Assembly (NCBI RefSeq): GCF_025947185.1 | Contig: NZ_CP110001.1 | Coordinates: forward strand, 3,906,001 to 3,970,000 | Reading direction: 5' to 3' | DNA length: 64,000 nt | Source: Flavobacterium sp. N2038 | Lineage (GTDB): Bacteria; Bacteroidota; Bacteroidia; Flavobacteriales; Flavobacteriaceae | Shown: positions 1 through 64,000 of the stretch, piece after piece | Layout: each line of letters begins with the position of its first letter | Position numbering within the stretch: position 1 is the first letter of the stretch | Notes under the pieces: model-generated | What the model saw: only the letters and a program-made list of their open reading frames with translations | Told to the model about the DNA's origin: nothing | The model's database searches: none | Program-made: the position numbers and the translations under genes

Positions 1-171
1 CGATTGATCAAAAATCACTCATTGTACACCAGCAGTCCATTAGCAAAAAGAATTTTAGCAGACTGGGAAAACCAACAACAGCACTTCGTAAAAGTAATGC
101 CAACTGATTACAAAAAAGCATTACAAAGAATTGCAGAAGAGAAAAAAATAGAAGAATTAATAGCTGGATAA
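1..171 (+). CDS. gltB: Glutamate synthase large subunit, C-terminal end (partial)
   Basis: The frame is open from base 1 and ends with TAA at 169-171, giving the last 56 residues of a protein that begins outside the window. The tail contains ADWENQQQHFVKVMPTDYKK and ends in a charged helix (EEKKIEELIAG), which resembles the C-terminus of bacterial GltB. The assignment rests mainly on gltD following 150 bases downstream on the same strand. The pair makes glutamate from glutamine and 2-oxoglutarate in the cytoplasm. Without the catalytic part, identity is an inference from tail and neighbour. Confidence 0.8.
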   Translation, partial: RLIKNHSLYTSSPLAKRILADWENQQQHFVKVMPTDYKKALQRIAEEKKIEELIAG

Positions 172-180
172 AAATCAATT

Positions 181-310
181 TCAAAAAATAAAATTCCAAA
201 TTCCAATGGCAATATCAGTGGCAATGTCTTCCTGAGCGAAGTCGAAGGATTGGAATTTGGACTCGAGCGATAGCGAACAGGCGAAGCAATTTAAAGAAAT
301 TGGAATTTAA
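181..310. repeat. Nested small palindromic elements between gltB and gltD
   Basis: Two different short elements sit in this spacer. CTGAGCGAAGTCGAAG is at 232-247 and recurs at 5132-5147. A 30-base element beginning ACTCGAGCGATAGCGAACAG is at 261-290 and recurs identically at 1966-1995, with a variant from 25570. The flanks carry CCAAATTCCAA near 195 and its complement TTGGAATTTGG near 250, so the elements appear inserted into an older inverted repeat. No coding potential was seen. Confidence 0.7.
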
Positions 311-321
311 TTTAAAATGTC

Positions 322-1776
322 ATGGGTAAAATAGGCGGATTTAAAGAATATAACAGAGCCGACGAAAGTAATTTAGCAGTAGCAGAACGTGTTTCAAACT
401 ACAACGAATTTACTATTCCGTTAGCAAAAGATAAAATAAAAGAACAAGGTTCAAGATGTATGGATTGTGGTATTCCATTTTGCCACAGCAGTTGTCCATT
501 AGGAAATTTAATTCCTGACTTCAACGACATGGTGCATCAGGAAGAATGGCAGAGTGCATTAGAGATTTTGCAATCGACTAATAACTTTCCAGAATTTACA
601 GGACGCTTATGCCCTGCTCCATGTGAGAAATCATGTGTATTAGGCATCATCAAAGATCCTGTTGCGATAGAAAACATCGAGAAAAACATCGTTGAAAGAG
701 GTTTTGCAGAAGGATGGATCAAACCACAAACTCCTAAAAAGAGAACCGGAAAAACTGTTGCTGTTATTGGTTCAGGTCCTGCGGGACTTGCAGCTGCTCA
801 ACAATTAAACAGAGCTGGTCACACGGTTACTGTTTTTGAAAGAGACAATGCAATTGGAGGTTTATTACGTTACGGGATTCCAAATTTCAAATTAGAAAAA
901 GGAATTATCGACAGACGTGTAGCAATTCTTGAAGCAGAAGGAATCACTTTCAAAACTGATGTAAATGTTGGTGTAAACTTTAGCGTAGCCGAATTAAATG
1001 CATTCGATTCTATCGTTTTATGCGGAGGAGCAACAGAAAGAAGAAGCCTTCCAACTAAAGGAATCGAAAGCAAAGGTGTTGTTCAAGCAATGGATTTCTT
1101 AACACAGCAAACTAAAGTTTTATACGGAGAATCAATTCCAGATCAGGTTAAAGCAACTGGTAAAGATGTAATCGTTATTGGTGGTGGAGATACTGGTTCT
1201 GACTGTATTGGAACTTCAAACAGACACGGAGCTAAATCGGTAACTAACTTTGAGATTTTACCTAAACCTCCGGTTGGAAGAAGCGAGTCAACTCCTTGGC
1301 CTTTCTGGCCGCTGCAGTTAAAAACATCTTCTTCTCACGAAGAAGGTTGCGACAGAAACTGGTTAATCAATACTAAAGAATTCATTTCTAACGATAAAGG
1401 TGAATTAACCGGATTAAAAACGGTTGAAGTGCAATGGAAAATGACTCCGGGTCAACGTCCTGAATTAATAGAAAAAGAAGGTTCTGAGAAAATCTGGCCT
1501 TGCGATTTAGCTTTATTAGCTTTAGGATTTACAGGTCCGGAGAAAACTCTAAGCGAACAATTAGGCATCGAAACTGATTTTAGAAGCAATTACAAAGCAA
1601 CTAATTATCAAACAAACGTTCCTCACATTTTCACTGCAGGTGATATGCGAAGAGGACAATCATTAATCGTGTGGGCTATTTCAGAAGGTCGCGAAGCAGC
1701 AAGAGAGGTAGATTTGTTCCTTATGGGATCTACAAACTTGCCTACTAAAGGAAAAGGAGATCTTCCGAGCCTATAA
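322..1776 (+). CDS. gltD: Glutamate synthase small subunit
   Basis: GltD, 484 aa, is the electron-input subunit of NADPH-dependent glutamate synthase: it oxidises NAD(P)H and passes electrons to the GltB subunit. The N-terminus has the cysteine-rich Fe-S region (CMDCGIPFCHSSCPLGN, about residues 46-62, with a second cluster CPAPCEKSC near 97). An FAD-binding GxGxxG follows (VIGSGPAGLAAA, about 148-159), then a second nucleotide site (VIGGGDTGSDC, about 286-296) and the C-terminal FAD motif TAGDMRRGQSLIVWAI. Length and motif order are normal for the family. It follows gltB by 150 bases of repeat-rich DNA and is probably cotranscribed with it. Confidence 0.97.
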   Translation: MGKIGGFKEYNRADESNLAVAERVSNYNEFTIPLAKDKIKEQGSRCMDCGIPFCHSSCPLGNLIPDFNDMVHQEEWQSALEILQSTNNFPEFTGRLCPAPCEKSCVLGIIKDPVAIENIEKNIVERGFAEGWIKPQTPKKRTGKTVAVIGSGPAGLAAAQQLNRAGHTVTVFERDNAIGGLLRYGIPNFKLEKGIIDRRVAILEAEGITFKTDVNVGVNFSVAELNAFDSIVLCGGATERRSLPTKGIESKGVVQAMDFLTQQTKVLYGESIPDQVKATGKDVIVIGGGDTGSDCIGTSNRHGAKSVTNFEILPKPPVGRSESTPWPFWPLQLKTSSSHEEGCDRNWLINTKEFISNDKGELTGLKTVEVQWKMTPGQRPELIEKEGSEKIWPCDLALLALGFTGPEKTLSEQLGIETDFRSNYKATNYQTNVPHIFTAGDMRRGQSLIVWAISEGREAAREVDLFLMGSTNLPTKGKGDLPSL

Positions 1777-1881
1777 TTTTTCTAAGGTTCTGAGGTAGTA
1801 AGATGCTAAGGTTCTAAGATACTGAGTTTCTCTCTTAGAATTTTATTTACTCTTATTCCAATAAACAACATAACTACTAAC

Positions 1882-1921
1882 AAACCCTTGAATTTATATT
1901 CAGGGGTTTTGTTTTGTTTTT
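1882..1921 (+). terminator. Rho-independent terminator after gltD
   Basis: An AAACCCTTGAAT arm pairs with ATTCAGGGGTTT across a 4-base loop (one G-U pair) and is followed by TTTTGTTTTG. It lies about 105 bases after the gltD stop and fits the end of the gltBD transcript. Confidence 0.8.
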
Positions 1922-2240
1922 TAGCCACAGATTATCATGATTAAAAGGATTTTTTTTCTGCCACAACTCGAGCGATAGCGAACAGGCGAAGCAATTACAC
2001 AAATTTTCACTAATTTTTATTTTTTGGGCCAATTTCTATTTCAAACATAGCCCGTGGTTTCAACCACGGGAAACGTTACGGATTGGGCGTAATCATATAT
2101 TACGTCCCCGTGGTTGAAACCACGGGCTATATTTTTAGCATTATGCGAAAAATCTAAAATTAAAAATTCGTGAAAATTTGTGTAATTCGTGGCAAAAAAA
2201 AACAATCTATACTAATTATCCCGGCAGCTATCGGGGGCGA
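1921..2240. repeat. Composite inverted repeat with REP-like hairpins and a nested insertion
   Basis: Two 20-base hairpins in opposite orientation, CCCGTGGTTTCAACCACGGG at 2051-2070 and its exact complement at 2107-2126, each have a 9-bp stem and a 2-base loop. The match extends to 24 bases (2047-2070 with 2107-2130). Outside them, GCCAC...AATTACACAAATTTTCAC (1960-2010) pairs with GTGAAAATTTGTGTAATTCGTGGC in two parts (2170-2193). The left arm is interrupted by the 30-base ACTCGAGC element (1966-1995), which the right arm lacks. TCCCGGCAGCTATCGGGGGC (2219-2238) is another palindrome. The layout is like a REP pair; no transposase is present. Confidence 0.8.
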
Positions 2241-2419
2241 TAAAAAAATTTCAGAAGCATTTAAGAATTAGTATTATTAGCTAAATTAGTAGCTAAAAAC
2301 TTACTATCTTTGCTTCTCAAAAACTTAGCAAGTCATTATTATTTATAAAAATCCAAAATAAGCAACTTTTTGTTTAAAATTAAACAATTTGTTATAATTT
2401 GTTATTTTTCGGCAATTTA

Positions 2420-2450
2420 TTTGCTGATACACAAAAGAGTAATAACTTTG
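2420..2450 (+). promoter_or_regulatory. Bacteroidota-type promoter of lysA
   Basis: TTTG at 2420-2423 is followed after 19 bases by TAACTTTG at 2443-2450, matching the TTG / TAnnTTTG promoter of this phylum. Transcription should begin near 2457, leaving a leader of only about 12 bases before the ATG at 2469. A second TATCTTTG at 2305-2312 lacks a good upstream partner. Confidence 0.65.
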
Positions 2451-2468
2451 CCCAAAATAATTTGAAAA

Positions 2469-3692
2469 ATGCAAGCAAAAGATTTACTGCAGTTAGCAGA
2501 CCAATTTGGAAGTCCATTGTATGTTTACGATGCCGAAAAAATCCAATCTCAGTATAACAGGTTAACTAAAGCTTTCTCTAAGGTAGAAAACTTAAGAGTT
2601 AATTACGCCATGAAGGCATTGTCAAACGTTGCGATTCTTCAGTTATTAAAGAACATGGGGTCCGGCTTAGACACTGTATCAATTCAAGAAGTTCAACTAG
2701 GACTTCATGCTGGCTATGAACCTGAAAAAATATTTTTTACACCGAACGGAGTTTCTTTGGAGGAAATCGAAGAAGTTGCTGCAATGGGTGTACAAATCAA
2801 TATCGATAACTTATCTATTCTGGAGCAATTCGGAACAAAACATCCACATATTCCAGTATGTATTCGTATCAATCCACACGTAATGGCAGGCGGAAACGCT
2901 AACATTTCTGTTGGACATATCGATAGTAAATTCGGAATTTCTGTTCACCAGATTCCGCATATCTTGCGAATTGTCGAAAACACAAAAATGCACATTGTGG
3001 GTATTCACATGCACACAGGATCAGATATTTTAGATATCGAAGTATTCTTGTATGCTGCTGAAATCTTGTTCGATACCGCTAAACATTTCAAAGAATTACA
3101 ATTCTTAGATTTCGGAAGCGGATTCAAAGTACCTTACAAAAAAGACGATATCGAAACAGACATCGAAGAATTAGGTAAAAAATTATCTAAAAGATTCAAT
3201 GCTTTCTGTACAGAATACGGCAGAGATTTAACGTTGATTTTTGAACCAGGAAAATTCCTAGTGAGCGAAGCAGGTCATTTCTTAGTAAAGGTAAACGTAG
3301 TAAAACAAACAACCTCAACAGTTTTTGCTGGAGTTGACAGTGGTTTCAATCACTTAATTCGTCCAATGTTATACGGATCTTCACACCATATCGAAAACAT
3401 TTCTAACCCGAAAGGAAAAGAGCGTTTTTACTCTGTTGTAGGATACATTTGTGAAACTGATACTTTTGCAAACAACCGCAGAATTCAGGAAATTACTGAA
3501 GGTGATATTTTATCTTTCAGAAATGCAGGAGCATATTGTTTCTCAATGTCTTCAAACTACAACTCAAGATACAAACCAGCTGAAGTTTTATGGATGAACG
3601 GACAAGGAATCTTGATTCGCCAAGCTGAAACATTTGAAGATTTACTTAAAAATCAAATTCCGTTGCCACAAGAAATTGCAGCAACAGTTTAA
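2469..3692 (+). CDS. lysA: Diaminopimelate decarboxylase
   Basis: LysA, 407 aa, is a PLP enzyme that decarboxylates meso-diaminopimelate to lysine in the cytoplasm, the last step of lysine synthesis. The PLP lysine is in NYAMKAL (K49). The fold III decarboxylase motifs follow: HMHTGSD near 180, LDFGSGFKVPY, LIFEPGKFL, and the substrate-binding VGYICETDTF with the C-terminal GAYCFSMSSNYN. The length fits the Bacteroidota type. The start is supported by the promoter ending 18 bases upstream. It is a single gene followed by its own terminator. Ornithine or arginine decarboxylase is unlikely given the CET(D) motif and size. Confidence 0.93.
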   Translation: MQAKDLLQLADQFGSPLYVYDAEKIQSQYNRLTKAFSKVENLRVNYAMKALSNVAILQLLKNMGSGLDTVSIQEVQLGLHAGYEPEKIFFTPNGVSLEEIEEVAAMGVQINIDNLSILEQFGTKHPHIPVCIRINPHVMAGGNANISVGHIDSKFGISVHQIPHILRIVENTKMHIVGIHMHTGSDILDIEVFLYAAEILFDTAKHFKELQFLDFGSGFKVPYKKDDIETDIEELGKKLSKRFNAFCTEYGRDLTLIFEPGKFLVSEAGHFLVKVNVVKQTTSTVFAGVDSGFNHLIRPMLYGSSHHIENISNPKGKERFYSVVGYICETDTFANNRRIQEITEGDILSFRNAGAYCFSMSSNYNSRYKPAEVLWMNGQGILIRQAETFEDLLKNQIPLPQEIAATV

Positions 3693-3718
3693 AATAAAAA
3701 AAAAGAGAATATTTATTT

Positions 3719-3753
3719 AATCCCGTTTCTTAATTGAGGCGGGATTTTTTTTT
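3719..3753 (+). terminator. Terminator after lysA
   Basis: AATCCCG (3719-3725) pairs with CGGGATT (3740-3746) and is followed by a run of T. Nearly the same hairpin (AATCCCGTTTCTTAATTGA) recurs after the next gene at 5071 and in variant form at 21204, so this terminator type is reused. Confidence 0.85.
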
Positions 3754-3985
3754 ACTCCAGCAAAAAATTATAAAATATATTGAATTTTTCTAAAAAAAAT
3801 AATTCAGAAAGACTACAAAAAGCGTTTTCAATAATTGTTTCATTTAATGCAAATTCAATCTGTTTTTTTCATAATTTCGTTCTTAAATCGTCAGAAAAAA
3901 CACAAATAAAAAATCACAACTAATTACAATACAAAACCTTAACACCATTACTTTTTATAAATTCATAATCTTAAAAAATTTAAAT

Positions 3986-5008
3986 ATGAAGTATAAACAA
4001 TTAGGAAATTCCGGTTTAATTGTATCTGAACTTTGCCTTGGAACAATGACTTTTGGCCAAGGAGAACATTTTGGATTTCAGTCTACAATAGATGAAAAAA
4101 AAGCAGCTGAACTAGTAAATAATGCTATTGATAATGGTATTAACTTTTTTGATACCGCAGACGGCTACGGAAACGGACAAAGTGAAATTATTCTTGGTAA
4201 GGTTTTAAATAAAAACCGTAAAGATAATCTAATCGCGACCAAGGTATCTTTTAGAACAGGAGAACAGGCTTTTAATGCCGGAGTAAATGCTAAACATATT
4301 ATCGAGCAATGTCACAATAGTTTAAGAAATTTGCAAACAGACTACATAGACGTTCTATTACTCCATAATGATGATCCTATTACACCAATTGACGAAACAT
4401 TAAAAGCGCTGGAAAACTTAGTTCAACAAGGTAAAGTTCGTTATGTTGGATTCTCTAATTATCAGGCCTGGAAAGCTAGTGCAATGACACAACGACAAAA
4501 AGATCTACATTACAGCCCTTTTGTAGCATCGCAAATGCATTATTCAATTTTAAACAGAGAGGTCGAACGTGAAATAATACCTATGAGTTCACATTTTGGA
4601 ATAGGAATGATGGTTTGGTCGCCCTTAAGCAGTGGTTTTTTGACAGGAAAATATACAAGAGACAATCCAAATCCTCAAGACAGCAGACTAAACAACTTTG
4701 ACCTTGGACTTTTTGACAGAGAACTTGGATATACTGTTATTGACAAATTATCCGAAATCGCAAAACGTCACAACACTACTCTTACTGCAATTTCTCTAAG
4801 CTGGCTATTAACCAAAAAAGTCGTTTCGTCTGTTATTATTGGCGTTAGTAAAACCGAACAGCTAAAAGAAAATCTAGCATGTCAGGAAATTCAACTGAGC
4901 CAAGATGAAATCAATGAAATTGACGAGTTAACAAAATTAGAACCCAAATATCCTGCAACATTTATTAATCTTCAAGATTCTATTTTATTGAATGCAAAAA
5001 CAAAATAA
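3986..5008 (+). CDS. Aldo/keto reductase
   Basis: A 340-aa cytoplasmic NADPH-dependent oxidoreductase with the (alpha/beta)8 fold. The catalytic set is visible: D56 and Y61 in FFDTADGYGNGQSE, K86 in NLIATKV, and H127 in VLLLHND. The NADP-binding end is at VIIGVSKTEQLKENL near 275-290. The N-terminus (YKQLGNSGLIVSELCLGTMTFG) is typical of the YajO/Tas-like branch. The physiological substrate cannot be told from sequence. It is monocistronic, with terminators on both sides. About 290 bases upstream contain no other gene. Confidence 0.92.
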   Translation: MKYKQLGNSGLIVSELCLGTMTFGQGEHFGFQSTIDEKKAAELVNNAIDNGINFFDTADGYGNGQSEIILGKVLNKNRKDNLIATKVSFRTGEQAFNAGVNAKHIIEQCHNSLRNLQTDYIDVLLLHNDDPITPIDETLKALENLVQQGKVRYVGFSNYQAWKASAMTQRQKDLHYSPFVASQMHYSILNREVEREIIPMSSHFGIGMMVWSPLSSGFLTGKYTRDNPNPQDSRLNNFDLGLFDRELGYTVIDKLSEIAKRHNTTLTAISLSWLLTKKVVSSVIIGVSKTEQLKENLACQEIQLSQDEINEIDELTKLEPKYPATFINLQDSILLNAKTK

Positions 5009-5070
5009 GTACCTTTTTATTGTAGATTATGAAGTACTAAATCCTCTTATTAGCAGGATAATAATCATTT

Positions 5071-5106
5071 AAATCCCGTTTCTTAATTGAAGTGGGATTT
5101 TTTTAT
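5071..5106 (+). terminator. Terminator after aldo/keto reductase gene
   Basis: AAATCCC (5071-5077) pairs with GGGATTT (5094-5100), followed by TTTTATTTTA. The loop sequence matches that of the terminator after lysA. Confidence 0.85.
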
Positions 5107-5475
5107 TTTAGATTTCTATGCGCTTGTCAGGCTGAGCGAAGTCGAAGCCCGCACAAAGTAAATCGCCAATATAAAACACGGATGACACGGATTCGCTTCA
5201 CGAAAACACGGGTTAAAACAGATTTTTCTCTCCCAATACACTAAACAGTTTGCCATTTCTGACCTAAGTGAGAAATAACAAACTTCACGAAAAATTCCCT
5301 TTACGCAACAGACCCGACAGGTTTTAAAAACCTGTCGGGTTTATGAAACTCTAATAATTCGAGATTTTAAGTATCTCCCGCCAAAAAAAGCGGATCGTAC
5401 CGATAGCCATCGGGATTACTGAGCTGGATAAAATTTTTGAAATCAAAAAATAAATTTCATAAGAAAAACCGTATT
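5107..5475. repeat. Repeat-filled intergenic region
   Basis: No gene is visible. In order: CTGAGCGAAGTCGAAG (5132-5147); a segment around 5175-5215 carrying ACACGGATGACACGGATTCG, which is the reverse complement of the repeat near 51620-51660; a perfect hairpin of ACCCGACAGGTTTT with its complement (5312-5340) without a T-run; and a palindrome around CCGATAGCCATCGGGA (5400-5415). The hairpin core ACCCGACAG recurs in the terminator at 35834. Confidence 0.7.
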
Positions 5476-5504
5476 TTTGTTTCAATATTTTTTAAATACC
5501 TTTG
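5476..5504 (+). promoter_or_regulatory. Promoter abutting the start codon (leaderless XRE gene)
   Basis: TTTG (5476-5479), 17 bases, then TACCTTTG (5497-5504): an excellent Bacteroidota promoter. The ATG of the next gene begins at 5509, four bases after the promoter. Transcription would therefore start at or next to the initiation codon. Confidence 0.75.
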
Positions 5505-5508
5505 AAAT

Positions 5509-5913
5509 ATGAGCACAACAGCAAAACCAAAACATATCGGTAGAAACATCAGCCGAATTAGGGAACTTCGAGGTATGAAGCAGGAAATACTTGCAGAAGC
5601 TATTGGAACAAGTCAGAAAGCTATTTCTGTAATTGAATCAAATGAAACTATTGATCCCGAAAAACTTGCTCAAATTGCAAAAGCATTAGGAGTTTCAGTA
5701 GAAACTATTGAAAGTTTTTCAGAAGAAAATGTGTTTAATTTCTTTAATAACTTTTACGATAACAGCGCAAATAATGGAGCTCAAGGAAGTGGAGATACTA
5801 ACAATTCTTGTACTTTCAATCCCCTTGATAAAGTTGTAGAACTTTACGAACGTTTGGTTCAGGCAGAAAAAGACAAAAACGAGTATTTAGAAAAATTATT
5901 AAAAGGGAAATAA
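5509..5913 (+). CDS. XRE-family helix-turn-helix regulator
   Basis: A 134-aa DNA-binding protein. Residues about 9-65 form a Cro/C1-type helix-turn-helix (GRNISRIRELRGMKQEILAEAI then SQKAISVIES). A polar, glycine/asparagine-rich linker follows (about 75-100), then a C-terminal helix with heptad-like spacing (LDKVVELYERLVQAEKDKNEYLEKLL) likely to mediate dimerisation. Targets are unknown. The promoter almost touches the ATG, so the mRNA is probably leaderless. It is a single gene with its own terminator. The next gene downstream also encodes an XRE domain but is not a paralogue over its full length. Confidence 0.9.
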   Translation: MSTTAKPKHIGRNISRIRELRGMKQEILAEAIGTSQKAISVIESNETIDPEKLAQIAKALGVSVETIESFSEENVFNFFNNFYDNSANNGAQGSGDTNNSCTFNPLDKVVELYERLVQAEKDKNEYLEKLLKGK

Positions 5914-5937
5914 TTACTCCAAAATATAAATTATACA

Positions 5938-5972
5938 AAGCACAACTATCTTATGATTTTGTGCTTTTTTTA
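5938..5972 (+). terminator. Terminator after XRE gene
   Basis: AAAGCACAA (5938-5946) pairs with TTGTGCTTT (from 5959), followed by a T-run. It lies 25 bases after the stop codon. Confidence 0.85.
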
Positions 5973-6050
5973 TAAAAGAAAAACAATCGGTCTAAAAGCA
6001 TAAAATGGAATTTAACTTTAGCAAAAGGCCAAAAACTACCACAGGTTGTC

Positions 6051-6131
6051 AATAACAACTATAAGTAGCGTAATAACAACTATTGGTAGCTGACTTTATT
6101 TGCAAACAGGCAATGAGGCAATATAGCTTTG
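6051..6131 (+). promoter_or_regulatory. Tandem direct-repeat operator and promoter of XRE-pentapeptide gene
   Basis: Two 19-base direct repeats, AATAACAACTATAAGTAGC (6051-6069) and AATAACAACTATTGGTAGC (6072-6090), match at 17 of 19 positions. They are 21 bases apart, two helical turns, so they lie on the same DNA face. Immediately downstream is a promoter: TTTG (6099-6102), 21 bases, TAGCTTTG (6124-6131). The geometry suggests binding sites for a regulator, possibly the encoded XRE protein itself. Confidence 0.7.
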
Positions 6132-6156
6132 CAGTATCAAATAAACAAAAACAATT

Positions 6157-7059
6157 ATGATGCTAAATTCAAAATCAGTAGGTAATAAAATTTCCACGGC
6201 CAGAAAGAAAAACAACCTTTCACAAGCAGACCTTGCGCAACAAGTTTCAATTAGTTCTCAAGCAGTTGGCAAATGGGAAAGAGGCGAATCTATGCCTGAC
6301 ATTGCAACATTAAACCGAATTGCCGAAATTCTGGGTGTAGACTTAAACTATTTTTCCGAAACATTCAAATCTAATGTTTCAGAAAGCCAGTTTGAAACCA
6401 CCAAAAAGGAATCTGTAGAAATTCCAACAACAAAACTTAAGACTAGTTTAGGTTTAAATTGGAATATGTCATCAGGAAACTGGGTAAATGCAGACTTTTC
6501 CGGACTAAATAATCTTAAAGATAAATTCAGCACTTCAAATATGAAGAACTGTAAATTTATTGGTTCTGACTTGTCGAACTTAACACTTAAATCCAACAAT
6601 ATTTTAGGCTGCGATTTTTCTAATTCGGATTTGAGAAATAGTAAAATCCAGACTTCAAACTTAGACAACAATCAGTTTATTGAATGTTTACTCATAGACA
6701 CCGAATTTTCATCCAGCGAAATTAAAAACTGTAATTTTTCAAAGGCGAATTTTTCAGGAGTTGAATTAAAAACATCTGAACTTAAAAAGTGTATCCTAGA
6801 AAACGCTGTGTGGAATCTGTCAACATTTAAATTATCACATATTTCTGATGTCGTTTTTAATGGCACAATAGACGAATGTTCTTTTGAAAACTGCTCTTTC
6901 ACAAAAGTTACTTTTAAGAACGCAACAATTATAAATACTTTTTTTAAAGGCAAAAGGCTAAAAGGTATTCAATTTGTTGACTGTCACGTTGATCGAATAA
7001 CCTATGAATTTCTTAAAAACGGAAAAGCTGATTTAACTGGACTAACTTTATTAGCATAG
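6157..7059 (+). CDS. XRE helix-turn-helix protein fused to a pentapeptide-repeat domain
   Basis: A 300-aa protein. Residues 7-62 are a typical XRE domain (ISTARKKNNLSQADLAQQV, SSQAVGKWERGESMPDIATL). After a short linker, residues about 100-290 are built from five-residue steps with repeated F/L at the centre and N/C/S around it (CDFSNSDLRNSKI, NCNFSKANFSGVEL, CSFENCSFTKVTF). This is the signature of a right-handed quadrilateral pentapeptide beta-helix. Such helices can mimic B-form DNA (MfpA, Qnr), but that role here is only a possibility. Two ATGs start the gene back to back; the first is used. The gene is alone in its transcript, with a strong hairpin after it, and may regulate itself through the repeats upstream. 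Confidence 0.85.
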   Translation: MMLNSKSVGNKISTARKKNNLSQADLAQQVSISSQAVGKWERGESMPDIATLNRIAEILGVDLNYFSETFKSNVSESQFETTKKESVEIPTTKLKTSLGLNWNMSSGNWVNADFSGLNNLKDKFSTSNMKNCKFIGSDLSNLTLKSNNILGCDFSNSDLRNSKIQTSNLDNNQFIECLLIDTEFSSSEIKNCNFSKANFSGVELKTSELKKCILENAVWNLSTFKLSHISDVVFNGTIDECSFENCSFTKVTFKNATIINTFFKGKRLKGIQFVDCHVDRITYEFLKNGKADLTGLTLLA

Positions 7060-7158
7060 TACCAAGACAACTGAGAAAATAACAACGTAAAAACTTTATG
7101 GATACAAGCGAAACGTTTGTGCTAGCAAGCAAAAAAGAACACAACTTTTTATAAATTG

Positions 7159-7274
7159 CCTCCAGTTTTAACTGGAGGAATATGTAAAAATTAAAAAAGG
7201 CTTTAGCCAAATTATTTACAATTTGGCTAAAGCCTTAAACTCCTTTTTCATTTTCTTATCCAGCTAAAGCTGGA
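7159..7274. repeat. Cluster of REP-like hairpins between convergent genes
   Basis: Three hairpins lie in 116 bases. CCTCCAGTTTTAACTGGAGG (7159-7178) has a 9-bp stem and a 2-base loop. AAGGCTTTAGCCAAATT (7197-7213) pairs perfectly over 17 bp with 7220-7236. TCCAGCTAAAGCTGGA is at 7259-7274. They probably also act as a bidirectional terminator for the flanking convergent genes. The 9-2-9 geometry is shared with hairpins at 2051, 2107, 19655 and 19688. Confidence 0.75.
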
Positions 7275-7279
7275 CGCAA

Positions 7280-8488
7280 TTAAATCTTCTTTTTCCCTTC
7301 AATATTCGGTAAAAATCCTGTAATAATCCCAATCAAAGGCAGAAACGCACAAATTTTAAAAACATATTCTATACTCGTTGCGTCGGCAATTTTCCCTAGA
7401 ACTGCCGAGCCTAATCCTCCCATTCCAAAGGCGAATCCGAAGAAAAGACCGGCTACTAAACCCACTTTTCCCGGTAATAATTCGGTTGCGTAAACCAGAA
7501 TCGCAGAGAAAGCCGAAGAAAGAATCAATCCGATAATTACAGATAAAGTTCCTACCCAAAATAAATCTACATAAGGTAACATCAAAGTAAACGGTGCAAC
7601 TCCCAAAATAGAAACCCAGATTACATATTTTCTTCCAAATCGGTCTCCAATTGGGCCTCCAATTAAAGTTCCGGCTGCCACAGCGCCCGAAAACAGAAAC
7701 AAATATATTTGCGACTGCTGAATCGTGATATGGAATTTATCAATTAAAAAGAACGTATAATAACTCGTAATACTGCTCATATAAAAGTATTTAGAAAAAA
7801 TTAGTACCAATAAAATGATCAACGAAGCAATAACTCTATTTTTAGATAAATGATGTGTTTCGATTTTATGTGTTGCTTTATTTGCATTTCTTTCAGACAA
7901 ATGTGCAGTGTACCAAAGCGCAATTTTGTACAAAGTAAAAATTCCGACTAAAGCGATAATACAAAACCAGGCAACATAACTTTGTCCATGCGGAATTATA
8001 ATAAAAGCTGCTAACAAAGGCCCAATTGCACTTCCCGCATTTCCTCCCAATTGAAAAATAGACTGAGCCAGCCCTCTTTTACCTCCCGAGGCCAGATGTG
8101 CTACTCTGGAAGATTCAGGATGAAAAATAGAAGATCCAATCCCAATTAAACTTACTGATAGCAATAGAAAAGTGAAACTAGAAGCAATAGAAACCAAAAA
8201 TAATCCGGTCATGGTGAAACACATTCCTATAATAAGGGAATAAGGTTTAGAATTTTTATCGGTATACATTCCCACAAACGGCTGCAGAATTGAAGCTACA
8301 ATTTGATAGGTAAAAGTGATAATCCCGATTTGAGTAAAACTCAATCCGAAGTTTTCTTTAATAAGTGGGTAAATTGATGGAACTATAGCTTGTAAAAGGT
8401 CATTAATTAAATGCGAAAAACTGATTATAAAAAGTATTGAATACGTTGTTTTATTAATTACTTCTGGTTGTACTTTAACGGCTTCCAT
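7280..8488 (-). CDS. MFS transporter, fosmidomycin-resistance (Fsr)-like
   Basis: A 402-aa inner-membrane protein with about 12 hydrophobic segments. The N-terminal segment HLINDLLQAIVPSIYPLIKE and the following SFTQIGIITFTYQI are characteristic of the Fsr branch of the major facilitator superfamily. The A-like loop motif is present in GPIGDRFGRK. Fsr proteins export fosmidomycin and related compounds; the real substrate here is unknown. The gene diverges from an AraC-type regulator with 100 bases between the starts, an arrangement that suggests the regulator controls the pump. Confidence 0.88.
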   Translation of the reverse strand: MEAVKVQPEVINKTTYSILFIISFSHLINDLLQAIVPSIYPLIKENFGLSFTQIGIITFTYQIVASILQPFVGMYTDKNSKPYSLIIGMCFTMTGLFLVSIASSFTFLLLSVSLIGIGSSIFHPESSRVAHLASGGKRGLAQSIFQLGGNAGSAIGPLLAAFIIIPHGQSYVAWFCIIALVGIFTLYKIALWYTAHLSERNANKATHKIETHHLSKNRVIASLIILLVLIFSKYFYMSSITSYYTFFLIDKFHITIQQSQIYLFLFSGAVAAGTLIGGPIGDRFGRKYVIWVSILGVAPFTLMLPYVDLFWVGTLSVIIGLILSSAFSAILVYATELLPGKVGLVAGLFFGFAFGMGGLGSAVLGKIADATSIEYVFKICAFLPLIGIITGFLPNIEGKKKI

Positions 8489-8548
8489 GAGTTGTTTTTA
8501 GATTAATGGTAATTTTAAAAATAACAGCTGTATTATTTTTTTACAAAA

Positions 8549-8584
8549 TTGAAACAAATAACAATGTCAAAATTGCTATATTTG
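8549..8584 (+). promoter_or_regulatory. Promoter of the AraC-type gene, abutting the ATG
   Basis: TATATTTG (8577-8584) matches the TAnnTTTG element and ends four bases before the ATG at 8589, so the message is likely leaderless. The best upstream TTG (8549-8551) is 25 bases away, slightly too far, which lowers confidence and may mean activator dependence. Confidence 0.55.
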
Positions 8585-8588
8585 GACA

Positions 8589-9407
8589 ATGAATAATCAG
8601 ATTCGGACATATCGAATGGCACAGGATTATGGATACCAGGTCGATCCATCAATACCTGTTATAGGTTATACCGAAATGGTAAACAATGAAATGTGCATCT
8701 CGCATTCGCATCCCAGAGCACAGCTTATTTATGCTACTCGCGGTGTAATGCATGTAGTGGTAGGTAATCATATTTGGGTTGTAAATCCGTTGCAGGGGCT
8801 GTGGCTTCCGGGTGGTGTAGAACATGAAGTTACTTTTCAGAAAGATGTTAATTATTACAGCGTTTTTATCGATCCGTCTGCAACTAAAGGCTTACCAACA
8901 AACAGCTTTTCTTTTGATATTCCGATGTTCTTAAAACAGCTGGTTTTCAAAATTATTTCTTTTGGCACATCTGGAAATCTCACGTCTTCGCAACGAAGAA
9001 TTATTGCAGTTTTTCTGGATGAACTGGCGCTGATTGTACCAAGTGCCACTTTTTTACCAACAACAAATAATGAAAGACTGCAAAAAGTGGTCGAACTTTT
9101 ATTAAATGATGTGGCAAGTAAACACACTATTGATCATTATGCAGAGCTTTCTTTTATGAGCAGCAGAACATTATCCCGTTTATTTATTAAGGAACTGGGA
9201 ATGAACTTTAGTGATTGGCGTACTCGTCTAAAACTGATCGAAGCTATTAAACGATTGGGCGAAAAGCAGTCCATAAAAGAAATTGCCTTAGACTTGGGTT
9301 ATGAAACGGCCAGTGCTTTTATTTTTATGTTCAAAAAACATTTGGGAAAAACGCCTTCTAATTATATTTTAGAAGATGAAAATGATACAGATAAAATATC
9401 AGCGTAA
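8589..9407 (+). CDS. AraC-family transcriptional regulator
   Basis: A 272-aa regulator. The N-terminal half is a cupin-like ligand domain (about residues 25-110; histidines in CISHSHPRAQL and PGGVEHEV). The C-terminal 100 residues carry two helix-turn-helix motifs: HYAELSFMSSRTLSRLF, then KEIALDLGYETASAFIFMFK with the classic GKTPSNY end. Family members bind direct repeats near promoters in response to a small molecule. It is divergent from the Fsr-like pump, which it probably controls. There is no sign of a Shine-Dalgarno sequence, and the promoter nearly touches the start. Confidence 0.92.
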   Translation: MNNQIRTYRMAQDYGYQVDPSIPVIGYTEMVNNEMCISHSHPRAQLIYATRGVMHVVVGNHIWVVNPLQGLWLPGGVEHEVTFQKDVNYYSVFIDPSATKGLPTNSFSFDIPMFLKQLVFKIISFGTSGNLTSSQRRIIAVFLDELALIVPSATFLPTTNNERLQKVVELLLNDVASKHTIDHYAELSFMSSRTLSRLFIKELGMNFSDWRTRLKLIEAIKRLGEKQSIKEIALDLGYETASAFIFMFKKHLGKTPSNYILEDENDTDKISA

Positions 9408-9524
9408 TTTTTACTTTTCAATACCAAATGCAATAAACTTTAATAAGTTATTTTAGCTCAACAAACAAAACACAAAAATACTCAAGTAGAACTGGAACGC
9501 ATGCCTCAATGCAGAAAAAAAGCT

Positions 9525-10004
9525 ATGAAAACACTTTGCTTACTATTAATATTTCTAGGATTAGCAATAATTGGAATTGAAGCTATAAATGATTTTGAAA
9601 AAACTAAAACATTTTATGCTACACTAGATCCTCAAAAATATTATTATAAAGATATTCTATATGTAAATAACAAAATCTCCCCTTCTGCTGTTGGTAGCAA
9701 TAAAACTTCCTGGATATTTTCCGGGGTATGTAAATCGGATAAGTTAAAAACAGGAATTTCTATACCAAAAAATATTGTTGAGGAAAGAGCCTATTTTGGT
9801 CAAAACAAAATTTCAATCTGGAGAATCAAAATTGCCAAAAACGTAGTTCTTTACAGAAGACAAAATAATATTATTAATAATGCTTTCTCTTATGAAATGC
9901 GTGATTATTGGATTGGCTCACTTTTTATTTTAATGATTACACCAGCCTTAATTTGCTATATTATACTAAAAAAGAAAACGAATAAAAACATATCAAAAGT
10001 ATAG
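9525..10004 (+). CDS. Small membrane protein, unknown function
   Basis: A 159-aa protein counted from the ATG at 9525, because this puts a hydrophobic helix (TLCLLLIFLGLAIIGIEAI) at the N-terminus. An in-frame ATG at 9501 would add eight residues with no support. A second membrane helix lies near the C-terminus (WIGSLFILMITPALICYII), and between them is a soluble region of about 100 residues. Topology would place both ends on one side of the membrane. No family was recognised. It starts a run of small exported or membrane proteins. Confidence 0.65.
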   Translation: MKTLCLLLIFLGLAIIGIEAINDFEKTKTFYATLDPQKYYYKDILYVNNKISPSAVGSNKTSWIFSGVCKSDKLKTGISIPKNIVEERAYFGQNKISIWRIKIAKNVVLYRRQNNIINNAFSYEMRDYWIGSLFILMITPALICYIILKKKTNKNISKV

Positions 10005-10092
10005 TTCTTTTAGAATTCCTATGGAGATAAAAATGGGACTGTTACTGCGATGCTATTAATTTGCAAATTGTCTTTTTTTGTTTCAAAATTAA

Positions 10093-10461
10093 ATGATCAA
10101 AACAATTGCAATATTTCTCCTGTTTGTATCAAGTATAACAATGAATGCTCAAAATTCAGATCTTTTAAAAGGAAAATGGATTTTTAAAAAGGCGTTAAAT
10201 AAAGAAGTGGACGAACTTGGCAAACAAACTTTGAATTCACACATTATTAACAAAATGACTTTTGAATTTAAAAATAACGCTGAATTTATTGCATTCATGA
10301 TGGGACAAAATATGACTGAAAAATGGACGTTGTCTAAAAATTCAAAAGTGATAACTCTAAACACAACAGACGGGAAATTTGAACTTTCTATTCTAAAATT
10401 AGCCCAAAAAGAGATGTTATTAAGATTAGGATTGGGCGAGTTTTTAATGCAAAAAAACTAG
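10093..10461 (+). CDS. Secreted lipocalin-like small protein
   Basis: A 122-aa protein with a signal peptide (IKTIAIFLLFVSSITMNAQ) and a mature part of about 100 residues that begins LLKGKWIFKKAL. The pattern of an N-terminal GxW followed by alternating beta strands (KMTFEFKNNAEFIAF, EKWTLSKNSKVITL, FELSILKL) resembles the small lipocalin-like families common in Bacteroidota. It should act in the periplasm. Ligand and role are unknown; fold assignment is an inference from pattern only. Confidence 0.6.
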   Translation: MIKTIAIFLLFVSSITMNAQNSDLLKGKWIFKKALNKEVDELGKQTLNSHIINKMTFEFKNNAEFIAFMMGQNMTEKWTLSKNSKVITLNTTDGKFELSILKLAQKEMLLRLGLGEFLMQKN

Positions 10462-10582
10462 CATCTGATTAGATACGATTTCAATTTGTACTAAAAAATG
10501 ATTCAATTGCCAAAGCCCAAAAACAATTAATTATCTTCGTCTTAGAAAAATAATTACATCCAAAAAAACACCTTTAAACCAA

Positions 10583-11413
10583 ATGAAAAAAATAGTAGCA
10601 ATAACAATTTTGTTCTGTTTTGTTGCAGTTGCAAAAGCTCAAAATTCAACTGACTCTTTTAAAGAATCGTATTTAGGTTATGAAATTGAATATAAGAAAA
10701 ACACAAAACTAAAAGATTTTGAATATAAGGCTTTGCTGGATAGTGCTAACATAAAAAAATATACATTATTTTTTATCAAACTGCCTGCAGACGGTAGTTT
10801 CAAAAATAATTACGCCATTTTAGTATCGAATGATAACATAAGAAAATCAGCTTATTTCTATCCTTCTGAAACAAACAAAACATCCAATTTGGACACAATT
10901 TCTTTACTTGCAAAAAAACTAATAGCCATAAATTTTAACCCAGAAAAAGATGTTATTGAAGCTGATAAAAACATCAATTCTACAATACTTCAACAAGCTC
11001 AAAAAAGAATTTCAAATCTTGTTGCCAAAAACTATAAGGAATTTGCATTATCAATTCATCCTAATAAATTAAATAGTAAATCATATACAGAATTTGGAAA
11101 AGAATTAGAAGCTACTTTTAATCAAAGCGGAATAAACTTAAAATATTTAAAAGGAGTTCCTACTATTGTTTCTAAAATTGTGGATCATAATGGGCAACTT
11201 GAATGTTTGATGAAATGGCAACTGGATATTAAAGCAGATAATCGAAATGATCAATTAAACTGGAACATTTTAGCAACATCAATTGATAATGGCAGTAATT
11301 GGTTTTTTACTCAATTTGGAAACAAACAAGATTTAGAAACCATGGCAAATGATAATTTTATAAAACTAAATCAAATAATTATCTCAAAACTGACCTTAAA
11401 CAATTATAACTAA
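10583..11413 (+). CDS. Secreted protein of unknown function
   Basis: A 276-aa protein with a clear signal peptide (KKIVAITILFCFVAVAKAQ). The mature chain is lysine- and asparagine-rich with no cysteines in obvious pairs. About residues 130-200 look helical (ILQQAQKRISNLVAKNYKEF) and the C-terminal part looks like strands (LECLMKWQLDIKA, NWNILATSIDNGSNWFF), which could be a domain of the NTF2/DUF type. No family was recognised. It is monocistronic and about 120 bases after the previous gene. Confidence 0.6.
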   Translation: MKKIVAITILFCFVAVAKAQNSTDSFKESYLGYEIEYKKNTKLKDFEYKALLDSANIKKYTLFFIKLPADGSFKNNYAILVSNDNIRKSAYFYPSETNKTSNLDTISLLAKKLIAINFNPEKDVIEADKNINSTILQQAQKRISNLVAKNYKEFALSIHPNKLNSKSYTEFGKELEATFNQSGINLKYLKGVPTIVSKIVDHNGQLECLMKWQLDIKADNRNDQLNWNILATSIDNGSNWFFTQFGNKQDLETMANDNFIKLNQIIISKLTLNNYN

Positions 11414-11559
11414 ACAAATAAAAAAGGAATATTAAGATCAGACCTTTACAATCATATTATTAAAACTGAAAATGTATATTTCGATACTAATTCACATACT
11501 CAAACGCATACGAAATAGAGTATTATTTAAAAATAATCTGTACAAATCTTATAAATTCT

Positions 11560-12636
11560 ATGTCTGACATTACTACATTTGAAAACCTTGATCATGCGAT
11601 ACAAAAGCCTGGCGGCAAACCTGTTCTTCTGGAAGCATTGTGGGACGGAGACACCACTGGATGGCATTTATGTTTATTTACGTCTGTAAAATCAGGTGTC
11701 TTCAATAAAAGTATTAGTCGCCATTTTATAGGACGCGTATTTTTAAATGGAAAAAATAGAGACGAAGCTCTTTTAGCAAAAGAACTGGGAGAAAAAGCGG
11801 CAAAAAAATATGATTTAGAATTTTACTTTCCCTCACCAAACGAGCCAGATGATGATTGCCCTCAATGGACAGAGAGACATTTAGCCATAAACTGTCAAGG
11901 TTGCGACAAACTAATTATCCCAACTACCAGTCCTTATTTACCAAAACATATTTGTTACAACTGTCATCTTTTACAAGAACAAAACAAAAAGTTAATCAAT
12001 AATGAGCCAATACAAGATGGTATTATTTTGTATTTATCAAACTCTGACAGAACTGAAAAAATAGGCTTTTACGGAGGTTACGAGTATTTATTCCTTTCAA
12101 AATTCAACATCCCTAATTTATTTGAATCAGATGAAAATGAATTTATAAAGGTTTTAATTCTAAAGAACGAAGAACTTCTGAAATTAAAAGATAATATAGA
12201 AAAAGCACTGGACTCAAAGTTAGGAGAGTATATTGCTCCCGAAATAAATGAAAATGAGCAACGCTTTTCTAAATCAATTTATGAAGTCGAATACAACGAC
12301 GTAAAATATACTTTAGAATCCAGAAGAAATAAAGATCATTCTTATATTCTAGAAGGCATAACTGCTCTTAAACATCTAACCAGAGCATTGGCTGAAAACT
12401 ATAATTTAAATATTTGTTTTTCTCACGGATTCAAATATCAACAGGATTCTATTTTAAGATACATAAACTATGTAAAAGGTGGAATCACGAATATTAATGA
12501 AATAAAAGAACATTACAAAAAGCTTTTGTCAATAGAAGATATTTTAAAAACAATTGAGGAGTTAAGTGCCTATGAATGTTTGACTTTTAATGGTTTTAAT
12601 ATAAGTATAACTCCTTTAGGGCAAAATATTGTCTAG
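11560..12636 (+). CDS. Cytoplasmic protein with zinc ribbon, unknown function
   Basis: A 358-aa protein with no signal peptide. Residues about 110-138 hold two CxxC knuckles (CQGCDKL...HICYNCHLL) spaced for one zinc ion. The first 110 residues contain WHLCLFTSVKSGVFNKSISR, suggesting a compact alpha/beta domain. The C-terminal 200 residues look like a separate, mostly helical unit (HSYILEGITALKHLTRALAE, EHYKKLLSIEDILKTIEELS). It may bind nucleic acid or protein through the ribbon, but no function can be assigned. It is the only clearly cytoplasmic protein in this stretch of small exported proteins. Confidence 0.65.
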   Translation: MSDITTFENLDHAIQKPGGKPVLLEALWDGDTTGWHLCLFTSVKSGVFNKSISRHFIGRVFLNGKNRDEALLAKELGEKAAKKYDLEFYFPSPNEPDDDCPQWTERHLAINCQGCDKLIIPTTSPYLPKHICYNCHLLQEQNKKLINNEPIQDGIILYLSNSDRTEKIGFYGGYEYLFLSKFNIPNLFESDENEFIKVLILKNEELLKLKDNIEKALDSKLGEYIAPEINENEQRFSKSIYEVEYNDVKYTLESRRNKDHSYILEGITALKHLTRALAENYNLNICFSHGFKYQQDSILRYINYVKGGITNINEIKEHYKKLLSIEDILKTIEELSAYECLTFNGFNISITPLGQNIV

Positions 12637-12832
12637 ATATGCAGATTACCAGCGCTCCTAAATATTTTCTTGAAAAACTGAATTTCTTTACAATAACACT
12701 AAGCAAATCAAAAAGAATATTGCAACACGTACGAAGTCCGAAGACTTTAAACCGCGCTGCATCACAACAAACATAGCCAGATAAACTCAAATAAAAAACC
12801 TATTTTAGCTTAAAAAATCAAACCCAAAATCA

Positions 12833-13282
12833 ATGAAAATTACGATTCCCCTATCGACACTATTTCTATTACTTACTACTAATTTATTCAGCCAAACCAT
12901 CGCTGACTTAAAACTAAAACCAAAAGAAATTCCCAAAAGCTATACTTTGCGCGATGGTAATTATTGTATTACCAATCAGGCCTGCACTTTTTATACCGAT
13001 ATTGAAACCTACAGTAATATTGTTGGAACGGTAAAAAGTAAAAGCATCCAAAGCTTTAAAAGTCCAACAGACAGTGGTTCTATCATGTATTTTGAATTTG
13101 AAAACAGATTTAAAGGCGATCGATTTCTGCAAGGATTACTATGGGGAAAAGATGGTCAGCCTACAGATGCACATCCGGAAGAATATCTTGCAAAAGGAAA
13201 ATTCCTGATCATCTGGAGTTTTCATCCCGACAGTGATATCAAAGAAAAATCAGAAGCTAAAATAGAAGCTCTTTTACAATAA
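12833..13282 (+). CDS. Secreted small protein, SH3-like
   Basis: A 149-aa protein with a signal peptide (ITIPLSTLFLLLTTNLFSQ). The mature domain contains YTDIETYSNIVGTVKSKSIQ, a pattern that could be an SH3b-like beta barrel, followed by GDRFLQGLLWGKDGQP. Two cysteines (CITNQAC) could form a disulfide in the periplasm. The 200 bases upstream carry no gene. Function is unknown. Confidence 0.6.
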   Translation: MKITIPLSTLFLLLTTNLFSQTIADLKLKPKEIPKSYTLRDGNYCITNQACTFYTDIETYSNIVGTVKSKSIQSFKSPTDSGSIMYFEFENRFKGDRFLQGLLWGKDGQPTDAHPEEYLAKGKFLIIWSFHPDSDIKEKSEAKIEALLQ

Positions 13283-13343
13283 AAAAACCTAATCACAGCT
13301 TCATTTTAAATTAGTAATTTTGATCGCTAAAAAAATATAAAAA

Positions 13344-13706
13344 ATGAAACCTCAAATACGAATCCTGCTTTACTCTATTCTTTTCTTTTTATACCTTACT
13401 TCAACGCATTTATTGCTTTCGTTGGGCGAAATATTAAAGACTGATCCTTATATCACTCTGGGTTGTGGTTTTGTGGTTTTAAATCTTATTTATGCCTTTT
13501 TTGCTTTAAAATGGACACCATTATTAAATGTAATCTACGCTATTGCAATTGCAGTTTTGGCACTATTTCTGGCTTTAAAATTTACAAATTTGCATTTGCT
13601 TTTAAAATACGATCCTTATCAGGTTAAAACCGCCATATTTGCCAATGCTGTTTTTTCTATCATTTTTTGGGAGATTATATATCAGGTAAAAATTAGAAGA
13701 AAATAA
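13344..13706 (+). CDS. Small integral membrane protein, four helices
   Basis: A 120-aa protein that is almost entirely hydrophobic, with four probable membrane helices (ILLYSILFFLYLTSTHLLL; ITLGCGFVVLNLIYAFFAL; LLNVIYAIAIAVLALFLAL; AIFANAVFSIIFWEIIY) and a basic tail KIRRK. No family was recognised. A TAATTTTG element at 13314-13321 may be its promoter, though no upstream TTG is well placed. Confidence 0.65.
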   Translation: MKPQIRILLYSILFFLYLTSTHLLLSLGEILKTDPYITLGCGFVVLNLIYAFFALKWTPLLNVIYAIAIAVLALFLALKFTNLHLLLKYDPYQVKTAIFANAVFSIIFWEIIYQVKIRRK

Positions 13707-13761
13707 AAAAATATTTAATCGACTCCACGGAATAACTTAATCGGACAAACTAAATCTCAAA

Positions 13762-14247
13762 ATGAATCAAACCGAAGCTCAAATAACTGATGCAGAACTC
13801 AATATTATAAAAAGAAAAATTCGTAAAACTAATATTTTCTTATTTTTATTTTGGGCATTTGTTATTTTCTGGGGTTGGGGGCTTTGCGATTTAAATACCC
13901 TGTTTTCTTTTTTTAATATTATTGTTGCCGTATTTGTCATTCTGACTGTAATAATGTGCATCATGAGTTACAAAAGACTAAAACTGACAAAAAATGATTT
14001 TGCAGAGCGAATTAAGATTGTCACCGAATTTAAAGTCATTGATAAGCATTGCACCTCGACAAAAAGCTATCGCTATACACTTGAATTTGACTCAAAAGAT
14101 ATCCCTAATTACGAGGTCAAAAAAAGCCACTATGATCTTATAAACATAGATGATTCCATTTCGATTGAGTACTCAAAAGCTGCTTTTTGGATCCTTAAAA
14201 TTGAGCATAACGGCATTGATATAGAAAATAAGCAAATGATTCAATAA
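13762..14247 (+). CDS. Two-helix membrane protein with soluble C-terminal domain
   Basis: A 161-aa protein. After a charged N-terminus, two membrane helices (NIFLFLFWAFVIFWGWGL; FFNIIVAVFVILTVIMCIM) are followed by about 80 soluble residues with alternating strands (IKIVTEFKVIDKHC, YRYTLEFDSKD, SISIEYSKAAFWILKIEHNG). The soluble part probably lies in the cytoplasm and looks like a small beta-barrel of the kind attached to two-helix hairpins. It is separated by 55 bases from the preceding membrane protein and may be cotranscribed. Function is unknown. Confidence 0.62.
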   Translation: MNQTEAQITDAELNIIKRKIRKTNIFLFLFWAFVIFWGWGLCDLNTLFSFFNIIVAVFVILTVIMCIMSYKRLKLTKNDFAERIKIVTEFKVIDKHCTSTKSYRYTLEFDSKDIPNYEVKKSHYDLINIDDSISIEYSKAAFWILKIEHNGIDIENKQMIQ

Positions 14248-14323
14248 GCAATAAAGTTTTAGATTTTCGTACGTATTTTTTTATATTAGCATCTTGAATT
14301 TTTCCAAGCCAAAATCAATTTAC

Positions 14324-14881
14324 ATGAAAACTAAAATTTTAATCCTATTATCATTAATTACTGTTTCTTGCAAAAAAGAGGTAAAAACAGAAAACGAAAC
14401 CGCTCCGGTTGTTCCAAAAAAAACGGAGAAAGTTTCGATTAATGAGACATCCGAAAATCTAAAATCGGATACTATAGTAATTTCGACCAAACACAAAACA
14501 AACAAAATTTTATGTGATCTTGACGGAGACCAATTAGACGAAACGGTAGAAATTGTAAGAAGTACTAAAAACAAAAAAAGCGGTCTGAAAATTACGTACG
14601 GAAACGGAAAAAAGACCGATTATTTTGGTTTTGGAAATACTGTTCTGGCACAAGGTTTTGACGAAATTGACTGGGTTGGTGTATTTGAAAAAGCACCAAA
14701 AAACGAAATTTACTGGAACAACGTCAGCGATGAAGGCGAAATTATGGGCGATGACGAAATAAAAGAAGAAGACAAAATAAAATTACCAAACGACGGAATC
14801 TTTATTCATGCCGAAGAAAGCTGTGGCGGAGGAATTATTTACCTAAAAAACGGTGAATATGAGTGGATTCAGCAGGAATAA
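14324..14881 (+). CDS. Lipoprotein with DxDxDxxD calcium-like motif
   Basis: A 185-aa protein read from the ATG at 14324; an upstream TTG at 14294 is unlikely. The signal peptide ends in a lipobox (LSLITVSC, C16), so it is an outer- or inner-membrane lipoprotein. After a threonine/lysine-rich tether, CDLDGDQLDETVEIVRS resembles the metal-binding loop and strand of VCBS/FG-GAP-type repeats. Another acidic cluster follows (GDDEIKEEDKI). The function is unknown. A TATATTAG element at 14283-14290 may be its promoter. Confidence 0.65.
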   Translation: MKTKILILLSLITVSCKKEVKTENETAPVVPKKTEKVSINETSENLKSDTIVISTKHKTNKILCDLDGDQLDETVEIVRSTKNKKSGLKITYGNGKKTDYFGFGNTVLAQGFDEIDWVGVFEKAPKNEIYWNNVSDEGEIMGDDEIKEEDKIKLPNDGIFIHAEESCGGGIIYLKNGEYEWIQQE

Positions 14882-14920
14882 GCAAAATACATTCACTTTT
14901 AACTTTTAACAATTCTGAAT

Positions 14921-15388
14921 ATGAAAAATACGTTAGAAATTGCCAATCGTTTTAAAGAAGTAATCCTGAACGGAACGTGGATTGCAAATACCAATTACAA
15001 AGATCAACTCGAAAATCTGGATTGGAAAATTGCAGTTTCGCCACTGCAAAATTTAAATACAATTGCTCTTCTGGCACAACATATTCATTATTATATAAAA
15101 GGAATAAATACCGTTTTTAAAGGCGGACCGCTTGATATAAAAGACAAATTCAGCTTTGACTTTCCTCCTATCGAATCGCAACAACAATGGGAAACTTTTC
15201 TGACTGAATTCTGGAAAGACACAGAAGAATTTGCTTTCTTAATCGAACAAATGTCCAGCGAAAAGCTCGACGAAGGTTTTGTTGATGAAAAATACGGCTC
15301 GTACAAAAGAAATATCGAAGCCATGATTGAACACAGTTATTACCATTTAGGGCAAATTGTACTAATCAAAAAATTACTGACGAACTAA
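14921..15388 (+). CDS. DinB-fold (DUF1572-like) protein
   Basis: A 155-aa cytoplasmic protein with the four-helix DinB/YfiT layout. Metal-ligand histidines appear in IALLAQHIHYYIKG and in the last helix EHSYYHLGQIVLIKKLL, the H-x(3)-H of the superfamily. Members are metal-dependent, several acting as bacillithiol- or mycothiol-type thiol transferases, though most are uncharacterised. It lies between two lipoprotein genes with about 40-65 bases on each side. The domain call is good; the reaction is unknown. Confidence 0.8.
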   Translation: MKNTLEIANRFKEVILNGTWIANTNYKDQLENLDWKIAVSPLQNLNTIALLAQHIHYYIKGINTVFKGGPLDIKDKFSFDFPPIESQQQWETFLTEFWKDTEEFAFLIEQMSSEKLDEGFVDEKYGSYKRNIEAMIEHSYYHLGQIVLIKKLLTN

Positions 15389-15454
15389 AAGCATATCTTT
15401 TTAAAAATTGTAAAGCTTCAAAACACTGAAGTTTATACCTGATAAAAATCCTTA

Positions 15455-16438
15455 ATGAGAAAATTAATTTTACTTCTGCCCTTTTTACTATTATTTTTTA
15501 GCTGCAAGAAAGACAAGCAATTACCTAAAAAAGAAAACAATATTGTTGCAGACACAACAAATACAGTTGACACTGAAAATGACAGTATAGCACTCTTAGA
15601 TCTAACCAGAAAGCTTTATAAATGGGAAGAAGAAAAAAGCACAGGAGAAGATTTTAGTCCTGCAAAAGATAAAGACACAGACAGTATTTATTCCGGTCTG
15701 GATTTATCGCTACATAAAGCAAGAATTAAAGAACTGGAAAACACCAATTTGTTTTCAAAAGATTTTATTGCAAACTATAATAAAATAGCGCTAAAACTTG
15801 AAAGCGAATTTAAAAATGGAACTTTGGTATGGAATGTTGGCGAACTCCCTCCATTTGGTTCAGACTCTAGTCCGTGGTGCAATTGTCAGGATACACCCAA
15901 TAATTTTTTGAATAAAATCTGGATCATGCACCTTACCATACAAAACAATACAGCAAGCTATAATTGGAGCTGGGGCGATGGTGTAGTATATAACGTAAAA
16001 GCCATAAAAGAAAACAACGTTTGGAAAATCTCTTATCTCGAAGGTTTTGATTATGACAGTTATCTGGGAAGCTTTGCAAAAAACAATGATTTTACAGGAA
16101 AATGGCAAAATGGTATGGTTTCGCTTAATATTGGAGATCGTTCTTTAGCATTTGAATATCACGGACAGTGCGTTTACTTTTATCCGGTACGCAAAATAAG
16201 TGATACTGAGTTTGAAATGATCTGGTCCAGAGAAATGGATTGCAAATTTGATAATGGTACAGATAATACCTTTGGATTAAAAAATGTTCCTCAAATTGGA
16301 AAACCATTTTCAAAAATCACACTTAAGAACAACACTTTGCATGTTCAGTATTATTACAAAGAATGGGTAGAAAAATATAGTGCACAAATAGAAGATGTTT
16401 TTACCACCGAATATACAAGAGTAAGAGAAAGTTATTAA
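15455..16438 (+). CDS. Lipoprotein of unknown function
   Basis: A 327-aa protein with a lipoprotein signal (ILLLPFLLLFFSC, C17) and a lysine/asparagine-rich tether. About residues 45-200 resemble the DUF3828-type secreted domain (DLTRKLYKWEEEKS, VVYNVKAIKENNVWKISYLEG). A second beta-rich module with GKWQNGMVSLNIGDRSLAFEY follows and looks like a small lipocalin-type barrel. It should be anchored on the periplasmic or outer face. No specific role can be assigned. Confidence 0.65.
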   Translation: MRKLILLLPFLLLFFSCKKDKQLPKKENNIVADTTNTVDTENDSIALLDLTRKLYKWEEEKSTGEDFSPAKDKDTDSIYSGLDLSLHKARIKELENTNLFSKDFIANYNKIALKLESEFKNGTLVWNVGELPPFGSDSSPWCNCQDTPNNFLNKIWIMHLTIQNNTASYNWSWGDGVVYNVKAIKENNVWKISYLEGFDYDSYLGSFAKNNDFTGKWQNGMVSLNIGDRSLAFEYHGQCVYFYPVRKISDTEFEMIWSREMDCKFDNGTDNTFGLKNVPQIGKPFSKITLKNNTLHVQYYYKEWVEKYSAQIEDVFTTEYTRVRESY

Positions 16439-16491
16439 AGTAAACTATAAATTCTCAGTCTCATTTGACTAAACGAATACTTCTTTATCGA

Positions 16492-16525
16492 TTGCCAATA
16501 GAGTTTAGAAAATTTAGTATTTTAG
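16492..16525 (+). promoter_or_regulatory. Probable promoter of second DinB-fold gene
   Basis: TTG (16492-16494), 23 bases, then TATTTTAG (16518-16525), a common variant of the TAnnTTTG element. It would start transcription near 16532 and supports the ATG at 16560 over the upstream TTG codon at 16548. Confidence 0.45.
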
Positions 16526-16559
16526 ATTTCCGAAAAATAAAAATAATTTGTCACAAAAC

Positions 16560-17054
16560 ATGAGTAAAACATACCGACAAGGCGCAATTGGAGCTTTAAT
16601 TGACGAATACGAAAGAGCCATTTTAGATTTAAGTCAAACCATTTCGGATTTTAATGAAGTTGAAATTACAACAATAGTTAGCGATCAGGTTCCAGGTTCA
16701 AAAACTGAATCGGTACAGGCAGTGCTTTCACATGTTGTACGTGCCGGATATTTTTATGCATCTTACATTCGGGAATTATCGGGTGAGCAGGTTTATTTTC
16801 CTGAGCTTATCTTAAGAAACACGATATCTGAATATCAAAAGGATATGACCGATTTTTTAATCTTCACAGAAAATACTTTTAAAAACCTTACAGATCAACA
16901 ACTGGAAGAAAACGACAACCAGAAAAAAATATTGACCTCATGGGGACAAGTCTATGATTTTGAGCAAATAATGGAGCATGCTATAGTACACATTTTGCGC
17001 CATAGAAGACAAATTGAAAAATTTAAAATACTATTGCGCAACAATAAAACTTAA
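16560..17054 (+). CDS. DinB-fold protein
   Basis: A 164-aa protein from the ATG at 16560. The DinB superfamily pattern is clear: histidine in VQAVLSHVVRAGYFYASYI after the second helix and H-x(3)-H in the last helix (IMEHAIVHILRHRRQIEKF). It is not closely similar to the DinB-fold protein at 14921. Probably a metal-binding cytoplasmic enzyme with unknown substrate. Its stop codon overlaps that of the convergent gene on the minus strand by 4 bases. Confidence 0.8.
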   Translation: MSKTYRQGAIGALIDEYERAILDLSQTISDFNEVEITTIVSDQVPGSKTESVQAVLSHVVRAGYFYASYIRELSGEQVYFPELILRNTISEYQKDMTDFLIFTENTFKNLTDQQLEENDNQKKILTSWGQVYDFEQIMEHAIVHILRHRRQIEKFKILLRNNKT

Positions 17055-17485
17055 TCGTTAAAATTTGATCTCTCTTCAAATTTCATAATATATCCCAATG
17101 TATTTTGAGTACTTTCGGTTAAACCATATTTAAACTGAATTTCAAGGTAAACTCCTGCGGTGTTAACATCTAGCTTTATTTTTCCTAAACCTTTTTCTAT
17201 ACCAACTATGGTAAATTCTTCATTTTTTTCAGGAATCTGAATATCGTACCATGTACTTGGTTTCAGAAGTTCTGTTTTGCAGGAAACGCCATTTGTATTG
17301 CAGGAATAATCAATCACTTCTACAAAAACAGAAACCAATTTTTGTGTATCGATTAAACGTGCAGACGAAATATAATTCGCATTGGCTATAATCTTTATTC
17401 CGTTATTAGCCAGTTTGTTGCCATTGCCATTGTTATTATAATTCCAATCACCAGAATGCCATATAAACTCCTTATAATTTTTCAT
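17051..17485 (-). CDS. Unknown cytoplasmic protein, second of a two-gene operon
   Basis: A 144-aa protein without signal peptide or membrane helix. It starts with a tryptophan- and asparagine-rich stretch (FIWHSGDWNYNNNGNGNKL) and continues as alternating beta strands (SVFVEVIDYSCNTNGVSC, EEFTIVGIEKGLGKIKLDV, GVYLEIQFKYGL), so it is probably all-beta. It follows the 208-aa gene by 23 bases. The two are probably functionally linked. No family was recognised. Confidence 0.6.
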   Translation of the reverse strand: MKNYKEFIWHSGDWNYNNNGNGNKLANNGIKIIANANYISSARLIDTQKLVSVFVEVIDYSCNTNGVSCKTELLKPSTWYDIQIPEKNEEFTIVGIEKGLGKIKLDVNTAGVYLEIQFKYGLTESTQNTLGYIMKFEERSNFND

Positions 17486-17508
17486 TATTACTTCTTTTTT
17501 AAAACAAA

Positions 17509-18135
17509 TTAAAGCCGATTAATGTTTTCTAATGCAACACTAAACGGCACTGATGCAGAACCTGTTCCGCCACCTTTCAATACAATATCAGCACTTGTAA
17601 CACCAAACAAATTAATTTGTGAATTAATCTGAGTAATACTATTAGCGTACAAAATATCTCCTTGTTTGATGCCCGAAGCAACGCCAACAAATAATTGCGG
17701 CTTAAATTCAAAAAAAGCTTTTTCTCCCGGATTTATATTAGTTCTTGTAGCTAGCAAACTACCATCTCTGTAACAGTTTACACTAATTTCACCTGTTTTT
17801 AAAGAATTTCTTATTTCGATTTCTTCAGGATTATCTGCTGGTATTGATGAAATTTGAGGCATGATCCCATATCCGCCTTCAATTACATCATAAGTTGCTC
17901 CGTTGGAAGCTGGAATTTGTGGCGTATAATTTCTAAATGAATCAGCTATTGCAACACTATATCTTGTTGAATACTTAAATGATTCCTGATCCAGTCTCTC
18001 AGAGTTTTGGATTACTTTCCATGCTACAGCAATTTCACCAAATTCAATAGCAAAATTTCGCTGATAAAAAACCACGTCGATTTTATTCGCATAATCATCA
18101 GTTTTATTGATAAAATTTAAGTAAATATTTTTCAT
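17509..18135 (-). CDS. Unknown cytoplasmic beta-rich protein, first of a two-gene operon
   Basis: A 208-aa protein, no signal peptide. The N-terminal segment NKIDVVFYQRNFAIEFGEIA then AVAWKVIQN, and a middle part ATYDVIEGGYGIMPQ, recall a widespread uncharacterised bacterial family of about 200 residues, but I cannot name it. The C-terminus is glycine- and serine-rich (GGGTGSASVPFSVALENI). With its neighbour it forms a two-gene minus-strand unit inside a plus-strand region, so it may be a later arrival. Function is unknown. Confidence 0.6.
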   Translation of the reverse strand: MKNIYLNFINKTDDYANKIDVVFYQRNFAIEFGEIAVAWKVIQNSERLDQESFKYSTRYSVAIADSFRNYTPQIPASNGATYDVIEGGYGIMPQISSIPADNPEEIEIRNSLKTGEISVNCYRDGSLLATRTNINPGEKAFFEFKPQLFVGVASGIKQGDILYANSITQINSQINLFGVTSADIVLKGGGTGSASVPFSVALENINRL

Positions 18136-18405
18136 GATTTAATGATTAAAAATTATTGTAATGTCTTTACCAATCTAATCTCAGCACTCTTTTTCAGCTA
18201 ATCAGAAATATCAAATTTGAAGTAAAAAAGAGGAATCAAATTCATCGAACAATTTAGTGCGAAAAACTAATTCCTATTAGCGTATTTATACCCTTTCTGA
18301 AATCTGGTAAAGGGGAAGTATCACAATAAGAAATAAAGATAAAAACGATACAATCTCTTTTTTAAAAACCTTTTCTGCTTCTAAAAAATCTTAAAAAAGG
18401 CATAG
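18136..18405. other. Intergenic region between divergent genes, nothing recognised
   Basis: About 270 bases between two divergent transcription units. It is AT-rich with no open frame worth reporting and none of the palindromic elements found elsewhere. It must contain the promoter of the minus-strand pair, but no convincing TAnnTTTG element was found for that gene. Confidence 0.4.
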
Positions 18406-18433
18406 TTGTTGAAAGTTAAAAGAGATATATTTA
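18406..18433 (+). promoter_or_regulatory. Promoter of lipoprotein gene
   Basis: TTG (18406-18408), 17 bases, then TATATTTA (18426-18433), one mismatch from TAnnTTTG. This puts the transcript start near 18440 and excludes the in-frame TTG at 18406 as a start codon, leaving the ATG at 18454. Confidence 0.55.
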
Positions 18434-18453
18434 CACCCTCAAAAGGAATACCT

Positions 18454-19641
18454 ATGCAAAAAATTACTATACTCTTTTCTATCTTATTTTTAACCCTTTC
18501 GTCTTGTGGCGTAAAAACAACACAATCACTTATTAGTGACGGTAATTATGATGCTGCAATAGATCGCGCCGTTGAAGCTTTGAGAACCAAAAAAGATTCT
18601 AAAGGAAAACAGGATTATGTTTTTTTACTTGAAGAAGCATTTGCAAAAGCCAAAGACCGTGATTTGCGCAATCTGGAAATGATGTCAAAAGAAGCCAATC
18701 CGTCAAACGCAGAACGCATTTATAATACTTATCTGCAATTAAATAACCGTCAGGAAAAAATTCGCCCTTTGTTGCCTTTGCCTTTATTAAAACTGGGAAA
18801 AAATGCAACTTTTCAGTTTGACAATTATTCAGATGCGATTGTAAACAGCAAAAATGCACTTTCAAAATATTTATATGAAAATGCTTCTGCCCTCTTGAAA
18901 TCAAACAATAAAATGGATTTCAGAAAGGCTTATGATGATTTCTTTTATCTGGAAAGCATTAATCCCGGATATAAAAATGCAAAAAAACTAATGGACGATG
19001 CTCAGTTTAAAGGAACTGATTTTGTAGATGTTTATGCCAAGAATCAAACCAATATGGTGATCCCGAAAATGCTTCAGGATGATTTACTGGATTTTAAAAC
19101 CTACGGACTAAATGATAAATGGACGGTTTACCATAATGCAAGACAAAAAAGCGTAATTTATGATTATAGTTTGATCATCAATTTTAGACAAATAAATATC
19201 TCGCCTGAACAAATTAAAGAGAAAGAATTCATCAAAGAAAGACAAATTAAAGATGGTGTAAAAACCCTTTTGGACAGTCGCGGAAGACCAGTCAAAGATA
19301 GTTTGGGCAGAGAAATTAAAGTAGATAATTATAAAATGCTCCGTGCAAATATTTATGAATTTAGACAATTTAAATCCTGCCAGGTTACTGCAGTGGTAGA
19401 TTATGTCGATGTGAGAACAAATCAATTGTTACAGTCATTTCCTGTTACAAGCGAGTATATTTTTGAGAATATATATTCAACTTACAAAGGCGACCGCAAT
19501 GCCTGCGAGGACAGTTATATTAATTATTTTACAAAACGTGCCGTTCCTTTTCCAAACAATGAGCAAATGGTCTATGACACAGGCGAGGATTTAAAAGCAA
19601 AAATTAAAGATATTATTGTTAGAAATAAATTTCGAGGATAA
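18454..19641 (+). CDS. Lipoprotein with TPR-like helices
   Basis: A 395-aa lipoprotein from the ATG at 18454 (lipobox LFLTLSSC, C18). The first 180 residues of the mature protein are helical and repeat-like (LISDGNYDAAIDRAVEALRT; DYVFLLEEAFAKAKDRD; NAERIYNTYLQLNNRQEKI; KAYDDFFYLESINPGYKNAK), consistent with TPR units. The second half looks like strands (VIYDYSLIINFRQINIS, SCQVTAVVDYVDVRTNQLL). Such proteins often scaffold envelope complexes; no partner is visible here. It is monocistronic with a strong terminator. Confidence 0.75.
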   Translation: MQKITILFSILFLTLSSCGVKTTQSLISDGNYDAAIDRAVEALRTKKDSKGKQDYVFLLEEAFAKAKDRDLRNLEMMSKEANPSNAERIYNTYLQLNNRQEKIRPLLPLPLLKLGKNATFQFDNYSDAIVNSKNALSKYLYENASALLKSNNKMDFRKAYDDFFYLESINPGYKNAKKLMDDAQFKGTDFVDVYAKNQTNMVIPKMLQDDLLDFKTYGLNDKWTVYHNARQKSVIYDYSLIINFRQINISPEQIKEKEFIKERQIKDGVKTLLDSRGRPVKDSLGREIKVDNYKMLRANIYEFRQFKSCQVTAVVDYVDVRTNQLLQSFPVTSEYIFENIYSTYKGDRNACEDSYINYFTKRAVPFPNNEQMVYDTGEDLKAKIKDIIVRNKFRG

Positions 19642-19654
19642 AACATCTTATTTC

Positions 19655-19716
19655 AGACGTACAACTGTACGTCTCTATACTATATAAAGACGCATTTTAA
19701 TGCGTCTTTTTTATTT
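19655..19716 (+). terminator. Double hairpin: REP-like palindrome plus terminator
   Basis: AGACGTACAACTGTACGTCT (19655-19674) and AGACGCATTTTAATGCGTCT (19688-19707) are both 20-base hairpins with 9-bp stems and 2-base loops, both starting AGACG. The second is followed by a T-run and is a good terminator. The geometry matches the hairpins at 2051, 2107 and 7159. Confidence 0.8.
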
Positions 19717-19755
19717 TCAATTCACTCACTTTCAAAAAAAATATCACTTTTTTTA

Positions 19756-19799
19756 TTGCGCAACCAAAAAGTTGCGTATATTTGCAACTGATTAGTTGC
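19756..19799 (+). promoter_or_regulatory. Promoter with double dyad operator of ArsR gene
   Basis: TTG (19756-19758), 18 bases, TATATTTG (19777-19784). Two 16-base dyads with the same arms, GCAAC-N6-GTTGC, lie at 19760-19775 and 19784-19799. They fill the spacer and abut or overlap the TATATTTG box, with centres 24 bases apart. Binding there would block RNA polymerase, as expected for autorepression by the ArsR-type protein encoded next. Confidence 0.8.
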
Positions 19800-19816
19800 T
19801 TAATTATAATAAAAAA

Positions 19817-20143
19817 ATGAAACGAGATATTTTTCAGGCCATTGCCGATCCGACGCGAAGAGCAATTTTAGTTTTAATTTCCTCAACTGCATTAACACCA
19901 AATGCACTTGCAGAACAATTTAAAACCACAAGACAAGCTGTATCTAAACACATTAAAATTCTGAATGAATGTGATTTACTGGAAGAAAAAAAAATGGGAA
20001 GAGAAATTTATTATCAACTTAAAATTGACAAAATGAAAGAAATTGATCATTGGCTGGAACAATTCAAAGCCATTTGGGAAAATCGCTTTGATCAATTAGA
20101 TCAGGTATTAATGAACTTAAAATCTAAAGAAAATGAAATCTAA
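19817..20143 (+). CDS. ArsR-family repressor
   Basis: A 108-aa winged-helix repressor counted from the ATG at 19817. FQAIADPTRRAILVLIS is the typical opening of the ArsR/SdpR type, and the recognition region is ALAEQFKTTRQAVSKHIKIL. No CVC metal motif is present in the alpha-3 helix, so it is not an arsenic or cadmium sensor of the classic kind. Its last 11 bases overlap the start of the SRPBCC gene, so the genes are translationally linked. This repressor-AHSA1 pairing is frequent in bacteria. It likely binds the GCAAC dyads upstream. Confidence 0.92.
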   Translation: MKRDIFQAIADPTRRAILVLISSTALTPNALAEQFKTTRQAVSKHIKILNECDLLEEKKMGREIYYQLKIDKMKEIDHWLEQFKAIWENRFDQLDQVLMNLKSKENEI

Positions 20144-20633
20144 TCTTTTAATGAATTTTTCCGTAGATAAGGAAAATAAAATGGTAAGTGTAAAACGCGA
20201 ATTCGATGCGTCATTGCCAAACGTTTGGGCCGCCTGGACTGAGGCTGATATTCTGGATCAATGGTGGGCTCCTGCTCCATATAAATCCAGAACCAAAAGC
20301 ATGGAATTTAAAGAAGGCGGAAGAAGACTTTATGCAATGGTAGGGCCTGAAGGCGAAGAGCGATGGAGTACTTTTGATTATACTTCGATCTCTCCAAAAA
20401 CCAATTTCAAACATACTGCTACCTTTTCTGATGCTGAGGGAAATCCGAATTCAGAATTTGGAAGCTCGTACTGGGATATCACTTTTTCTGAAGAAGGTGG
20501 CTTGACAGTTGTTGACATCGCCATAAAACGCGACAGTTTTGCCGAACTGGAAAAAATAATCGAAATGGGCTTTAAGACCGGATTTACAGCTGCAATGGAA
20601 AGTCTGGATAAAATCTTTGAAGCGCAAAAATAA
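20133..20633 (+). CDS. SRPBCC/AHSA1-domain protein (copy 1)
   Basis: A 166-aa cytoplasmic protein of the START/Bet v1-like superfamily, AHSA1 branch. The marker region VKREFDASLPNVWAAWTEAD, then ILDQWWAPAPYKSR, and the C-terminal GFTAAMESLDKIF helix are present. The fold makes a hydrophobic cavity for a small ligand; substrates are unknown. It overlaps the ArsR gene by 11 bases. It is a clear paralogue of the next gene: VKREFDA against VKREFNA, QWWAPAPYKS against KWWAPAPWKS, and the same length. Confidence 0.9.
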   Translation: MKSNLLMNFSVDKENKMVSVKREFDASLPNVWAAWTEADILDQWWAPAPYKSRTKSMEFKEGGRRLYAMVGPEGEERWSTFDYTSISPKTNFKHTATFSDAEGNPNSEFGSSYWDITFSEEGGLTVVDIAIKRDSFAELEKIIEMGFKTGFTAAMESLDKIFEAQK

Positions 20634-20683
20634 AACCATTTCTATAAACCGAATTAAATCATACTAACTAAAAAATAAAAAAA

Positions 20684-21181
20684 ATGAAATCCACACTTTT
20701 AATGAATTTTACAGTAAATAAAGAAAATAATACCGTTAATGTAAAACGCGAATTTAACGCACCATTGTCTAACGTTTGGTCTGCGTGGACAGAAGCTGAA
20801 ATTCTGGATAAATGGTGGGCACCAGCTCCATGGAAATCCAAAACAAAAAATATGAATTTTAAAGAAGGAGGCCGCAGATTGTATGCTATGGTTGGCCCTC
20901 AGGGTGGAGAACATTGGGCAATTGCAGATTTTACTTCTATAAGCCCGAAAACAAATTTTAAATACCTGGATGCTTTTTGCGATAGTGAAGGAAATCTAAA
21001 TACTGATTTTCCACGTTCTGACTGGAATGTAAATTTTACCGAACAAGGGAATTCTACTTTTGTTGATATCGTTATTAAACACGAAAAACTTTCTGACCTG
21101 GAAATGATTATAGAAATGGGCTTCAAAGAAGGTTTCACCATTGCAATGGAAGGTTTGGATAAGATCTTTGACAAGAAGTAA
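20684..21181 (+). CDS. SRPBCC/AHSA1-domain protein (copy 2)
   Basis: A 165-aa paralogue of the preceding gene, 50 bases downstream. The N-terminus (MKS.LLMNF.V.KEN), the WWAPAP segment and the C-terminal GFTIAMEGLDKIF all align without gaps. The central part (KYLDAFCDSEGNLNTDF) is the most diverged, so ligand range may differ. It is the last gene of the ArsR-SRPBCC-SRPBCC operon, closed by the terminator at 21204. Confidence 0.9.
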   Translation: MKSTLLMNFTVNKENNTVNVKREFNAPLSNVWSAWTEAEILDKWWAPAPWKSKTKNMNFKEGGRRLYAMVGPQGGEHWAIADFTSISPKTNFKYLDAFCDSEGNLNTDFPRSDWNVNFTEQGNSTFVDIVIKHEKLSDLEMIIEMGFKEGFTIAMEGLDKIFDKK

Positions 21182-21203
21182 GAATACTGAATCTTATAGA
21201 TAT

Positions 21204-21236
21204 AATCCCGTTTCTGTTCAAAGCGGGATTTTTTTA
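21204..21236 (+). terminator. Terminator of ArsR-SRPBCC operon
   Basis: AATCCCG (21204-21210) pairs with CGGGATT (21224-21230), followed by TTTTTA. Confidence 0.85.
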
Positions 21237-21299
21237 TATCATTTAGTTATCGCTTTAATTCGTATTTTCGGTAATCTGAAAATAACAAGATCAAATTTT

Positions 21300-22337
21300 A
21301 TGACTAAACTAAGTTTATATCTAAGTTTTCTTTCACTTCTGTTTATTACTTCCTGCAAAGAGAAAACAGTAAAAGATCTTGTTACAGAATATCATAGTAC
21401 AGGAAAACTAAATGGATCAGTACTTTTAGCAAAAAATGACACTATCCTTTGCGATACTACTCTTGGCTATAGCAATTTCAAAGAAAAAGTGCTTTTAAAG
21501 AAAAACACACCTATTTATATTGCTTCACTAAGCAAACCTTTTACTGCGATCGCAATAATGCTTTTACAACAAAAAGGAGCTTTAAACTATAATGACAAAG
21601 CATCTAAATACATCAAAGAACTACCCAAATACGCTCAACAAATAACAATATACCAATTACTTACTCATACTTCAGGACTAAAAGATTATGAAGACATTTT
21701 AAAACAAAACAAAAATTTGACAAATAAAACTGTTTTAAAATGGTTGCAAAATTTGTCCTCTTTAAACTTTCCTTCGGGAACTAAATACGAATATAGTAAC
21801 AGCGGTTATATTCTTTTGTCCTTAATTATTGAAAACAGCAGCGGTAAAATCTTCAAAGAATTTATCGAAGAAAATATTTTAATACCATTAAAAATGGAAC
21901 ACACTTTTGTGTATGATGAAACTAAACCTGAAATTCTTAACAAAGCAACGGGGTTTAATAAAGAAAATCAAGCTGACGATTACAATCAGCTGACAACCGG
22001 CGACGGAGGTATTTACTCTACACCCTCAGATCTATACAAACTTGATAAAGCATTACGAAGCAGCACATTCATCAACAAAGAAAACCAAAAATTAATGTAT
22101 GAAACACCGGAGCTAAAAAATAAAAAGAAAGGTGAGTACGGATTTGGCTGGTTTATTCTTAATGAAAACAACACCAAAATCGCAATGCACACAGGCGGTT
22201 TAAACGGCTTTAGAAGTTTGTTTTGGAGAGATTTAGATCACAACATTACTTTGATTACTCTAACAAATCAAGGCGATTCTTTTCCTGTTTATGATTTTTT
22301 AAACGATGTAAAAAAAGTACTTTCCAAGCAGCAATAA
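21300..22337 (+). CDS. Serine beta-lactamase/esterase-like lipoprotein
   Basis: A 345-aa lipoprotein (lipobox SLLFITSC, C19) of the class C beta-lactamase fold family that includes DD-peptidases and esterases. The active-site set is intact: S76-L-S-K79, Y-S-N in TKYEYSNSGYILLSLI, and HTGG near the C-terminus (IAMHTGGLNGF). The start at 21300 is chosen because it begins the signal peptide; an open frame extends upstream into the previous operon's terminator. The substrate is unknown. True beta-lactamase activity is possible but is rarely found in this branch. Confidence 0.88.
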   Translation: MTKLSLYLSFLSLLFITSCKEKTVKDLVTEYHSTGKLNGSVLLAKNDTILCDTTLGYSNFKEKVLLKKNTPIYIASLSKPFTAIAIMLLQQKGALNYNDKASKYIKELPKYAQQITIYQLLTHTSGLKDYEDILKQNKNLTNKTVLKWLQNLSSLNFPSGTKYEYSNSGYILLSLIIENSSGKIFKEFIEENILIPLKMEHTFVYDETKPEILNKATGFNKENQADDYNQLTTGDGGIYSTPSDLYKLDKALRSSTFINKENQKLMYETPELKNKKKGEYGFGWFILNENNTKIAMHTGGLNGFRSLFWRDLDHNITLITLTNQGDSFPVYDFLNDVKKVLSKQQ

Positions 22338-22445
22338 AAAACAATAATGCTGCATTATGATTTTTAATTCGTAATTTCACTTACAGAAAAACAATAAAAA
22401 GCACAACAAACCACAAACCCTTTGTGGATTATTAAATACCCTATA

Positions 22446-23315
22446 ATGAACCGAATTATTACAATTATCTTCCTGTTATTTTCTTCAATTTCAATTTTTA
22501 GCCAAAACACTAAATCAAAATCAACTGAAACAACCAAACCTTTTGTACTTGGGGTTATTGATGAATTGCAATCTAAAGAATTAGGCGAAAACAGAATTCT
22601 AAATATTTATCTTCCAGAAGGCTATAATCCAAAAGACAACGAAAAATATCCTGTAATCTATCTGTTGGATGGTTCTGCCGATGAAGATTTTATTCATATC
22701 TCAGGCTTAGTACAGTTTAATAGTTTTGAATGGATTAATCAGGTTCCAAAATCAATTGTTGTTGGCATAGCAACAGTAGATCGAAGACGTGACTTTACTT
22801 TTCCCACTACTCTTGAAAAAGACAAAACCCGTTTTCCAACCACTGGGCATTCTGATAAATTTATTGCTTTTATCGAAAAAGAATTACAGCCGTTTATAGA
22901 TAAAAAATACAAAACCACTACTTCTAAAACAATCATTGGTCAGTCTTTAGGAGGATTATTAGAAACCGAAATCTTACTCAAAAAACCTTTTCTTTTTAAT
23001 AAATATGTAATTGTAAGCCCGAGTTTATGGTGGAATAATGGTTCTTTGCTTAATTCAGATTCTGAAATTCTGCATGAAAATTTCAATCAGCAAACTGAAG
23101 TTTATATTGCAGTAGGTAAAGAAGGACTTACGCCAACTGAAATTCCAAGAGTTATGGAAGTCGATGCTAATTTATTAGCCGAAAAAATAAAGGCATCAAA
23201 AAACAAAAACATCAGAGTCTACTTTGATTATTTACCGACAGAAAATCACGGAACAATTTTGCATCCGGCAGTTTCAAATTCTTTCCGATTCTTTTATCCT
23301 CAAAATAAAGAGTAA
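22446..23315 (+). CDS. Secreted alpha/beta-hydrolase (esterase D / enterochelin-esterase type)
   Basis: A 289-aa protein from the ATG at 22446, with signal peptide RIITIIFLLFSSISIFSQ. The putative esterase fold (PF00756 type) is shown by RILNIYLPEGYNP, YPVIYLLDGSADEDF, the nucleophile elbow IIGQSLGGLLETE and the catalytic histidine in ENHGTILHPA. It acts in the periplasm on an unknown ester, possibly a siderophore or a glycan acyl group. The next gene starts three bases after its stop. Confidence 0.88.
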   Translation: MNRIITIIFLLFSSISIFSQNTKSKSTETTKPFVLGVIDELQSKELGENRILNIYLPEGYNPKDNEKYPVIYLLDGSADEDFIHISGLVQFNSFEWINQVPKSIVVGIATVDRRRDFTFPTTLEKDKTRFPTTGHSDKFIAFIEKELQPFIDKKYKTTTSKTIIGQSLGGLLETEILLKKPFLFNKYVIVSPSLWWNNGSLLNSDSEILHENFNQQTEVYIAVGKEGLTPTEIPRVMEVDANLLAEKIKASKNKNIRVYFDYLPTENHGTILHPAVSNSFRFFYPQNKE

Positions 23316-23318
23316 AAA

Positions 23319-23756
23319 ATGAAGCTCCCAATAACAGCTGAAGACCTAAAAGATGATTTTTATAAATCAGTAGATTTGGTTGATAAAATTGGAGATCTAA
23401 GAATTAGGCAATTAATTCAAATTTTATCTAAAATAGAAGATCAAATAATTATTGAAGGGATTATTCAGATTTTTGAAAATGAAGAGAGAATTGATTCTAT
23501 TTATACGGATCAAAAATATGCCGGAATGATCTTAAAAAATCTAAATCCAAAAACAAAAGAAAGTATAGAACTAATAATTATACGGATTCTAAAAAACTGG
23601 AATAAAAGTGTTGAAGAGCTCCCCTTTTGGCTAAGAGATAATTATGGAATTGACAACCTTAAAAAAGCACTTTCTGATATTGAAAAAAAGAATTTATCAG
23701 ACTTAGAATCTAATAACTTAGAAACAATGAAATGGTTTTTAAGTATTAAAAATTAA
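23319..23756 (+). CDS. Small helical cytoplasmic protein, unknown
   Basis: A 145-aa protein that starts 3 bases after the esterase stop and so is cotranscribed. Its sequence is almost all helical with repeated leucine/isoleucine patterns (LRIRQLIQILSKIEDQIIIE, TKESIELIIIRILKNWNK), resembling HEAT-type or immunity-type proteins. No signal peptide is present, unlike its exported neighbour. No family was recognised. Confidence 0.6.
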   Translation: MKLPITAEDLKDDFYKSVDLVDKIGDLRIRQLIQILSKIEDQIIIEGIIQIFENEERIDSIYTDQKYAGMILKNLNPKTKESIELIIIRILKNWNKSVEELPFWLRDNYGIDNLKKALSDIEKKNLSDLESNNLETMKWFLSIKN

Positions 23757-23838
23757 GATCCAACATCAAATAAAAAACCATAAAAGCTAATTTAAAATCT
23801 GAACAAGTAAGGAAATAACTGGTAAAAAAATATTTTTG

Positions 23839-23959
23839 TATCTTTGCATCACTAAATAAACAACACAATCTCTATGTGAAAAATAATTTCTTTCGGAAAA
23901 AATAAATAGTAAACCTACTGCGGTTGGCTATGATTATACACTTTCAAAGAAGAAATTAT
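23839..23959 (+). promoter_or_regulatory. Structured leader of the ABC-F gene
   Basis: TATCTTTG (23839-23846) is a good TAnnTTTG element, implying a leader of about 105 bases, unusually long for this genome. It contains ATGTGA (a start followed at once by a stop, near 23874). ATAATTTCTT (23883-23892) is perfectly complementary to AAGAAATTAT (23950-23959), which covers the region just before and the first two bases of the ABC-F start codon. Pairing would hide the initiation site. Confidence 0.5.
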
Positions 23960-25547
23960 GCTTTATTTACAAAACATCTCCTATATACATGGGAACAGAG
24001 ATCTTCTGTTCGACAAAATCACTTTTACAGTTAACAAACACGAAAAAATTGCCTTAATTGGGAATAATGGTGTTGGAAAATCAACTTTATTAAAACTTAT
24101 TTCAGAGGAATTAAAACCATCAGCGGGAGTATTAAAAACCGATTCCAAACCTTTTTACATCCCTCAGATTTTCGGACAGTTTAATCATCTAAGCATTGCT
24201 CAGGCTCTACAAGTTGAAGATAAACTGAATGCACTCCGGGAAATTCTTAACGGGAATGTTTCTGAAGAAAACCTCAACACTTTAAGCGATGACTGGACAA
24301 TTGAGGATCGCTGCAGCGAAGCGTTGCAATACTGGCAGTTGCAGGATTTAGATTGGAACCAAAAACTCGAAACACTTAGCGGCGGACAGAAAACAAAAGT
24401 TTTTCTGGCCGGAATTTCAGTTCATCAACCTGAACTTGTTTTACTTGATGAACCAAGCAATCATTTGGATATTGCAGGAAGAGAACTGTTGTATCATTTT
24501 GTAAAAAATACTTCAGCAACTTTAATTATGGTAAGCCACGATAGAAAATTGCTGAATTTACTGAATTCTGTTTGCGAATTGAGTAAAGACGGAATTACCA
24601 TTTATGGAGGAAATTATGATTTTTATACCGAACAAAAGCAAATCGAAACTAATGCTCTGAGTCATGATATTCAAAGCAAAGAAAAGGCTTTACGTAAAGC
24701 AAAAGAAAAAGAACGTGAAACTCTTGAACGCCAAAATAAACTGGACTCTCGCGGTGAAAAGAAGCAAAAGAAAGCCGGAGTTTCCCGAATCATGCTAAAT
24801 ACTTTACGCAACAGTGCCGAAAACAGCACGGCTAAAACAAAAGATGTTCACGCCGAAAAAATTGGTGGAATATCAAAAGACTTACAAAACTTACGGTCGT
24901 CATTACCCGATATTGACCAAATGAAATTTGGTTTTGACAAAACAGAGTTACACAAGGGTAAAATTCTTTTTACAGCAACAAATATTAATCATAGTTTTGA
25001 AGATCAATTGTTATGGAAAGAACCACTCAATCTTCAAATTTTAAGCGGAGAAAGAATTGCCATAAAAGGTGTAAACGGCTCAGGTAAAACTACTTTAATC
25101 AAAATAATAACCGGAGAACTTCAACCAAAAAACGGAACAGTTTACAACGCAAATACAAAAACAATCTATATTGATCAGGATTATTCTTTAATCGAAAATC
25201 AATTATCGGTTTATGACCAGATACAAAAGTTTAATGATTCCGGTTTAGAAGAACATACATTAAAAATGAAGCTGAATAAGTTCCTGTTTTCTCAAAATGA
25301 CTGGAATAAATCATGCAGTGCTTTGAGTGGTGGCGAAAAAATGCGTTTACTACTCTGCTGTTTAACCATAAATAAACAGGCTCCCGATATTATTATTTTG
25401 GATGAGCCAACAAATAATCTGGACATCCGGAATCTTGAAATTCTCACTGCTGCAATCAATGAATATAAGGGAACTCTGATTGTGGTTTCGCACGATGGTC
25501 TGTTTTTGGAAGAAATAGAAGTTGAGAAATTTATTGAATTAAGTTAA
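23958..25547 (+). CDS. ABC-F family ATPase
   Basis: A 529-aa soluble protein with two ATP-binding cassettes and no membrane domain, typical of ABC-F translation factors that act on the ribosome E site. Cassette 1: Walker A GNNGVGKST (about 35-43), signature LSGGQKTKV, Walker B LVLLDEPSNHLD. A charged linker at about 225-300 (KEKALRKAKEKERETLERQ) is the P-site tRNA interaction motif. Cassette 2: GVNGSGKTT, LSGGEKMRLLL, IIILDEPTNNLD. It may be a housekeeping ribosome-rescue factor or an antibiotic-protection protein; the long structured leader slightly favours regulated resistance. Confidence 0.93.
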   Translation: MLYLQNISYIHGNRDLLFDKITFTVNKHEKIALIGNNGVGKSTLLKLISEELKPSAGVLKTDSKPFYIPQIFGQFNHLSIAQALQVEDKLNALREILNGNVSEENLNTLSDDWTIEDRCSEALQYWQLQDLDWNQKLETLSGGQKTKVFLAGISVHQPELVLLDEPSNHLDIAGRELLYHFVKNTSATLIMVSHDRKLLNLLNSVCELSKDGITIYGGNYDFYTEQKQIETNALSHDIQSKEKALRKAKEKERETLERQNKLDSRGEKKQKKAGVSRIMLNTLRNSAENSTAKTKDVHAEKIGGISKDLQNLRSSLPDIDQMKFGFDKTELHKGKILFTATNINHSFEDQLLWKEPLNLQILSGERIAIKGVNGSGKTTLIKIITGELQPKNGTVYNANTKTIYIDQDYSLIENQLSVYDQIQKFNDSGLEEHTLKMKLNKFLFSQNDWNKSCSALSGGEKMRLLLCCLTINKQAPDIIILDEPTNNLDIRNLEILTAAINEYKGTLIVVSHDGLFLEEIEVEKFIELS

Positions 25548-25548
25548 G

Positions 25549-25665
25549 CATGTCATTTCAAGGAACGAGACTCGAGCGATAGCGAAGAGACGAAGTAAAT
25601 CTCACTAGAAACTCAACAACAGCACGCGTTCAGCATGTGCGATTCCTCGTTCCTTCGGAATGAAA
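25549..25665. repeat. Interspersed repeat with nested ACTCGAGC element
   Basis: TGTCATTTCAAGGAACGAG (from 25551) and CTCGTTCCTTCGGAATGA (to about 25663) form imperfect inverted ends around AATCTCACTAGAAACTC. A third copy of the ACTCGAGCGATAGCGAA element (25570-25597, variant) sits inside, between the AGGAACGAG arm and AAATCTCAC. It lies between convergent genes, so it may help terminate transcription. Confidence 0.65.
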
Positions 25666-25724
25666 AGATTGCAGAAACTTTGTCAAAGTTTTAACTCCAA
25701 AGCATTACAATCTAAAACCTGAAA

Positions 25725-27260
25725 TCATCCAAGCCATCCTTCCCTATCCAAACTTCTGTATTGTATCGCTTCTGCAATATGCAGCGAAATTACATTCTCT
25801 GAATTATCTAAATCTGCAATTGTACGTGCAACTTTCAAAATTCTGTCATAAGCTCTTGCAGAAAGATTTAAACGTTCCATAGCATTTTTTAGTAATTCTT
25901 TAGATTGTCCATCTAAGACACAAAACTCACGGATTAGCTTACTGCTCATCTGTGCATTGTAATGAATATTTTCGACGCTTTCAAAACGTTTAGTCTGAAT
26001 TTCACGCGCGGCAGTTACACGTTTACGGATTTCGGCACTGCTTTCGGCTTTTCGGTCATCGGCTAATTTCTCAAAAGGAACCGGAGTAACTTCAATATGA
26101 ATATCAATCCGGTCTAAAAGCGGACCTGAAATTTTACTCATATAACGCTGCATTTCGTGTGGAGATGAAGTATTTGGCATACTTGGATCATTAAAGAATC
26201 CGCTTGGACTTGGGTTCATACTCGCCACAAGCATAAATGATGAAGGATAAGTCACCGTAAATTTAGCCCGCGAAATAGTCACTTCGCGATCTTCCAAAGG
26301 CTGACGCATTACTTCTAAAACATCTCTTTTAAACTCCGGTAGTTCATCTAAAAACAGAACACCATTATGCGCCATCGAAATTTCTCCCGGCTGCGGATAA
26401 CTCCCACCACCAACTAACGCAACATTAGAAATAGTGTGATGCGGACTTCTAAAAGGCCGCTGGTTCATTAAACCAACTTCTTTTAGTTTTCCGGCTACGC
26501 TATGAATTTTAGTCGTTTCAAGTGCTTCGCGCAAAGTCATTGGCGGTAAAATACTCGGAACGCGTTTTGCCAGCATTGTTTTTCCGGCTCCCGGCGGACC
26601 AATTAAAATAATATTATGTCCGCCTGCTGCTGCAATTTCCATATAGCGTTTTATACTTTCTTGTCCGCGAACGTCTGAAAAATCATGTTCAGGAAAATCC
26701 AGTGTTTTATAAAACTCAGCTCTTGTATCAATAACAGTTGGTTCTAAAGTTCCTTTTCCTGCAAAAAAATCAATTATTTCTTGTAGATTAGAAACGCCAT
26801 AAACATCTAAGCCAGTAACAATTGCTGCTTCTTTTACGTTTTGAACAGGGAGAAAAAAACCTTTATAACCTTCTTCTTTTGCTTTTATAGCAATAGGCAG
26901 CGCACCTCGAATAGGTTGTAAACTTCCGTCCAGAGAAAGTTCACCCATAATAATATATTGCTCAATTTCGGGAGCTTTTATCTGATCTGATCCAACAAGA
27001 ATTCCCATTGCCAAGGGCAAATCGTAAGCAGAACCTTCTTTTCGAAGATCAGCGGGTGCCATGTTTATCGTTATTTTTTTTCCAGGAAGACTTAATCCGT
27101 TATTTTTCAGAGCGGCGGCAATTCGGAAACTACTTTCTTTTATAGCATTATCAGGAAGCCCCACTAAATGATAACCAATCCCTTTATCCATATGTACCTC
27201 AATCGTAATTGTGGTTGCTTCTACTCCAAAAACTGCACTTCCGTAAACTTTTATTAACAT
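25725..27260 (-). CDS. comM: YifB/ComM-type Mg-chelatase-like AAA+ ATPase
   Basis: A 511-aa protein. The N-terminal 170 residues are the Lon-like/ChlI N domain ([20 protein letters not shown]). The AAA+ core has Walker [15 protein letters not shown] and Walker [12 protein letters not shown], followed by sensor and ChlI C-terminal segments ([19 protein letters not shown]). In other bacteria ComM is a hexameric helicase that drives branch migration during natural transformation. The gene is monocistronic and its start is followed by a 460-base spacer. Confidence 0.93.
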
Positions 27261-27720
27261 ATAATTCTTTCATTAAATATTTTTAAAGCTAATGAAAATT
27301 AATTAAATGTAAATATTTTATTACAAAATAAATTAAAATCTATTATAAACTGAACTGCAATATTTCCTACACCGATAATTTCATTTTTAACTTCCGATGT
27401 TTCAATGTTAAATCATAACAATTAAAAATGTTAAAACATTAAAATATAACCCACCAATTACAACATTTAATTGTTTTACAACAAACAAAACCATTTTTAA
27501 CTAAAAATAACGCATTATAACTTCAACAAAAATAACATTCTAATGAAAAGAGCAAAAAAAACGTTGCCAAATTATAAATTTTAGGATCATTTTAACAACC
27601 ACATGCAAATTTGATAGGGGTTAAATTTAAAAATTAACAAAAATTAAGCATTGTACTCTATTTTTTATAGGGGTGTTGAATGATTTTATACTTTTAACAA
27701 AAATTTAAAACTAAATAACT
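27261..27720. other. AT-rich divergent regulatory region upstream of amtB
   Basis: About 460 bases without a gene. ATAGGGGT occurs at 27614-27621 and again at 27667-27674, 53 bases apart and about 50-105 bases before the amtB ATG. A TATACTTTTA sequence follows the second copy (about 27689). These may be binding sites and core promoter for amtB. No sigma-54 site (GG-N10-GC type) was recognised. Confidence 0.4.
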
Positions 27721-29046
27721 ATGCGAAAAATTATTTTAAGTGTGATCCTCATCACGATTTTATTACTCTCTATTTTTTCTATCTCATTTGTTACTGAATC
27801 AAAAACATTAGGCGCTCATGTTGTCGAATTAAAACTGGACACAGGTGATACAGCATGGATGGTGGTTGCTACAGCATTTGTTCTATTAATGACTCCCGGA
27901 TTAGGTTTTTTCTATGGTGGAATGGTAGGCAAGAAAAATGTAATTAGCACTATGCTTCAAAGTTTTATGGCCATGGTAATTGTTACCGTTCTTTGGGTAG
28001 TAATTGGATTTGGGCTTTGCTTTGGACCATCAGTTGGAGGTTTTATTGGAGATCCGTCATCAAATATATTTTTCAATGGAGTTAGCGCAAACACGGCATG
28101 GGAACTGGCACCAACAATCCCAATGATACTTTTTGCATTATTCCAGGCAAAATTTGCCATCATTACTCCGGCATTAATAACTGGAGCTTTTGCAGAACGT
28201 GTACGTTTCTGGGCATATTTATTATTTATGGTTTTATTTATTTTATTCATATACGCACCTTTATGCCACATGACCTGGCATCCTGATGGAATGTTCTTTA
28301 AATGGGGAGTTCTTGATTTTGCCGGTGGTACAGTAGTACACATGAGCGCTGGTTGGGCTGCTTTGGCCGGAGCAATATTCTTAGGCAAACGTAAAGTTCA
28401 AAAAGTAAATCCTGCAAGAATTACTTATGTATTACTAGGCACTGGTTTATTATGGTTTGGATGGTTTGGTTTTAATGCAGGTTCTGCCGTTGGAGCAAGT
28501 AGCCTTGCCGCTCAGGCTTTAGGAACCACTACAATCGCCGCTGCATCTGCTGCTATGGCCTGGGTTTTCCTTGACAAAATATTAGGGCACAAATTATCTG
28601 CAATGGGAGCTTGTATTGGAGCTGTTGTAGGTTTGGTTGCCATTACGCCGGCTGCAGGCTTTGTAAGTATTCCTCATGCTTTGGCAATTGGTATTATTGC
28701 TGCCGTAATTAGTAATCTTGTGGTTAGTAAATTCCCTAAAGGAAAAATCGATGATGCTCTTGATGTTTTTGCCTGCCACGGTGTTGGCGGAATGGTAGGA
28801 ATGTTATTAACCGGAGTTTTTGCTTCTAAAAGTGTAAATGCAATAGTTGGCGATAATCAAGGACTAATTTTTGGTGATGCAACTTTATTCTTAATACAAT
28901 TAAAAGCGTTGGTATTAGTTTCAATCTTTGCTTTTGTAAGTTCTTATATTTTATTCTTTATTGTAAATAAAATTACTCCGCTAAGAGTTACAGAAGAAAA
29001 AGAAGAATTAGGATTAGACATCTCTCAACACGGAGAATACCTATAA
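27721..29046 (+). CDS. amtB: Ammonium transporter
   Basis: A 441-aa inner-membrane protein of the Amt/Rh family, with a probable cleaved signal followed by 11 helices. Motifs include MTPGLGFFYGGMVGKKNV, the first pore histidine region APLCHMTWHPDGMFF, FAGGTVVHMSAGWAAL, and the second pore histidine in FACHGVGGMVGMLLTG. It conducts ammonium or ammonia into the cell and feeds GS-GOGAT. No glnK gene follows; a terminator closes the transcript directly after amtB. Upstream repeats suggest regulation. Confidence 0.95.
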   Translation: MRKIILSVILITILLLSIFSISFVTESKTLGAHVVELKLDTGDTAWMVVATAFVLLMTPGLGFFYGGMVGKKNVISTMLQSFMAMVIVTVLWVVIGFGLCFGPSVGGFIGDPSSNIFFNGVSANTAWELAPTIPMILFALFQAKFAIITPALITGAFAERVRFWAYLLFMVLFILFIYAPLCHMTWHPDGMFFKWGVLDFAGGTVVHMSAGWAALAGAIFLGKRKVQKVNPARITYVLLGTGLLWFGWFGFNAGSAVGASSLAAQALGTTTIAAASAAMAWVFLDKILGHKLSAMGACIGAVVGLVAITPAAGFVSIPHALAIGIIAAVISNLVVSKFPKGKIDDALDVFACHGVGGMVGMLLTGVFASKSVNAIVGDNQGLIFGDATLFLIQLKALVLVSIFAFVSSYILFFIVNKITPLRVTEEKEELGLDISQHGEYL

Positions 29047-29080
29047 GAAAATTAATTTTCACTTTCCTTCCTGATAAAAA

Positions 29081-29116
29081 AAATCCCTCTAAGTTATTAC
29101 CTTAAAGGGATTTTTA
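29081..29116 (+). terminator. Terminator after amtB
   Basis: AAATCCCT (29081-29088) pairs with AGGGATTT (29106-29113), reinforced by TAAG/CTTA inside, then a T-run. Confidence 0.85.
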
Positions 29117-29230
29117 TTTGAATTAATATCAACTTATTAGTCCTTGATGATTATTCACTATACTTTTAGTTTAGTTTATTAATCATTTACTCCATATAAT
29201 TATAAAGAAAAAAAACTAGGAACTAAAAAA

Positions 29231-31327
29231 CTATTTAAAATTTGCAATTCCTTCTTTTAACCATTTAAGATACTCTTCTACCCCAACATAACTGATTGTC
29301 GGTTTTGAGTCATGCAAATTATTACCTTCTAAATCTGTAATAACATACAAAAGCTGTGTATTGGTTTTATATTTTGAAATCATAAAATCAGTCCATTTAT
29401 CTCCTACCGTAATAATTTCGTCACCTGCTTTGGTAACAAACTGCTCCTCTTTTGGTAATTCTCTCTTATCATCTACATATAAAGAAATCAGAACAACCTC
29501 ATTTTTTAGGATTGGTAAAACTGCCGGATCAGACCAGACATTGTTTTCCATTTTTCTACAGTTTACACAAGCATATCCTGTAAAATCAAGCATTATAGGT
29601 TTGTTGATTTCTTTTGCGTAAGCTAATCCATCTTCATAATCATGAAAAACCATTATTCCATGTGGTCCTAATTCTGCGCCAGCCGGAAGTCCTTTTATAT
29701 CTGCGCTAGCATTTGAATGTCCAGAACCTCCAACTCCAAATGGGCTTTCGCTATATTGTGGCGGTGGCGGGAATGCGCTGATTAATTTTAATGGCGCTCC
29801 CCAAAGTCCCGGAATTAAATAAACGGTAAAAATAAGTGTTAACAATCCCAAGTACAATCTTCCAACAGAAATATGCTGTATTGGACTATCATGAGGCAAT
29901 GTAATTTTTCCGAATAAATACAACGTTAAAGCTGCAAAAATTGCAATCCAAATGGCAATGAAAACCTCTCTTTCTAAGAAATGCAATTGCAATACTAAAT
30001 CAGCATTTGATAAGAATTTAAATGCCAATGCCAGCTCTAAAAACCCTAAAACTACTTTTACGGTATTTAACCAGCCTCCCGATTTTGGTAATGAATTTAA
30101 CCAGCCCGGGAACATTGCAAATAACATAAACGGAAGTGCCAATGCTAAAGAGAAACCAAGCATTCCGATTATTGGAGCAATTCCTCCGTTTGAAGCCGCT
30201 TCTACTAATAACGTTCCAACAATTGGTCCTGTACAAGAAAACGATACAATTGCCAAAGCCAGAGCCATAAATAAAATCCCAATCAAACCACCTTTGTCAG
30301 CTTGTTGATCTGCTTTGTTTGCCCATGAATTTGGAAGCATAATTTCGAATGCTCCTAAAAATGAAGTTGCAAAAATGACCAAAATAACAAAGAAAATTAA
30401 ATTGAACCAAACATCTGTAGACAATGCATTTAAAGCATCGGCACCAAAAATTTTAGTTACAATCAATCCAAGAATTACGTAGATTGCAATAATTGAAATT
30501 CCATAAATAATAGCATTCCTGATTCCTTTTGCCCTGCTTTTACTTTGTTTTGTAAAGAAACTTACTGTCATTGGAATCATTGGGAACACACAAGGTGTAA
30601 ATAATGCCGCAAAGCCTCCTAAAAAAGCAAGGAAAAAGATCGACCATAAACTTCTTGAAGGTGCGGGTGCCGGCATATCGGCCTTAGAAATCGGTTCTTC
30701 AATATTTGATTTTACGACTTGTGTTTTTGCACTGTCAGTTGCTTTTTTTGCTGTATCAACAGCAATCCCTGCAACTTTTGTTTCGTCCAGTTTTGATTCA
30801 GTCAGTGCAGGAACTTCCTCCATTTTAAAACTGGATGGAATTGCGATCGAGAATTTTTTATTAGAATTAATACAAACCTCTTTACAAACCTGAAAATCAA
30901 ATTCAACATCAACCGTTTTTAAATTTGGGTTAATAATTTTGATTTCCTGCGTTATATGTGCTTTCCCTTCAAAGAAAGTTTCATTTACTCCAAAAACATC
31001 ATTAAAAGCGGTTCTGGTTTTTCCTTCTTTAGCTTTTCCTACTAATTCGTAATTTCCTTTTTGATTTTTGAATGCAATTTCTAATGCAAGAGGTCCGCCT
31101 TCAGGAGTAAATTGCGAATACATATGCCAGTCTTTTTCGATCGTTCCGTCAAAAACTAAAACAGCATTGTTTCCCGCTTTCTTTTCAATTTTAGCAGTCC
31201 ATTTAACCGGTTCTAAAACCTGTGCATTACTTTTAGTAAATGCAAAGAAGAAAAACAGTAAAAATAAAATGGATCTACTCCAGGCACTTTTTGGCATTAT
31301 CACTTGACGGTATTGATTAAAATTCAT
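29231..31327 (-). CDS. dsbD: Thiol:disulfide interchange protein DsbD
   Basis: A 698-aa inner-membrane protein moving reducing power from cytoplasmic thioredoxin to the periplasm. It has a signal peptide ending about residue 36, an N-terminal beta-sandwich domain (about 37-165, with cysteines in FQVCKEVCINSNKK), a multi-helix core (about 225-510; cysteines in ALFTPCVFPMIPMTV and SFSCTGPIVGT), and a C-terminal thioredoxin domain with C587-V-N-C590 (GYACVNCRKMENN). All three cysteine pairs are present. Its ATG overlaps the tilS stop (TAATG), so translation is coupled; an internal Met 10 residues in is a possible alternative start. Confidence 0.94.
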   Translation of the reverse strand: MNFNQYRQVIMPKSAWSRSILFLLFFFFAFTKSNAQVLEPVKWTAKIEKKAGNNAVLVFDGTIEKDWHMYSQFTPEGGPLALEIAFKNQKGNYELVGKAKEGKTRTAFNDVFGVNETFFEGKAHITQEIKIINPNLKTVDVEFDFQVCKEVCINSNKKFSIAIPSSFKMEEVPALTESKLDETKVAGIAVDTAKKATDSAKTQVVKSNIEEPISKADMPAPAPSRSLWSIFFLAFLGGFAALFTPCVFPMIPMTVSFFTKQSKSRAKGIRNAIIYGISIIAIYVILGLIVTKIFGADALNALSTDVWFNLIFFVILVIFATSFLGAFEIMLPNSWANKADQQADKGGLIGILFMALALAIVSFSCTGPIVGTLLVEAASNGGIAPIIGMLGFSLALALPFMLFAMFPGWLNSLPKSGGWLNTVKVVLGFLELALAFKFLSNADLVLQLHFLEREVFIAIWIAIFAALTLYLFGKITLPHDSPIQHISVGRLYLGLLTLIFTVYLIPGLWGAPLKLISAFPPPPQYSESPFGVGGSGHSNASADIKGLPAGAELGPHGIMVFHDYEDGLAYAKEINKPIMLDFTGYACVNCRKMENNVWSDPAVLPILKNEVVLISLYVDDKRELPKEEQFVTKAGDEIITVGDKWTDFMISKYKTNTQLLYVITDLEGNNLHDSKPTISYVGVEEYLKWLKEGIANFK

Positions 31328-32637
31328 TATTGCAGTTCTATTTTAAGTATTTTATTTGTTGTATTATCAATTTTAAAACGTTCATCTTGTCTAAGTCCTA
31401 CAACCCAGACGATTTGATTATCTGAACATAAAATCCATGTTTTTTCTTTTTCAATCAGAGATAATTTTTCATCTTTAAAAAGTTTGCTCACTTTTTTTGA
31501 TTTCCCCTGCATTCCAAACGGATGAAAAACATCTCCCTCATTCCATCTACGCAAAATTAAAGGAAACCGGATTTTTTCAGCATCCACAAATATAGACTTA
31601 TTTGATTCTATAGTTATGTGACCTACGTTACAAAGGCTTAAATTTAAGGGAAAATTAACTTCTGTTTCGTTTTCATTAATTTCAAATTCTTCTTTTTCTG
31701 ACGTTTCTAAAAAGGGACTCAAAATCAAAATTTCTCTGTTTTTCAATAATCTAAACTCACCCGAAAGGACTTGTTTACCAGATTGTCCGTTTACTAAATC
31801 GTAAATATCACTCCAGGCAGTAAACCCAAATTCATTAAGCCATTGATACAAATACGATTTATAATTTGGAAGTTTTTTTAACTGATTCAGATCAAAGTGA
31901 ATTTCCTCTCCCTCCTCTTTCGCTACCTGTTGATAAATCATAATAGAGGCATCTTCCACCATCTCCTGCGATTCCTGCAAATACGATTGTGTTTTTTGAA
32001 AAGCATCCAGAAAATTAGGATTGATTTCCTTTAAGATTGGTACTAAATCATGACGAATTTTATTTCGCAGGTACTTATTTGATGCATTGCTGCTGTCTTC
32101 ACGCCATTCAATATTATTTTCCTCAGCATATTTTAGAATTTCATCTCTTGAAAAAGGCAAAAGCGGACGAATAATTTTATCATTTTGCTCCGGAATTCCG
32201 ATTAATCCTTCTAATCCTGTTCCCCGGGTTAAATTGATAATAAAGGTCTCCAGATTATCATCAGCATGATGCGCCGTTAGAATATAATCGAAGTTTTGTT
32301 CTTCCAAAAGTTCATAAAACCAACTATAGCGAAGTTCTCTTGCCGCAACCTGTGTTGATAATTTATAATCTTCGGCAAAAGCTTCGGTATCAAACTGAGT
32401 AGTAAAAAATGAAATATTATGCTCACTACAATAATTCTGAATGAATTCCTGATCGCCAAAACTTTCTAAACCACGAAGCTGAAAATTACAGTGCAAAACA
32501 GCAATCTCATAAGGTAATTGCTTCAATAAATGCAGCAAAACCACACTATCTAATCCACCGCTGACAGCAAGAAAAAGTTTCTTATTTGCCAAAAATGGGA
32601 ACCTTGATATGATATGATTTTGAAATTTTAAAAGCAT
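31327..32637 (-). CDS. tilS: tRNA(Ile)-lysidine synthase
   Basis: A 436-aa cytoplasmic enzyme that attaches lysine to C34 of tRNA-Ile(CAU) so it reads AUA codons. The PP-loop is FLAVSGGLDSVVLLHLL near residues 22-38, with YILTAHHADDNLET and GLEGLIGIPEQN typical of TilS and an ordered C-terminal TilS domain (FPLILRRWNEGDVFHPFGM, KKVSKLFKDEKLS). It is essential in most bacteria. It is first in a two-gene unit with dsbD, an unrelated function, overlapping by one base. Confidence 0.95.
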   Translation of the reverse strand: MLLKFQNHIISRFPFLANKKLFLAVSGGLDSVVLLHLLKQLPYEIAVLHCNFQLRGLESFGDQEFIQNYCSEHNISFFTTQFDTEAFAEDYKLSTQVAARELRYSWFYELLEEQNFDYILTAHHADDNLETFIINLTRGTGLEGLIGIPEQNDKIIRPLLPFSRDEILKYAEENNIEWREDSSNASNKYLRNKIRHDLVPILKEINPNFLDAFQKTQSYLQESQEMVEDASIMIYQQVAKEEGEEIHFDLNQLKKLPNYKSYLYQWLNEFGFTAWSDIYDLVNGQSGKQVLSGEFRLLKNREILILSPFLETSEKEEFEINENETEVNFPLNLSLCNVGHITIESNKSIFVDAEKIRFPLILRRWNEGDVFHPFGMQGKSKKVSKLFKDEKLSLIEKEKTWILCSDNQIVWVVGLRQDERFKIDNTTNKILKIELQ

Positions 32638-32704
32638 GCGATAAAAGTAAAGAATTAAATTCTATCTATTTTTAAATGAAATGTTAAGCGTGGAGTTTTT
32701 TTTA

Positions 32705-32835
32705 TTCGCCACGATTTATTTCTCACGCAGTCCCGATAGCTATCGAGAGCAGATTGAGCAGATTTATTTTAGCCACAGATTAAAAAGATTTGCACAGATT
32801 TTTAATCCTTTTAATCCTTTAATCTGTGGCTATAA
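32705..32835. repeat. Palindrome TCCCGATAGCTATCG and TAGCCACAGATTAAA inverted repeat
   Basis: TCCCGATAGCTATCGAGA (32731-32748) is one of the dispersed TCCCGATAGC palindromes (others at 44780-44797, 51569-51586, and weaker forms at 2219 and 5400). Next to it, TAGCCACAGATTAAA (from about 32771) pairs with TTTAATCTGTGGCTA (to about 32833). It separates tilS and pabB, both on the minus strand. Confidence 0.7.
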
Positions 32836-32845
32836 ACTTTAAAAA

Positions 32846-34144
32846 CTACTGCAATACTTCATGCATTGCCTTAGCTTTCAGTAAACATTCTTCATATTCT
32901 TTTTCAGGAATTGAAAGCGATGTTATGGCACTCCCAACAGAAAATGAAACATATTTCTTTTCCTGATTGTATAAAATACTTCTGATCACGACATTAAAAT
33001 CAAAATCTCCTTCGGGTGTAAAATAACCAACAGCACCGCTGTACAGACCTCTTTTGGTTTCTTCCAGATTTTCGATAATTTTCATCACTGAAATTTTTGG
33101 CGCCCCGGTCATGCTTCCCATAGGAAATGTTGTCTTTAAAACATCAACCACAGAATATTGAGGATCTAACTTAGAAGTTATCGTCGAAATCATCTGATGC
33201 ACCTGCAAAAAAGAATAGATTTTGCAAAGCTCTGCAACCTCAACTGAACCCTTTTGAGCTGTATGCGACAAATCATTTCGAACTAAATCAGTAATCATGA
33301 TATTTTCAGCACGTTCTTTTGAATCAGATGCTAAAAAAAGTTTTGATTTTTCATCCTCTAATGGATCCGAAAAACGTTTTGAAGTTCCTTTTATCGGCTG
33401 AGAAATTATGGTTTCTCCTTCTTTTTTTAAATATCGTTCCGGTGAAGCAGATAATAAATATTGCTTATTATTTTTAAAGAAAACAGCTAATGGTGCCTGC
33501 GAAATCTCATTGAGTTTCTGAAATTTTTCCAATGGATTTATAATCGCATTTTCTGAGAAAAACTCCATACAAAAATTCGCTTCGTACATATCGCCTTTAT
33601 GGATATGTTCCAGTATTTTATTTACTTTTTCAACATATCGTTCTTTTGAAATTCGTTGTTGCACTTCTCCCGAAGCCTCGGGACCGCTCAGTGTGACAAA
33701 TGGTTCAGACTGGATTTGCATAATTTCTTCAAAATCATCGTCGACCTCATCATCACACAATCGCAAATATTGAATTTCAAGCTGATCTCCTTTCAGCAGA
33801 AATATTTTTTTTGGCTGAAAGAAAAACATATCAGGAAAATCCAATCCGTCAAAATTAGTTGATTTTAATTCCTCAATATCATTCTTTAAGTCATACGAAA
33901 GATAGCCCAAAAGCCAGTCTTTGGTCGTTTGCTGATATTGTTTTAAATCATCAAAAGCATTTTGAAAATCTGTTTTTAGAGATGTAAAAGCATCAACAGC
34001 CAATAAACAATCGAAATTTGAATATTCTTGCGGATATGAATTACTATCCAGAAAAACAATCTCTCTAAATTGTTGTGACCAGCTTAATAATTGCTGTTTG
34101 AAATGCGCTGGATTTGAAATCTTTTTATGAATTGAAACTCTCAA
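32846..34144 (-). CDS. pabB: Aminodeoxychorismate synthase component I
   Basis: A 432-aa cytoplasmic enzyme of folate synthesis that aminates chorismate to 4-amino-4-deoxychorismate. The chorismate-binding domain starts near residue 165 (RISKERYVEKVNKILEHIHK) and includes PIKGTSKRF. The lysine of PIKGT is the mark of PabB; anthranilate synthase has PIAGT. FPMGSMTGAPKISVMKIIE and GLYSGAVGYFTPEGDFDF follow. Residues 150-161 (VTLSGPEASGEV), in the linker before this domain, are encoded by what looks like an intergenic palindromic repeat (see 33661-33698). No glutaminase subunit is adjacent. Confidence 0.92.
   Translation of the reverse strand: MRVSIHKKISNPAHFKQQLLSWSQQFREIVFLDSNSYPQEYSNFDCLLAVDAFTSLKTDFQNAFDDLKQYQQTTKDWLLGYLSYDLKNDIEELKSTNFDGLDFPDMFFFQPKKIFLLKGDQLEIQYLRLCDDEVDDDFEEIMQIQSEPFVTLSGPEASGEVQQRISKERYVEKVNKILEHIHKGDMYEANFCMEFFSENAIINPLEKFQKLNEISQAPLAVFFKNNKQYLLSASPERYLKKEGETIISQPIKGTSKRFSDPLEDEKSKLFLASDSKERAENIMITDLVRNDLSHTAQKGSVEVAELCKIYSFLQVHQMISTITSKLDPQYSVVDVLKTTFPMGSMTGAPKISVMKIIENLEETKRGLYSGAVGYFTPEGDFDFNVVIRSILYNQEKKYVSFSVGSAITSLSIPEKEYEECLLKAKAMHEVLQ
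33661..33698. repeat. Intergenic-type palindromic element inside pabB, in frame
   Basis: On the coding (minus) strand this reads TTGTCACACTGAGCG, then GTCCCGAGGCTTCGGGA, then GAAGTGC. TCCCGAAGCCTCGGGA (33668-33683) is one base from the perfect palindrome at 42672-42687, and the flanks match the TTGTCA..CTGAGCG / GAAG ends of the element at 5126-5147. It adds about 12 codons without a frameshift. Confidence 0.65.
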
Positions 34145-34328
34145 AAATGAATGGATTTAAGACTTCAAAATTACGATAAAAAAAATCCTTCGATAGAAAG
34201 AATCTCTTAAAATTATTTGGCACGCTTTTTAGTATATCGATTTTAAGAGCATTCCAGAATAATTCAACCAATACATCAAATTTTTAACGAACAAACTTTT
34301 TAATTATCAATCAAACTTAAAAAACTTT

Positions 34329-35222
34329 ATGAAAACAATTGCAAAACTAGGTTTAACCACCTTAACTTTTACTGTCGTATTATTTTCCTGTAAAAAAGCA
34401 GATTACGCTTCTTCAGAAAATGCTGATTTAAAAGCAACGGCTGACACTACAGCTATTTCATCATCTGCAGCGGTCGAGAAAAAAGACAGTAAACAGAAAT
34501 TTATTAGAACTGCAGATATTAAATTTAAGGTTAAAAACGTTGTCAAGTCCACGTATGCAATTGAAAATGCTACTCAAAAATTTGGAGGCTTTGTAACATA
34601 TACCAATTTACAAAGTAATATTCACGATCAGATTAAAACTAAAATTAGTCAGGATAGCACTTTAGAAACCACTAAATATTCAGTAGTAAACGATATCACT
34701 ATTCGCGTTCCAAATACGCAATTAGACACCGTGATTAAAACGATTGCCAAACAAATTGATTTTCTGGATTTCAGGGTTATTAAAGCTGAAGATGTTTCTT
34801 TAAAAGTATTAGCCAACCAGCTTTCGCAGAAAAGAAGTGCTGTTACAGAAAAAAGAGTTGCACAAGCAATTGATTCTAAAGGAAAAAAAATAAATGATAT
34901 TGTCGAAGCCGAAAATACGCTGGAAAATAAAAAAGAAGAAAATGACAATCGTACAATTGAAAACTTGTCTATGCAAGACCAGATTAACTTTAGTACTATT
35001 ACATTACAGCTTTATCAAAACGAAACCATAAAGCAGGAAGTAATGCCAAGTGAAAAAGATAGTGCTGCATATAAACCCAATTTAGGAATCCAAACTATTG
35101 ATGCTTTAAAAAGTGGCTGGTATATCTTGCAGGCGATTTTAGTTTTCATCATTAATCTTTGGCCTTTTATTTTGATAAGCATAGGAGGCTTTTTCCTTTA
35201 CAAAAAATACGGAAAGAAATAA
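34329..35222 (+). CDS. DUF4349 lipoprotein
   Basis: A 297-aa envelope protein. A lipobox (FTVVLFSC, C21) is followed by a DUF4349 domain: RTADIKFKVKNVVKSTYAIE, GGFVTYTNLQSN, ITIRVPNTQLDTVIKTI, then a long helical region (LANQLSQKRSAVTEKR, ENTLENKKEENDNRTIENL) probably forming a coiled coil. A C-terminal membrane helix (WYILQAILVFIINLWPFILI) ends in KKYGKK. Having both a lipid anchor and a C-terminal helix is normal for the family. Function is unknown. It diverges from pabB. Confidence 0.85.
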   Translation: MKTIAKLGLTTLTFTVVLFSCKKADYASSENADLKATADTTAISSSAAVEKKDSKQKFIRTADIKFKVKNVVKSTYAIENATQKFGGFVTYTNLQSNIHDQIKTKISQDSTLETTKYSVVNDITIRVPNTQLDTVIKTIAKQIDFLDFRVIKAEDVSLKVLANQLSQKRSAVTEKRVAQAIDSKGKKINDIVEAENTLENKKEENDNRTIENLSMQDQINFSTITLQLYQNETIKQEVMPSEKDSAAYKPNLGIQTIDALKSGWYILQAILVFIINLWPFILISIGGFFLYKKYGKK

Positions 35223-35434
35223 GAAAAGTGTTAATAAAATAGCAATATCGTAACAAAAAAATCGTTATATTTGATATACTATTCAATTAATCCTAAAACA
35301 AGGCTGTTTTGATTGTAAAATTCTCATTAAAGATCACTGAAAAGCTCCATTTTATAGTGCATTAGAGAATTAGATTAGACGATTTACAAGCGCATATTTT
35401 ATTTTTTTAACCTTTTTAAAAAATCCTAAGTATT

Positions 35435-35812
35435 ATGAAAATTGCTACTATTATTGTCCGTGTTTTAATTGGTCTTTTATTCCTTTTTGCCTCCATCAGT
35501 TTCTTTTTTCATTTAATGCCAGCCGAACCGGCAACTAATGATGATTTTAAAGCTTTCAATACAGGTTTAATGGCTTCTACCTACTTAATGCCTTTAGCCA
35601 AATCAATTGAGTTGCTTTGCGGAATAGCATTTGTAACAGGACGCTATGTCACATTAGCAAATATTTTGATCTTGCCTATTACGGTAAATATCTTGTTTAT
35701 TAATTATTTCCTGACGCCAGACGGACTACCTCTTGCGGGATTATTGTTCATTGGCAATTTATTTTTAATTTACAGATATTGGGATAATTACAAAAGTGTT
35801 TTCACTGCTTAA
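35435..35812 (+). CDS. DoxX-like membrane protein
   Basis: A 125-aa four-helix membrane protein of the DoxX/DoxD-like group (IIVRVLIGLLFLFASISFFF; FNTGLMASTYLMPLAKSIEL; CGIAFVTGRYVTLANILILP; LPLAGLLFIGNLFLIYRYW). Family roles vary and are mostly unknown. A TATATTTG box at 35266-35273 lies about 160 bases upstream without a matched TTG. It is followed by a shared bidirectional terminator. Confidence 0.8.
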   Translation: MKIATIIVRVLIGLLFLFASISFFFHLMPAEPATNDDFKAFNTGLMASTYLMPLAKSIELLCGIAFVTGRYVTLANILILPITVNILFINYFLTPDGLPLAGLLFIGNLFLIYRYWDNYKSVFTA

Positions 35813-35833
35813 TTTTTTTTCACCCTAAAATAA

Positions 35834-35868
35834 AAACCCGACAGCTTCAAAACTGTCGGGTTTCTTTT
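35834..35868. terminator. Bidirectional terminator between doxX-like and blc
   Basis: AAACCCGACAG (35834-35844) pairs with CTGTCGGGTTT (35853-35863). A/T runs on both sides allow it to serve both convergent genes. Confidence 0.85.
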
Positions 35869-35870
35869 TA

Positions 35871-36413
35871 TCAATTCATCTTATCTTGTTTGACCCAGAC
35901 TAAATCAGATATATTGTATCCAATTTCCCGAGCCTTGATAAGAAAATCTGCTTTTATACTTTCCGGGATTGTTTTTTCTCTAGAAAGTATCCACATGTAT
36001 TTTAAACTTTCGCCTGCAACCAGAGCATATTTATAATCCTGATCTACTGCAATAACATTGTACCCGGCATAAAAAGGACCAAAAAACGAGACCTTAAGCA
36101 TACCAATATTGTCCTTTTTGACAAATTTGGCTTTCCCGATGCTTTCTTCCCATTTGTCTTTTTTGACATCATAGCCCTTATTATTGACTTTTATGGTACC
36201 GTTATCATTCAGAGAATATTCGGCGGTTACATTATTTAAATCTTTTTCCCATTTGTAATCTAATCTTGCGATCTCATACCATTTTCCCAAATACTTTGCC
36301 TTATCAAAATTGGTAACGGCAACTGCTTTTTCAGGAATCGTTGAACCACAGGAATAAAGTACAGCTGCAATTCCCGCTCCAAGAAGAACTGGAGCTATAT
36401 ACTTATTTTTCAT
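35871..36413 (-). CDS. blc: Bacterial lipocalin (Blc) lipoprotein
   Basis: A 180-aa lipoprotein (lipobox AAVLYSC, C22) with the lipocalin signature LGKWYEIARLDYKWEKDLNN near residue 42 and the later strands FFGPFYAGYNVIAVDQDYKY and LWILSREKT-type motif (MWILSREKTIPE). Blc proteins sit on the inner leaflet of the outer membrane and bind lysophospholipids or fatty acids. Length and motif order are standard. It is monocistronic, with its own 3' terminator. Confidence 0.93.
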   Translation of the reverse strand: MKNKYIAPVLLGAGIAAVLYSCGSTIPEKAVAVTNFDKAKYLGKWYEIARLDYKWEKDLNNVTAEYSLNDNGTIKVNNKGYDVKKDKWEESIGKAKFVKKDNIGMLKVSFFGPFYAGYNVIAVDQDYKYALVAGESLKYMWILSREKTIPESIKADFLIKAREIGYNISDLVWVKQDKMN

Positions 36414-36529
36414 AATGTTATCTTTTAATTAAGATAAAGATACCATCTGAACAACACATCTAATTTACAAAATTTTTCTGAAAATTTATATTTTTTCAAA
36501 CTTTTAAAATAGTAATAACCAAAAATAAA

Positions 36530-36568
36530 AAACCGTCAATTCTATAGTCTTAGAACTGACGGTTTTTA
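36530..36568 (-). terminator. Terminator of lpdA
   Basis: AAAACCGTCA and TGACGGTTTT form a 10-bp stem extended by TTCTA/TAGAA. On the minus strand it is followed by T-rich sequence, 20 bases after the lpdA stop. Confidence 0.85.
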
Positions 36569-36587
36569 AATATAACTTACGTAAATG

Positions 36588-37991
36588 TTATACGTGTAAT
36601 GCTCTGTTTTCTGTAGCTGCCAATGCTGCTTCTTTTACCGCTTCAGCAAAAGTTGGGTGCGCATGGCTCATTCTTGAAATATCTTCAGCAGAAGCTTTGA
36701 ATTCCATTGCAGTAACTGCTTCAGCAATTAAATCTGCTGTACGTGCTCCAATCATGTGAACACCTAAAACCTCATCTGTTTTTTCGTCAGCAAGGATTTT
36801 TACGAATCCGTCTAAATCAGCACTTGCTCTTGCACGTCCTAAAGCTTTAAATGGGAAACTTCCTGATTTATATTTAACTCCTGCAGCTTTCAATTGCTCT
36901 TCAGTTTGTCCAACCGCAGCAACTTCTGGCCAAGTGTACACTACACCAGGAATTAAGTTATAATCGATATGTGGTTTTTGACCTGCTAAAATTTCAGCAA
37001 CCATTACTCCTTCTTCTTCCGCTTTGTGTGCTAACATTGCTCCACGAACAACGTCACCAATTGCATAGATATTTGGCGTACTAGTTTGTAAATGATCATT
37101 TACTTCTACTTGTCCTCTATCAGAAATTTTAACTCCGGCTTTATCAGCGTTTAATCCGTCTGTATAAGGACGACGACCAACAGAAACTAATGAATAATCT
37201 CCTTCAAGAGTGATCGTTTCTCCTTTTGCATTTTCAGCCTGAACCGTAACAGCATCACCGTTTCTTTCTACTGATTTTACTTTATGAGAAACGTAGAATT
37301 TCATTCCTTGTTTTTTCAATACTTTAGTTAATTCTTTAGAAAGAGAACTATCCATTCCCGGAATAATTCTATCCATGAATTCTACTACAGAAACCTGAGC
37401 TCCTAAACGCAAGTAAACTTGTCCAAGCTCGATACCGATAACTCCACCACCAATAATAACTAAGTGTTTTGGAACTTCTTTTAAAGCCAAAGCTTCAGTA
37501 GAAGTGATGATTCTTTCTTTATCAATTTTGATAAATGGTAAAGAAGATGGTTTTGAACCTGTAGCGATTACAGCATATTTAGTTTCAATAGTTTCTGATG
37601 TTCCGTCAGCTTTTGCAACAGCAATGTGTGTTGCGTCTACGAAAGAACCTAAACCATTAAAAACAGTAATTTTATTTTTATCCATTAAGTAGTTGATTCC
37701 ACCTACGGTTTGATCTACAACTGCTTGTTTACGAGCAATCATTTTCTCTAAATTGATTTTTACGTCTCCTGAAACTTCAATTCCGTGATCTGCAAAATGA
37801 GCAATTTCAGCATAATGATGAGAAGAAGATAATAATGCTTTTGAAGGAATACAACCTACGTTAAGGCAAGTTCCGCCCAATGAATTATATTTTTCTACAA
37901 TGGCAGTTTTAAAACCTAATTGTGCGCAACGAATTGCTGATACATATCCTCCAGGACCTGAACCTATAATGACTACGTCAAATGAACTCAT
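36588..37991 (-). CDS. lpdA: Dihydrolipoyl dehydrogenase
   Basis: A 467-aa FAD enzyme, the E3 component of 2-oxoacid dehydrogenase complexes and the glycine cleavage system. The redox disulfide is in GGTCLNVGCIPSKALL (about 39-54). The FAD site is VIIGSGPGGYVSAIRCAQLG, the NAD site VIIGGGVIGIELGQVYLRLG, and the active-site base is in SHAHPTFAEAVKEA. Length is standard. It stands alone; the E1/E2 genes are not in this window. Confidence 0.96.
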   Translation of the reverse strand: MSSFDVVIIGSGPGGYVSAIRCAQLGFKTAIVEKYNSLGGTCLNVGCIPSKALLSSSHHYAEIAHFADHGIEVSGDVKINLEKMIARKQAVVDQTVGGINYLMDKNKITVFNGLGSFVDATHIAVAKADGTSETIETKYAVIATGSKPSSLPFIKIDKERIITSTEALALKEVPKHLVIIGGGVIGIELGQVYLRLGAQVSVVEFMDRIIPGMDSSLSKELTKVLKKQGMKFYVSHKVKSVERNGDAVTVQAENAKGETITLEGDYSLVSVGRRPYTDGLNADKAGVKISDRGQVEVNDHLQTSTPNIYAIGDVVRGAMLAHKAEEEGVMVAEILAGQKPHIDYNLIPGVVYTWPEVAAVGQTEEQLKAAGVKYKSGSFPFKALGRARASADLDGFVKILADEKTDEVLGVHMIGARTADLIAEAVTAMEFKASAEDISRMSHAHPTFAEAVKEAALAATENRALHV

Positions 37992-38293
37992 AGTATTTTG
38001 TTTTTATTTTTTAGCGGTTACAAAATTAAGCAATAAAGTTCTGTTTAAAGTTTAAATCTCAATGTTTTTTGTGTGAAATTTTGGGTGGGAGTTTTACCAC
38101 GAAGAGCATGAAGAATTACGCAAAAAAACATAATTTACTAACCAGCATCACGTAATTCATAAAAAAATCACCTTCACTTTGATAAGTAAGAAATAACCCT
38201 ATTTTTGTAATGCATTTAATCTGTTTCGAACTTCGCAACCACGCAAAATATTGAAAGATTATGCGAAACCTAATAACAATCACTATCACTAAA

Positions 38294-39046
38294 ATGAAAC
38301 AACTTCTAGTTATATTACTGACTTTTACAATTATATCCTGTAAAAATAAAACCCAAAACACTATTTCTAAGCCAAGTGAAACAGTGAAATTTACAAATTT
38401 AAAAAATAGCCAAAAATCAAATTCCGCGCATAAAGTCACAATTGACTTTAAAAAAAATAAAGACTTACTTGACATTATTCTACTTTTACCTGATAGTACT
38501 TTTTCAAGTTGGGAATGGAAACTTGAAGATCGAACTAAATGGTACAATGAAATCAAGGATCACAATTATTATATTGATAATGACCCTAACTTTTTTAATC
38601 AAAAATATTTTGAACCTCATAAAGCTGGCTTTTCAATTGTTGATGGTTTCTGGTCGATAAATATTTATAAGACTTCTGAAAACTCATACATTGTAATTAC
38701 CGACGATATTGTTGGAGATGGTAATTCGCTAAATTTTTATGAAGCATACTCTAATATATTAAAGCAATATTTAGACGAAAAGACAATTTTTTCAGACTTC
38801 AAAGAACAATTAAAGAAAAAAGAAAACACTGAAAATTGCGAAGACAAATTTGAAGAAATGAATGATCCAATTTTCGAGTTTGATTTCACAACTTCTAATA
38901 AAGTTGAAATTGAAAGTTCCTGGTACTTAACAAAAGAAAATTACGAAAATTGTTTAACCGGAAACGCCATAACATACCATTTCAACCCAAAAACAAAGAA
39001 ATTTGAAGTAGAAAAAATATATTGGAAACCTAAAAACGAGAACTAA
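38294..39046 (+). CDS. Lipoprotein of unknown function
   Basis: A 250-aa protein from the ATG at 38294, chosen because it begins the lipoprotein signal (LLVILLTFTIISC, C16); an ATG at 38261 would add 11 residues in front. The mature part has a W-rich segment (SSWEWKLEDRTKWYNEIKDH), an aspartate-rich middle and a cysteine pair (NCEDKFEE...NCLTGN). No family was recognised. It is the first gene of the accessory block 38.3-42.6 kb. Confidence 0.6.
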   Translation: MKQLLVILLTFTIISCKNKTQNTISKPSETVKFTNLKNSQKSNSAHKVTIDFKKNKDLLDIILLLPDSTFSSWEWKLEDRTKWYNEIKDHNYYIDNDPNFFNQKYFEPHKAGFSIVDGFWSINIYKTSENSYIVITDDIVGDGNSLNFYEAYSNILKQYLDEKTIFSDFKEQLKKKENTENCEDKFEEMNDPIFEFDFTTSNKVEIESSWYLTKENYENCLTGNAITYHFNPKTKKFEVEKIYWKPKNEN

Positions 39047-39233
39047 AAAACATCACCTAAGAGCTATTCAGTGAGATTGCAAATTTTGCAATAAAATCAC
39101 ATTTCTGCTTTGCAGGAAATTTTATCTTTATCGAAAAACATATGGTTCTGGCCTTTGTTATCTAGTAAAACGACAGAACGTTATGCGTAATTGAAATTAA
39201 CATATTAATACACTAATAGAAAATTTAAAAAAA

Positions 39234-39704
39234 ATGGGAATTTACCTAAGCTTTAATTTTGTCAAAAAGGATAAAGAACTATTTGCAGGAGAACTTCCGT
39301 CTCTACGAATGTATGAAGCTAAGCTACCTTTAGTAGAGAAGAATTTTTATAATAATGGTAATGATAGTGTTTCGTTTTACGGCGGGGGATACATTTTTTC
39401 TGAATTTGAACAAAATGCTGGAAATAGATGGGAATATTATCAATACCACAATGATTGCTATTTTATCAATATGGTAAATACACTGTGCGGGATTGACCAA
39501 AGAGACTATGATGACCGAACAGTATTCTTGTTTGAAATGGATTTAATTAAAAATGCATTTCAAAACGTAATTAAATATGCAAAAAATGGCGGATTCACTA
39601 ACAAAGAATATTACGAAGAGGATATGAAACTTCTGAATATATTTCTTGAGAATATTATAAAAAACGAGGAGAAAAATCTTTTGATTTCATGCTGGATTGG
39701 GTAA
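39234..39704 (+). CDS. Small cytoplasmic protein, possibly immunity-type
   Basis: A 156-aa soluble protein without signal peptide: YLSFNFVKKDKELFAGELPS, then SFYGGGYIFSEFEQNAGNRW, and a helical C-terminus (MKLLNIFLENIIKNEEK). Single small cytoplasmic genes like this, in a row with different unrelated ones, are typical of orphan immunity genes of polymorphic toxin systems, but no toxin is in the window. It is preceded by the motif TAGTA..CAGAACGTTA at 39163-39183. The function is inferred from context only. Confidence 0.55.
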   Translation: MGIYLSFNFVKKDKELFAGELPSLRMYEAKLPLVEKNFYNNGNDSVSFYGGGYIFSEFEQNAGNRWEYYQYHNDCYFINMVNTLCGIDQRDYDDRTVFLFEMDLIKNAFQNVIKYAKNGGFTNKEYYEEDMKLLNIFLENIIKNEEKNLLISCWIG

Positions 39705-39784
39705 TAAAAAACTACACATAACAGCTTTACTAGATTTAGAAAATAGGCTAAATGGAAAAAAATGTTTTGTGTTTATAATGATTT

Positions 39785-39850
39785 AACAAATCCAAAAATG
39801 GGCCTAATTTAATCCCAAACCTTCTGTAGTACAAAAACACCAGGCATTAG
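39785..39850 (+). repeat. Recurring intergenic unit, copy A
   Basis: A 36-base stretch beginning CCTAATTTAATCCCAAACC (39803-39838) matches 40612-40647 at 30 of 36 positions. It is followed by CACCAGGCATTAGCAAC, similar to the ACCAGAACGTTA end of the other copies. It lies about 60 bases before the next start codon. Confidence 0.65.
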
Positions 39851-39907
39851 CAACGAAAGTGAGGTCGATAACTAAACGGAAAAATGAATGAGAAATAAAA
39901 TCATAAA

Positions 39908-40486
39908 ATGAACAAGAAAACAATCCAAGAAATATTGAATGGTATTTCAATCGAAACAGAAGAGGCTCTATTAGAAATTTCGGATGAAATTTCCATCAAA
40001 GAATCAATTGGAGAAATAAAAAATAAAGCAACACTAGAAGCATTTACAATTTTCATTGGAGTTCAAACAATTGGCTGTTGGAAATCTGGTGGTTGGGCTA
40101 CTGGAATTTTTGGGAATTATCCGGAAATTGTCCCCTATATTCCAAGTGCAATGAAAAGTTTACAATTAGAAAATGTAGCCCAACTTGTAGAAAAAGCAAT
40201 CCATTTATTTCCTGAAAAAACAGACTTTACTGAGAATGACCAAGACTATTGTGATGTAATTAATTTTCTAGAGGGACACGACCGATTTATTAAGAATAAA
40301 CAAAAATTTGAGCAATATTCTTCTGAAGAAAAATCTCAAATTCGAGAAAATTATCACAATGCAATAGAAAAACTTGAAAAAGAAGTAGATCCAATATGGG
40401 GATATGACGCGCCAAATCAAGAAGGTTGGGGAAATATTATACATTTCTTGAAAAGTAATCTCAATGCGAAAATTTGGAAAGAATAA
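39908..40486 (+). CDS. DMP19/DUF4375-like protein (tentative)
   Basis: A 192-aa soluble protein. The central segment CWKSGGWATGIFGNYPEIVP, YIPSAMKSLQLENVAQLVEK and AIHLFPEK follow the pattern of DUF4375 domains (a GG-x-x-x-x-F-N turn, then a helix pair ending in alpha-helical A-x-x-x-F). The Neisseria member DMP19 is a DNA mimic. The N-terminal 40 residues are helical and acidic (EEALLEISDEISIKESIGEI). The match is by eye and could be wrong. It is one of the single-gene units with recurring spacers on both sides. Confidence 0.5.
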   Translation: MNKKTIQEILNGISIETEEALLEISDEISIKESIGEIKNKATLEAFTIFIGVQTIGCWKSGGWATGIFGNYPEIVPYIPSAMKSLQLENVAQLVEKAIHLFPEKTDFTENDQDYCDVINFLEGHDRFIKNKQKFEQYSSEEKSQIRENYHNAIEKLEKEVDPIWGYDAPNQEGWGNIIHFLKSNLNAKIWKE

Positions 40487-40499
40487 AAACATGATGACT

Positions 40500-40655
40500 G
40501 AGCGCCACAAGCGAGCCGGGTATTTGGCGAAATTTAAAGATGGTTTTGTATTTGAGACCATTTATTTCGCCTGTACAGTATATCGCTCGAGTGGCAAATG
40601 CAAAAATAAAACCTAATTTAGTCCCAAACCCGTTGTAGTACCAGAACGTTAAATC
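40500..40655 (+). repeat. Recurring intergenic unit, copy B, with 46-base hairpin
   Basis: GGCGAAAT (40526-40533) pairs with ATTTCGCC (40564-40571) around an inner ATGGT/ACCAT stem (40540-40561). TATCGCTCGAG (about 40580-40591) is the reverse complement of the CTCGAGCGATA core of the dispersed 30-base element. CCTAATTTAGTCCCAAACCC (from 40612) to CCAGAACGTTA (about 40641-40651) is the second copy of the intergenic unit, ending 29 bases before the next gene. Confidence 0.65.
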
Positions 40656-40678
40656 AATTTTAAAAACATACCAATTAT

Positions 40679-41401
40679 ATGGAAAACAATAATATTAACC
40701 CTTTAGAGGGATTTCAAAAAATGCTATTACAGCAACATGAAAACGCAAATGGAAGTATAGATAAAAAATTATACGATGAAATTATCAAAACTGCTGAAAT
40801 AATTGAAGGAAAAGGAGATAAATCAAATCTAAAAGAAATAATAGACAATTTAAGAGAGAGATTTAAAAATGAAGACTTAAATCAAGTCACAAATTTGTTT
40901 ATTTATTGTCAAAGTTTTTTAACTACCAACGAAGAACCTTTACCATTGCCTTCTCAACTATGTATAGCTATAGGTAAATTATTCACTCATGAAAACCTTC
41001 ATTATACAGCAAGTAAAATTTATAGTGATGATGAAATCGACGGAGGAAGTGCATTATCTTTTTTAGGGTATTTAGCAATGCACGAACAACATACACCATA
41101 TATTCTTAATTTTATCAAAGAAAACTTCAGTGGATTTTCTAAAAACAAAAAGACAGAATGTGTATTTCAACTAAAAGAAATACTCCCGGAAAATGAAATA
41201 GCAAAACAAATAATAGAAGATAGCGGGATTACTAAATATGAACTAATTTTTAGCACAGAAGAAGACTCAACTTCCAGACCTATTACCTTTAAAAGAGATA
41301 ATTTTAAGAAAGCAGACAGTAATGTAAACCCGAATTTCCAAGAGCAAAAACCGGATAATCAAGAACCTAAACCTAAATTACCTTGGTGGAAATTTTGGTA
41401 A
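40679..41401 (+). CDS. Cytoplasmic helical protein, unknown
   Basis: A 240-aa soluble protein, mostly helical (EIIKTAEIIEGKGDKSNLKE; ALSFLGYLAMHEQHTPYIL; TECVFQLKEILPENEIAKQI), ending in a proline/lysine-rich tail and the aromatic end PWWKFW. Its last 16 bases plus the following spacer are nearly repeated at 42086-42124. It could be an immunity-type or helical-repeat protein. No family was recognised. Confidence 0.55.
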   Translation: MENNNINPLEGFQKMLLQQHENANGSIDKKLYDEIIKTAEIIEGKGDKSNLKEIIDNLRERFKNEDLNQVTNLFIYCQSFLTTNEEPLPLPSQLCIAIGKLFTHENLHYTASKIYSDDEIDGGSALSFLGYLAMHEQHTPYILNFIKENFSGFSKNKKTECVFQLKEILPENEIAKQIIEDSGITKYELIFSTEEDSTSRPITFKRDNFKKADSNVNPNFQEQKPDNQEPKPKLPWWKFW

Positions 41402-41436
41402 AATAACTACCCCATGAGACCAATAAAAATACAGAA

Positions 41437-42000
41437 ATGAAAAATGAATTAATCTTATTCCCCAAATTAGAAGACGTCTTCAACAATGTTACAGACAGAC
41501 ATTCCGAAATATTCTTACCCGTTGTTGCAATTCCCAAAACAATGATTAACGAAAATTGGGAAGGCTACTTTTTTGTCATTCAATTTAATGAGGATCCATA
41601 CAACAGAGAAACTGTACAATATTTCACTGAATATTGTACTGATACAATGATTTCTTTTACGATCGAAAACGGCAAATATAATTTCGACACAAATTTAGGT
41701 TATTTTAATACGACAGACGATTGGGAAGAATATCAAGTCGAAACAAAAGAGAAATTTGAAGAATCTAAAAATGATTTTTTCAATACCGGAAATCAATTCA
41801 ATATCGCCGAAATCAAAATTGGAGGAGAACCTGAGTGGTGGCAAGGAGATGCAACACCAAACGACCCAAGCGGAAATCCAATGATATTTGTTACCGAAAT
41901 CGAAACAGATCCATTTTGTGCAGACTCTTGCGACAAGAAAATTTTTGTTTTTTACAGTAAAGAACATAACCTAATCGTTCATTTATACCAAACAACATAA
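41437..42000 (+). CDS. Acidic soluble protein with YwqG/DUF1963-like motif (tentative)
   Basis: A 187-aa acidic protein without signal peptide. The segment KIGGEPEWWQGDATPND followed by MIFVTEIETDPF resembles the G-G-x-P-x-W-x-Q and downstream strand pattern of DUF1963/YwqG proteins, which occur as immunity proteins. The first half looks beta-rich (FLPVVAIPKTMINENWEGYF). It lies 36 bases after the previous gene. Assignment is by motif resemblance only. Confidence 0.5.
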   Translation: MKNELILFPKLEDVFNNVTDRHSEIFLPVVAIPKTMINENWEGYFFVIQFNEDPYNRETVQYFTEYCTDTMISFTIENGKYNFDTNLGYFNTTDDWEEYQVETKEKFEESKNDFFNTGNQFNIAEIKIGGEPEWWQGDATPNDPSGNPMIFVTEIETDPFCADSCDKKIFVFYSKEHNLIVHLYQTT

Positions 42001-42085
42001 AAAAGCCAAACACAACATCTTTTTTCAAAACCGGCACAAAAAACTTATAGACAAACAATGACAGTTTTGAAACTAAAAGTAAATA

Positions 42086-42124
42086 GTGGAAATTTTGGTA
42101 AGATAATCACCCAGAAGACAATAA
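42086..42124 (+). repeat. Duplicated gene end and spacer
   Basis: GTGGAAATTTTGGTAAGATAA (42086 on) and the following bases nearly repeat 41386-41428, which spans the last codons (WKFW stop) of the 240-aa gene and its spacer. About 36 of 42 positions agree. This looks like the scar of a lost second copy of that gene. Confidence 0.6.
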
Positions 42125-42125
42125 A

Positions 42126-42572
42126 ATGAAACAACTACTCAAACTTATAATTATTGCTTTTGCATTTATTCCAATTTTTGGATTTTCACAAACAAACAAA
42201 AACTACATTACTGTTGGTTATTCCAGCATTTGTTGCGGAACGCCATCAGAAAAACCTGTGATGGATTTTGTCAAAAATTTTGAAAAGAAAAACAAATTAA
42301 GACCATTCGAAATGTTTGTTGAAAATGGTTTAGGAAAAGAAGGCGAACACGCTTTTTATATTGGAATAGATAATTTGAAAAGTAGCCTTTTAAAATCTTT
42401 TCTAAACGGACTAAAAACTACAACTTCCAACCAAAATAAAAAACGTTCAAAAAACAGAGACGGATATGTAAATTTGGACGAAAACCTTACGTCAAATTCT
42501 ACCTTGAAAGACATAAAAGCCAAACCAAGAACCAGAATTAGTTCGCTGGAAGTTTATAATTATAAAAAATAA
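42126..42572 (+). CDS. Secreted small protein, unknown
   Basis: A 148-aa protein with a signal peptide (LLKLIIIAFAFIPIFGFSQ). The mature part begins NYITVGYSSICCGTPSEKP, has a helix PVMDFVKNFEKKNKLRPFE, and a lysine-rich C-terminus. The vicinal cysteines could form a disulfide or bind metal. It is the only exported product among the last four genes of this block. No family was recognised. Confidence 0.6.
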   Translation: MKQLLKLIIIAFAFIPIFGFSQTNKNYITVGYSSICCGTPSEKPVMDFVKNFEKKNKLRPFEMFVENGLGKEGEHAFYIGIDNLKSSLLKSFLNGLKTTTSNQNKKRSKNRDGYVNLDENLTSNSTLKDIKAKPRTRISSLEVYNYKK

Positions 42573-42671
42573 AATACCTATTTTCTCTTTGAAGTAAAAT
42601 GCAGTTAAAATCATATTCTGCCAACTTTGTCATTTTGACTGCAAGTCACTGATCACGGAAAAAAAACTTAG

Positions 42672-42687
42672 TCCCGAAGCTTCGGGA
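42672..42687. repeat. Perfect palindrome TCCCGAAGCTTCGGGA
   Basis: A 16-base perfect palindrome between convergent genes. A one-mismatch copy lies inside pabB at 33668-33683. The neighbouring GAACCTTTAAAAAAACC and GAACCTTTGAACC stretch is another common intergenic motif, related to AAGGTTCTAAG near 1790-1825. Confidence 0.7.
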
Positions 42688-42748
42688 TAGCAACTTAGAA
42701 CCTTTAAAAAAACCTTTTTCCCTTTGCTACTATGAACCTTTGAACCTC

Positions 42749-43207
42749 CTAAAAAGAAATCACCGTCGAATTTTTCACTTCACTAATCATAAACATACTT
42801 TGAGTACTTCCAATGTGCTGCAGCGAAGTTAATTTGGTTACTAAAAACTCGCGGTACGCTTCCATATCTTTTACCAATACTTTTAGAATATAATCGTAAT
42901 CCCCACTTACGTGATGACATTCTAAAACTTCATTTAGTTTGATGACTTCGCTCTCGAATTTGGTCAGGAATTCCTTTGTGTGCTGAATTAACTTTAAATG
43001 ACAGAACACTACAAATCCTTTTTCGATTTTAGACTTATCAACTAAGGCTACATAGTTTTTAATAATTCCTTCCCGCTCTAATTTTTTGATTCGTTCATAA
43101 ACGGCGGTTACAGATAAATTAAGTTTTAGAGATAATTCTTTGTTAGTCTTTTTACTGTCGGTTTGAAGTAAAACGAGAAGCTTTTTATCGATGGCGTCTA
43201 AAATCAT
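42749..43207 (-). CDS. Lrp/AsnC-family regulator
   Basis: A 152-aa regulator with an N-terminal helix-turn-helix (LDAIDKKLLVLLQTDSKKTN; LSVTAVYERIKKLEREGIIK) and a C-terminal RAM ligand-binding domain (VLECHHVSGDYDYILKVLV; THIGSTQ-like QHIGSTQSMFMI). Family members bind amino acids and wrap DNA as octamers. It is divergent from a methionine gamma-lyase-like gene with 257 bases between, the same arrangement as mdeR-mdeA of Pseudomonas putida. It probably controls that gene. Confidence 0.93.
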   Translation of the reverse strand: MILDAIDKKLLVLLQTDSKKTNKELSLKLNLSVTAVYERIKKLEREGIIKNYVALVDKSKIEKGFVVFCHLKLIQHTKEFLTKFESEVIKLNEVLECHHVSGDYDYILKVLVKDMEAYREFLVTKLTSLQHIGSTQSMFMISEVKNSTVISF

Positions 43208-43289
43208 TATAGTCGATGGTTTATAGTTAATAGCTGGTAGTTTCTTATAAGTGAAAGAAAATCTATTTAATTACTTTTTGCGAATCAAA

Positions 43290-43339
43290 TTTAGATTAAA
43301 AATCATAAAAATCACATTTTTATAATTTTAAAATCTAAA
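43290..43339. promoter_or_regulatory. 50-base imperfect palindrome between lrp-type and lyase genes
   Basis: TTTAGATT (43290-43297) pairs with AATCTAAA (43332-43339), and inside ATAAAAAT (43305-43312) pairs with ATTTTTAT (43316-43323). The very A/T-rich, extended dyad in a divergent Lrp-controlled spacer is a likely Lrp-type binding region. Confidence 0.5.
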
Positions 43340-43464
43340 TAATAGACAAACACTTGATTAATTTTCTAATTCAGTTTTATTTTGGATAAAGAAAAAGAGA
43401 TTCTATGTTCAATCAACTTGAAACCTGAAACCTTAAACTTGAAACAAAACAAAAACTAACTATA

Positions 43465-44667
43465 ATGAAAGACTTTAACCCTGCTGATAAAATTCAGGAT
43501 TTACAATATTTTGGCGAATTTGGTGGTGTAAACCCATCTATTTCAGATTCTTCTACTTATACTTTTCTATCGGCTAAAACAATGTTTGACACTTTTGAAG
43601 GAAACATGGAAGGCTGTTATTTGTATTCTCGTCATTCTTCACCTAGTAATTTATATTTAGATCAGGCTTTGGCAGCAATGGAAGGAACAGAAACAGCAAA
43701 TGTTTCGGCTTCAGGAATGGGAGCTATCACGCCTACTCTATTGCAATTATGCGGTGCAGGCGATCATATTGTTTCAAGTAGAACAATCTATGGCGGAACA
43801 TATGCCTTTTTAAAGAATTTCACTCCGCGTTTTGGCATTGAGACGAGCTTTGTTGACATTACAAAACTGGATGTTGTAGAAAAAGCTATCACTCCAAAAA
43901 CCAAAGTTTTGTATTGCGAAACCGTTAGTAATCCGTTATTGGAAGTAGCCAATATTGCTGGTTTAGCGCAAATAGCTAAAAAACACAATTTAAAATTAGT
44001 AGTCGATAATACATTTTCGCCTTTATCCGTTTCTCCGGCAAAACTAGGCGCTGATATTGTGATTCATAGTTTAACGAAATACATTAACGGAAGCAGTGAT
44101 ACTGTTGGTGGTGTAACTTGTGCATCGAAAGAATTTATCAATTCACTAAAGAATGTAAACAGTGGTGCGAGTATGCTTTTAGGACCAACAATGGACAGTT
44201 TGCGTTCTGCAAGTGTGATGAAAAATTTAAGAACACTTCATATTCGTATTAAGCAACACAGTCATAATGCACATTATCTGGCAGATCAGTTTGAGAAAGA
44301 CGGTTTGAAAACGGTTTATCCGGGATTAAAAAGTCACCCAAGCCATGAATTATACAAAACGATGATTAATCCTGAATATGGTTTTGGAGGAATGATGACA
44401 ATTGATGTGGGTTCTTTAGAAAAGGCCAATCAACTAATGGAGCTGATGCAAGACCGAAATTTGGGTTACCTCGCTGTAAGTTTAGGATTCTACAAAACAT
44501 TGTTTAGTGCACCGGGAACCTCAACTTCAAGTGAAATTCCTTTAGAAGAACAACACGAAATGGGATTAACGGATGGTTTGATTCGTTTTTCTATAGGTTT
44601 GGATAACGATATTGAGCGTACTTATAAAATGATGAAGGCTTGTATGGTTGAGCTTGGAATTTTATAG
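43465..44667 (+). CDS. Cys/Met-metabolism PLP enzyme, methionine gamma-lyase-like
   Basis: A 400-aa fold I PLP enzyme of the trans-sulfuration family (gamma-lyase, gamma-synthase, O-acylhomoserine sulfhydrylase). The PLP lysine lies in VIHSLTKYINGSSDTVGGV. The cofactor and substrate sites include YSRHSSPSNLYLDQALAAME, ASGMGAITPTLL, VVDNTFSPLS and the C-terminal RFSIGLD. The divergent Lrp-type gene favours a catabolic role, splitting methionine or homocysteine into a thiol, ammonia and 2-oxo acid. A cystathionine gamma-lyase or synthase role cannot be excluded from sequence. Confidence 0.85.
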   Translation: MKDFNPADKIQDLQYFGEFGGVNPSISDSSTYTFLSAKTMFDTFEGNMEGCYLYSRHSSPSNLYLDQALAAMEGTETANVSASGMGAITPTLLQLCGAGDHIVSSRTIYGGTYAFLKNFTPRFGIETSFVDITKLDVVEKAITPKTKVLYCETVSNPLLEVANIAGLAQIAKKHNLKLVVDNTFSPLSVSPAKLGADIVIHSLTKYINGSSDTVGGVTCASKEFINSLKNVNSGASMLLGPTMDSLRSASVMKNLRTLHIRIKQHSHNAHYLADQFEKDGLKTVYPGLKSHPSHELYKTMINPEYGFGGMMTIDVGSLEKANQLMELMQDRNLGYLAVSLGFYKTLFSAPGTSTSSEIPLEEQHEMGLTDGLIRFSIGLDNDIERTYKMMKACMVELGIL

Positions 44668-45201
44668 AGCTATTTCACAGAGACTTATAAAGTTTTCACG
44701 CAGATTAAAAATGATTTAAGCAGATGCTCGCAGATTTCATTCATAGCTAAATTCAAACTAAATCTGCCTTAATCTGCAATCCCGATAGCTATCGGGAGCG
44801 TGAAAAGAACTTTACGCCTTTGCGGCAAAAAAAAAACATAATCTGGGAGGCAAAAAAGTTTATACCTTCTTACAAAATCGCAACAATTCTTTATAAATAA
44901 ATTTGCAAGATTTTTTATTAGTTTGTTTGAAATCCGCTGGAGATCTTTTTCTCTAAGCGGATTTTTTTTGCTTTTTAAAAAATTCTTATCCATTCATTTA
45001 CAACAAATTAAAAACAGACCTGAATTATTCGCAAAAAAAATAACAAATTCCGCGAATAAAGTTTTTTTACTATTTGTTTCAGAAAAAGTTTTAAACACTA
45101 AAACGTTGTAGTCACTGAACTTCAGATTATTACATAATTTCAATGTTAATTAAATATACTTTTATCAAAAAAATAACCACTTAACTAACTAAAATGAAAT
45201 T
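44668..45201. other. Intergenic region with repeats and a possible short transcript
   Basis: About 530 bases. It holds the TCACGCAGATTAAAAATGA-type repeat (44697 on), the palindrome TCCCGATAGCTATCGGGA (44780-44797), and its companion CTTTACGCCTTTGCGGC. Further on is a promoter-terminator pair (listed separately). The GH57 promoter should lie within the last 200 bases, but no convincing match was found. Confidence 0.5.
44898..44972 (+). ncRNA. Candidate short RNA or attenuator upstream of GH57 gene
   Basis: TAAATTTG (44898-44905) could be a promoter box. About 25 bases later AAATCCGCT (44930-44938) pairs with AGCGGATTT (44956-44964), with an inner GGAGA/TCTCT stem, followed by eight T. The transcript would be only about 60 bases. 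No good TTG partner lies upstream, so this may instead be the end of a longer leader. It is more than 200 bases before the GH57 start. Confidence 0.35.
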
Positions 45202-48200
45202 ATGAAGAAAAACCTACTTTTGTTGTATGCCCTGGTACTTCCCTTTGCTTTTTTGCAGGCACAAGTGAATACTTCTTATTTATGGCATCTCCATCAGCCC
45301 ACTTATTGGGGCGATGTGAGTAAAAAAAATCCTAACCGATACCAAATTGTAAAAGAGTCACAAGACCTGAAACTTTCGGGAGCGAATAATGATAAAAACG
45401 GACTGGCTCATCCTACAAATAATCTTGAGGAAATTTTTGGAACCGGAGATCGTGTTGCTGCTTATCAGTTTGCTCCAAAAAATGCTATTAATTCTATTCG
45501 TGATTTAGCAAAAGCCGGAGCGCAAATTACATACGGAGGATCCTTGATGGAAAATGTAAATGAACTTGCACAAGCTAATCAATGGGGATATTCGAATTCC
45601 TGGACTCAAAACATTAAAGATGCAAAGTCATGGAAAACTTCTAGCGGGTTCTCGCGCATGGAAGTTGTTTCTTTTACAATGCATCACGCTCTTTCGCCAT
45701 TATTAAGCGACGAGGCACTAAAGAAAGAAATTAAAGCACATCAATATTACAGTGCTCAATTATTTGGAACGCACGACTCTAAAGGATATTGGCCAGCTGA
45801 ATGTGCTTTTTCTGAACGAATTATAAAAACCCTGACGGAGTGCGGAATCGAATGGTCTGTAATTGCCAACAGCCATTTATCCAGAACGCTGGCTGATTAT
45901 CCTGTAAAATATGGCTCAGGTGGAACTATGTGTGATGTTCCTAACAAAGCAGACCAGGTAGAAACTATAGGCGGTACATGGTTTTCTGCACAAAAAGATG
46001 CTCGCGGAGGACAGTTTGCTGTTCCTTACTCTTATCTTCCTTATAAAGCAAAATATGTTGATCCGGAAACTGCTCAGGAATATAAAATTACTGTAGTTCC
46101 TATGGCTGATTACGAAAGTTATGAAGATGGTTACGCTACGATTGGCACCTCGTTAATTGCTCCAATTGTTGCAAAAGCATCGACTTCGCCAAGACCTCCA
46201 TTAGTTTTATTTGCGCATGATGGAGATAATGCCTGGGGCGGTGGCTCATCGTATTACAACGAATCGGTTACAGGGTTTTCGCATGCATCTGCTGCCAATG
46301 GAAACATCCCAACTACAATACCACAATACCTGAGTGACAATCCTGTTCCTGAATCGGCGGTTGTGCACGTTGAAGATGGTGCGTGGGTAAATGCAGATGG
46401 AGATTTTGGGCATCCTCAATTTACAAATTGGTTATGGCCGTTTTTTGATCCGGTCTCTAAAAAATTCAATCCAAATGGCTGGACAGAAGATATGATGAAT
46501 CAGGCTATTACTACTGCCGGAGAAAATCACGCTATCATGGCAGAACAACTGGAAGGCAACAACTTAAGAATGAGTGAAATTGTAAATCCAACATCTGCAG
46601 TGAGTCCTGCTGAAAAAGCATGGCATTTTTTGATGGCTGGATATGATAGTGGAAATGCATATTACGGTCTGGCAGAAGATCTGGAAATTAAAACCACACT
46701 AGCCGTTAACAGATGCGTGCAATATGCAAAACCTACTCTGGATGCGCATCCGGGTGTCGATGCTACAAAACCTTCTGTTTTTATTCCGCAGCGCTGGCCT
46801 TATAATCCGGGAGAAAAAGGATACGGTGCGCCTTATGCTTATAAAGACTTCCTGAATTCGGCAGATTTTACAGTTTATACTTTTGCCTATGATGTAAGCG
46901 GAATTGAAAAATCTGAATTAAAATACAGAATTGATGTTGACGGAAAAAACAATCTAAGTTCTAACCAAAATGAAACTTATGCGGGAGGCAGCGAAGTAGG
47001 AAGCTGGATATCGTTGCCAATGGCGGAAAGAGTTTTCCCTAAAGGGAATGTGACTAATAGTACGCAAGCTGATTTATATATGCTTCCGGACGTAATTGCT
47101 AATCAATATTCGGCAGAAATTGCAGGCATATCAGAAAAGCTGTTAGACTATTATGTTGAAGTAACGGATAAAAAAGGAAACATAACCAAATCTAAAATTC
47201 AGCATGTATGGGTTGGAAAAAACCTGGATGTTGCACCAAAAATTGCTTTTACGCCAGACACCGGCAATTCTACCACTGCAATTGATGTAACGATTACCGC
47301 TACAGACAGTACAGACCCAAAACCAAAATTGTATTATACTACTGATGGTTCTGCACCAACGCTTACTTCACCATTTGTAGAATCTACTAAAACAATCAAC
47401 GTTACGCAAACAACAACGATAAAAGCATTTGCAGTAGACAAAGACGGAAATCAATCTGATATCGTGACTAAAACATACACAATTGGAGCGATTCCTGAAT
47501 TTACAGTATATTTTAAAAAACCGGCTAATTGGAATTCAGCTGTAAAAGTTTATTACTGGCTTCCAACGGGAACTGCTCCTGCAGTGACTTATCCGGGAGT
47601 GGCCATGACTCAGGATTGTGGAGATTGGTATAAATATACTTTTCCGTCAACAGTAACAGCTTCTAATTTATTATTTAATGATGGTACTTTAAAAACTGCC
47701 GATTTGAATGCTACTGGCGGAATTAAATATTATGATGGCGCATGGTTAAGCGCAGAACCTTTAAACAGATGTCCTTCGGTAGCTCCTGATTTTACTTTTT
47801 CGCAGGCTGGAGGAACTTTTACAACGGGAACAACTGTAAATCTTACATTAACTGCAAACGAGAGTACTTCAACTATATATTATACTTTAGACGGAACGGT
47901 TCCAACAACAGCTTCAACTTCTGCAGTTGGCTCTAAAACTATTGCAATAACAAGCACAACTACACTTAAAGCTTTTGTAAAAAATGCTGCCGGAGCAGTT
48001 TCTGCTGTAAAAACAGAAAACTATACTTTTAGTACACCGACCACTTTTACTGTATATTTTAAAAAACCAACTAACTGGGGTTCTGCCATAAAAATTTATT
48101 ATTGGTCACCAACCGGAACTGCTCCCGCTGTAACCTATCCGGGAGTTGTAATGACTCAGGATTGCGGAGATTGGTATGCTTATACATTCCCATCGACAGT

Positions 48201-49125
48201 AAGTGCTTCAAATTTGTTGTTTAATGATGGTAATCTAAAAACAGGGGATTTAAGCACTACTGCAGGGATTAAATATTATGACTCAGGCTGGTTAAGCGCT
48301 GAACCTGCAAACAGATGTCCTGTTATCGCTCCTGATTTTACAAATTCTAAAACTGGCGGTACTTTTACGACGGGAACTACGGTAAATGTTGTTTTAACTG
48401 CAAATGCGACAACCTCAACGATTTATTACACTTTAGACGGAACAACTCCTACTACAAGTTCAGCCTCGGCTATTGGCACAAAATCATTTGCTTTTACTGC
48501 AAACACAACTTTAAAAGCTTTCGTAGTCAATACTGCCGGAGTTTCATCAGCAGTCAAAACGGAAGTTTATACTTTTACTGCAGTTCCAACGCTTACGGTA
48601 TATTTTAAACCTCCAACAAACTGGACTGGTGTTCCAAAAGTACATTACTGGAATGCTGTTCCATCGGGAAGTGCGGCAAATACAACCTGGCCAGGCGTTG
48701 CAATGACTGCCGATACAAATGGCTTTTATAAATACACCATTACTGGTCCAACTGCTATAAATGTAATTTTTAACAATGGTTCTAGTGGTTCTGCTAATCA
48801 GACTGCCGATTTACTAAACAAGACAGATGGCTATTCTTATACATGGGGTTCAACTACTTCTAAAATGGCTGTAAATACTGAGACTGAGGAAACACAAACT
48901 TATGCAGTACGTCTGTACCCAAATCCTGTTGAACAAACCTTGCAAATAAACTCCACTATTCCGATAAGCGAATACAGTATTATTTCGGCACAAGGAAGTA
49001 TTGTTCAGGAAGGAAAATCTAATACAAGTACGATTGATGTAAGTCGATTAAGCAAGGGACTTTATTTTATTACTATCAGATTGGAAAATGGTGTGGAAAC
49101 CATGCAAAAGATTATCAAAAAATAA
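45202..49125 (+). CDS. Secreted GH57 amylase with CBM26 and CHB_HEX repeats and T9SS tail
   Basis: A 1307-aa secreted glycoside hydrolase. Signal peptide 1-21; GH57 catalytic domain with W28-HLHQP33, nucleophile E200 in GYWPAECAFSE, and the acid region HDGDNAWGGGSSYY near 339-352. From about 679, three FN3/CHB_HEX-type modules (LYYTTDGSAPT, IYYTLDGTVPT, IYYTLDGTTPT) alternate with three CBM26-type starch-binding modules (starting about 767, 949 and 1131; VYFKKPANW, VYFKKPTNW, VYFKPPTNW). The last 70 residues (RLYPNPVEQTLQI to MQKIIKK) are a type A T9SS sorting domain. It should act on starch or related alpha-glucans at the cell surface or outside. The internal repeats are near 540 bases at DNA level. 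Confidence 0.93.
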   Translation: MKKNLLLLYALVLPFAFLQAQVNTSYLWHLHQPTYWGDVSKKNPNRYQIVKESQDLKLSGANNDKNGLAHPTNNLEEIFGTGDRVAAYQFAPKNAINSIRDLAKAGAQITYGGSLMENVNELAQANQWGYSNSWTQNIKDAKSWKTSSGFSRMEVVSFTMHHALSPLLSDEALKKEIKAHQYYSAQLFGTHDSKGYWPAECAFSERIIKTLTECGIEWSVIANSHLSRTLADYPVKYGSGGTMCDVPNKADQVETIGGTWFSAQKDARGGQFAVPYSYLPYKAKYVDPETAQEYKITVVPMADYESYEDGYATIGTSLIAPIVAKASTSPRPPLVLFAHDGDNAWGGGSSYYNESVTGFSHASAANGNIPTTIPQYLSDNPVPESAVVHVEDGAWVNADGDFGHPQFTNWLWPFFDPVSKKFNPNGWTEDMMNQAITTAGENHAIMAEQLEGNNLRMSEIVNPTSAVSPAEKAWHFLMAGYDSGNAYYGLAEDLEIKTTLAVNRCVQYAKPTLDAHPGVDATKPSVFIPQRWPYNPGEKGYGAPYAYKDFLNSADFTVYTFAYDVSGIEKSELKYRIDVDGKNNLSSNQNETYAGGSEVGSWISLPMAERVFPKGNVTNSTQADLYMLPDVIANQYSAEIAGISEKLLDYYVEVTDKKGNITKSKIQHVWVGKNLDVAPKIAFTPDTGNSTTAIDVTITATDSTDPKPKLYYTTDGSAPTLTSPFVESTKTINVTQTTTIKAFAVDKDGNQSDIVTKTYTIGAIPEFTVYFKKPANWNSAVKVYYWLPTGTAPAVTYPGVAMTQDCGDWYKYTFPSTVTASNLLFNDGTLKTADLNATGGIKYYDGAWLSAEPLNRCPSVAPDFTFSQAGGTFTTGTTVNLTLTANESTSTIYYTLDGTVPTTASTSAVGSKTIAITSTTTLKAFVKNAAGAVSAVKTENYTFSTPTTFTVYFKKPTNWGSAIKIYYWSPTGTAPAVTYPGVVMTQDCGDWYAYTFPSTVSASNLLFNDGNLKTGDLSTTAGIKYYDSGWLSAEPANRCPVIAPDFTNSKTGGTFTTGTTVNVVLTANATTSTIYYTLDGTTPTTSSASAIGTKSFAFTANTTLKAFVVNTAGVSSAVKTEVYTFTAVPTLTVYFKPPTNWTGVPKVHYWNAVPSGSAANTTWPGVAMTADTNGFYKYTITGPTAINVIFNNGSSGSANQTADLLNKTDGYSYTWGSTTSKMAVNTETEETQTYAVRLYPNPVEQTLQINSTIPISEYSIISAQGSIVQEGKSNTSTIDVSRLSKGLYFITIRLENGVETMQKIIKK

Positions 49126-49155
49126 AGTTTTTTAAGTCTTTATTGAAGAAAGAAA

Positions 49156-49190
49156 AAAGCCGTTCTGAATTTCAGAACGGCTTTCTGTTT
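49156..49190 (+). terminator. Terminator of GH57 gene
   Basis: AAAGCCGTTCTGA (49156-49168) pairs with TCAGAACGGCTTT (49172-49184), then TCTGTTT. Confidence 0.85.
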
Positions 49191-49207
49191 AGAAGATTTT
49201 AATTTTT

Positions 49208-49316
49208 TACCGCCACGAATTCACAAATTTTTAGATTATTAATTCGTGAATTCGTGGCGGAAAACTTTACACAAAATAAAAAACCGTTCTGAACAATTCA
49301 GAACGGCTTTTATTTA
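49208..49316. repeat. CCGCCACGAATTCAC palindrome and terminator of the permease gene
   Basis: CCGCCACGAATTCAC (from 49210) pairs with GTGAATTCGTGGCGG (to about 49261), a complete member of the GCCACGAATT repeat family. CCGTTCTGAA (49284-49293) with TTCAGAACGG (49297-49306) is a second hairpin of nearly the same sequence as the one at 49156, probably ending the minus-strand permease transcript. Confidence 0.75.
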
Positions 49317-49339
49317 TCACTTCTTATAATAGACAACCT

Positions 49340-51271
49340 CTAACTTTCAGGTGTATTCAGTTTACTATTTTTTCGGCTATATGTAAAGTAGATCAATAAT
49401 CCGATTAATAACCAAATTGTGAAATAAATCCAGTTCCAAACACTTAATTCGGCCATCATGTAAAGACAGCAGATTAATCCTAAAAGCGGAATCAGTGAAA
49501 GATTTTTTCTGAAAGCCCAAACCGTTAATCCGGCTAAAACCAATAAGAAAATCCACATTGGAATTTTGTGTTTAAACAAACTAAACCCTGATTCGTATTT
49601 TGCCGAATCACTAATTGGCAATCCTTTTACAACCTCAGCATATTTAACCTCATCATCTTGATATTGGCTTAATAAATGTTCCAAATCTGAAGTCTCAGAA
49701 GTTTTATTATTTACATCAACGCTTTTTAAATAATTGAAAACTTTTTCAGAATCTTCTTTATTTAATGATGTTACAATTGTTGTCGCATCAAAAGTCTGCG
49801 CCTCGTTATTAATAAAAGCCATTGTCGCTTTATTATTGAATGCAAAAGCATAATACAATCCAACAATAATTAAAGCAGGAAGTATATATTTTGAATTCAC
49901 ATAAGGTGTTTTGAATTTTCCTCTTGGAATATCCGGTTTGTTCTGCAATACCAAAACTCCCGCACAAACCAATACAAAGGCAAACAAAGTTCCGATACTG
50001 CATAAATCTGTAACCATTGTCAGGTTTAAAAATAAAGCCGGTACTGCTACCACAAAACCAGTTACTATAGTTGCAAAAGACGGTGTTTTGAATTTTGGGT
50101 GTACTGTAGAAAATTTCTTTGGTAATAAACCGTCACGGCTCATACTCATCCAGATACGAGGCTGTCCCATCTGAAAAACCAATAAAACACTTGCCATTGC
50201 AATTACTGCACTTACAGCAATAATTCCGGACATCCATTTTAAGTGTAATTTATCAAAAACAAATGCAAGCGGATCACCCACATTTAATTCGCTATAACGT
50301 ACCATTCCGGTTAAAACCAAAGCAATGGCAATATATAAAAGTGTACAGATAATAATTGCCCACATCATTCCGCGTGGTAAATCACGTTGCGGATTTTTAC
50401 ATTCTTCTGCAGTAGTCGAAATAGCATCAAAACCAATATAAGCAAAGAAAACTGCCGAAACTCCTTTTAAAACTCCGCCAACTCCATTTGGTGCAAAAGG
50501 ATCCCAGTTTGCTGTATCTACATAAAATATACCAACAGCAATAACCAAAAGTACAATACAAAGTTTTACAACTACCATTGCGTTACTCGCATTACGAGAT
50601 TCTTTCATTCCTCTGTAAACCAAAGCTGTGATTAAAATAATGATAAACAAAGCAGGCAAATCGGCTACAAAATGAAAAGAACCAATTGTTGGTGCTGTTG
50701 TCCATGCTGTATAAGAAGCCTGTAATGATGCACTTAAGTTTTCGAATGATTTTCCGCCATGCATTAAAGCTGTAGCATCATTAAATCCGTTTGAAGCTGT
50801 TAGGTAATCCATCTGAATCCATTGTGGTAAATGGATTCCTCCACTCTGGAGCAGCGTGGTAAAATAATCGCTCCAGGATATTGCGACCGTTATGTTTCCA
50901 ACGGCATATTCCATAATTAATGCCCAACCAATAATCCAGGCAATGAGTTCCCCAAAAGCAACATACGAGTACGTATAAGCACTTCCTGAAACCGGAACCA
51001 TTGAAGCAAATTCTGCATAAGCAAAAGCAGCAAAACTACATGCCAGTGCTGTAAACAAAAACAAGAAGATTACCGCCGGACCTCCATCTGCACTAGCTTT
51101 TCCGATTGTACTAAAAATACCGGCTCCAACGATTGCTGCAATTCCAAAAGCAGTTAAATCTCTGGTTGTTAAATGCTTTCCTAATGCATTATGACCGTCT
51201 GCTTCGTTTTTTGCAACTTGTTTCAGAATATCCTGTACCGTTTTCTTTCGGAATAAACCTGATAATGCCAT
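49340..51271 (-). CDS. APC-family amino-acid permease
   Basis: A 643-aa inner-membrane transporter. The N-terminal motif (LTAFGIAAIVGAGIFSTIG) and later FFAYIGFDAISTTAEECKNPQRDLPRG are typical of cationic amino-acid transporters of the APC superfamily. About 12-14 membrane helices are visible. A soluble insert of about 90 residues (around 480-570, KEDSEKVFNYLKSVDVNNKT) between the last helix groups is a feature seen in Bacteroidota members. Substrate is unknown, with basic amino acids the best guess. Monocistronic. Confidence 0.9.
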   Translation of the reverse strand: MALSGLFRKKTVQDILKQVAKNEADGHNALGKHLTTRDLTAFGIAAIVGAGIFSTIGKASADGGPAVIFLFLFTALACSFAAFAYAEFASMVPVSGSAYTYSYVAFGELIAWIIGWALIMEYAVGNITVAISWSDYFTTLLQSGGIHLPQWIQMDYLTASNGFNDATALMHGGKSFENLSASLQASYTAWTTAPTIGSFHFVADLPALFIIILITALVYRGMKESRNASNAMVVVKLCIVLLVIAVGIFYVDTANWDPFAPNGVGGVLKGVSAVFFAYIGFDAISTTAEECKNPQRDLPRGMMWAIIICTLLYIAIALVLTGMVRYSELNVGDPLAFVFDKLHLKWMSGIIAVSAVIAMASVLLVFQMGQPRIWMSMSRDGLLPKKFSTVHPKFKTPSFATIVTGFVVAVPALFLNLTMVTDLCSIGTLFAFVLVCAGVLVLQNKPDIPRGKFKTPYVNSKYILPALIIVGLYYAFAFNNKATMAFINNEAQTFDATTIVTSLNKEDSEKVFNYLKSVDVNNKTSETSDLEHLLSQYQDDEVKYAEVVKGLPISDSAKYESGFSLFKHKIPMWIFLLVLAGLTVWAFRKNLSLIPLLGLICCLYMMAELSVWNWIYFTIWLLIGLLIYFTYSRKNSKLNTPES

Positions 51272-51668
51272 AAATGTTTTGCTATTATAAATTAATATAT
51301 TTCAATTGTGATGGTTTTATTTTGCAAATAATGCAAAAATTATCCTGATTTCAAATATATAAAACGATTTTGTTTTATTGCTATTTATTTTTTGCCACAA
51401 AAGCACTAGGACTCAAAGTTTTTTTGCCACCGATTAAAAGGATTAAAGTGATTTTTCAATCTTTATCTAAATAATTTTTCACGCAGATTTCGCAGATTTA
51501 GGCAGATTTAATTTTAAATTAGATATAAATAAAATCTGCATGAAATAAAAATCATTCTAATTCTTTTATCCCGATAACTATCGGGAGTGGTTAAAATTAA
51601 AATAAAACAAAAAATCCGTGCACATCTGCGTTTTCACGAAGTGAATCCGTGCCATCCGTGTGCCATTC
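51272..51668. repeat. Repeat-dense intergenic region
   Basis: Almost 400 bases without a gene. Several repeat families are packed together: GCCACCGATTAAAAGGATT (51428 on), TTTTTCACGCAGATTTCGC (51474 on), TCCCGATAACTATCGGGA (51569-51586), and CACGAAGTGAATCCGTGCCA with CATCCGTGTG (about 51634-51664). The last is the inverted counterpart of the 5175-5215 copy. Confidence 0.7.
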
Positions 51669-54575
51669 TCACTTAAGACAATTTCTCAAAATACTTACCG
51701 GATGCTGTGCTTCTCTGCTTGTTCCGTCAAAAATCTGATGACGACAACTTGTTCCTGCTGCAGCAATTTTTACGTTTTCGGCAGTAGCACGCACTTTTGG
51801 GAATAACGTATCCTCTCCCATTTGCATACTCACGTTATAATGTTCTTTTTCATAACCAAAAGAACCCGCCATTCCGCAGCAACCCGAATTGTAAATGGTA
51901 ACTGTATTATTTTTTGGCAGATTTAACATGGCAAAGGTCGCTTCAACAGAACTCAAAGATTTCTGATGGCAATGTCCGTGAATTTTTATCTCTTTAGTTT
52001 CTTCCGAAAAAGAATCAGCTTTGATTTTTCCGTCGACAATTTCTTTTTTAAAAAATTCCTCAATCGTAAAGGCATTTCCTGCTAATTTCTCTGCAGCTTC
52101 TTTATCATCCGCTAAACGAAGATATTCATCTCTAAAAGTCAAAATAGCCGAAGGTTCAATGCCAATTAAAGGCGTATTACCCGAAACCAGATCTTTAAAA
52201 ACCTTTACATTATGATTGGCAATTTGTTTCGCCTCTTCCAGAAATCCTTTAGAAAGATAGGTTCTTCCGCTTTCTTCATGATCTACAATCAAAACCTGAT
52301 ATCCTAGTTTTGTCAACAATTCAAATGCGTCAATTCCAATATTTACATCATAATAATTCGTGAATTCATCCACAAACAAATACAATCTTCCATTTGGAAA
52401 ATCGGTCGTTTTAGGTTTATTATTTTCGTGCCATTTTCTGAAGGTCTTTTTAGCCAATAACGGTACTTGCCTTTCCGGTGCAATTCCCATTGTTTTTTTC
52501 ACCAAAGCCTGATTCGATATAAAATTGGTAATCGACGGGAATTTACTTCCCATTTTATTCAGCTTGGCATTGTTGGCAAAAATCTTATTTCGCGTAGAAA
52601 ATCCGTTTGCTTTTTGATATTGGTATAAAAATTCTGCCTTTAAAGTAGCTACGTCTACGTTACTCGGACATTCGCTCGCGCAGGCTTTACAGCTTACACA
52701 CAACTCAAAAACTTCGTATAATTCTTTCTGGTCAAATTTATTTTCTTTTTCAGAATAAGTAAGATATTCTCTCAGCGCATTGGCTCTCGCACGCGTTGTT
52801 TCCTTTTCATTTTTAGTCGCCCGATAACTCGGACACATAGCTCCTCCTGCCGATGGTAATTTCCTGCAATCACCCGAACCGTTGCATTTTTCAGCAGCAC
52901 GCAAAATCCCCATACTATCCGAGAAATCCTGAAACGTTTTAATATCCGGTTCTACCCTGCCCGAAACGACACGATGATTTTCGTCCATTTTCAAAGCATT
53001 TACAATCTTTCCAATATTCAAAACCGAATTAGGATCGAATGCTATTTTTAGTCTTTTCAGTAACTCATAATTTTTATCCCCAATCATAAACGGAATAAAC
53101 TCACCACGCACAATTCCGTCACCATGCTCTCCGCTTAACGAACCTCTGTATTTTTTTACCAAATGCGCTACATCAGTTGCAATGGTTCTAAACAATTTTA
53201 AATCAGCAGTTTTCTTCAAATTCAAAACCGGACGCAAGTGCAATTCTCCGGCACCGGCATGTGCATAATAAATCGCTTCCTGACCGTGACTTAACATCAT
53301 TGCCGAGAACTCTGCAATATAATTGGGTAAATCGCTCAACTCAACCGCCGTATCTTCAATAGAATCTGCCGCTTTGTTATCACCAACAATACTTCCTAAA
53401 AGTCCCAGACCCGCTTTTCTCAGTTCGTTGGCTTTATCAATATCAGCACCATAAATTTTTACCTTAGCATAACCAAAATTATATTTTTCCAGATCGGCAA
53501 TTAAATCATTAGCCTGTTTTTCAGCATCCTCCAGCGTATGTGCTGCCACTTCAAACAACATAATTGCTTTAGGTTCTCCTACCAGAAAAAAACGATTTTT
53601 AATATGTTCACGATTTGTCTTCGTGCAATCCAGAATCGTGTCATCGATCATTTCACAAGTGTACAAATGATGCTTCATTGCCACCACGACAGATTCCAGC
53701 GATTCCTGAATCGTATGATAATGTCCCACCACCATAATATTATGAACAGGAGGCAAATCATCTACTTTTAAGGTAACCTCGGTAGTAAAAGCCAAAGTTC
53801 CTTCACTTCCGCAAAGCAGTTTTCCTAAGTTAATGGTAGATTCAGTTCCGCCAAATAAATCTGATTTTAGCAGGATATCAACCGCATAACCTGTATTTCT
53901 TCTATGAATTTCTGGTTTTGGAAACTCTTTTACAATTTCGTCCTGCACTTCTTTAATCGAAAGCTCGTCGTAAATCGTTTTGTATATTTTATTTTCTAAA
54001 GTGTCCCCTTTTGTTTTCTCTATAAATTCTTCGGCAGTCAGGTCTTTAAAAACTACTTCAGAACCATCGCTTAATATTGCTTTAACCTCAGCAATTTTAT
54101 CACGTGTGACACCATATCGAATCGAAGTCGTTCCAGACGAGTTATTCCCTACCATTCCGCCAATCATCGCACGATTTGATGTTGATGTAATTGGGGCAAA
54201 AAATACACCATGAGGTTTTAAAAATAAATTCAGCTCATCGCGAATTACACCTGGCTGAACTGTAACGGTTTTCTTTTCGGCATCATACGAAATGATTTTT
54301 GTAAAATGCTTCGAAACATCAATAACCAATCCGTCTCCTACTGCCTGCCCTGCCAATGATGTTCCTGCAGTTCTTGGTGTAATCGAAATATTATGCTCAG
54401 CTGCAAACCGTATTAATTTAACAATATCGGCTGTCGTTTTAGGCAATGCCACTGCATTTGGCCTTATTCGATACACCGACGCATCTGTAGAATAAAGTGT
54501 TTTATGAAGTTCATCATATAAAAGTGTACCCTCGAGAGTACCAGCTAATTGCTCTAAATGAGATTGGGTCAACAT
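51669..54575 (-). CDS. Fused FAD-linked oxidase / Fe-S dehydrogenase (D-lactate or glycolate type)
   Basis: A 968-aa GlcD-GlcF-like fusion. Residues about 1-560 are a PCMH-type FAD domain (TPRTAGTSLAGQAVGDGLVI; GNNSSGTTSIRYG) with the FAD-oxidase C domain (GSLSGEHGDGIVRGEF). A 4Fe-4S ferredoxin-like part follows (CVSCKACASECPSNVD; CNGSGDCRKL), and the C-terminus has CCG cysteine-rich motifs (HGHCHQKSL; GCCGMAGSFGYE). It probably oxidises D-lactate or a related 2-hydroxy acid and passes electrons to the quinone pool. The start at 54575 is chosen because a TATATTTT promoter-like box lies just before it; an in-frame ATG at 54626 would sit upstream of that box. Confidence 0.88.
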   Translation of the reverse strand: MLTQSHLEQLAGTLEGTLLYDELHKTLYSTDASVYRIRPNAVALPKTTADIVKLIRFAAEHNISITPRTAGTSLAGQAVGDGLVIDVSKHFTKIISYDAEKKTVTVQPGVIRDELNLFLKPHGVFFAPITSTSNRAMIGGMVGNNSSGTTSIRYGVTRDKIAEVKAILSDGSEVVFKDLTAEEFIEKTKGDTLENKIYKTIYDELSIKEVQDEIVKEFPKPEIHRRNTGYAVDILLKSDLFGGTESTINLGKLLCGSEGTLAFTTEVTLKVDDLPPVHNIMVVGHYHTIQESLESVVVAMKHHLYTCEMIDDTILDCTKTNREHIKNRFFLVGEPKAIMLFEVAAHTLEDAEKQANDLIADLEKYNFGYAKVKIYGADIDKANELRKAGLGLLGSIVGDNKAADSIEDTAVELSDLPNYIAEFSAMMLSHGQEAIYYAHAGAGELHLRPVLNLKKTADLKLFRTIATDVAHLVKKYRGSLSGEHGDGIVRGEFIPFMIGDKNYELLKRLKIAFDPNSVLNIGKIVNALKMDENHRVVSGRVEPDIKTFQDFSDSMGILRAAEKCNGSGDCRKLPSAGGAMCPSYRATKNEKETTRARANALREYLTYSEKENKFDQKELYEVFELCVSCKACASECPSNVDVATLKAEFLYQYQKANGFSTRNKIFANNAKLNKMGSKFPSITNFISNQALVKKTMGIAPERQVPLLAKKTFRKWHENNKPKTTDFPNGRLYLFVDEFTNYYDVNIGIDAFELLTKLGYQVLIVDHEESGRTYLSKGFLEEAKQIANHNVKVFKDLVSGNTPLIGIEPSAILTFRDEYLRLADDKEAAEKLAGNAFTIEEFFKKEIVDGKIKADSFSEETKEIKIHGHCHQKSLSSVEATFAMLNLPKNNTVTIYNSGCCGMAGSFGYEKEHYNVSMQMGEDTLFPKVRATAENVKIAAAGTSCRHQIFDGTSREAQHPVSILRNCLK

Positions 54576-54626
54576 GGAAGTGGTGCTTTTGTGTAAAAAT
54601 ATATTCTGAAAATACTGAGTTAGCAA

Positions 54627-55275
54627 ATATAAAAATATAGCAGTTTAAATTGATATTAATTGTGATTTTATCCCATTTTCCTATTGGATCTTATAAATTT
54701 CTAAGAGAATCCTGTAAAGTATTCCACTTTTAAAATCTCCAATTTTAGGATTTTACTTTCTTATGTCTTTCTTATTAAAGAAAATTTTCTGCGATTTATA
54801 ATCTACGACGTTATCACAACTAAATTCTCACAATAAAAAAACAATTAAAAGTCAATTACTTTTCACAATTCAAAAAACGCATAAAAATGCAAATAAACAT
54901 CTTCCCAACCTTTGAATTCAATGAAAATCAGTTTTAAACTACCTAAATCAGTTTTGTTTTATCTTTTACAAAAATACAAATCTAATTCAAATATAAGGCT
55001 CCACAATTTTTTTTTAGATAATCAAAACTAACCCTAAACAAAACAATCCCTCTTAAATAAACCACTAAAACAATGAATATCAATTAGTTAACTATAAACA
55101 AATTTAAGAAAATTCTTAAATCACAGCTTGAAAAACTTACTAAAACCAAATCATCTCAAAACAAAAACTGCATTATTATGCATTATTAAGGAAATTTTAC
55201 AAAATTTCGACATAAAATTGCTATGTTTTAAAAATATTTTATACATTTCGGCCCTCTAACCATTAATTAACCCTT
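54627..55275. promoter_or_regulatory. Long AT-rich upstream region of susC with promoter
   Basis: About 650 bases without a gene. TTG (55218-55220), 21 bases, then TACATTTC (55242-55249), one base from TAnnTTTG, gives a likely susC promoter with transcription starting about 20 bases before the ATG at 55276. The rest is runs of A and T with no palindromic element. The length suggests binding of a regulator, and no sigma/anti-sigma or hybrid two-component gene lies next to it. Confidence 0.5.
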
Positions 55276-58200
55276 ATGAAAAAAAAGCATTTAGTTCTTT
55301 TACTTTTCATTTTTGGAATACTAACCAGTTATTCGCAAAACAATCTAGTAAAAGGTAAAGTTACAGACGCCAGTGGCAACACACTACCAGGCGCAAATAT
55401 TGCAGTACAGGGAACCAAAGATCAGACCTCAACCGGGACTGACGGTACCTTTTCTATCAAAGCAAATCAAGGACAGGTACTTCTTGTTTCTTATATTGGC
55501 TTTAATACCAAAGAAGTCATAGTAAATGGCAGCAATATGAATATCGTAATTTCAGAAAGCGCCCAGACTTTAAACAATGTTACAATTGTAGGTTCTATGG
55601 GTATTGTTAGAAACAAATCATCTTTAGGATATTCGGTACAGGAAGTAAAAGGAAAAGAAATTGCCGAAACGCAGCGTCCTAACTTTGCAACAGCGCTACA
55701 AGGGCGTGTTGCAGGTCTTACGGTAACCAGTACTTCGGGTGCTCCGGGTGCTTCTGCCGCAATTCAGTTAAGAGGTGTAAATTCGCTTAGCGGAAGCAAC
55801 TCTCCTTTGTATGTTATTGACGGTTTACCGGTGAGTAACGAAACTATGAATCAGAATTTAACTATTTCTGATGCTCCAAACAGAACTCAGGATTATACCA
55901 ACAGAGGTGCCGATATTAATCCGGAAGATATTGAATCTGTAGTAATCTTAAAAGGTCCGGAAGCTGCTGCACTTTACGGAATGCAGGCCGGAAACGGAGC
56001 AATTGTTATTACGACCAAAAAGGGAAAAAAAGGAGTTGGAAGACTTACTTACTCTACCAATACCCGTTTTGATAATCTATACCGTTTTCCGGAAATACAG
56101 AGAGTTTACCAAAGAGGTTCTGACGGAGTAAACAATCCGGATTACAGAAGACAATTTGGAACGGCTTACGATCCGGGAACTAAATTTTACAACAATGTAG
56201 AAAACTTCTTTAAAACGGGAGTATCAACTACTCATAATTTATCGTTTGAAGCCGGTACAGAAAGTACTTCATACCGCTTATCTATCTCAAATTTAGATCA
56301 GGAAGGCGTTATACCTAATACAGGCTACAGCCGTCTGACTGCAAATTTGAATGCTTCTGCAAAATTATCTTCAAAATTAAGATCTGAGGCTTCTTTTAAT
56401 TTCACAAAATCAGACAATCAAAAAGCAGCCAAAGGAGCCGGACAGGCAGTACAAATTCCAGGTATTTCAGGCGCAGGATATTTACTTTCGTTATTAACCT
56501 GGCCAGCAAATGACGATGCCAGCGTATATTTGAATGCTGACGGAACCAGAAGAAAAATTACAAGTGGTGCTTTGGATACCGAAACAGATAATCCGTTTTG
56601 GGATGTAAACAAAAACTTGTCTGAAGATTTCAATAATCGTTTTATTACCAATGTTGGTTTAGTTTACGATCCAACTTCATGGCTTAACTTTACCGGTCGC
56701 GTGGGCTGGGATGTAAATTCTGCTCAGGGTTACAGAGCAATTCATCCGGAATCTGCTGCCGGAATCTCTTCTCAGGGGTATATTGAATCCTACTATTCTA
56801 ATACGAGTAATTTAAACACTACTTTATTAGCTACAGCTAAAAAATCATTCGGAAAATTCAACACCAAAATTATGGTGGGTAATGCTGTAAACGATAACGA
56901 TTTTAGAATTTTATCTACAACAGGAAGCAAATTCTTTGATCCTAATTTTTATTCAATCAATAATACAGATGCTTCTACGCAAAGATCTCAGGAAAGAATT
57001 ATTCAGAGCCGAATTATAGGTTTCTTCTCTGAGATGAGTTTTGATTATGACAAACTTGTTTATCTAACTTTAACAGGGCGTGAAGACTGGACTTCTGTAT
57101 TACCGGATCCGTTTTTCTATCCTTCTGTTGCATCAAGTTTTGTTTTCTCAAACTTAAATGGACTTAAAGACAAAGAAACATTTTCTTACGGAAAATTCAG
57201 AATTTCGTATGCTGAAGCTGCTAATATTCCGTCGCCATATTCTGCAGAACCGGTTTTTACTCCTCAAGGTACAACAGACGGAGGTTATGCTTATGGTGTT
57301 ACGGGAGCAAATGCCTATTTGAAACCTGAATTTCGTAAATCATTTGAATTGGGTACAGAATTAAAATTCTTCAAAAATCGCGTTGGACTGGATGTTGCAG
57401 TATATAGCACCAAAACAATCGATCCGATTTTGAAAAATATGCGTTTAAGCTACGGAACCGGATTTGTGGTTACGTCTGCTAACTTTGGAGATTTAAAAAA
57501 TGAAGGTTTAGAAATCACCGTGAATGCTACGGCTGTGAAAAAGGAAAATTTCTCATGGGATGTAAGCGCTAACTTTAGCAAAACACGTTCAGAATTATTG
57601 AATCTTCCTTCTGTAATTTCAGAATATTATGTTTCTGATACCTGGCTTTACGGGAATGTTCGCGGAGGTGTAACTGTCGGAAATCCATTAACAACTTTAA
57701 CAGGGAATGATTATTTAAGAAACAATGCCGGCGCACCTTTAATTGATCCAAACACAGGTTATCCTTTAAAAGATCCGAACTTTAAAATTGTAGGAGACAG
57801 AAATCCTGATTTTATGCTTGGTCTGCAAAATACATTTGTATACAAAAACCTAAGTTTATCTTTCTTATTAGACATTAGAAAAGGTGGTGATATTTACAAC
57901 GCAACAGAATTCTATTTGTACCAAAACGGTTTGTCTACCAAAACTCTGGACCGCGAACAAACCAGAATTGTAAAAGGTGTTTTGAGAGACGGTTTAGAAA
58001 ATTCGGCTAACCCTACGCAAAACAATATTCCGGTACGTCCAAGTGTACAAAACGAATATTACAGAACAGGTGCGATCGATGCCGATTTTATCGAAAAAGA
58101 CATCAACTGGCTAAGAATGAGAGACATTACTTTAAGCTATCAAATGCCTTCAGAAATCCTGAAGAAAACGTTCATCAACAATCTTTCTCTATACCTGACT

Positions 58201-58356
58201 ATGACAGATGCTTTTATTATTACCAATTATACCGGAGCAGATCCTTCGGTTAACGGAACTAATGCATCAACCGGAGGTGCCGGAGGAACAGGTTTTGACT
58301 TTGGGGTAACCTCTACTCCACGAGGTTTGAACTTAGGATTAAAAATCGGACTTTAA
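55276..58356 (+). CDS. SusC/RagA-family TonB-dependent transporter
   Basis: A 1026-aa outer-membrane beta-barrel. Signal peptide 1-21; a carboxypeptidase-like regulatory domain (VKGKVTDASGNTLPGANIAV, about 24-105); a TonB plug with SusC marks (FATALQGRVAGLTVTSTSGA; SPLYVIDGLPVSNETMNQN); and a barrel ending in TPRGLNLGLKIGL. It works with the SusD lipoprotein starting 10 bases downstream to take up oligomers using TonB energy. The downstream enzymes suggest muropeptides or peptidoglycan fragments as cargo, which is an inference. Confidence 0.94.
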   Translation: MKKKHLVLLLFIFGILTSYSQNNLVKGKVTDASGNTLPGANIAVQGTKDQTSTGTDGTFSIKANQGQVLLVSYIGFNTKEVIVNGSNMNIVISESAQTLNNVTIVGSMGIVRNKSSLGYSVQEVKGKEIAETQRPNFATALQGRVAGLTVTSTSGAPGASAAIQLRGVNSLSGSNSPLYVIDGLPVSNETMNQNLTISDAPNRTQDYTNRGADINPEDIESVVILKGPEAAALYGMQAGNGAIVITTKKGKKGVGRLTYSTNTRFDNLYRFPEIQRVYQRGSDGVNNPDYRRQFGTAYDPGTKFYNNVENFFKTGVSTTHNLSFEAGTESTSYRLSISNLDQEGVIPNTGYSRLTANLNASAKLSSKLRSEASFNFTKSDNQKAAKGAGQAVQIPGISGAGYLLSLLTWPANDDASVYLNADGTRRKITSGALDTETDNPFWDVNKNLSEDFNNRFITNVGLVYDPTSWLNFTGRVGWDVNSAQGYRAIHPESAAGISSQGYIESYYSNTSNLNTTLLATAKKSFGKFNTKIMVGNAVNDNDFRILSTTGSKFFDPNFYSINNTDASTQRSQERIIQSRIIGFFSEMSFDYDKLVYLTLTGREDWTSVLPDPFFYPSVASSFVFSNLNGLKDKETFSYGKFRISYAEAANIPSPYSAEPVFTPQGTTDGGYAYGVTGANAYLKPEFRKSFELGTELKFFKNRVGLDVAVYSTKTIDPILKNMRLSYGTGFVVTSANFGDLKNEGLEITVNATAVKKENFSWDVSANFSKTRSELLNLPSVISEYYVSDTWLYGNVRGGVTVGNPLTTLTGNDYLRNNAGAPLIDPNTGYPLKDPNFKIVGDRNPDFMLGLQNTFVYKNLSLSFLLDIRKGGDIYNATEFYLYQNGLSTKTLDREQTRIVKGVLRDGLENSANPTQNNIPVRPSVQNEYYRTGAIDADFIEKDINWLRMRDITLSYQMPSEILKKTFINNLSLYLTMTDAFIITNYTGADPSVNGTNASTGGAGGTGFDFGVTSTPRGLNLGLKIGL

Positions 58357-58366
58357 TTAACTGACC

Positions 58367-59980
58367 ATGAAAAACATAAAAACATATATAGCAGCATTAG
58401 GTCTTGTAACTACAATGATTTCCTGCAATGATTTAGAAGATATAAACGTAAATCCAAGTTTTCCTGTTGATGTTTCGGCAACAGCATTAATGCCGCCAAT
58501 TGAACAGCAAATGGCGGTTGGATTACAATTTGACAACCGTTGTTTAGGGCGATACACTCAAAATTTTAGTATTGCAACTGTTGGTGCAACAGGAAGCGAA
58601 TGGGATCGCTTTGGTTATCAAGCCAGTAGTGATACCGGAGGAGAAATCTGGAAAATGACCTATTTTGCCATTGGTCTAAACTTAAGCAAACTACAGGAAA
58701 AAGCAATTGCTGAACAACGTCACGATATTACTGGTATTTCAAAAATTATCAGAGCCTGGACATGGCAGGTTGCAACCGATTATCACTCTGAATTAATTGA
58801 CTTTGATCAGGTTTTTACGCAACGTCTTTCTTTTGATTATGTTTCGCAGGAAAAAGTATATGCAGAGGTGGTACGTTTATTAAATGACGGAATGACGGAT
58901 CTGGCGCGTACAGACGGAAATATTTCGCAGACTTATACAGCCGGAGGAGACAAAATGTATGGTGGTGACCGCTCAAAATGGGTTAAATTTGCCTATGGTG
59001 TTTTGGCCAGAAACCTTAACAATCAAATCAATAAAGCAACGTATGACCCAAATAAAGTAATTGAATATTGCGATAAATCATTGGCTTCTAACGCAGACAA
59101 TGCTGTAACAAAATATAACGGAACTGTTTCTGCCGATATCAACTTTTATGGCCCGGGAAGAAACAACTTTAATACGTTTCGCCAATCTGATTTTGCAGTA
59201 AGAACTATGAATGGAGTAATTTTTAATGGTGCAGTCGATCCAAGAATGGCACGAGTTCTAGCGCCTTCTGTTGGACTTTCTGAAACTGCCCCTGCATCTG
59301 CAGCAAATCCGGATCCGAGTAAATATACTTTTAATGGAAATCCGTTAAACACGACAGCTTCAACCGTTGCAACAAACCTAAGCAGAATTCCAAATTTTTA
59401 CGGAACATATGCAGCAGGAACGATTTCAACTCCGGGAAGATATCTTTTTAGAGATAAAGCCAATTTTCCGATCATGACTTATTCTGAAATTCAGTTTATT
59501 AAAGCCGAAGCAGCTTTCATTAAAGGAGATAAAGCAATGGCCCTTGAAGCTTACAAAAAAGGAATTGATGCCAGCATTGATTTTGTAAATTCAAATACGG
59601 TTGTAAGTACTACTTTTCCAATTACCTCAACTATCACAGCTGCAGAAAAAGCTGCTTTCTTAGCCAACGTAAATATTGTTCCTGCCGCTGCAAATTTGAC
59701 TATTGCACAGATTATGCTTCAAAAGTATGTGGCTTTATACGGTTTTGGATTATTGGAAACCTGGACTGATATGCGTAAATATCATTACAACACAGATATT
59801 TATAAAACAATGACTTTTACTCCAAACGGAGGATTGTTTGTTGACAACAACGGAAAATTGCCCTACAGAGTTCGTCCGAGATTTAACTCAGAATATGTTT
59901 GGAACTTTGATGCTTTAAAGGCCATTGGCGCTGACAAAGTAGATTACCATACCGAAGAAATGTGGTTTTCTAAACCGTAA
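58367..59980 (+). CDS. SusD/RagB-family lipoprotein
   Basis: A 537-aa outer-surface lipoprotein (lipobox LVTTMISC, C20). It is the lid of the SusCD complex. The start NDLEDINVNPSFPVDVSATA, the TPR-like helices (IIRAWTWQVATDYHSELIDF; YAEVVRLLNDGMTDLART) and the ending FPIMTYSEIQFIKAEAAFIK, MRKYHYNTDIY, PYRVRPRFNSEY match the SusD-like group. It is 10 bases after susC. Cargo is unknown; see the locus finding. Confidence 0.93.
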   Translation: MKNIKTYIAALGLVTTMISCNDLEDINVNPSFPVDVSATALMPPIEQQMAVGLQFDNRCLGRYTQNFSIATVGATGSEWDRFGYQASSDTGGEIWKMTYFAIGLNLSKLQEKAIAEQRHDITGISKIIRAWTWQVATDYHSELIDFDQVFTQRLSFDYVSQEKVYAEVVRLLNDGMTDLARTDGNISQTYTAGGDKMYGGDRSKWVKFAYGVLARNLNNQINKATYDPNKVIEYCDKSLASNADNAVTKYNGTVSADINFYGPGRNNFNTFRQSDFAVRTMNGVIFNGAVDPRMARVLAPSVGLSETAPASAANPDPSKYTFNGNPLNTTASTVATNLSRIPNFYGTYAAGTISTPGRYLFRDKANFPIMTYSEIQFIKAEAAFIKGDKAMALEAYKKGIDASIDFVNSNTVVSTTFPITSTITAAEKAAFLANVNIVPAAANLTIAQIMLQKYVALYGFGLLETWTDMRKYHYNTDIYKTMTFTPNGGLFVDNNGKLPYRVRPRFNSEYVWNFDALKAIGADKVDYHTEEMWFSKP

Positions 59981-60008
59981 TTTTTTATAAATTAAAAAGC
60001 TAAATCAA

Positions 60009-60938
60009 ATGAAAAATATATTTAATAGTTTTAAAAAGTGCCTGATTCCGGTTCTGGGTGTACTGGCACTTACCTCTTGTGGTGACGAAAATGATTTTAC
60101 CCCTTATCAGACTAAAGACGGAATTGCAAATGCCTCTAATGTAAAATTTGTACATGCCGCTGTTGGTCCAAACGGAACTAATTTTCAAATCAATTATTTT
60201 ACAGGTTCTGAAAAAATCTCCGCTGTAGGTGTTACAACCGGTATACCTATCGGAATGGGCTATGGAGCACAATATCCGGCGCCGATTAATTATACTCTAA
60301 TGAAACCCGGAACACAGCCTTTAAGCATTTTAACGCCTGTTGTTCCGGCAACTGCAACAAAACCGGAAGTTCCGGCAGTGACTATTTATGATGGAAATAT
60401 CGTAACCGAAGCCGGAAAAAATTACACTAGTTTCTTATTGTCGACGCCACCATCAGTATCGCCGCCTGTTTATTCTCTTTATCAGTTAAATGATGATTTA
60501 TCGGTAGCTAATTTAGATCCTTCAAAAGCTTATATTCGCTTTATAAATGTAATCAGTAATTCTGCTCCTGTTGGATATGATTTAGGCATTCTAAAAGAAA
60601 CATCTTTAAGTGGTGCAGTACCTGTTACAACAAAGGAAATCTACACCTATAGAAATGTAACTTTTAAAGGAGGAGACGAAAAATACATTGCCATAGAACC
60701 ACAAAGTCCAATAGATACTCGTGGTTATCAGTTACAGCTTCGTGTGGCGGGTTCTCCAACAAATGTTCCGGGAACCATTACAGGTACAACAATTGCAAAT
60801 CTTGCTAATACACCTGCAGGTACCGCTTTTGTTCCAAGAGCAGGCAGAATTTATACCATTTTTTGCCGTGGAATTGTTGGTGGAATACCAAACGCAACAA
60901 CAAATATTCCAACGCTTGCCTTTATTACCAATAAATAA
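60009..60938 (+). CDS. DUF4397 lipoprotein
   Basis: A 309-aa lipoprotein (lipobox LGVLALTSC, C24) starting 28 bases after susD, so it is part of the SusCD operon. ASNVKFVHAAVGPNGTNFQI is the hallmark of DUF4397; a second, similar segment is KAYIRFINVISNSAPVGYDL. Both are beta-rich Ig-like units. It is probably a surface accessory protein of the SusCD complex (SusE/F-like position), perhaps binding glycan. A perfect hairpin follows. Confidence 0.85.
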   Translation: MKNIFNSFKKCLIPVLGVLALTSCGDENDFTPYQTKDGIANASNVKFVHAAVGPNGTNFQINYFTGSEKISAVGVTTGIPIGMGYGAQYPAPINYTLMKPGTQPLSILTPVVPATATKPEVPAVTIYDGNIVTEAGKNYTSFLLSTPPSVSPPVYSLYQLNDDLSVANLDPSKAYIRFINVISNSAPVGYDLGILKETSLSGAVPVTTKEIYTYRNVTFKGGDEKYIAIEPQSPIDTRGYQLQLRVAGSPTNVPGTITGTTIANLANTPAGTAFVPRAGRIYTIFCRGIVGGIPNATTNIPTLAFITNK

Positions 60939-60944
60939 TTTTAA

Positions 60945-60983
60945 AAATTCGAACCACTTATAAATCAAAAGTGGTTCGAATTT
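60945..60983 (+). terminator. Hairpin after DUF4397 gene
   Basis: AAATTCGAACCACTT pairs perfectly over 15 bp with AAGTGGTTCGAATTT (60969-60983), ending in TTTAATATT. It probably ends or reduces the susCD transcript before namZ. Confidence 0.8.
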
Positions 60984-61049
60984 AATATTCAATTTTTCTT
61001 TTTATGCTTTATTAAACGTAATTTTAATTGCAATTTAAACTTTTGTATT

Positions 61050-62246
61050 ATGTTTCAATCCTTCAAAAAAATCACTTTTATTTTATTTTTGATCATTTGT
61101 AATTTGTCGAATGCATGTTCTTCAACAAAAATTATTAAAAGTAAAATCAATAGTATCAATAGCGAAATCAAAACAGGAGCTGATAATTTCGAAAAATATA
61201 TTCCTTTACTAAAAGGCAAAAAAGTGGGTGTTATCACCAATCAAACCAGTATTTTAAGCAATAAAACACATTTGGTAGATTTTTTACTGGAGAAAAAAAT
61301 AACCATCAAAACCATCTTTGCTCCCGAACACGGATTTAGAGGAACTGCCGATGCCGGCGAACATGTCGTAGATGGAAAAGATGCCAAAACCGGGCTTTCA
61401 ATCGTTTCACTTTACGGAGATAACAGAAAACCTAAAAAAGAACAACTAACCGGAATTGATGTAATGGTTTTTGATCTGCAGGATGTTGGAGCGAGATTCT
61501 ATACCTATATTTCGTCTTTGCATTATGTGATGGAAGCTTGTGCAGAAAACAATATTCCGTTAATTATCTTAGATCGCCCAAACCCAAACGGAAGCATTGT
61601 TGACGGACCTTTACTTGAAAAAGAATTTACAAGTTTTGTAGGAATGCACCCAATTCCTATTTTGCATGGAATGACAATTGGGGAATATGGTAAAATGATT
61701 AATGGCGAAAAATGGCTTAAAGACGGAATACAATGCAAACTGACTGTAATCCCTTGTTCCAATTACAAAAGAGATATGCCGTATAGTCTTCCGGTAAAGC
61801 CTTCACCAAATCTTCCGAACGATCAGGCAATAAATCTCTATGCCAGTTTATGCTTATTTGAAGGAACGAATGTAAGCGTTGGAAGAGGAACCGAAAAACA
61901 ATTTCAAATTTATGGTTCTCCCTTTTTAACCAAAGGAAGTTTCTCCTTCACTCCAAAACCTAATTTTGGGGCAAAAGAACCTGTTTACAACGGACAGGAA
62001 TGTTATGGTGAAGATCTTTCTGCTGCTTCAAAAGTAACGCAGTTCGAATTGCACTGGTTGCTAAAAGCATATCAAAACACGAGCGACAAATCTAAGTTTT
62101 TTAATGCCTTTTTTACAAAACTGGCAGGAACAAAAAAGCTACAGCAGCAAATAGAATCGGGCGTTTCAGAGAAAGTTATTCGCGATAGCTGGAAAAAAGA
62201 TCTGGACGCTTTTAATACCATGCGAAAAGCGTATCTGCTTTATTAA
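61050..62246 (+). CDS. namZ: Exo-beta-N-acetylmuramidase (NamZ, DUF1343)
   Basis: A 398-aa lipoprotein (C23 in NLSNAC). DUF1343 motifs are complete: GVITNQTSIL, FAPEHGFRGTADAGEHV, VMVFDLQDVGARFYTYISS, LDRPNPNGSIVDGPLLE, GMHPIPILHGMTIGEYG and VSVGRGTEKQFQIYGSP. The characterised members (Bacillus subtilis, Tannerella forsythia NamZ) remove MurNAc from the non-reducing end of peptidoglycan glycans. Here it would act in the periplasm, giving free MurNAc for the following genes. Its own promoter is probably within the 66 bases after the preceding hairpin, but no clear match was found. Confidence 0.93.
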   Translation: MFQSFKKITFILFLIICNLSNACSSTKIIKSKINSINSEIKTGADNFEKYIPLLKGKKVGVITNQTSILSNKTHLVDFLLEKKITIKTIFAPEHGFRGTADAGEHVVDGKDAKTGLSIVSLYGDNRKPKKEQLTGIDVMVFDLQDVGARFYTYISSLHYVMEACAENNIPLIILDRPNPNGSIVDGPLLEKEFTSFVGMHPIPILHGMTIGEYGKMINGEKWLKDGIQCKLTVIPCSNYKRDMPYSLPVKPSPNLPNDQAINLYASLCLFEGTNVSVGRGTEKQFQIYGSPFLTKGSFSFTPKPNFGAKEPVYNGQECYGEDLSAASKVTQFELHWLLKAYQNTSDKSKFFNAFFTKLAGTKKLQQQIESGVSEKVIRDSWKKDLDAFNTMRKAYLLY

Positions 62247-62378
62247 ACCAATCTTTTTAACCTCATTTTAATCTTATCTAATTTTCTGTTTTTATATAAA
62301 ACGGTAGTTTATAATACAAAATATCAAAAGCATTCAATCAAAAAATATTGGTTTTAAAAATCCACAAAAAAAAGAAAA

Positions 62379-63200
62379 ATGAATAATAAAAATCCTGAAA
62401 CTGAACAAGAGTCTTTATACAAAGACCTGGATCAAATGAGTGTTAAAGAGTTACTCATCAACATTAATACAGAAGACAAAAAAGTGCCGGATATTATCGA
62501 ACAGCAGATTCCGAAAATAGAAAAACTGGTAAAAGCAATTGTAAAAAAAATGCAATTGGGCGGCCGGTTATTTTATATTGGAGCCGGAACTTCGGGACGT
62601 ATCGGGATTTTGGATGCTTCAGAATGTCCACCAACTTTTGGTGTTCCGCATGATATGATTATTGGGATTATTGCCGGCGGCGACACCGCTATCAGAAAAG
62701 CGGTTGAAAATGCTGAAGATGATACCGAACAAGCATGGAAAGATTTAGCTAAATTTGAGATTTCGAGTCTGGATTTTATTATTGGAATTGCGGCTTCAGG
62801 AAATACCCCTTATGTTTTGGGTGCTCTTAAAAAAGCTAAAGAATATAATATCAAAACAGGAAGTATTTCCTGCATCAGTAATGGACTTATTGCTCAGGAA
62901 GCAGATCATCCGATTGAGCTCATTGTTGGCCCGGAATTCCTGACCGGAAGTACAAGAATGAAAGCCGGAACAGCTCAAAAACTGACTTTGAACATGATTT
63001 CGACTTCGGTAATGATTAAACTCGGAAAGGTGAAAGGAAACAAAATGGTAGACATGCAATTGTCTAACGAAAAACTGGTAAAACGCGGCATCAAAATGAT
63101 TATGGAAGAACTTGGAATCGAATATGAAATAGCCGAAGAATTACTGCAAAAACATAAAAGTGTACGCGCCGTGTTGTTAGACCACAACAGCAAAAAATAA
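62379..63200 (+). CDS. murQ: N-acetylmuramic acid 6-phosphate etherase
   Basis: A 273-aa cytoplasmic SIS-domain enzyme that splits the lactyl ether of MurNAc-6-phosphate to give GlcNAc-6-phosphate and D-lactate. The signature FYIGAGTSGRIGILDASECPPTFG region (near 65-88) includes the catalytic glutamate in SECPP, and AVENAEDD holds the second one. FLTGSTRMKAGTAQK follows. The C-terminus is somewhat shorter than in E. coli MurQ, as usual in Bacteroidota. It lies 132 bases after namZ and 23 bases before the transporter start. Confidence 0.96.
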   Translation: MNNKNPETEQESLYKDLDQMSVKELLININTEDKKVPDIIEQQIPKIEKLVKAIVKKMQLGGRLFYIGAGTSGRIGILDASECPPTFGVPHDMIIGIIAGGDTAIRKAVENAEDDTEQAWKDLAKFEISSLDFIIGIAASGNTPYVLGALKKAKEYNIKTGSISCISNGLIAQEADHPIELIVGPEFLTGSTRMKAGTAQKLTLNMISTSVMIKLGKVKGNKMVDMQLSNEKLVKRGIKMIMEELGIEYEIAEELLQKHKSVRAVLLDHNSKK

Positions 63201-63223
63201 ATTAATTTCTAAATCTCAGCCAA

Positions 63224-64000
63224 ATGTCATCAACCACAATTCTAATTTTCATATTTGTATATTTTGGTCTTCTGCTTTTAATTTCTAATGTAATTAGCAA
63301 AAAAGGACAAGACAATGATTCTTTCTTTAAAGCAAATAAAAATTCTAAATGGTATTTAGTTGCTTTTGGTATGATTGGAACTGCACTTTCCGGGGTGACC
63401 TTTATTTCGGTACCGGGTGAAGTAGGTTCGCCAAACGGAGAACAATTCAAATATTTTCAGTTTGTTTTAGGAAATGCAATTGGATTTATCATCATTGCAA
63501 AAGTCCTGCTTCCACTCTATTACAGAATGAATCTAACCTCGATATATAGTTATATAGAACAACGAATGGGAGTTAAAAGTTATAAAACTGCCGCTTCTAT
63601 ATTTTTAGTAAGCAGAACCGTAAGTTCAGCATTTAGATTGTATTTGGTTGTGATTGTTTTACAACGTTACGTTTTCAATGATTTTAATATTCCGTTTCCG
63701 GTGACGGTGCTTTTAGCTCTTATGCTGATTTTTCTATACACTTTCAGAAGTGGTTTAAAAACAATCATTATTACAGACACTTTACAAACGTTCTTTTTAG
63801 TAAGTTCTGTTTTTATCACTATTTATTTTGTTTGTGACAGTTTAAATTTAACTGTTCTTGAGTCGGTTTCAACCATTCAGAAAAGCAACTATTCTAAAAT
63901 ATTTTTCTTTGATGATTTCTTTACCAGCAAATATCATTTTGTAAAACAAATTTTAGGAGGAATGTTTGTTACTATTGCAATGGTTGGACTGGATCAGGAT
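63224..64000 (+). CDS. Sodium:solute symporter, N-terminal part (partial, cut by window end)
   Basis: Open from the ATG at 63224 to the last base, 259 codons seen. It is a multi-helix inner-membrane protein of the SSS family: ILIFIFVYFGLLLLISNVIS, then WYLVAFGMIGTALSGVTFIS with VPGEVG, YSYIEQRMGVKSYKTAASIF, and LVSRTVSSAFRLYLVVIVL. The position after murQ suggests uptake of MurNAc or another amino sugar released by NamZ, as in Tannerella forsythia where a transporter lies with murK and murQ. Specificity is inferred from context. Confidence 0.85.
   Translation, partial: MSSTTILIFIFVYFGLLLLISNVISKKGQDNDSFFKANKNSKWYLVAFGMIGTALSGVTFISVPGEVGSPNGEQFKYFQFVLGNAIGFIIIAKVLLPLYYRMNLTSIYSYIEQRMGVKSYKTAASIFLVSRTVSSAFRLYLVVIVLQRYVFNDFNIPFPVTVLLALMLIFLYTFRSGLKTIIITDTLQTFFLVSSVFITIYFVCDSLNLTVLESVSTIQKSNYSKIFFFDDFFTSKYHFVKQILGGMFVTIAMVGLDQD

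What the first reader, a model, noticed from the sequence alone, without database searches (positions are those of the whole stretch)
55276..64000. SusCD-coupled peptidoglycan/MurNAc salvage locus
SusC, SusD, a DUF4397 lipoprotein, NamZ, MurQ and an SSS transporter lie on one strand. Established: NamZ releases MurNAc from glycan ends and MurQ cleaves MurNAc-6-phosphate. Inference: SusCD imports peptidoglycan fragments, NamZ trims them in the periplasm, the symporter brings in MurNAc, a kinase phosphorylates it, and MurQ yields GlcNAc-6-P plus D-lactate. A SusCD pair devoted to peptidoglycan rather than plant or host glycans would be a little-described use of the system. The fused FAD/Fe-S dehydrogenase upstream could consume the D-lactate, though it is on the other strand.
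Basis: partly seen in the sequence, partly recalled or inferred. Interest (0 to 1): 0.8.

Follow-up and report, generated by a model that had tools for sequence, protein, structure and literature searches.

The report
Peptidoglycan-eating locus with swappable receptors
This Flavobacterium carries what looks like a nearly complete gene set for taking up and eating fragments of bacterial cell walls, and in its relatives the outer-membrane receptor differs again and again while the digestive genes and the control switch stay the same.

Summary
SusC, SusD, a lipoprotein, NamZ, MurQ and an SSS transporter lie on one strand. A MurK-like kinase, NagA and NagB lie elsewhere.

New: in 101 Flavobacterium genomes all 25 locus-type murQ genes have an adjacent SusD of one of three dissimilar types; at the thresholds used these SusDs were found elsewhere once, a contig break. 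SusCD type needs nine changes on a NagZ tree, yet a tandem-repeat operator stays upstream of susC: 47 of 49 loci, 0 of 45 controls. The FAD/Fe-S dehydrogenase lies divergently upstream in 45 of 47 loci.

Best reading: a peptidoglycan-utilization locus with interchangeable SusCD cassettes, a plausible basis for the reported use of Bacillus peptidoglycan by F. johnsoniae. Muropeptide binding and import are unshown.

The parts
49340..51271 (-). Amino-acid permease (APC family), next to the dehydrogenase; possible satellite of the locus
   Evidence: PF13520 204 bits; near the dehydrogenase in L135, L139, L140, L148, L155, L157, L160
51669..54626 (-). Fused FAD/Fe-S D-2-hydroxyacid dehydrogenase, proposed D-lactate dehydrogenase
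   Evidence: PF01565, PF02913, Fer4; orthologue divergently upstream on the same contig in 45 of 47 loci, one of them a fragment; inside the cluster in 4 of 7 other genera
54873..54891 (-). Second operator-like tandem repeat, 2 mismatches, facing the dehydrogenase
   Evidence: a left-side copy (<=2 mismatches) is also in 19 of 20 fetched sister left arms
55169..55187 (+). Operator candidate: tandem 10-bp repeat TGCATTATTA, no mismatch to the pattern, about 98 bp before the susC ATG
   Evidence: 47 of 49 locus stretches against 0 of 45 control stretches at <=2 mismatches
55218..55249 (+). Bacteroidota-type promoter-like sequence (TTG-N21-TACATTTC); consensus recalled, not from a call
55276..58356 (+). 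SusC1, TonB-dependent outer-membrane transporter (cassette type B)
   Evidence: TIGR04056 over cut-off
58367..59980 (+). SusD1, surface lipoprotein (cassette type B)
   Evidence: PF12771; PDB SusD homologues; no second copy in the genome at E<=1e-40
60009..60938 (+). Lipoprotein, two beta-sandwich domains predicted, travels with type B SusCD; possible glycan-binding accessory
   Evidence: DUF4397 below cut-off; model and fold comparison; 13 homologous ORFs from 12 genomes among the fetched loci
60945..60983 (+). Hairpin between lipoprotein gene and namZ, 15-bp arms
   Evidence: sequence printed, read by eye
61050..62246 (+). NamZ, exo-beta-N-acetylmuramidase family
   Evidence: PF07075 288 bits and PF20732 115 bits; 4jja E 8e-111
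62379..63200 (+). MurQ, MurNAc-6-phosphate etherase, locus type
   Evidence: TIGR00274 320.7 bits, cut-off 302; second copy, 63% identical, elsewhere
63224..64000 (+). SSS symporter, candidate MurNAc importer; continues to L004:3729. Beyond it (window coordinate = L004 + 61000): NagZ-like/beta-lactamase-fold fusion L004:3749-6748 +, DeoR 7194-7943 -, operator-like repeat 8056-8074 +, SusC2 8164-11226 +, SusD2 11242-12519 +, AnmK 12607-13812 +, DUF5009/NagX-like 13859-15130 +, GHL10/Cwp19-like 15225-16796 +, AmpG-like 16783-18105 +

Best explanation
A dedicated peptidoglycan-utilization locus. SusCD at the outer membrane imports soluble peptidoglycan fragments from other bacteria. In the periplasm the NagZ-like/beta-lactamase-fold fusion removes GlcNAc and (by analogy with AmiE) stem peptides, NamZ frees MurNAc from non-reducing ends, and the GHL10 (Cwp19-like) glycosidase produces anhydro ends. 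Free MurNAc enters by the SSS symporter or the DUF5009 protein and is phosphorylated by a MurK-like kinase encoded elsewhere; anhydro-fragments enter by the AmpG-like permease and AnmK makes MurNAc-6-P. MurQ splits MurNAc-6-P into GlcNAc-6-P, which NagA and NagB feed to glycolysis, and D-lactate, which the FAD/Fe-S dehydrogenase oxidises. A DeoR-family regulator, probably sensing an amino-sugar phosphate, acts at a tandem-repeat operator that serves both arms and whichever SusCD cassette is present. Shown here: gene content, co-conservation, conservation of the repeat, alternation of cassettes. Inferred: every biochemical step in this organism, the ligand of SusCD, that DeoR binds the repeat, and the effector and sign of the regulator.
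For: Gene content in and right of the window; PDB relatives: NamZ 4jja, ybbD/NagZ, Cwp19, 8ow9 'Putative novel MurNAc kinase' for the MurK-like gene; NagA and NagB elsewhere in the genome. Co-conservation: 48 of 49 murQ loci with at least 9 kb upstream of nagZ carry SusC; 25 of 25 locus-type murQ genes among 101 Flavobacterium genomes have an adjacent SusD on the same strand, and the one SusD-bearing genome without a locus-type murQ hit proved a contig break. Other genera: 7 of 9 fetched stretches with namZ near murQ have SusC-SusD; 1 of 20 control murQ stretches does. Repeat in 47 of 49 locus stretches against 0 of 25 and 0 of 20 controls. Dehydrogenase linkage. F. johnsoniae is stated to use B. 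cereus peptidoglycan fragments as carbon source (passages of PMC6401489 and PMC10936215).
Against: No transport, binding, growth or expression data. SusD types are dissimilar, so they need not bind one ligand. Within the held DNA AnmK, GHL10 and AmpG are in only 24, 17 and 17 of 49 loci (right flanks are 10 kb at most). No kinase lies in the locus, and GlcNAc-kinase entries also match the MurK-like gene. The NagZ-like, AmpG-like, SSS and DUF5009 proteins are below the cut-offs of the named NCBIfam families, and the beta-lactamase-fold half is nearest to PBP4B there, also below cut-off. The genome's only NamZ hit is here, so the locus may also serve self-recycling. The dehydrogenase is below the cut-offs of named equivalogs, and two loci lack it genome-wide. 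L043 keeps SusCD, namZ and nagZ but no murQ or sss. G113 and G147 have namZ near murQ without a SusCD pair in the fetched 20 kb, and control G085 has SusCD beside a murQ of the ordinary type. One paper passage says Chryseobacterium degrades Gram-positive peptidoglycan better than F. johnsoniae (PMC11892949); I did not test Chryseobacterium.
Confidence: 0.82

Rival explanations
1. Self-recycling locus: the enzymes salvage the cell's own turnover fragments, and SusCD only recaptures what leaks out.
For: NamZ and MurQ are near-universal in the family; the only NamZ hit of this genome is here; 5 of 20 control murQ genes sit in small clusters with nagB-, ampG-, nagZ- and anmK-like genes without SusCD.
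Against: Recycling needs no SusCD; another MurQ exists elsewhere in this genome; stand-alone NagZ and ordinary murQ stretches lack the repeat and nearly all lack SusCD; the locus-type murQ is in only 25 of 101 congeners, 26 with G494, unlike a core function.
Confidence: 0.1
2. SusCD imports another GlcNAc-rich glycan such as chitin or N-glycan oligosaccharides, and the MurNAc genes are linked only for shared GlcNAc-6-P metabolism.
For: Sister loci hold GH20 and, in another genus, GH18 with a T9SS tail, which can also act on chitin or N-glycans; SusD-fold relatives in the PDB include chitin binders.
Against: NamZ, MurQ, AnmK and AmpG families act on MurNAc or anhydroMurNAc compounds (family knowledge); D-lactate arises from MurNAc-6-P, and a D-2-hydroxyacid dehydrogenase travels with the locus.
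Confidence: 0.06
3. SusCD next to namZ-murQ is coincidence of PUL-rich genomes.
For: Many SusD candidates per genome in the first look (up to 59).
Against: 25 of 25 adjacency with three SusD types otherwise unseen at the thresholds used (exception resolved); the same repeat in front of dissimilar SusCs.
Confidence: 0.01

Closest known systems
Bacillus subtilis murQ-murR-murP-amiE-nagZ-namZ (ybb) operon (gene order recalled; ybbD/NagZ chains seen)
   Same: MurQ, NagZ, a beta-lactamase-fold hydrolase and NamZ together; catabolism of MurNAc from wall fragments
   Different: There PTS uptake and MurR (recalled); here the NagZ-like and beta-lactamase-fold parts are one protein, with SusCD, SSS, AnmK, an AmpG-like permease, a DeoR regulator and a D-2-hydroxyacid dehydrogenase
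Tannerella forsythia nine-gene ampG-ybbC-murT-murK-murQ operon (PMC5388701 and PMC7670621, passages seen; that ybbC is NamZ is recalled)
   Same: Bacteroidota; growth on exogenous MurNAc and muropeptides; AmpG, a NamZ-family gene, MurQ
   Different: No SusCD in the passages seen (0 hits for TonB in both; the one 'susc' hit in PMC7670621 fits 'susceptibility'), no AnmK orthologue predicted, regulator GppX (hybrid two-component), MurK inside the operon, MurNAc auxotrophy
SusCD polysaccharide utilization loci (PULs)
   Same: SusC-SusD pair, co-located glycosidases, inner-membrane transporter, local regulator
   Different: Substrate would be peptidoglycan; a survey of 13,537 PULs found GH23, 24, 25 and 73 strongly under-represented in PULs but present in several (PMC6499787, passage seen); DeoR-type regulator; receptor cassettes alternate

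Membership tests
SusCD-type polysaccharide utilization locus | Adjacent susC and susD genes | tested here: met
SusCD-type polysaccharide utilization locus | Co-located glycan-degrading enzymes | tested here: met
   NamZ, GH3 fusion, GHL10
SusCD-type polysaccharide utilization locus | Import of a glycan by this SusCD | not testable with these tools
   needs growth, transport or binding assays
SusCD-type polysaccharide utilization locus | Regulator controlling the susCD genes | tested here: inconclusive
   DeoR gene and a conserved operator-like repeat; binding not shown
MurNAc catabolic pathway (MurK/MurQ) | MurNAc-6-P etherase | tested here: met
   TIGR00274 320.7 bits, cut-off 302
MurNAc catabolic pathway (MurK/MurQ) | MurNAc kinase | tested here: inconclusive
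   MurK-like gene near C1:2.195 Mb: PF01869 21.6 bits, below cut-off 31.5; 8ow9 'Putative novel MurNAc kinase' E 8e-43, but 'N-acetylglucosamine kinase' entries match too, E 8e-37; not in the locus
MurNAc catabolic pathway (MurK/MurQ) | Inner-membrane MurNAc transporter | tested here: inconclusive
   SSS (123.6 of 184 bits for TIGR00813) and DUF5009/NagX-like (165.7 of 480) are candidates; substrate unknown
NagZ beta-N-acetylhexosaminidase (NCBIfam PRK05337) | Equivalog cut-off | tested here: not met
   171.5 of 207 bits; GH3 domain PF00933 266.6 bits and ybbD/NagZ chains E 7e-62, so only 'NagZ-like' is claimed
AmiE-type amidase | Beta-lactamase fold that acts on MurNAc-L-Ala | tested here: inconclusive
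   PF00144 145.6 bits; nearest NCBIfam is PBP4B at 153.6 of 385 bits; the AmiE comparison is recalled
Anhydro-MurNAc recycling | AnmK | tested here: met
   NF007149 669.6 bits, cut-off 616
Anhydro-MurNAc recycling | AmpG permease (TIGR00901 cut-off) | tested here: not met
   191 of 350 bits, the best family for this protein; called AmpG-like
D-2-hydroxyglutarate dehydrogenase YdiJ | NCBIfam equivalog cut-off | tested here: not met
   594 of 1350 bits; only the FAD_binding_4/FAD-oxidase_C/Fer4 architecture is claimed
DUF4397 | Pfam gathering score | tested here: not met
   20.3 of 30.6 bits; a relative passes (57.9, L098)

The most novel reading that the evidence does not exclude
Flavobacteria own a peptidoglycan-feeding PUL built as a socket: a fixed catabolic core and a fixed operator into which dissimilar SusCD receptor cassettes have been plugged seven to nine times or more, sometimes two at once. 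Each cassette would recognise a different peptidoglycan chemotype (cross-link, O-acetylation, chain ends) or let the cell change a receptor that phages and bacteriocins use, while the metabolism behind it stays the same.
Probability: 0.58. Interest if true: 0.8.

Novelty: new variant of a known kind. Interest (0 to 1): 0.72.

Why it matters
Use of Bacillus peptidoglycan by soil flavobacteria was reported in 2006 (Peterson et al., seen only as cited in PMC6401489, PMC10936215 and PMC11892949). In the papers held here I found no description of genes for it, nor of how a Bacteroidota species moves peptidoglycan fragments through the outer membrane (searches; most subscription journals are not held). 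This locus gives a concrete candidate for both that can be knocked out. It would extend the SusCD paradigm to bacterial necromass. The alternating receptors under one operator make a natural experiment on what a SusCD pair contributes to specificity.

Tried and rejected

Limits of the counts. One search kept the best 80 of 276 loci. The SusD type A query came from a locus of the same genus (a 100% match is in the sample), genomes are related, and only the best candidates per genome were scored (13 to 17 of up to 59), so 25 of 25 is a co-occurrence count, not a probability; the Fisher value printed is not used. The operator pattern was derived from 34 deoR-susC intergenic stretches of the same loci; more independent are the control stretches, the window site (not among the 34) and the left-arm sites. 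In the window the two sites at <=3 mismatches compare with a mean of 0.44 in shuffles, and 6 of 100 shuffles had two or more; in L004 23 of 200 shuffles had one, so each single site is weak on its own and the recurrence carries the claim. The two misses among 49 (L053, L057) have susC running off the held DNA. The 20 murQ controls and the namZ-near-murQ genomes were picked by eye, and one search's place list was cut, so ten such genomes is a lower bound; several of the 20 controls also hold a lone weakly SusC-like ORF without SusD.

Alternation could be replacement or, in part, loss from ancestors with two cassettes: the window, G550 (B and C), L030 (A and C) and L044 (B and C) hold two, and the tree labels the last two C only. 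Types A and B occupy the same place between operator and namZ, which favours replacement. The tree is a quick search with SH-aLRT support.

The distance script took a wrong contig for L022 and L028; the right copies are divergent at 12.6 and 12.4 kb, and L044 is at 20.07 kb. I checked the contig lengths of all 45 hits. In L037 the hit at the locus is a 235-residue fragment.
Full report
The genes are there. On the + strand from 55276 lie SusC, SusD, a small lipoprotein, NamZ, MurQ and an SSS symporter that the window edge cuts.

The missing kinase is elsewhere. A 283-aa protein near 2.195 Mb matches PDB entry 8ow9, 'Putative novel MurNAc kinase', with E 8e-43, although it is below the PF01869 cut-off and N-acetylglucosamine-kinase entries match it too. 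NagA (over cut-off) and two NagB-like genes are present. So a route from MurNAc to fructose-6-phosphate is plausibly encoded, and AnmK gives a second entry for anhydro fragments. A second MurQ, 63% identical, sits at 3.474 Mb without such neighbours.

Is SusCD tied to this? I fetched named loci by the GH3 fusion protein; the tool kept the best 80 of 276. Of those with a murQ and at least 9 kb upstream of nagZ, 48 of 49 carry a SusC, 49 namZ, 49 the DUF5009 gene, 48 sss. The miss, L073, is filled with namZ- and, by eye, GH20-like genes in the held stretch. In 26 further loci (63-68% identity) no other gene of the set was found: there NagZ stands alone. Independently, in 101 Flavobacterium genomes locus-type MurQ (73% identity or more) occurs in 25. 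Three SusD types, A (query L038), B (window SusD1) and C (SusD2), occur in 15, 6 and 7 genomes. Each of the 25 has one adjacent on the same strand, and outside them only G494 had one. Fetching G494 showed the same locus cut by a contig end, with a 75% MurQ there. By BLASTP SusD B shows no significant similarity to A or C, A and C only weak similarity (26% over 230 residues), and the SusCs share 26-28%. Their best Pfam families differ, though all belong to the SusD group and A matches the families of both others.

The receptor alternates. On a tree of 50 NagZ proteins the SusCD type needs nine changes at the fewest (strongly supported branches force 7 for type A, 5 for B), against 12.9 on average for shuffled labels. 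Similar cores differ in receptor, for instance neighbours L025 (A) and L037 (B). The window genome and G550 hold B and C at once. Part of this could be loss from two-cassette ancestors.

What stays constant is a control-like element. The 34 deoR-susC intergenic stretches share a tandem 10-bp repeat, TGCRTTATTW twice. In the window it lies at 55169-55187 without mismatch, about 98 bp before the susC ATG, with a second copy (2 mismatches) facing the dehydrogenase; another (2 mismatches) precedes SusC2. With up to two mismatches it occurs in 47 of 49 locus-bearing stretches and in 0 of 25 stand-alone NagZ and 0 of 20 control MurQ stretches. It sits mostly 70-106 bp before the called susC start, for types A, B and C alike. 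In 17 of the 34 intergenic stretches it lies 73-75 bp upstream of a TAnnTTTG box, a position that would suit activation; that is inference. In 20 fetched left arms all 20 have it on the susC side of deoR (or before susC) and 19 have a further copy on the left side.

The dehydrogenase belongs. An orthologue lies divergently upstream, 9.3 to 20.1 kb from nagZ and on the same contig, in 45 of 47 loci tested (44 full-length or nearly so, one fragment in L037); L053 and L057 have none in the genome at E<=1e-50. Many genomes keep a second copy elsewhere that is more like the window's (84-93%), so the copy at the locus (76-79%) is often a separate paralogue. In other genera it is inside the cluster in 4 of the 7 SusCD-bearing stretches (G021, G117, G146, G109), and NagB-like genes (one scanned: PF01182) in 4 of 7 (G021, G013, G146, G109). 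MurQ makes D-lactate by family knowledge, so D-lactate is the natural substrate; the score is below the cut-off of the named YdiJ family, and D-2-hydroxyglutarate is not excluded.

Beyond the genus, searches place namZ near murQ in ten of 149 family genomes (read by eye, lower bound). Of the nine others fetched, seven have SusC-SusD in the same cluster; G113 and G147 do not within 20 kb. Among 20 control murQ stretches chosen by eye, one (G085) has SusCD beside it, with a GHL10-like gene; five others sit in small clusters with nagB-, ampG-, nagZ- and anmK-like genes but no SusCD. Eleven further stretches fetched for other reasons include four with SusCD beside murQ (G028, G096, G372, G383).

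What is known. T. forsythia has a nine-gene operon with ampG, ybbC, murT, murK and murQ under GppX, and grows on muropeptides; no AnmK is predicted, and its outer-membrane route is not described in the passages I saw (PMC5388701, PMC7670621). A survey of 13,537 PULs found peptidoglycan-cleaving families strongly under-represented in PULs but present in several (PMC6499787, passage). Two papers state that B. cereus supplies peptidoglycan fragments as carbon source for F. johnsoniae, citing Peterson 2006 (PMC6401489, PMC10936215, passages), which is not held; a third, citing it too, says Chryseobacterium is the better degrader (PMC11892949, passage). Ten literature searches found no described SusCD locus for peptidoglycan; subscription journals are mostly absent from the library.

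The strongest additions are the alternating SusCD cassettes found only with this locus, the shared repeat, and the travelling dehydrogenase. The substrate of SusCD is inferred from its company, not measured.

Noticed in passing
window 60945-60983: Hairpin with 15-bp arms between the lipoprotein gene and namZ; could lower or process expression of the enzyme genes relative to susCD.
   Followed up: no
window 49340-51271: Amino-acid permease beside the dehydrogenase, kept near it in several sister loci; may take up amino acids from stem peptides.
   Followed up: partly
L147:6508-7332 and similar ORFs in other left arms: An Esterase-family (PF00756) gene near the dehydrogenase; ORFs of this size in 16 of 20 left arms, one scanned. 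Possible peptidoglycan O-acetylesterase. Not seen in the window's left arm.
   Followed up: partly
L089:6325-8700, L090:15434-17716: Large protein with DUF6259 inside the clusters of other genera, near sss and murQ; function unknown.
   Followed up: partly
L089:11270-12733: GH18 protein with a T9SS sorting tail inside the cluster of another genus; candidate secreted enzyme that would start the attack.
   Followed up: partly
L004:13859-15130: DUF5009/NagX-like membrane protein in 49 of 49 locus stretches, more constant than AnmK or the AmpG-like gene; role unexplained.
   Followed up: partly
window 45202-49125: 1307-aa secreted protein left of the locus with repeated modules; by eye like an amylase-type enzyme with a T9SS-like tail, not scanned.
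   Followed up: no
L073:18539-20143 and the same place after ampG in several loci: A further protein with weak (31-34%) similarity to about half of the GH3 fusion follows the AmpG-like gene in many loci.
   Followed up: no
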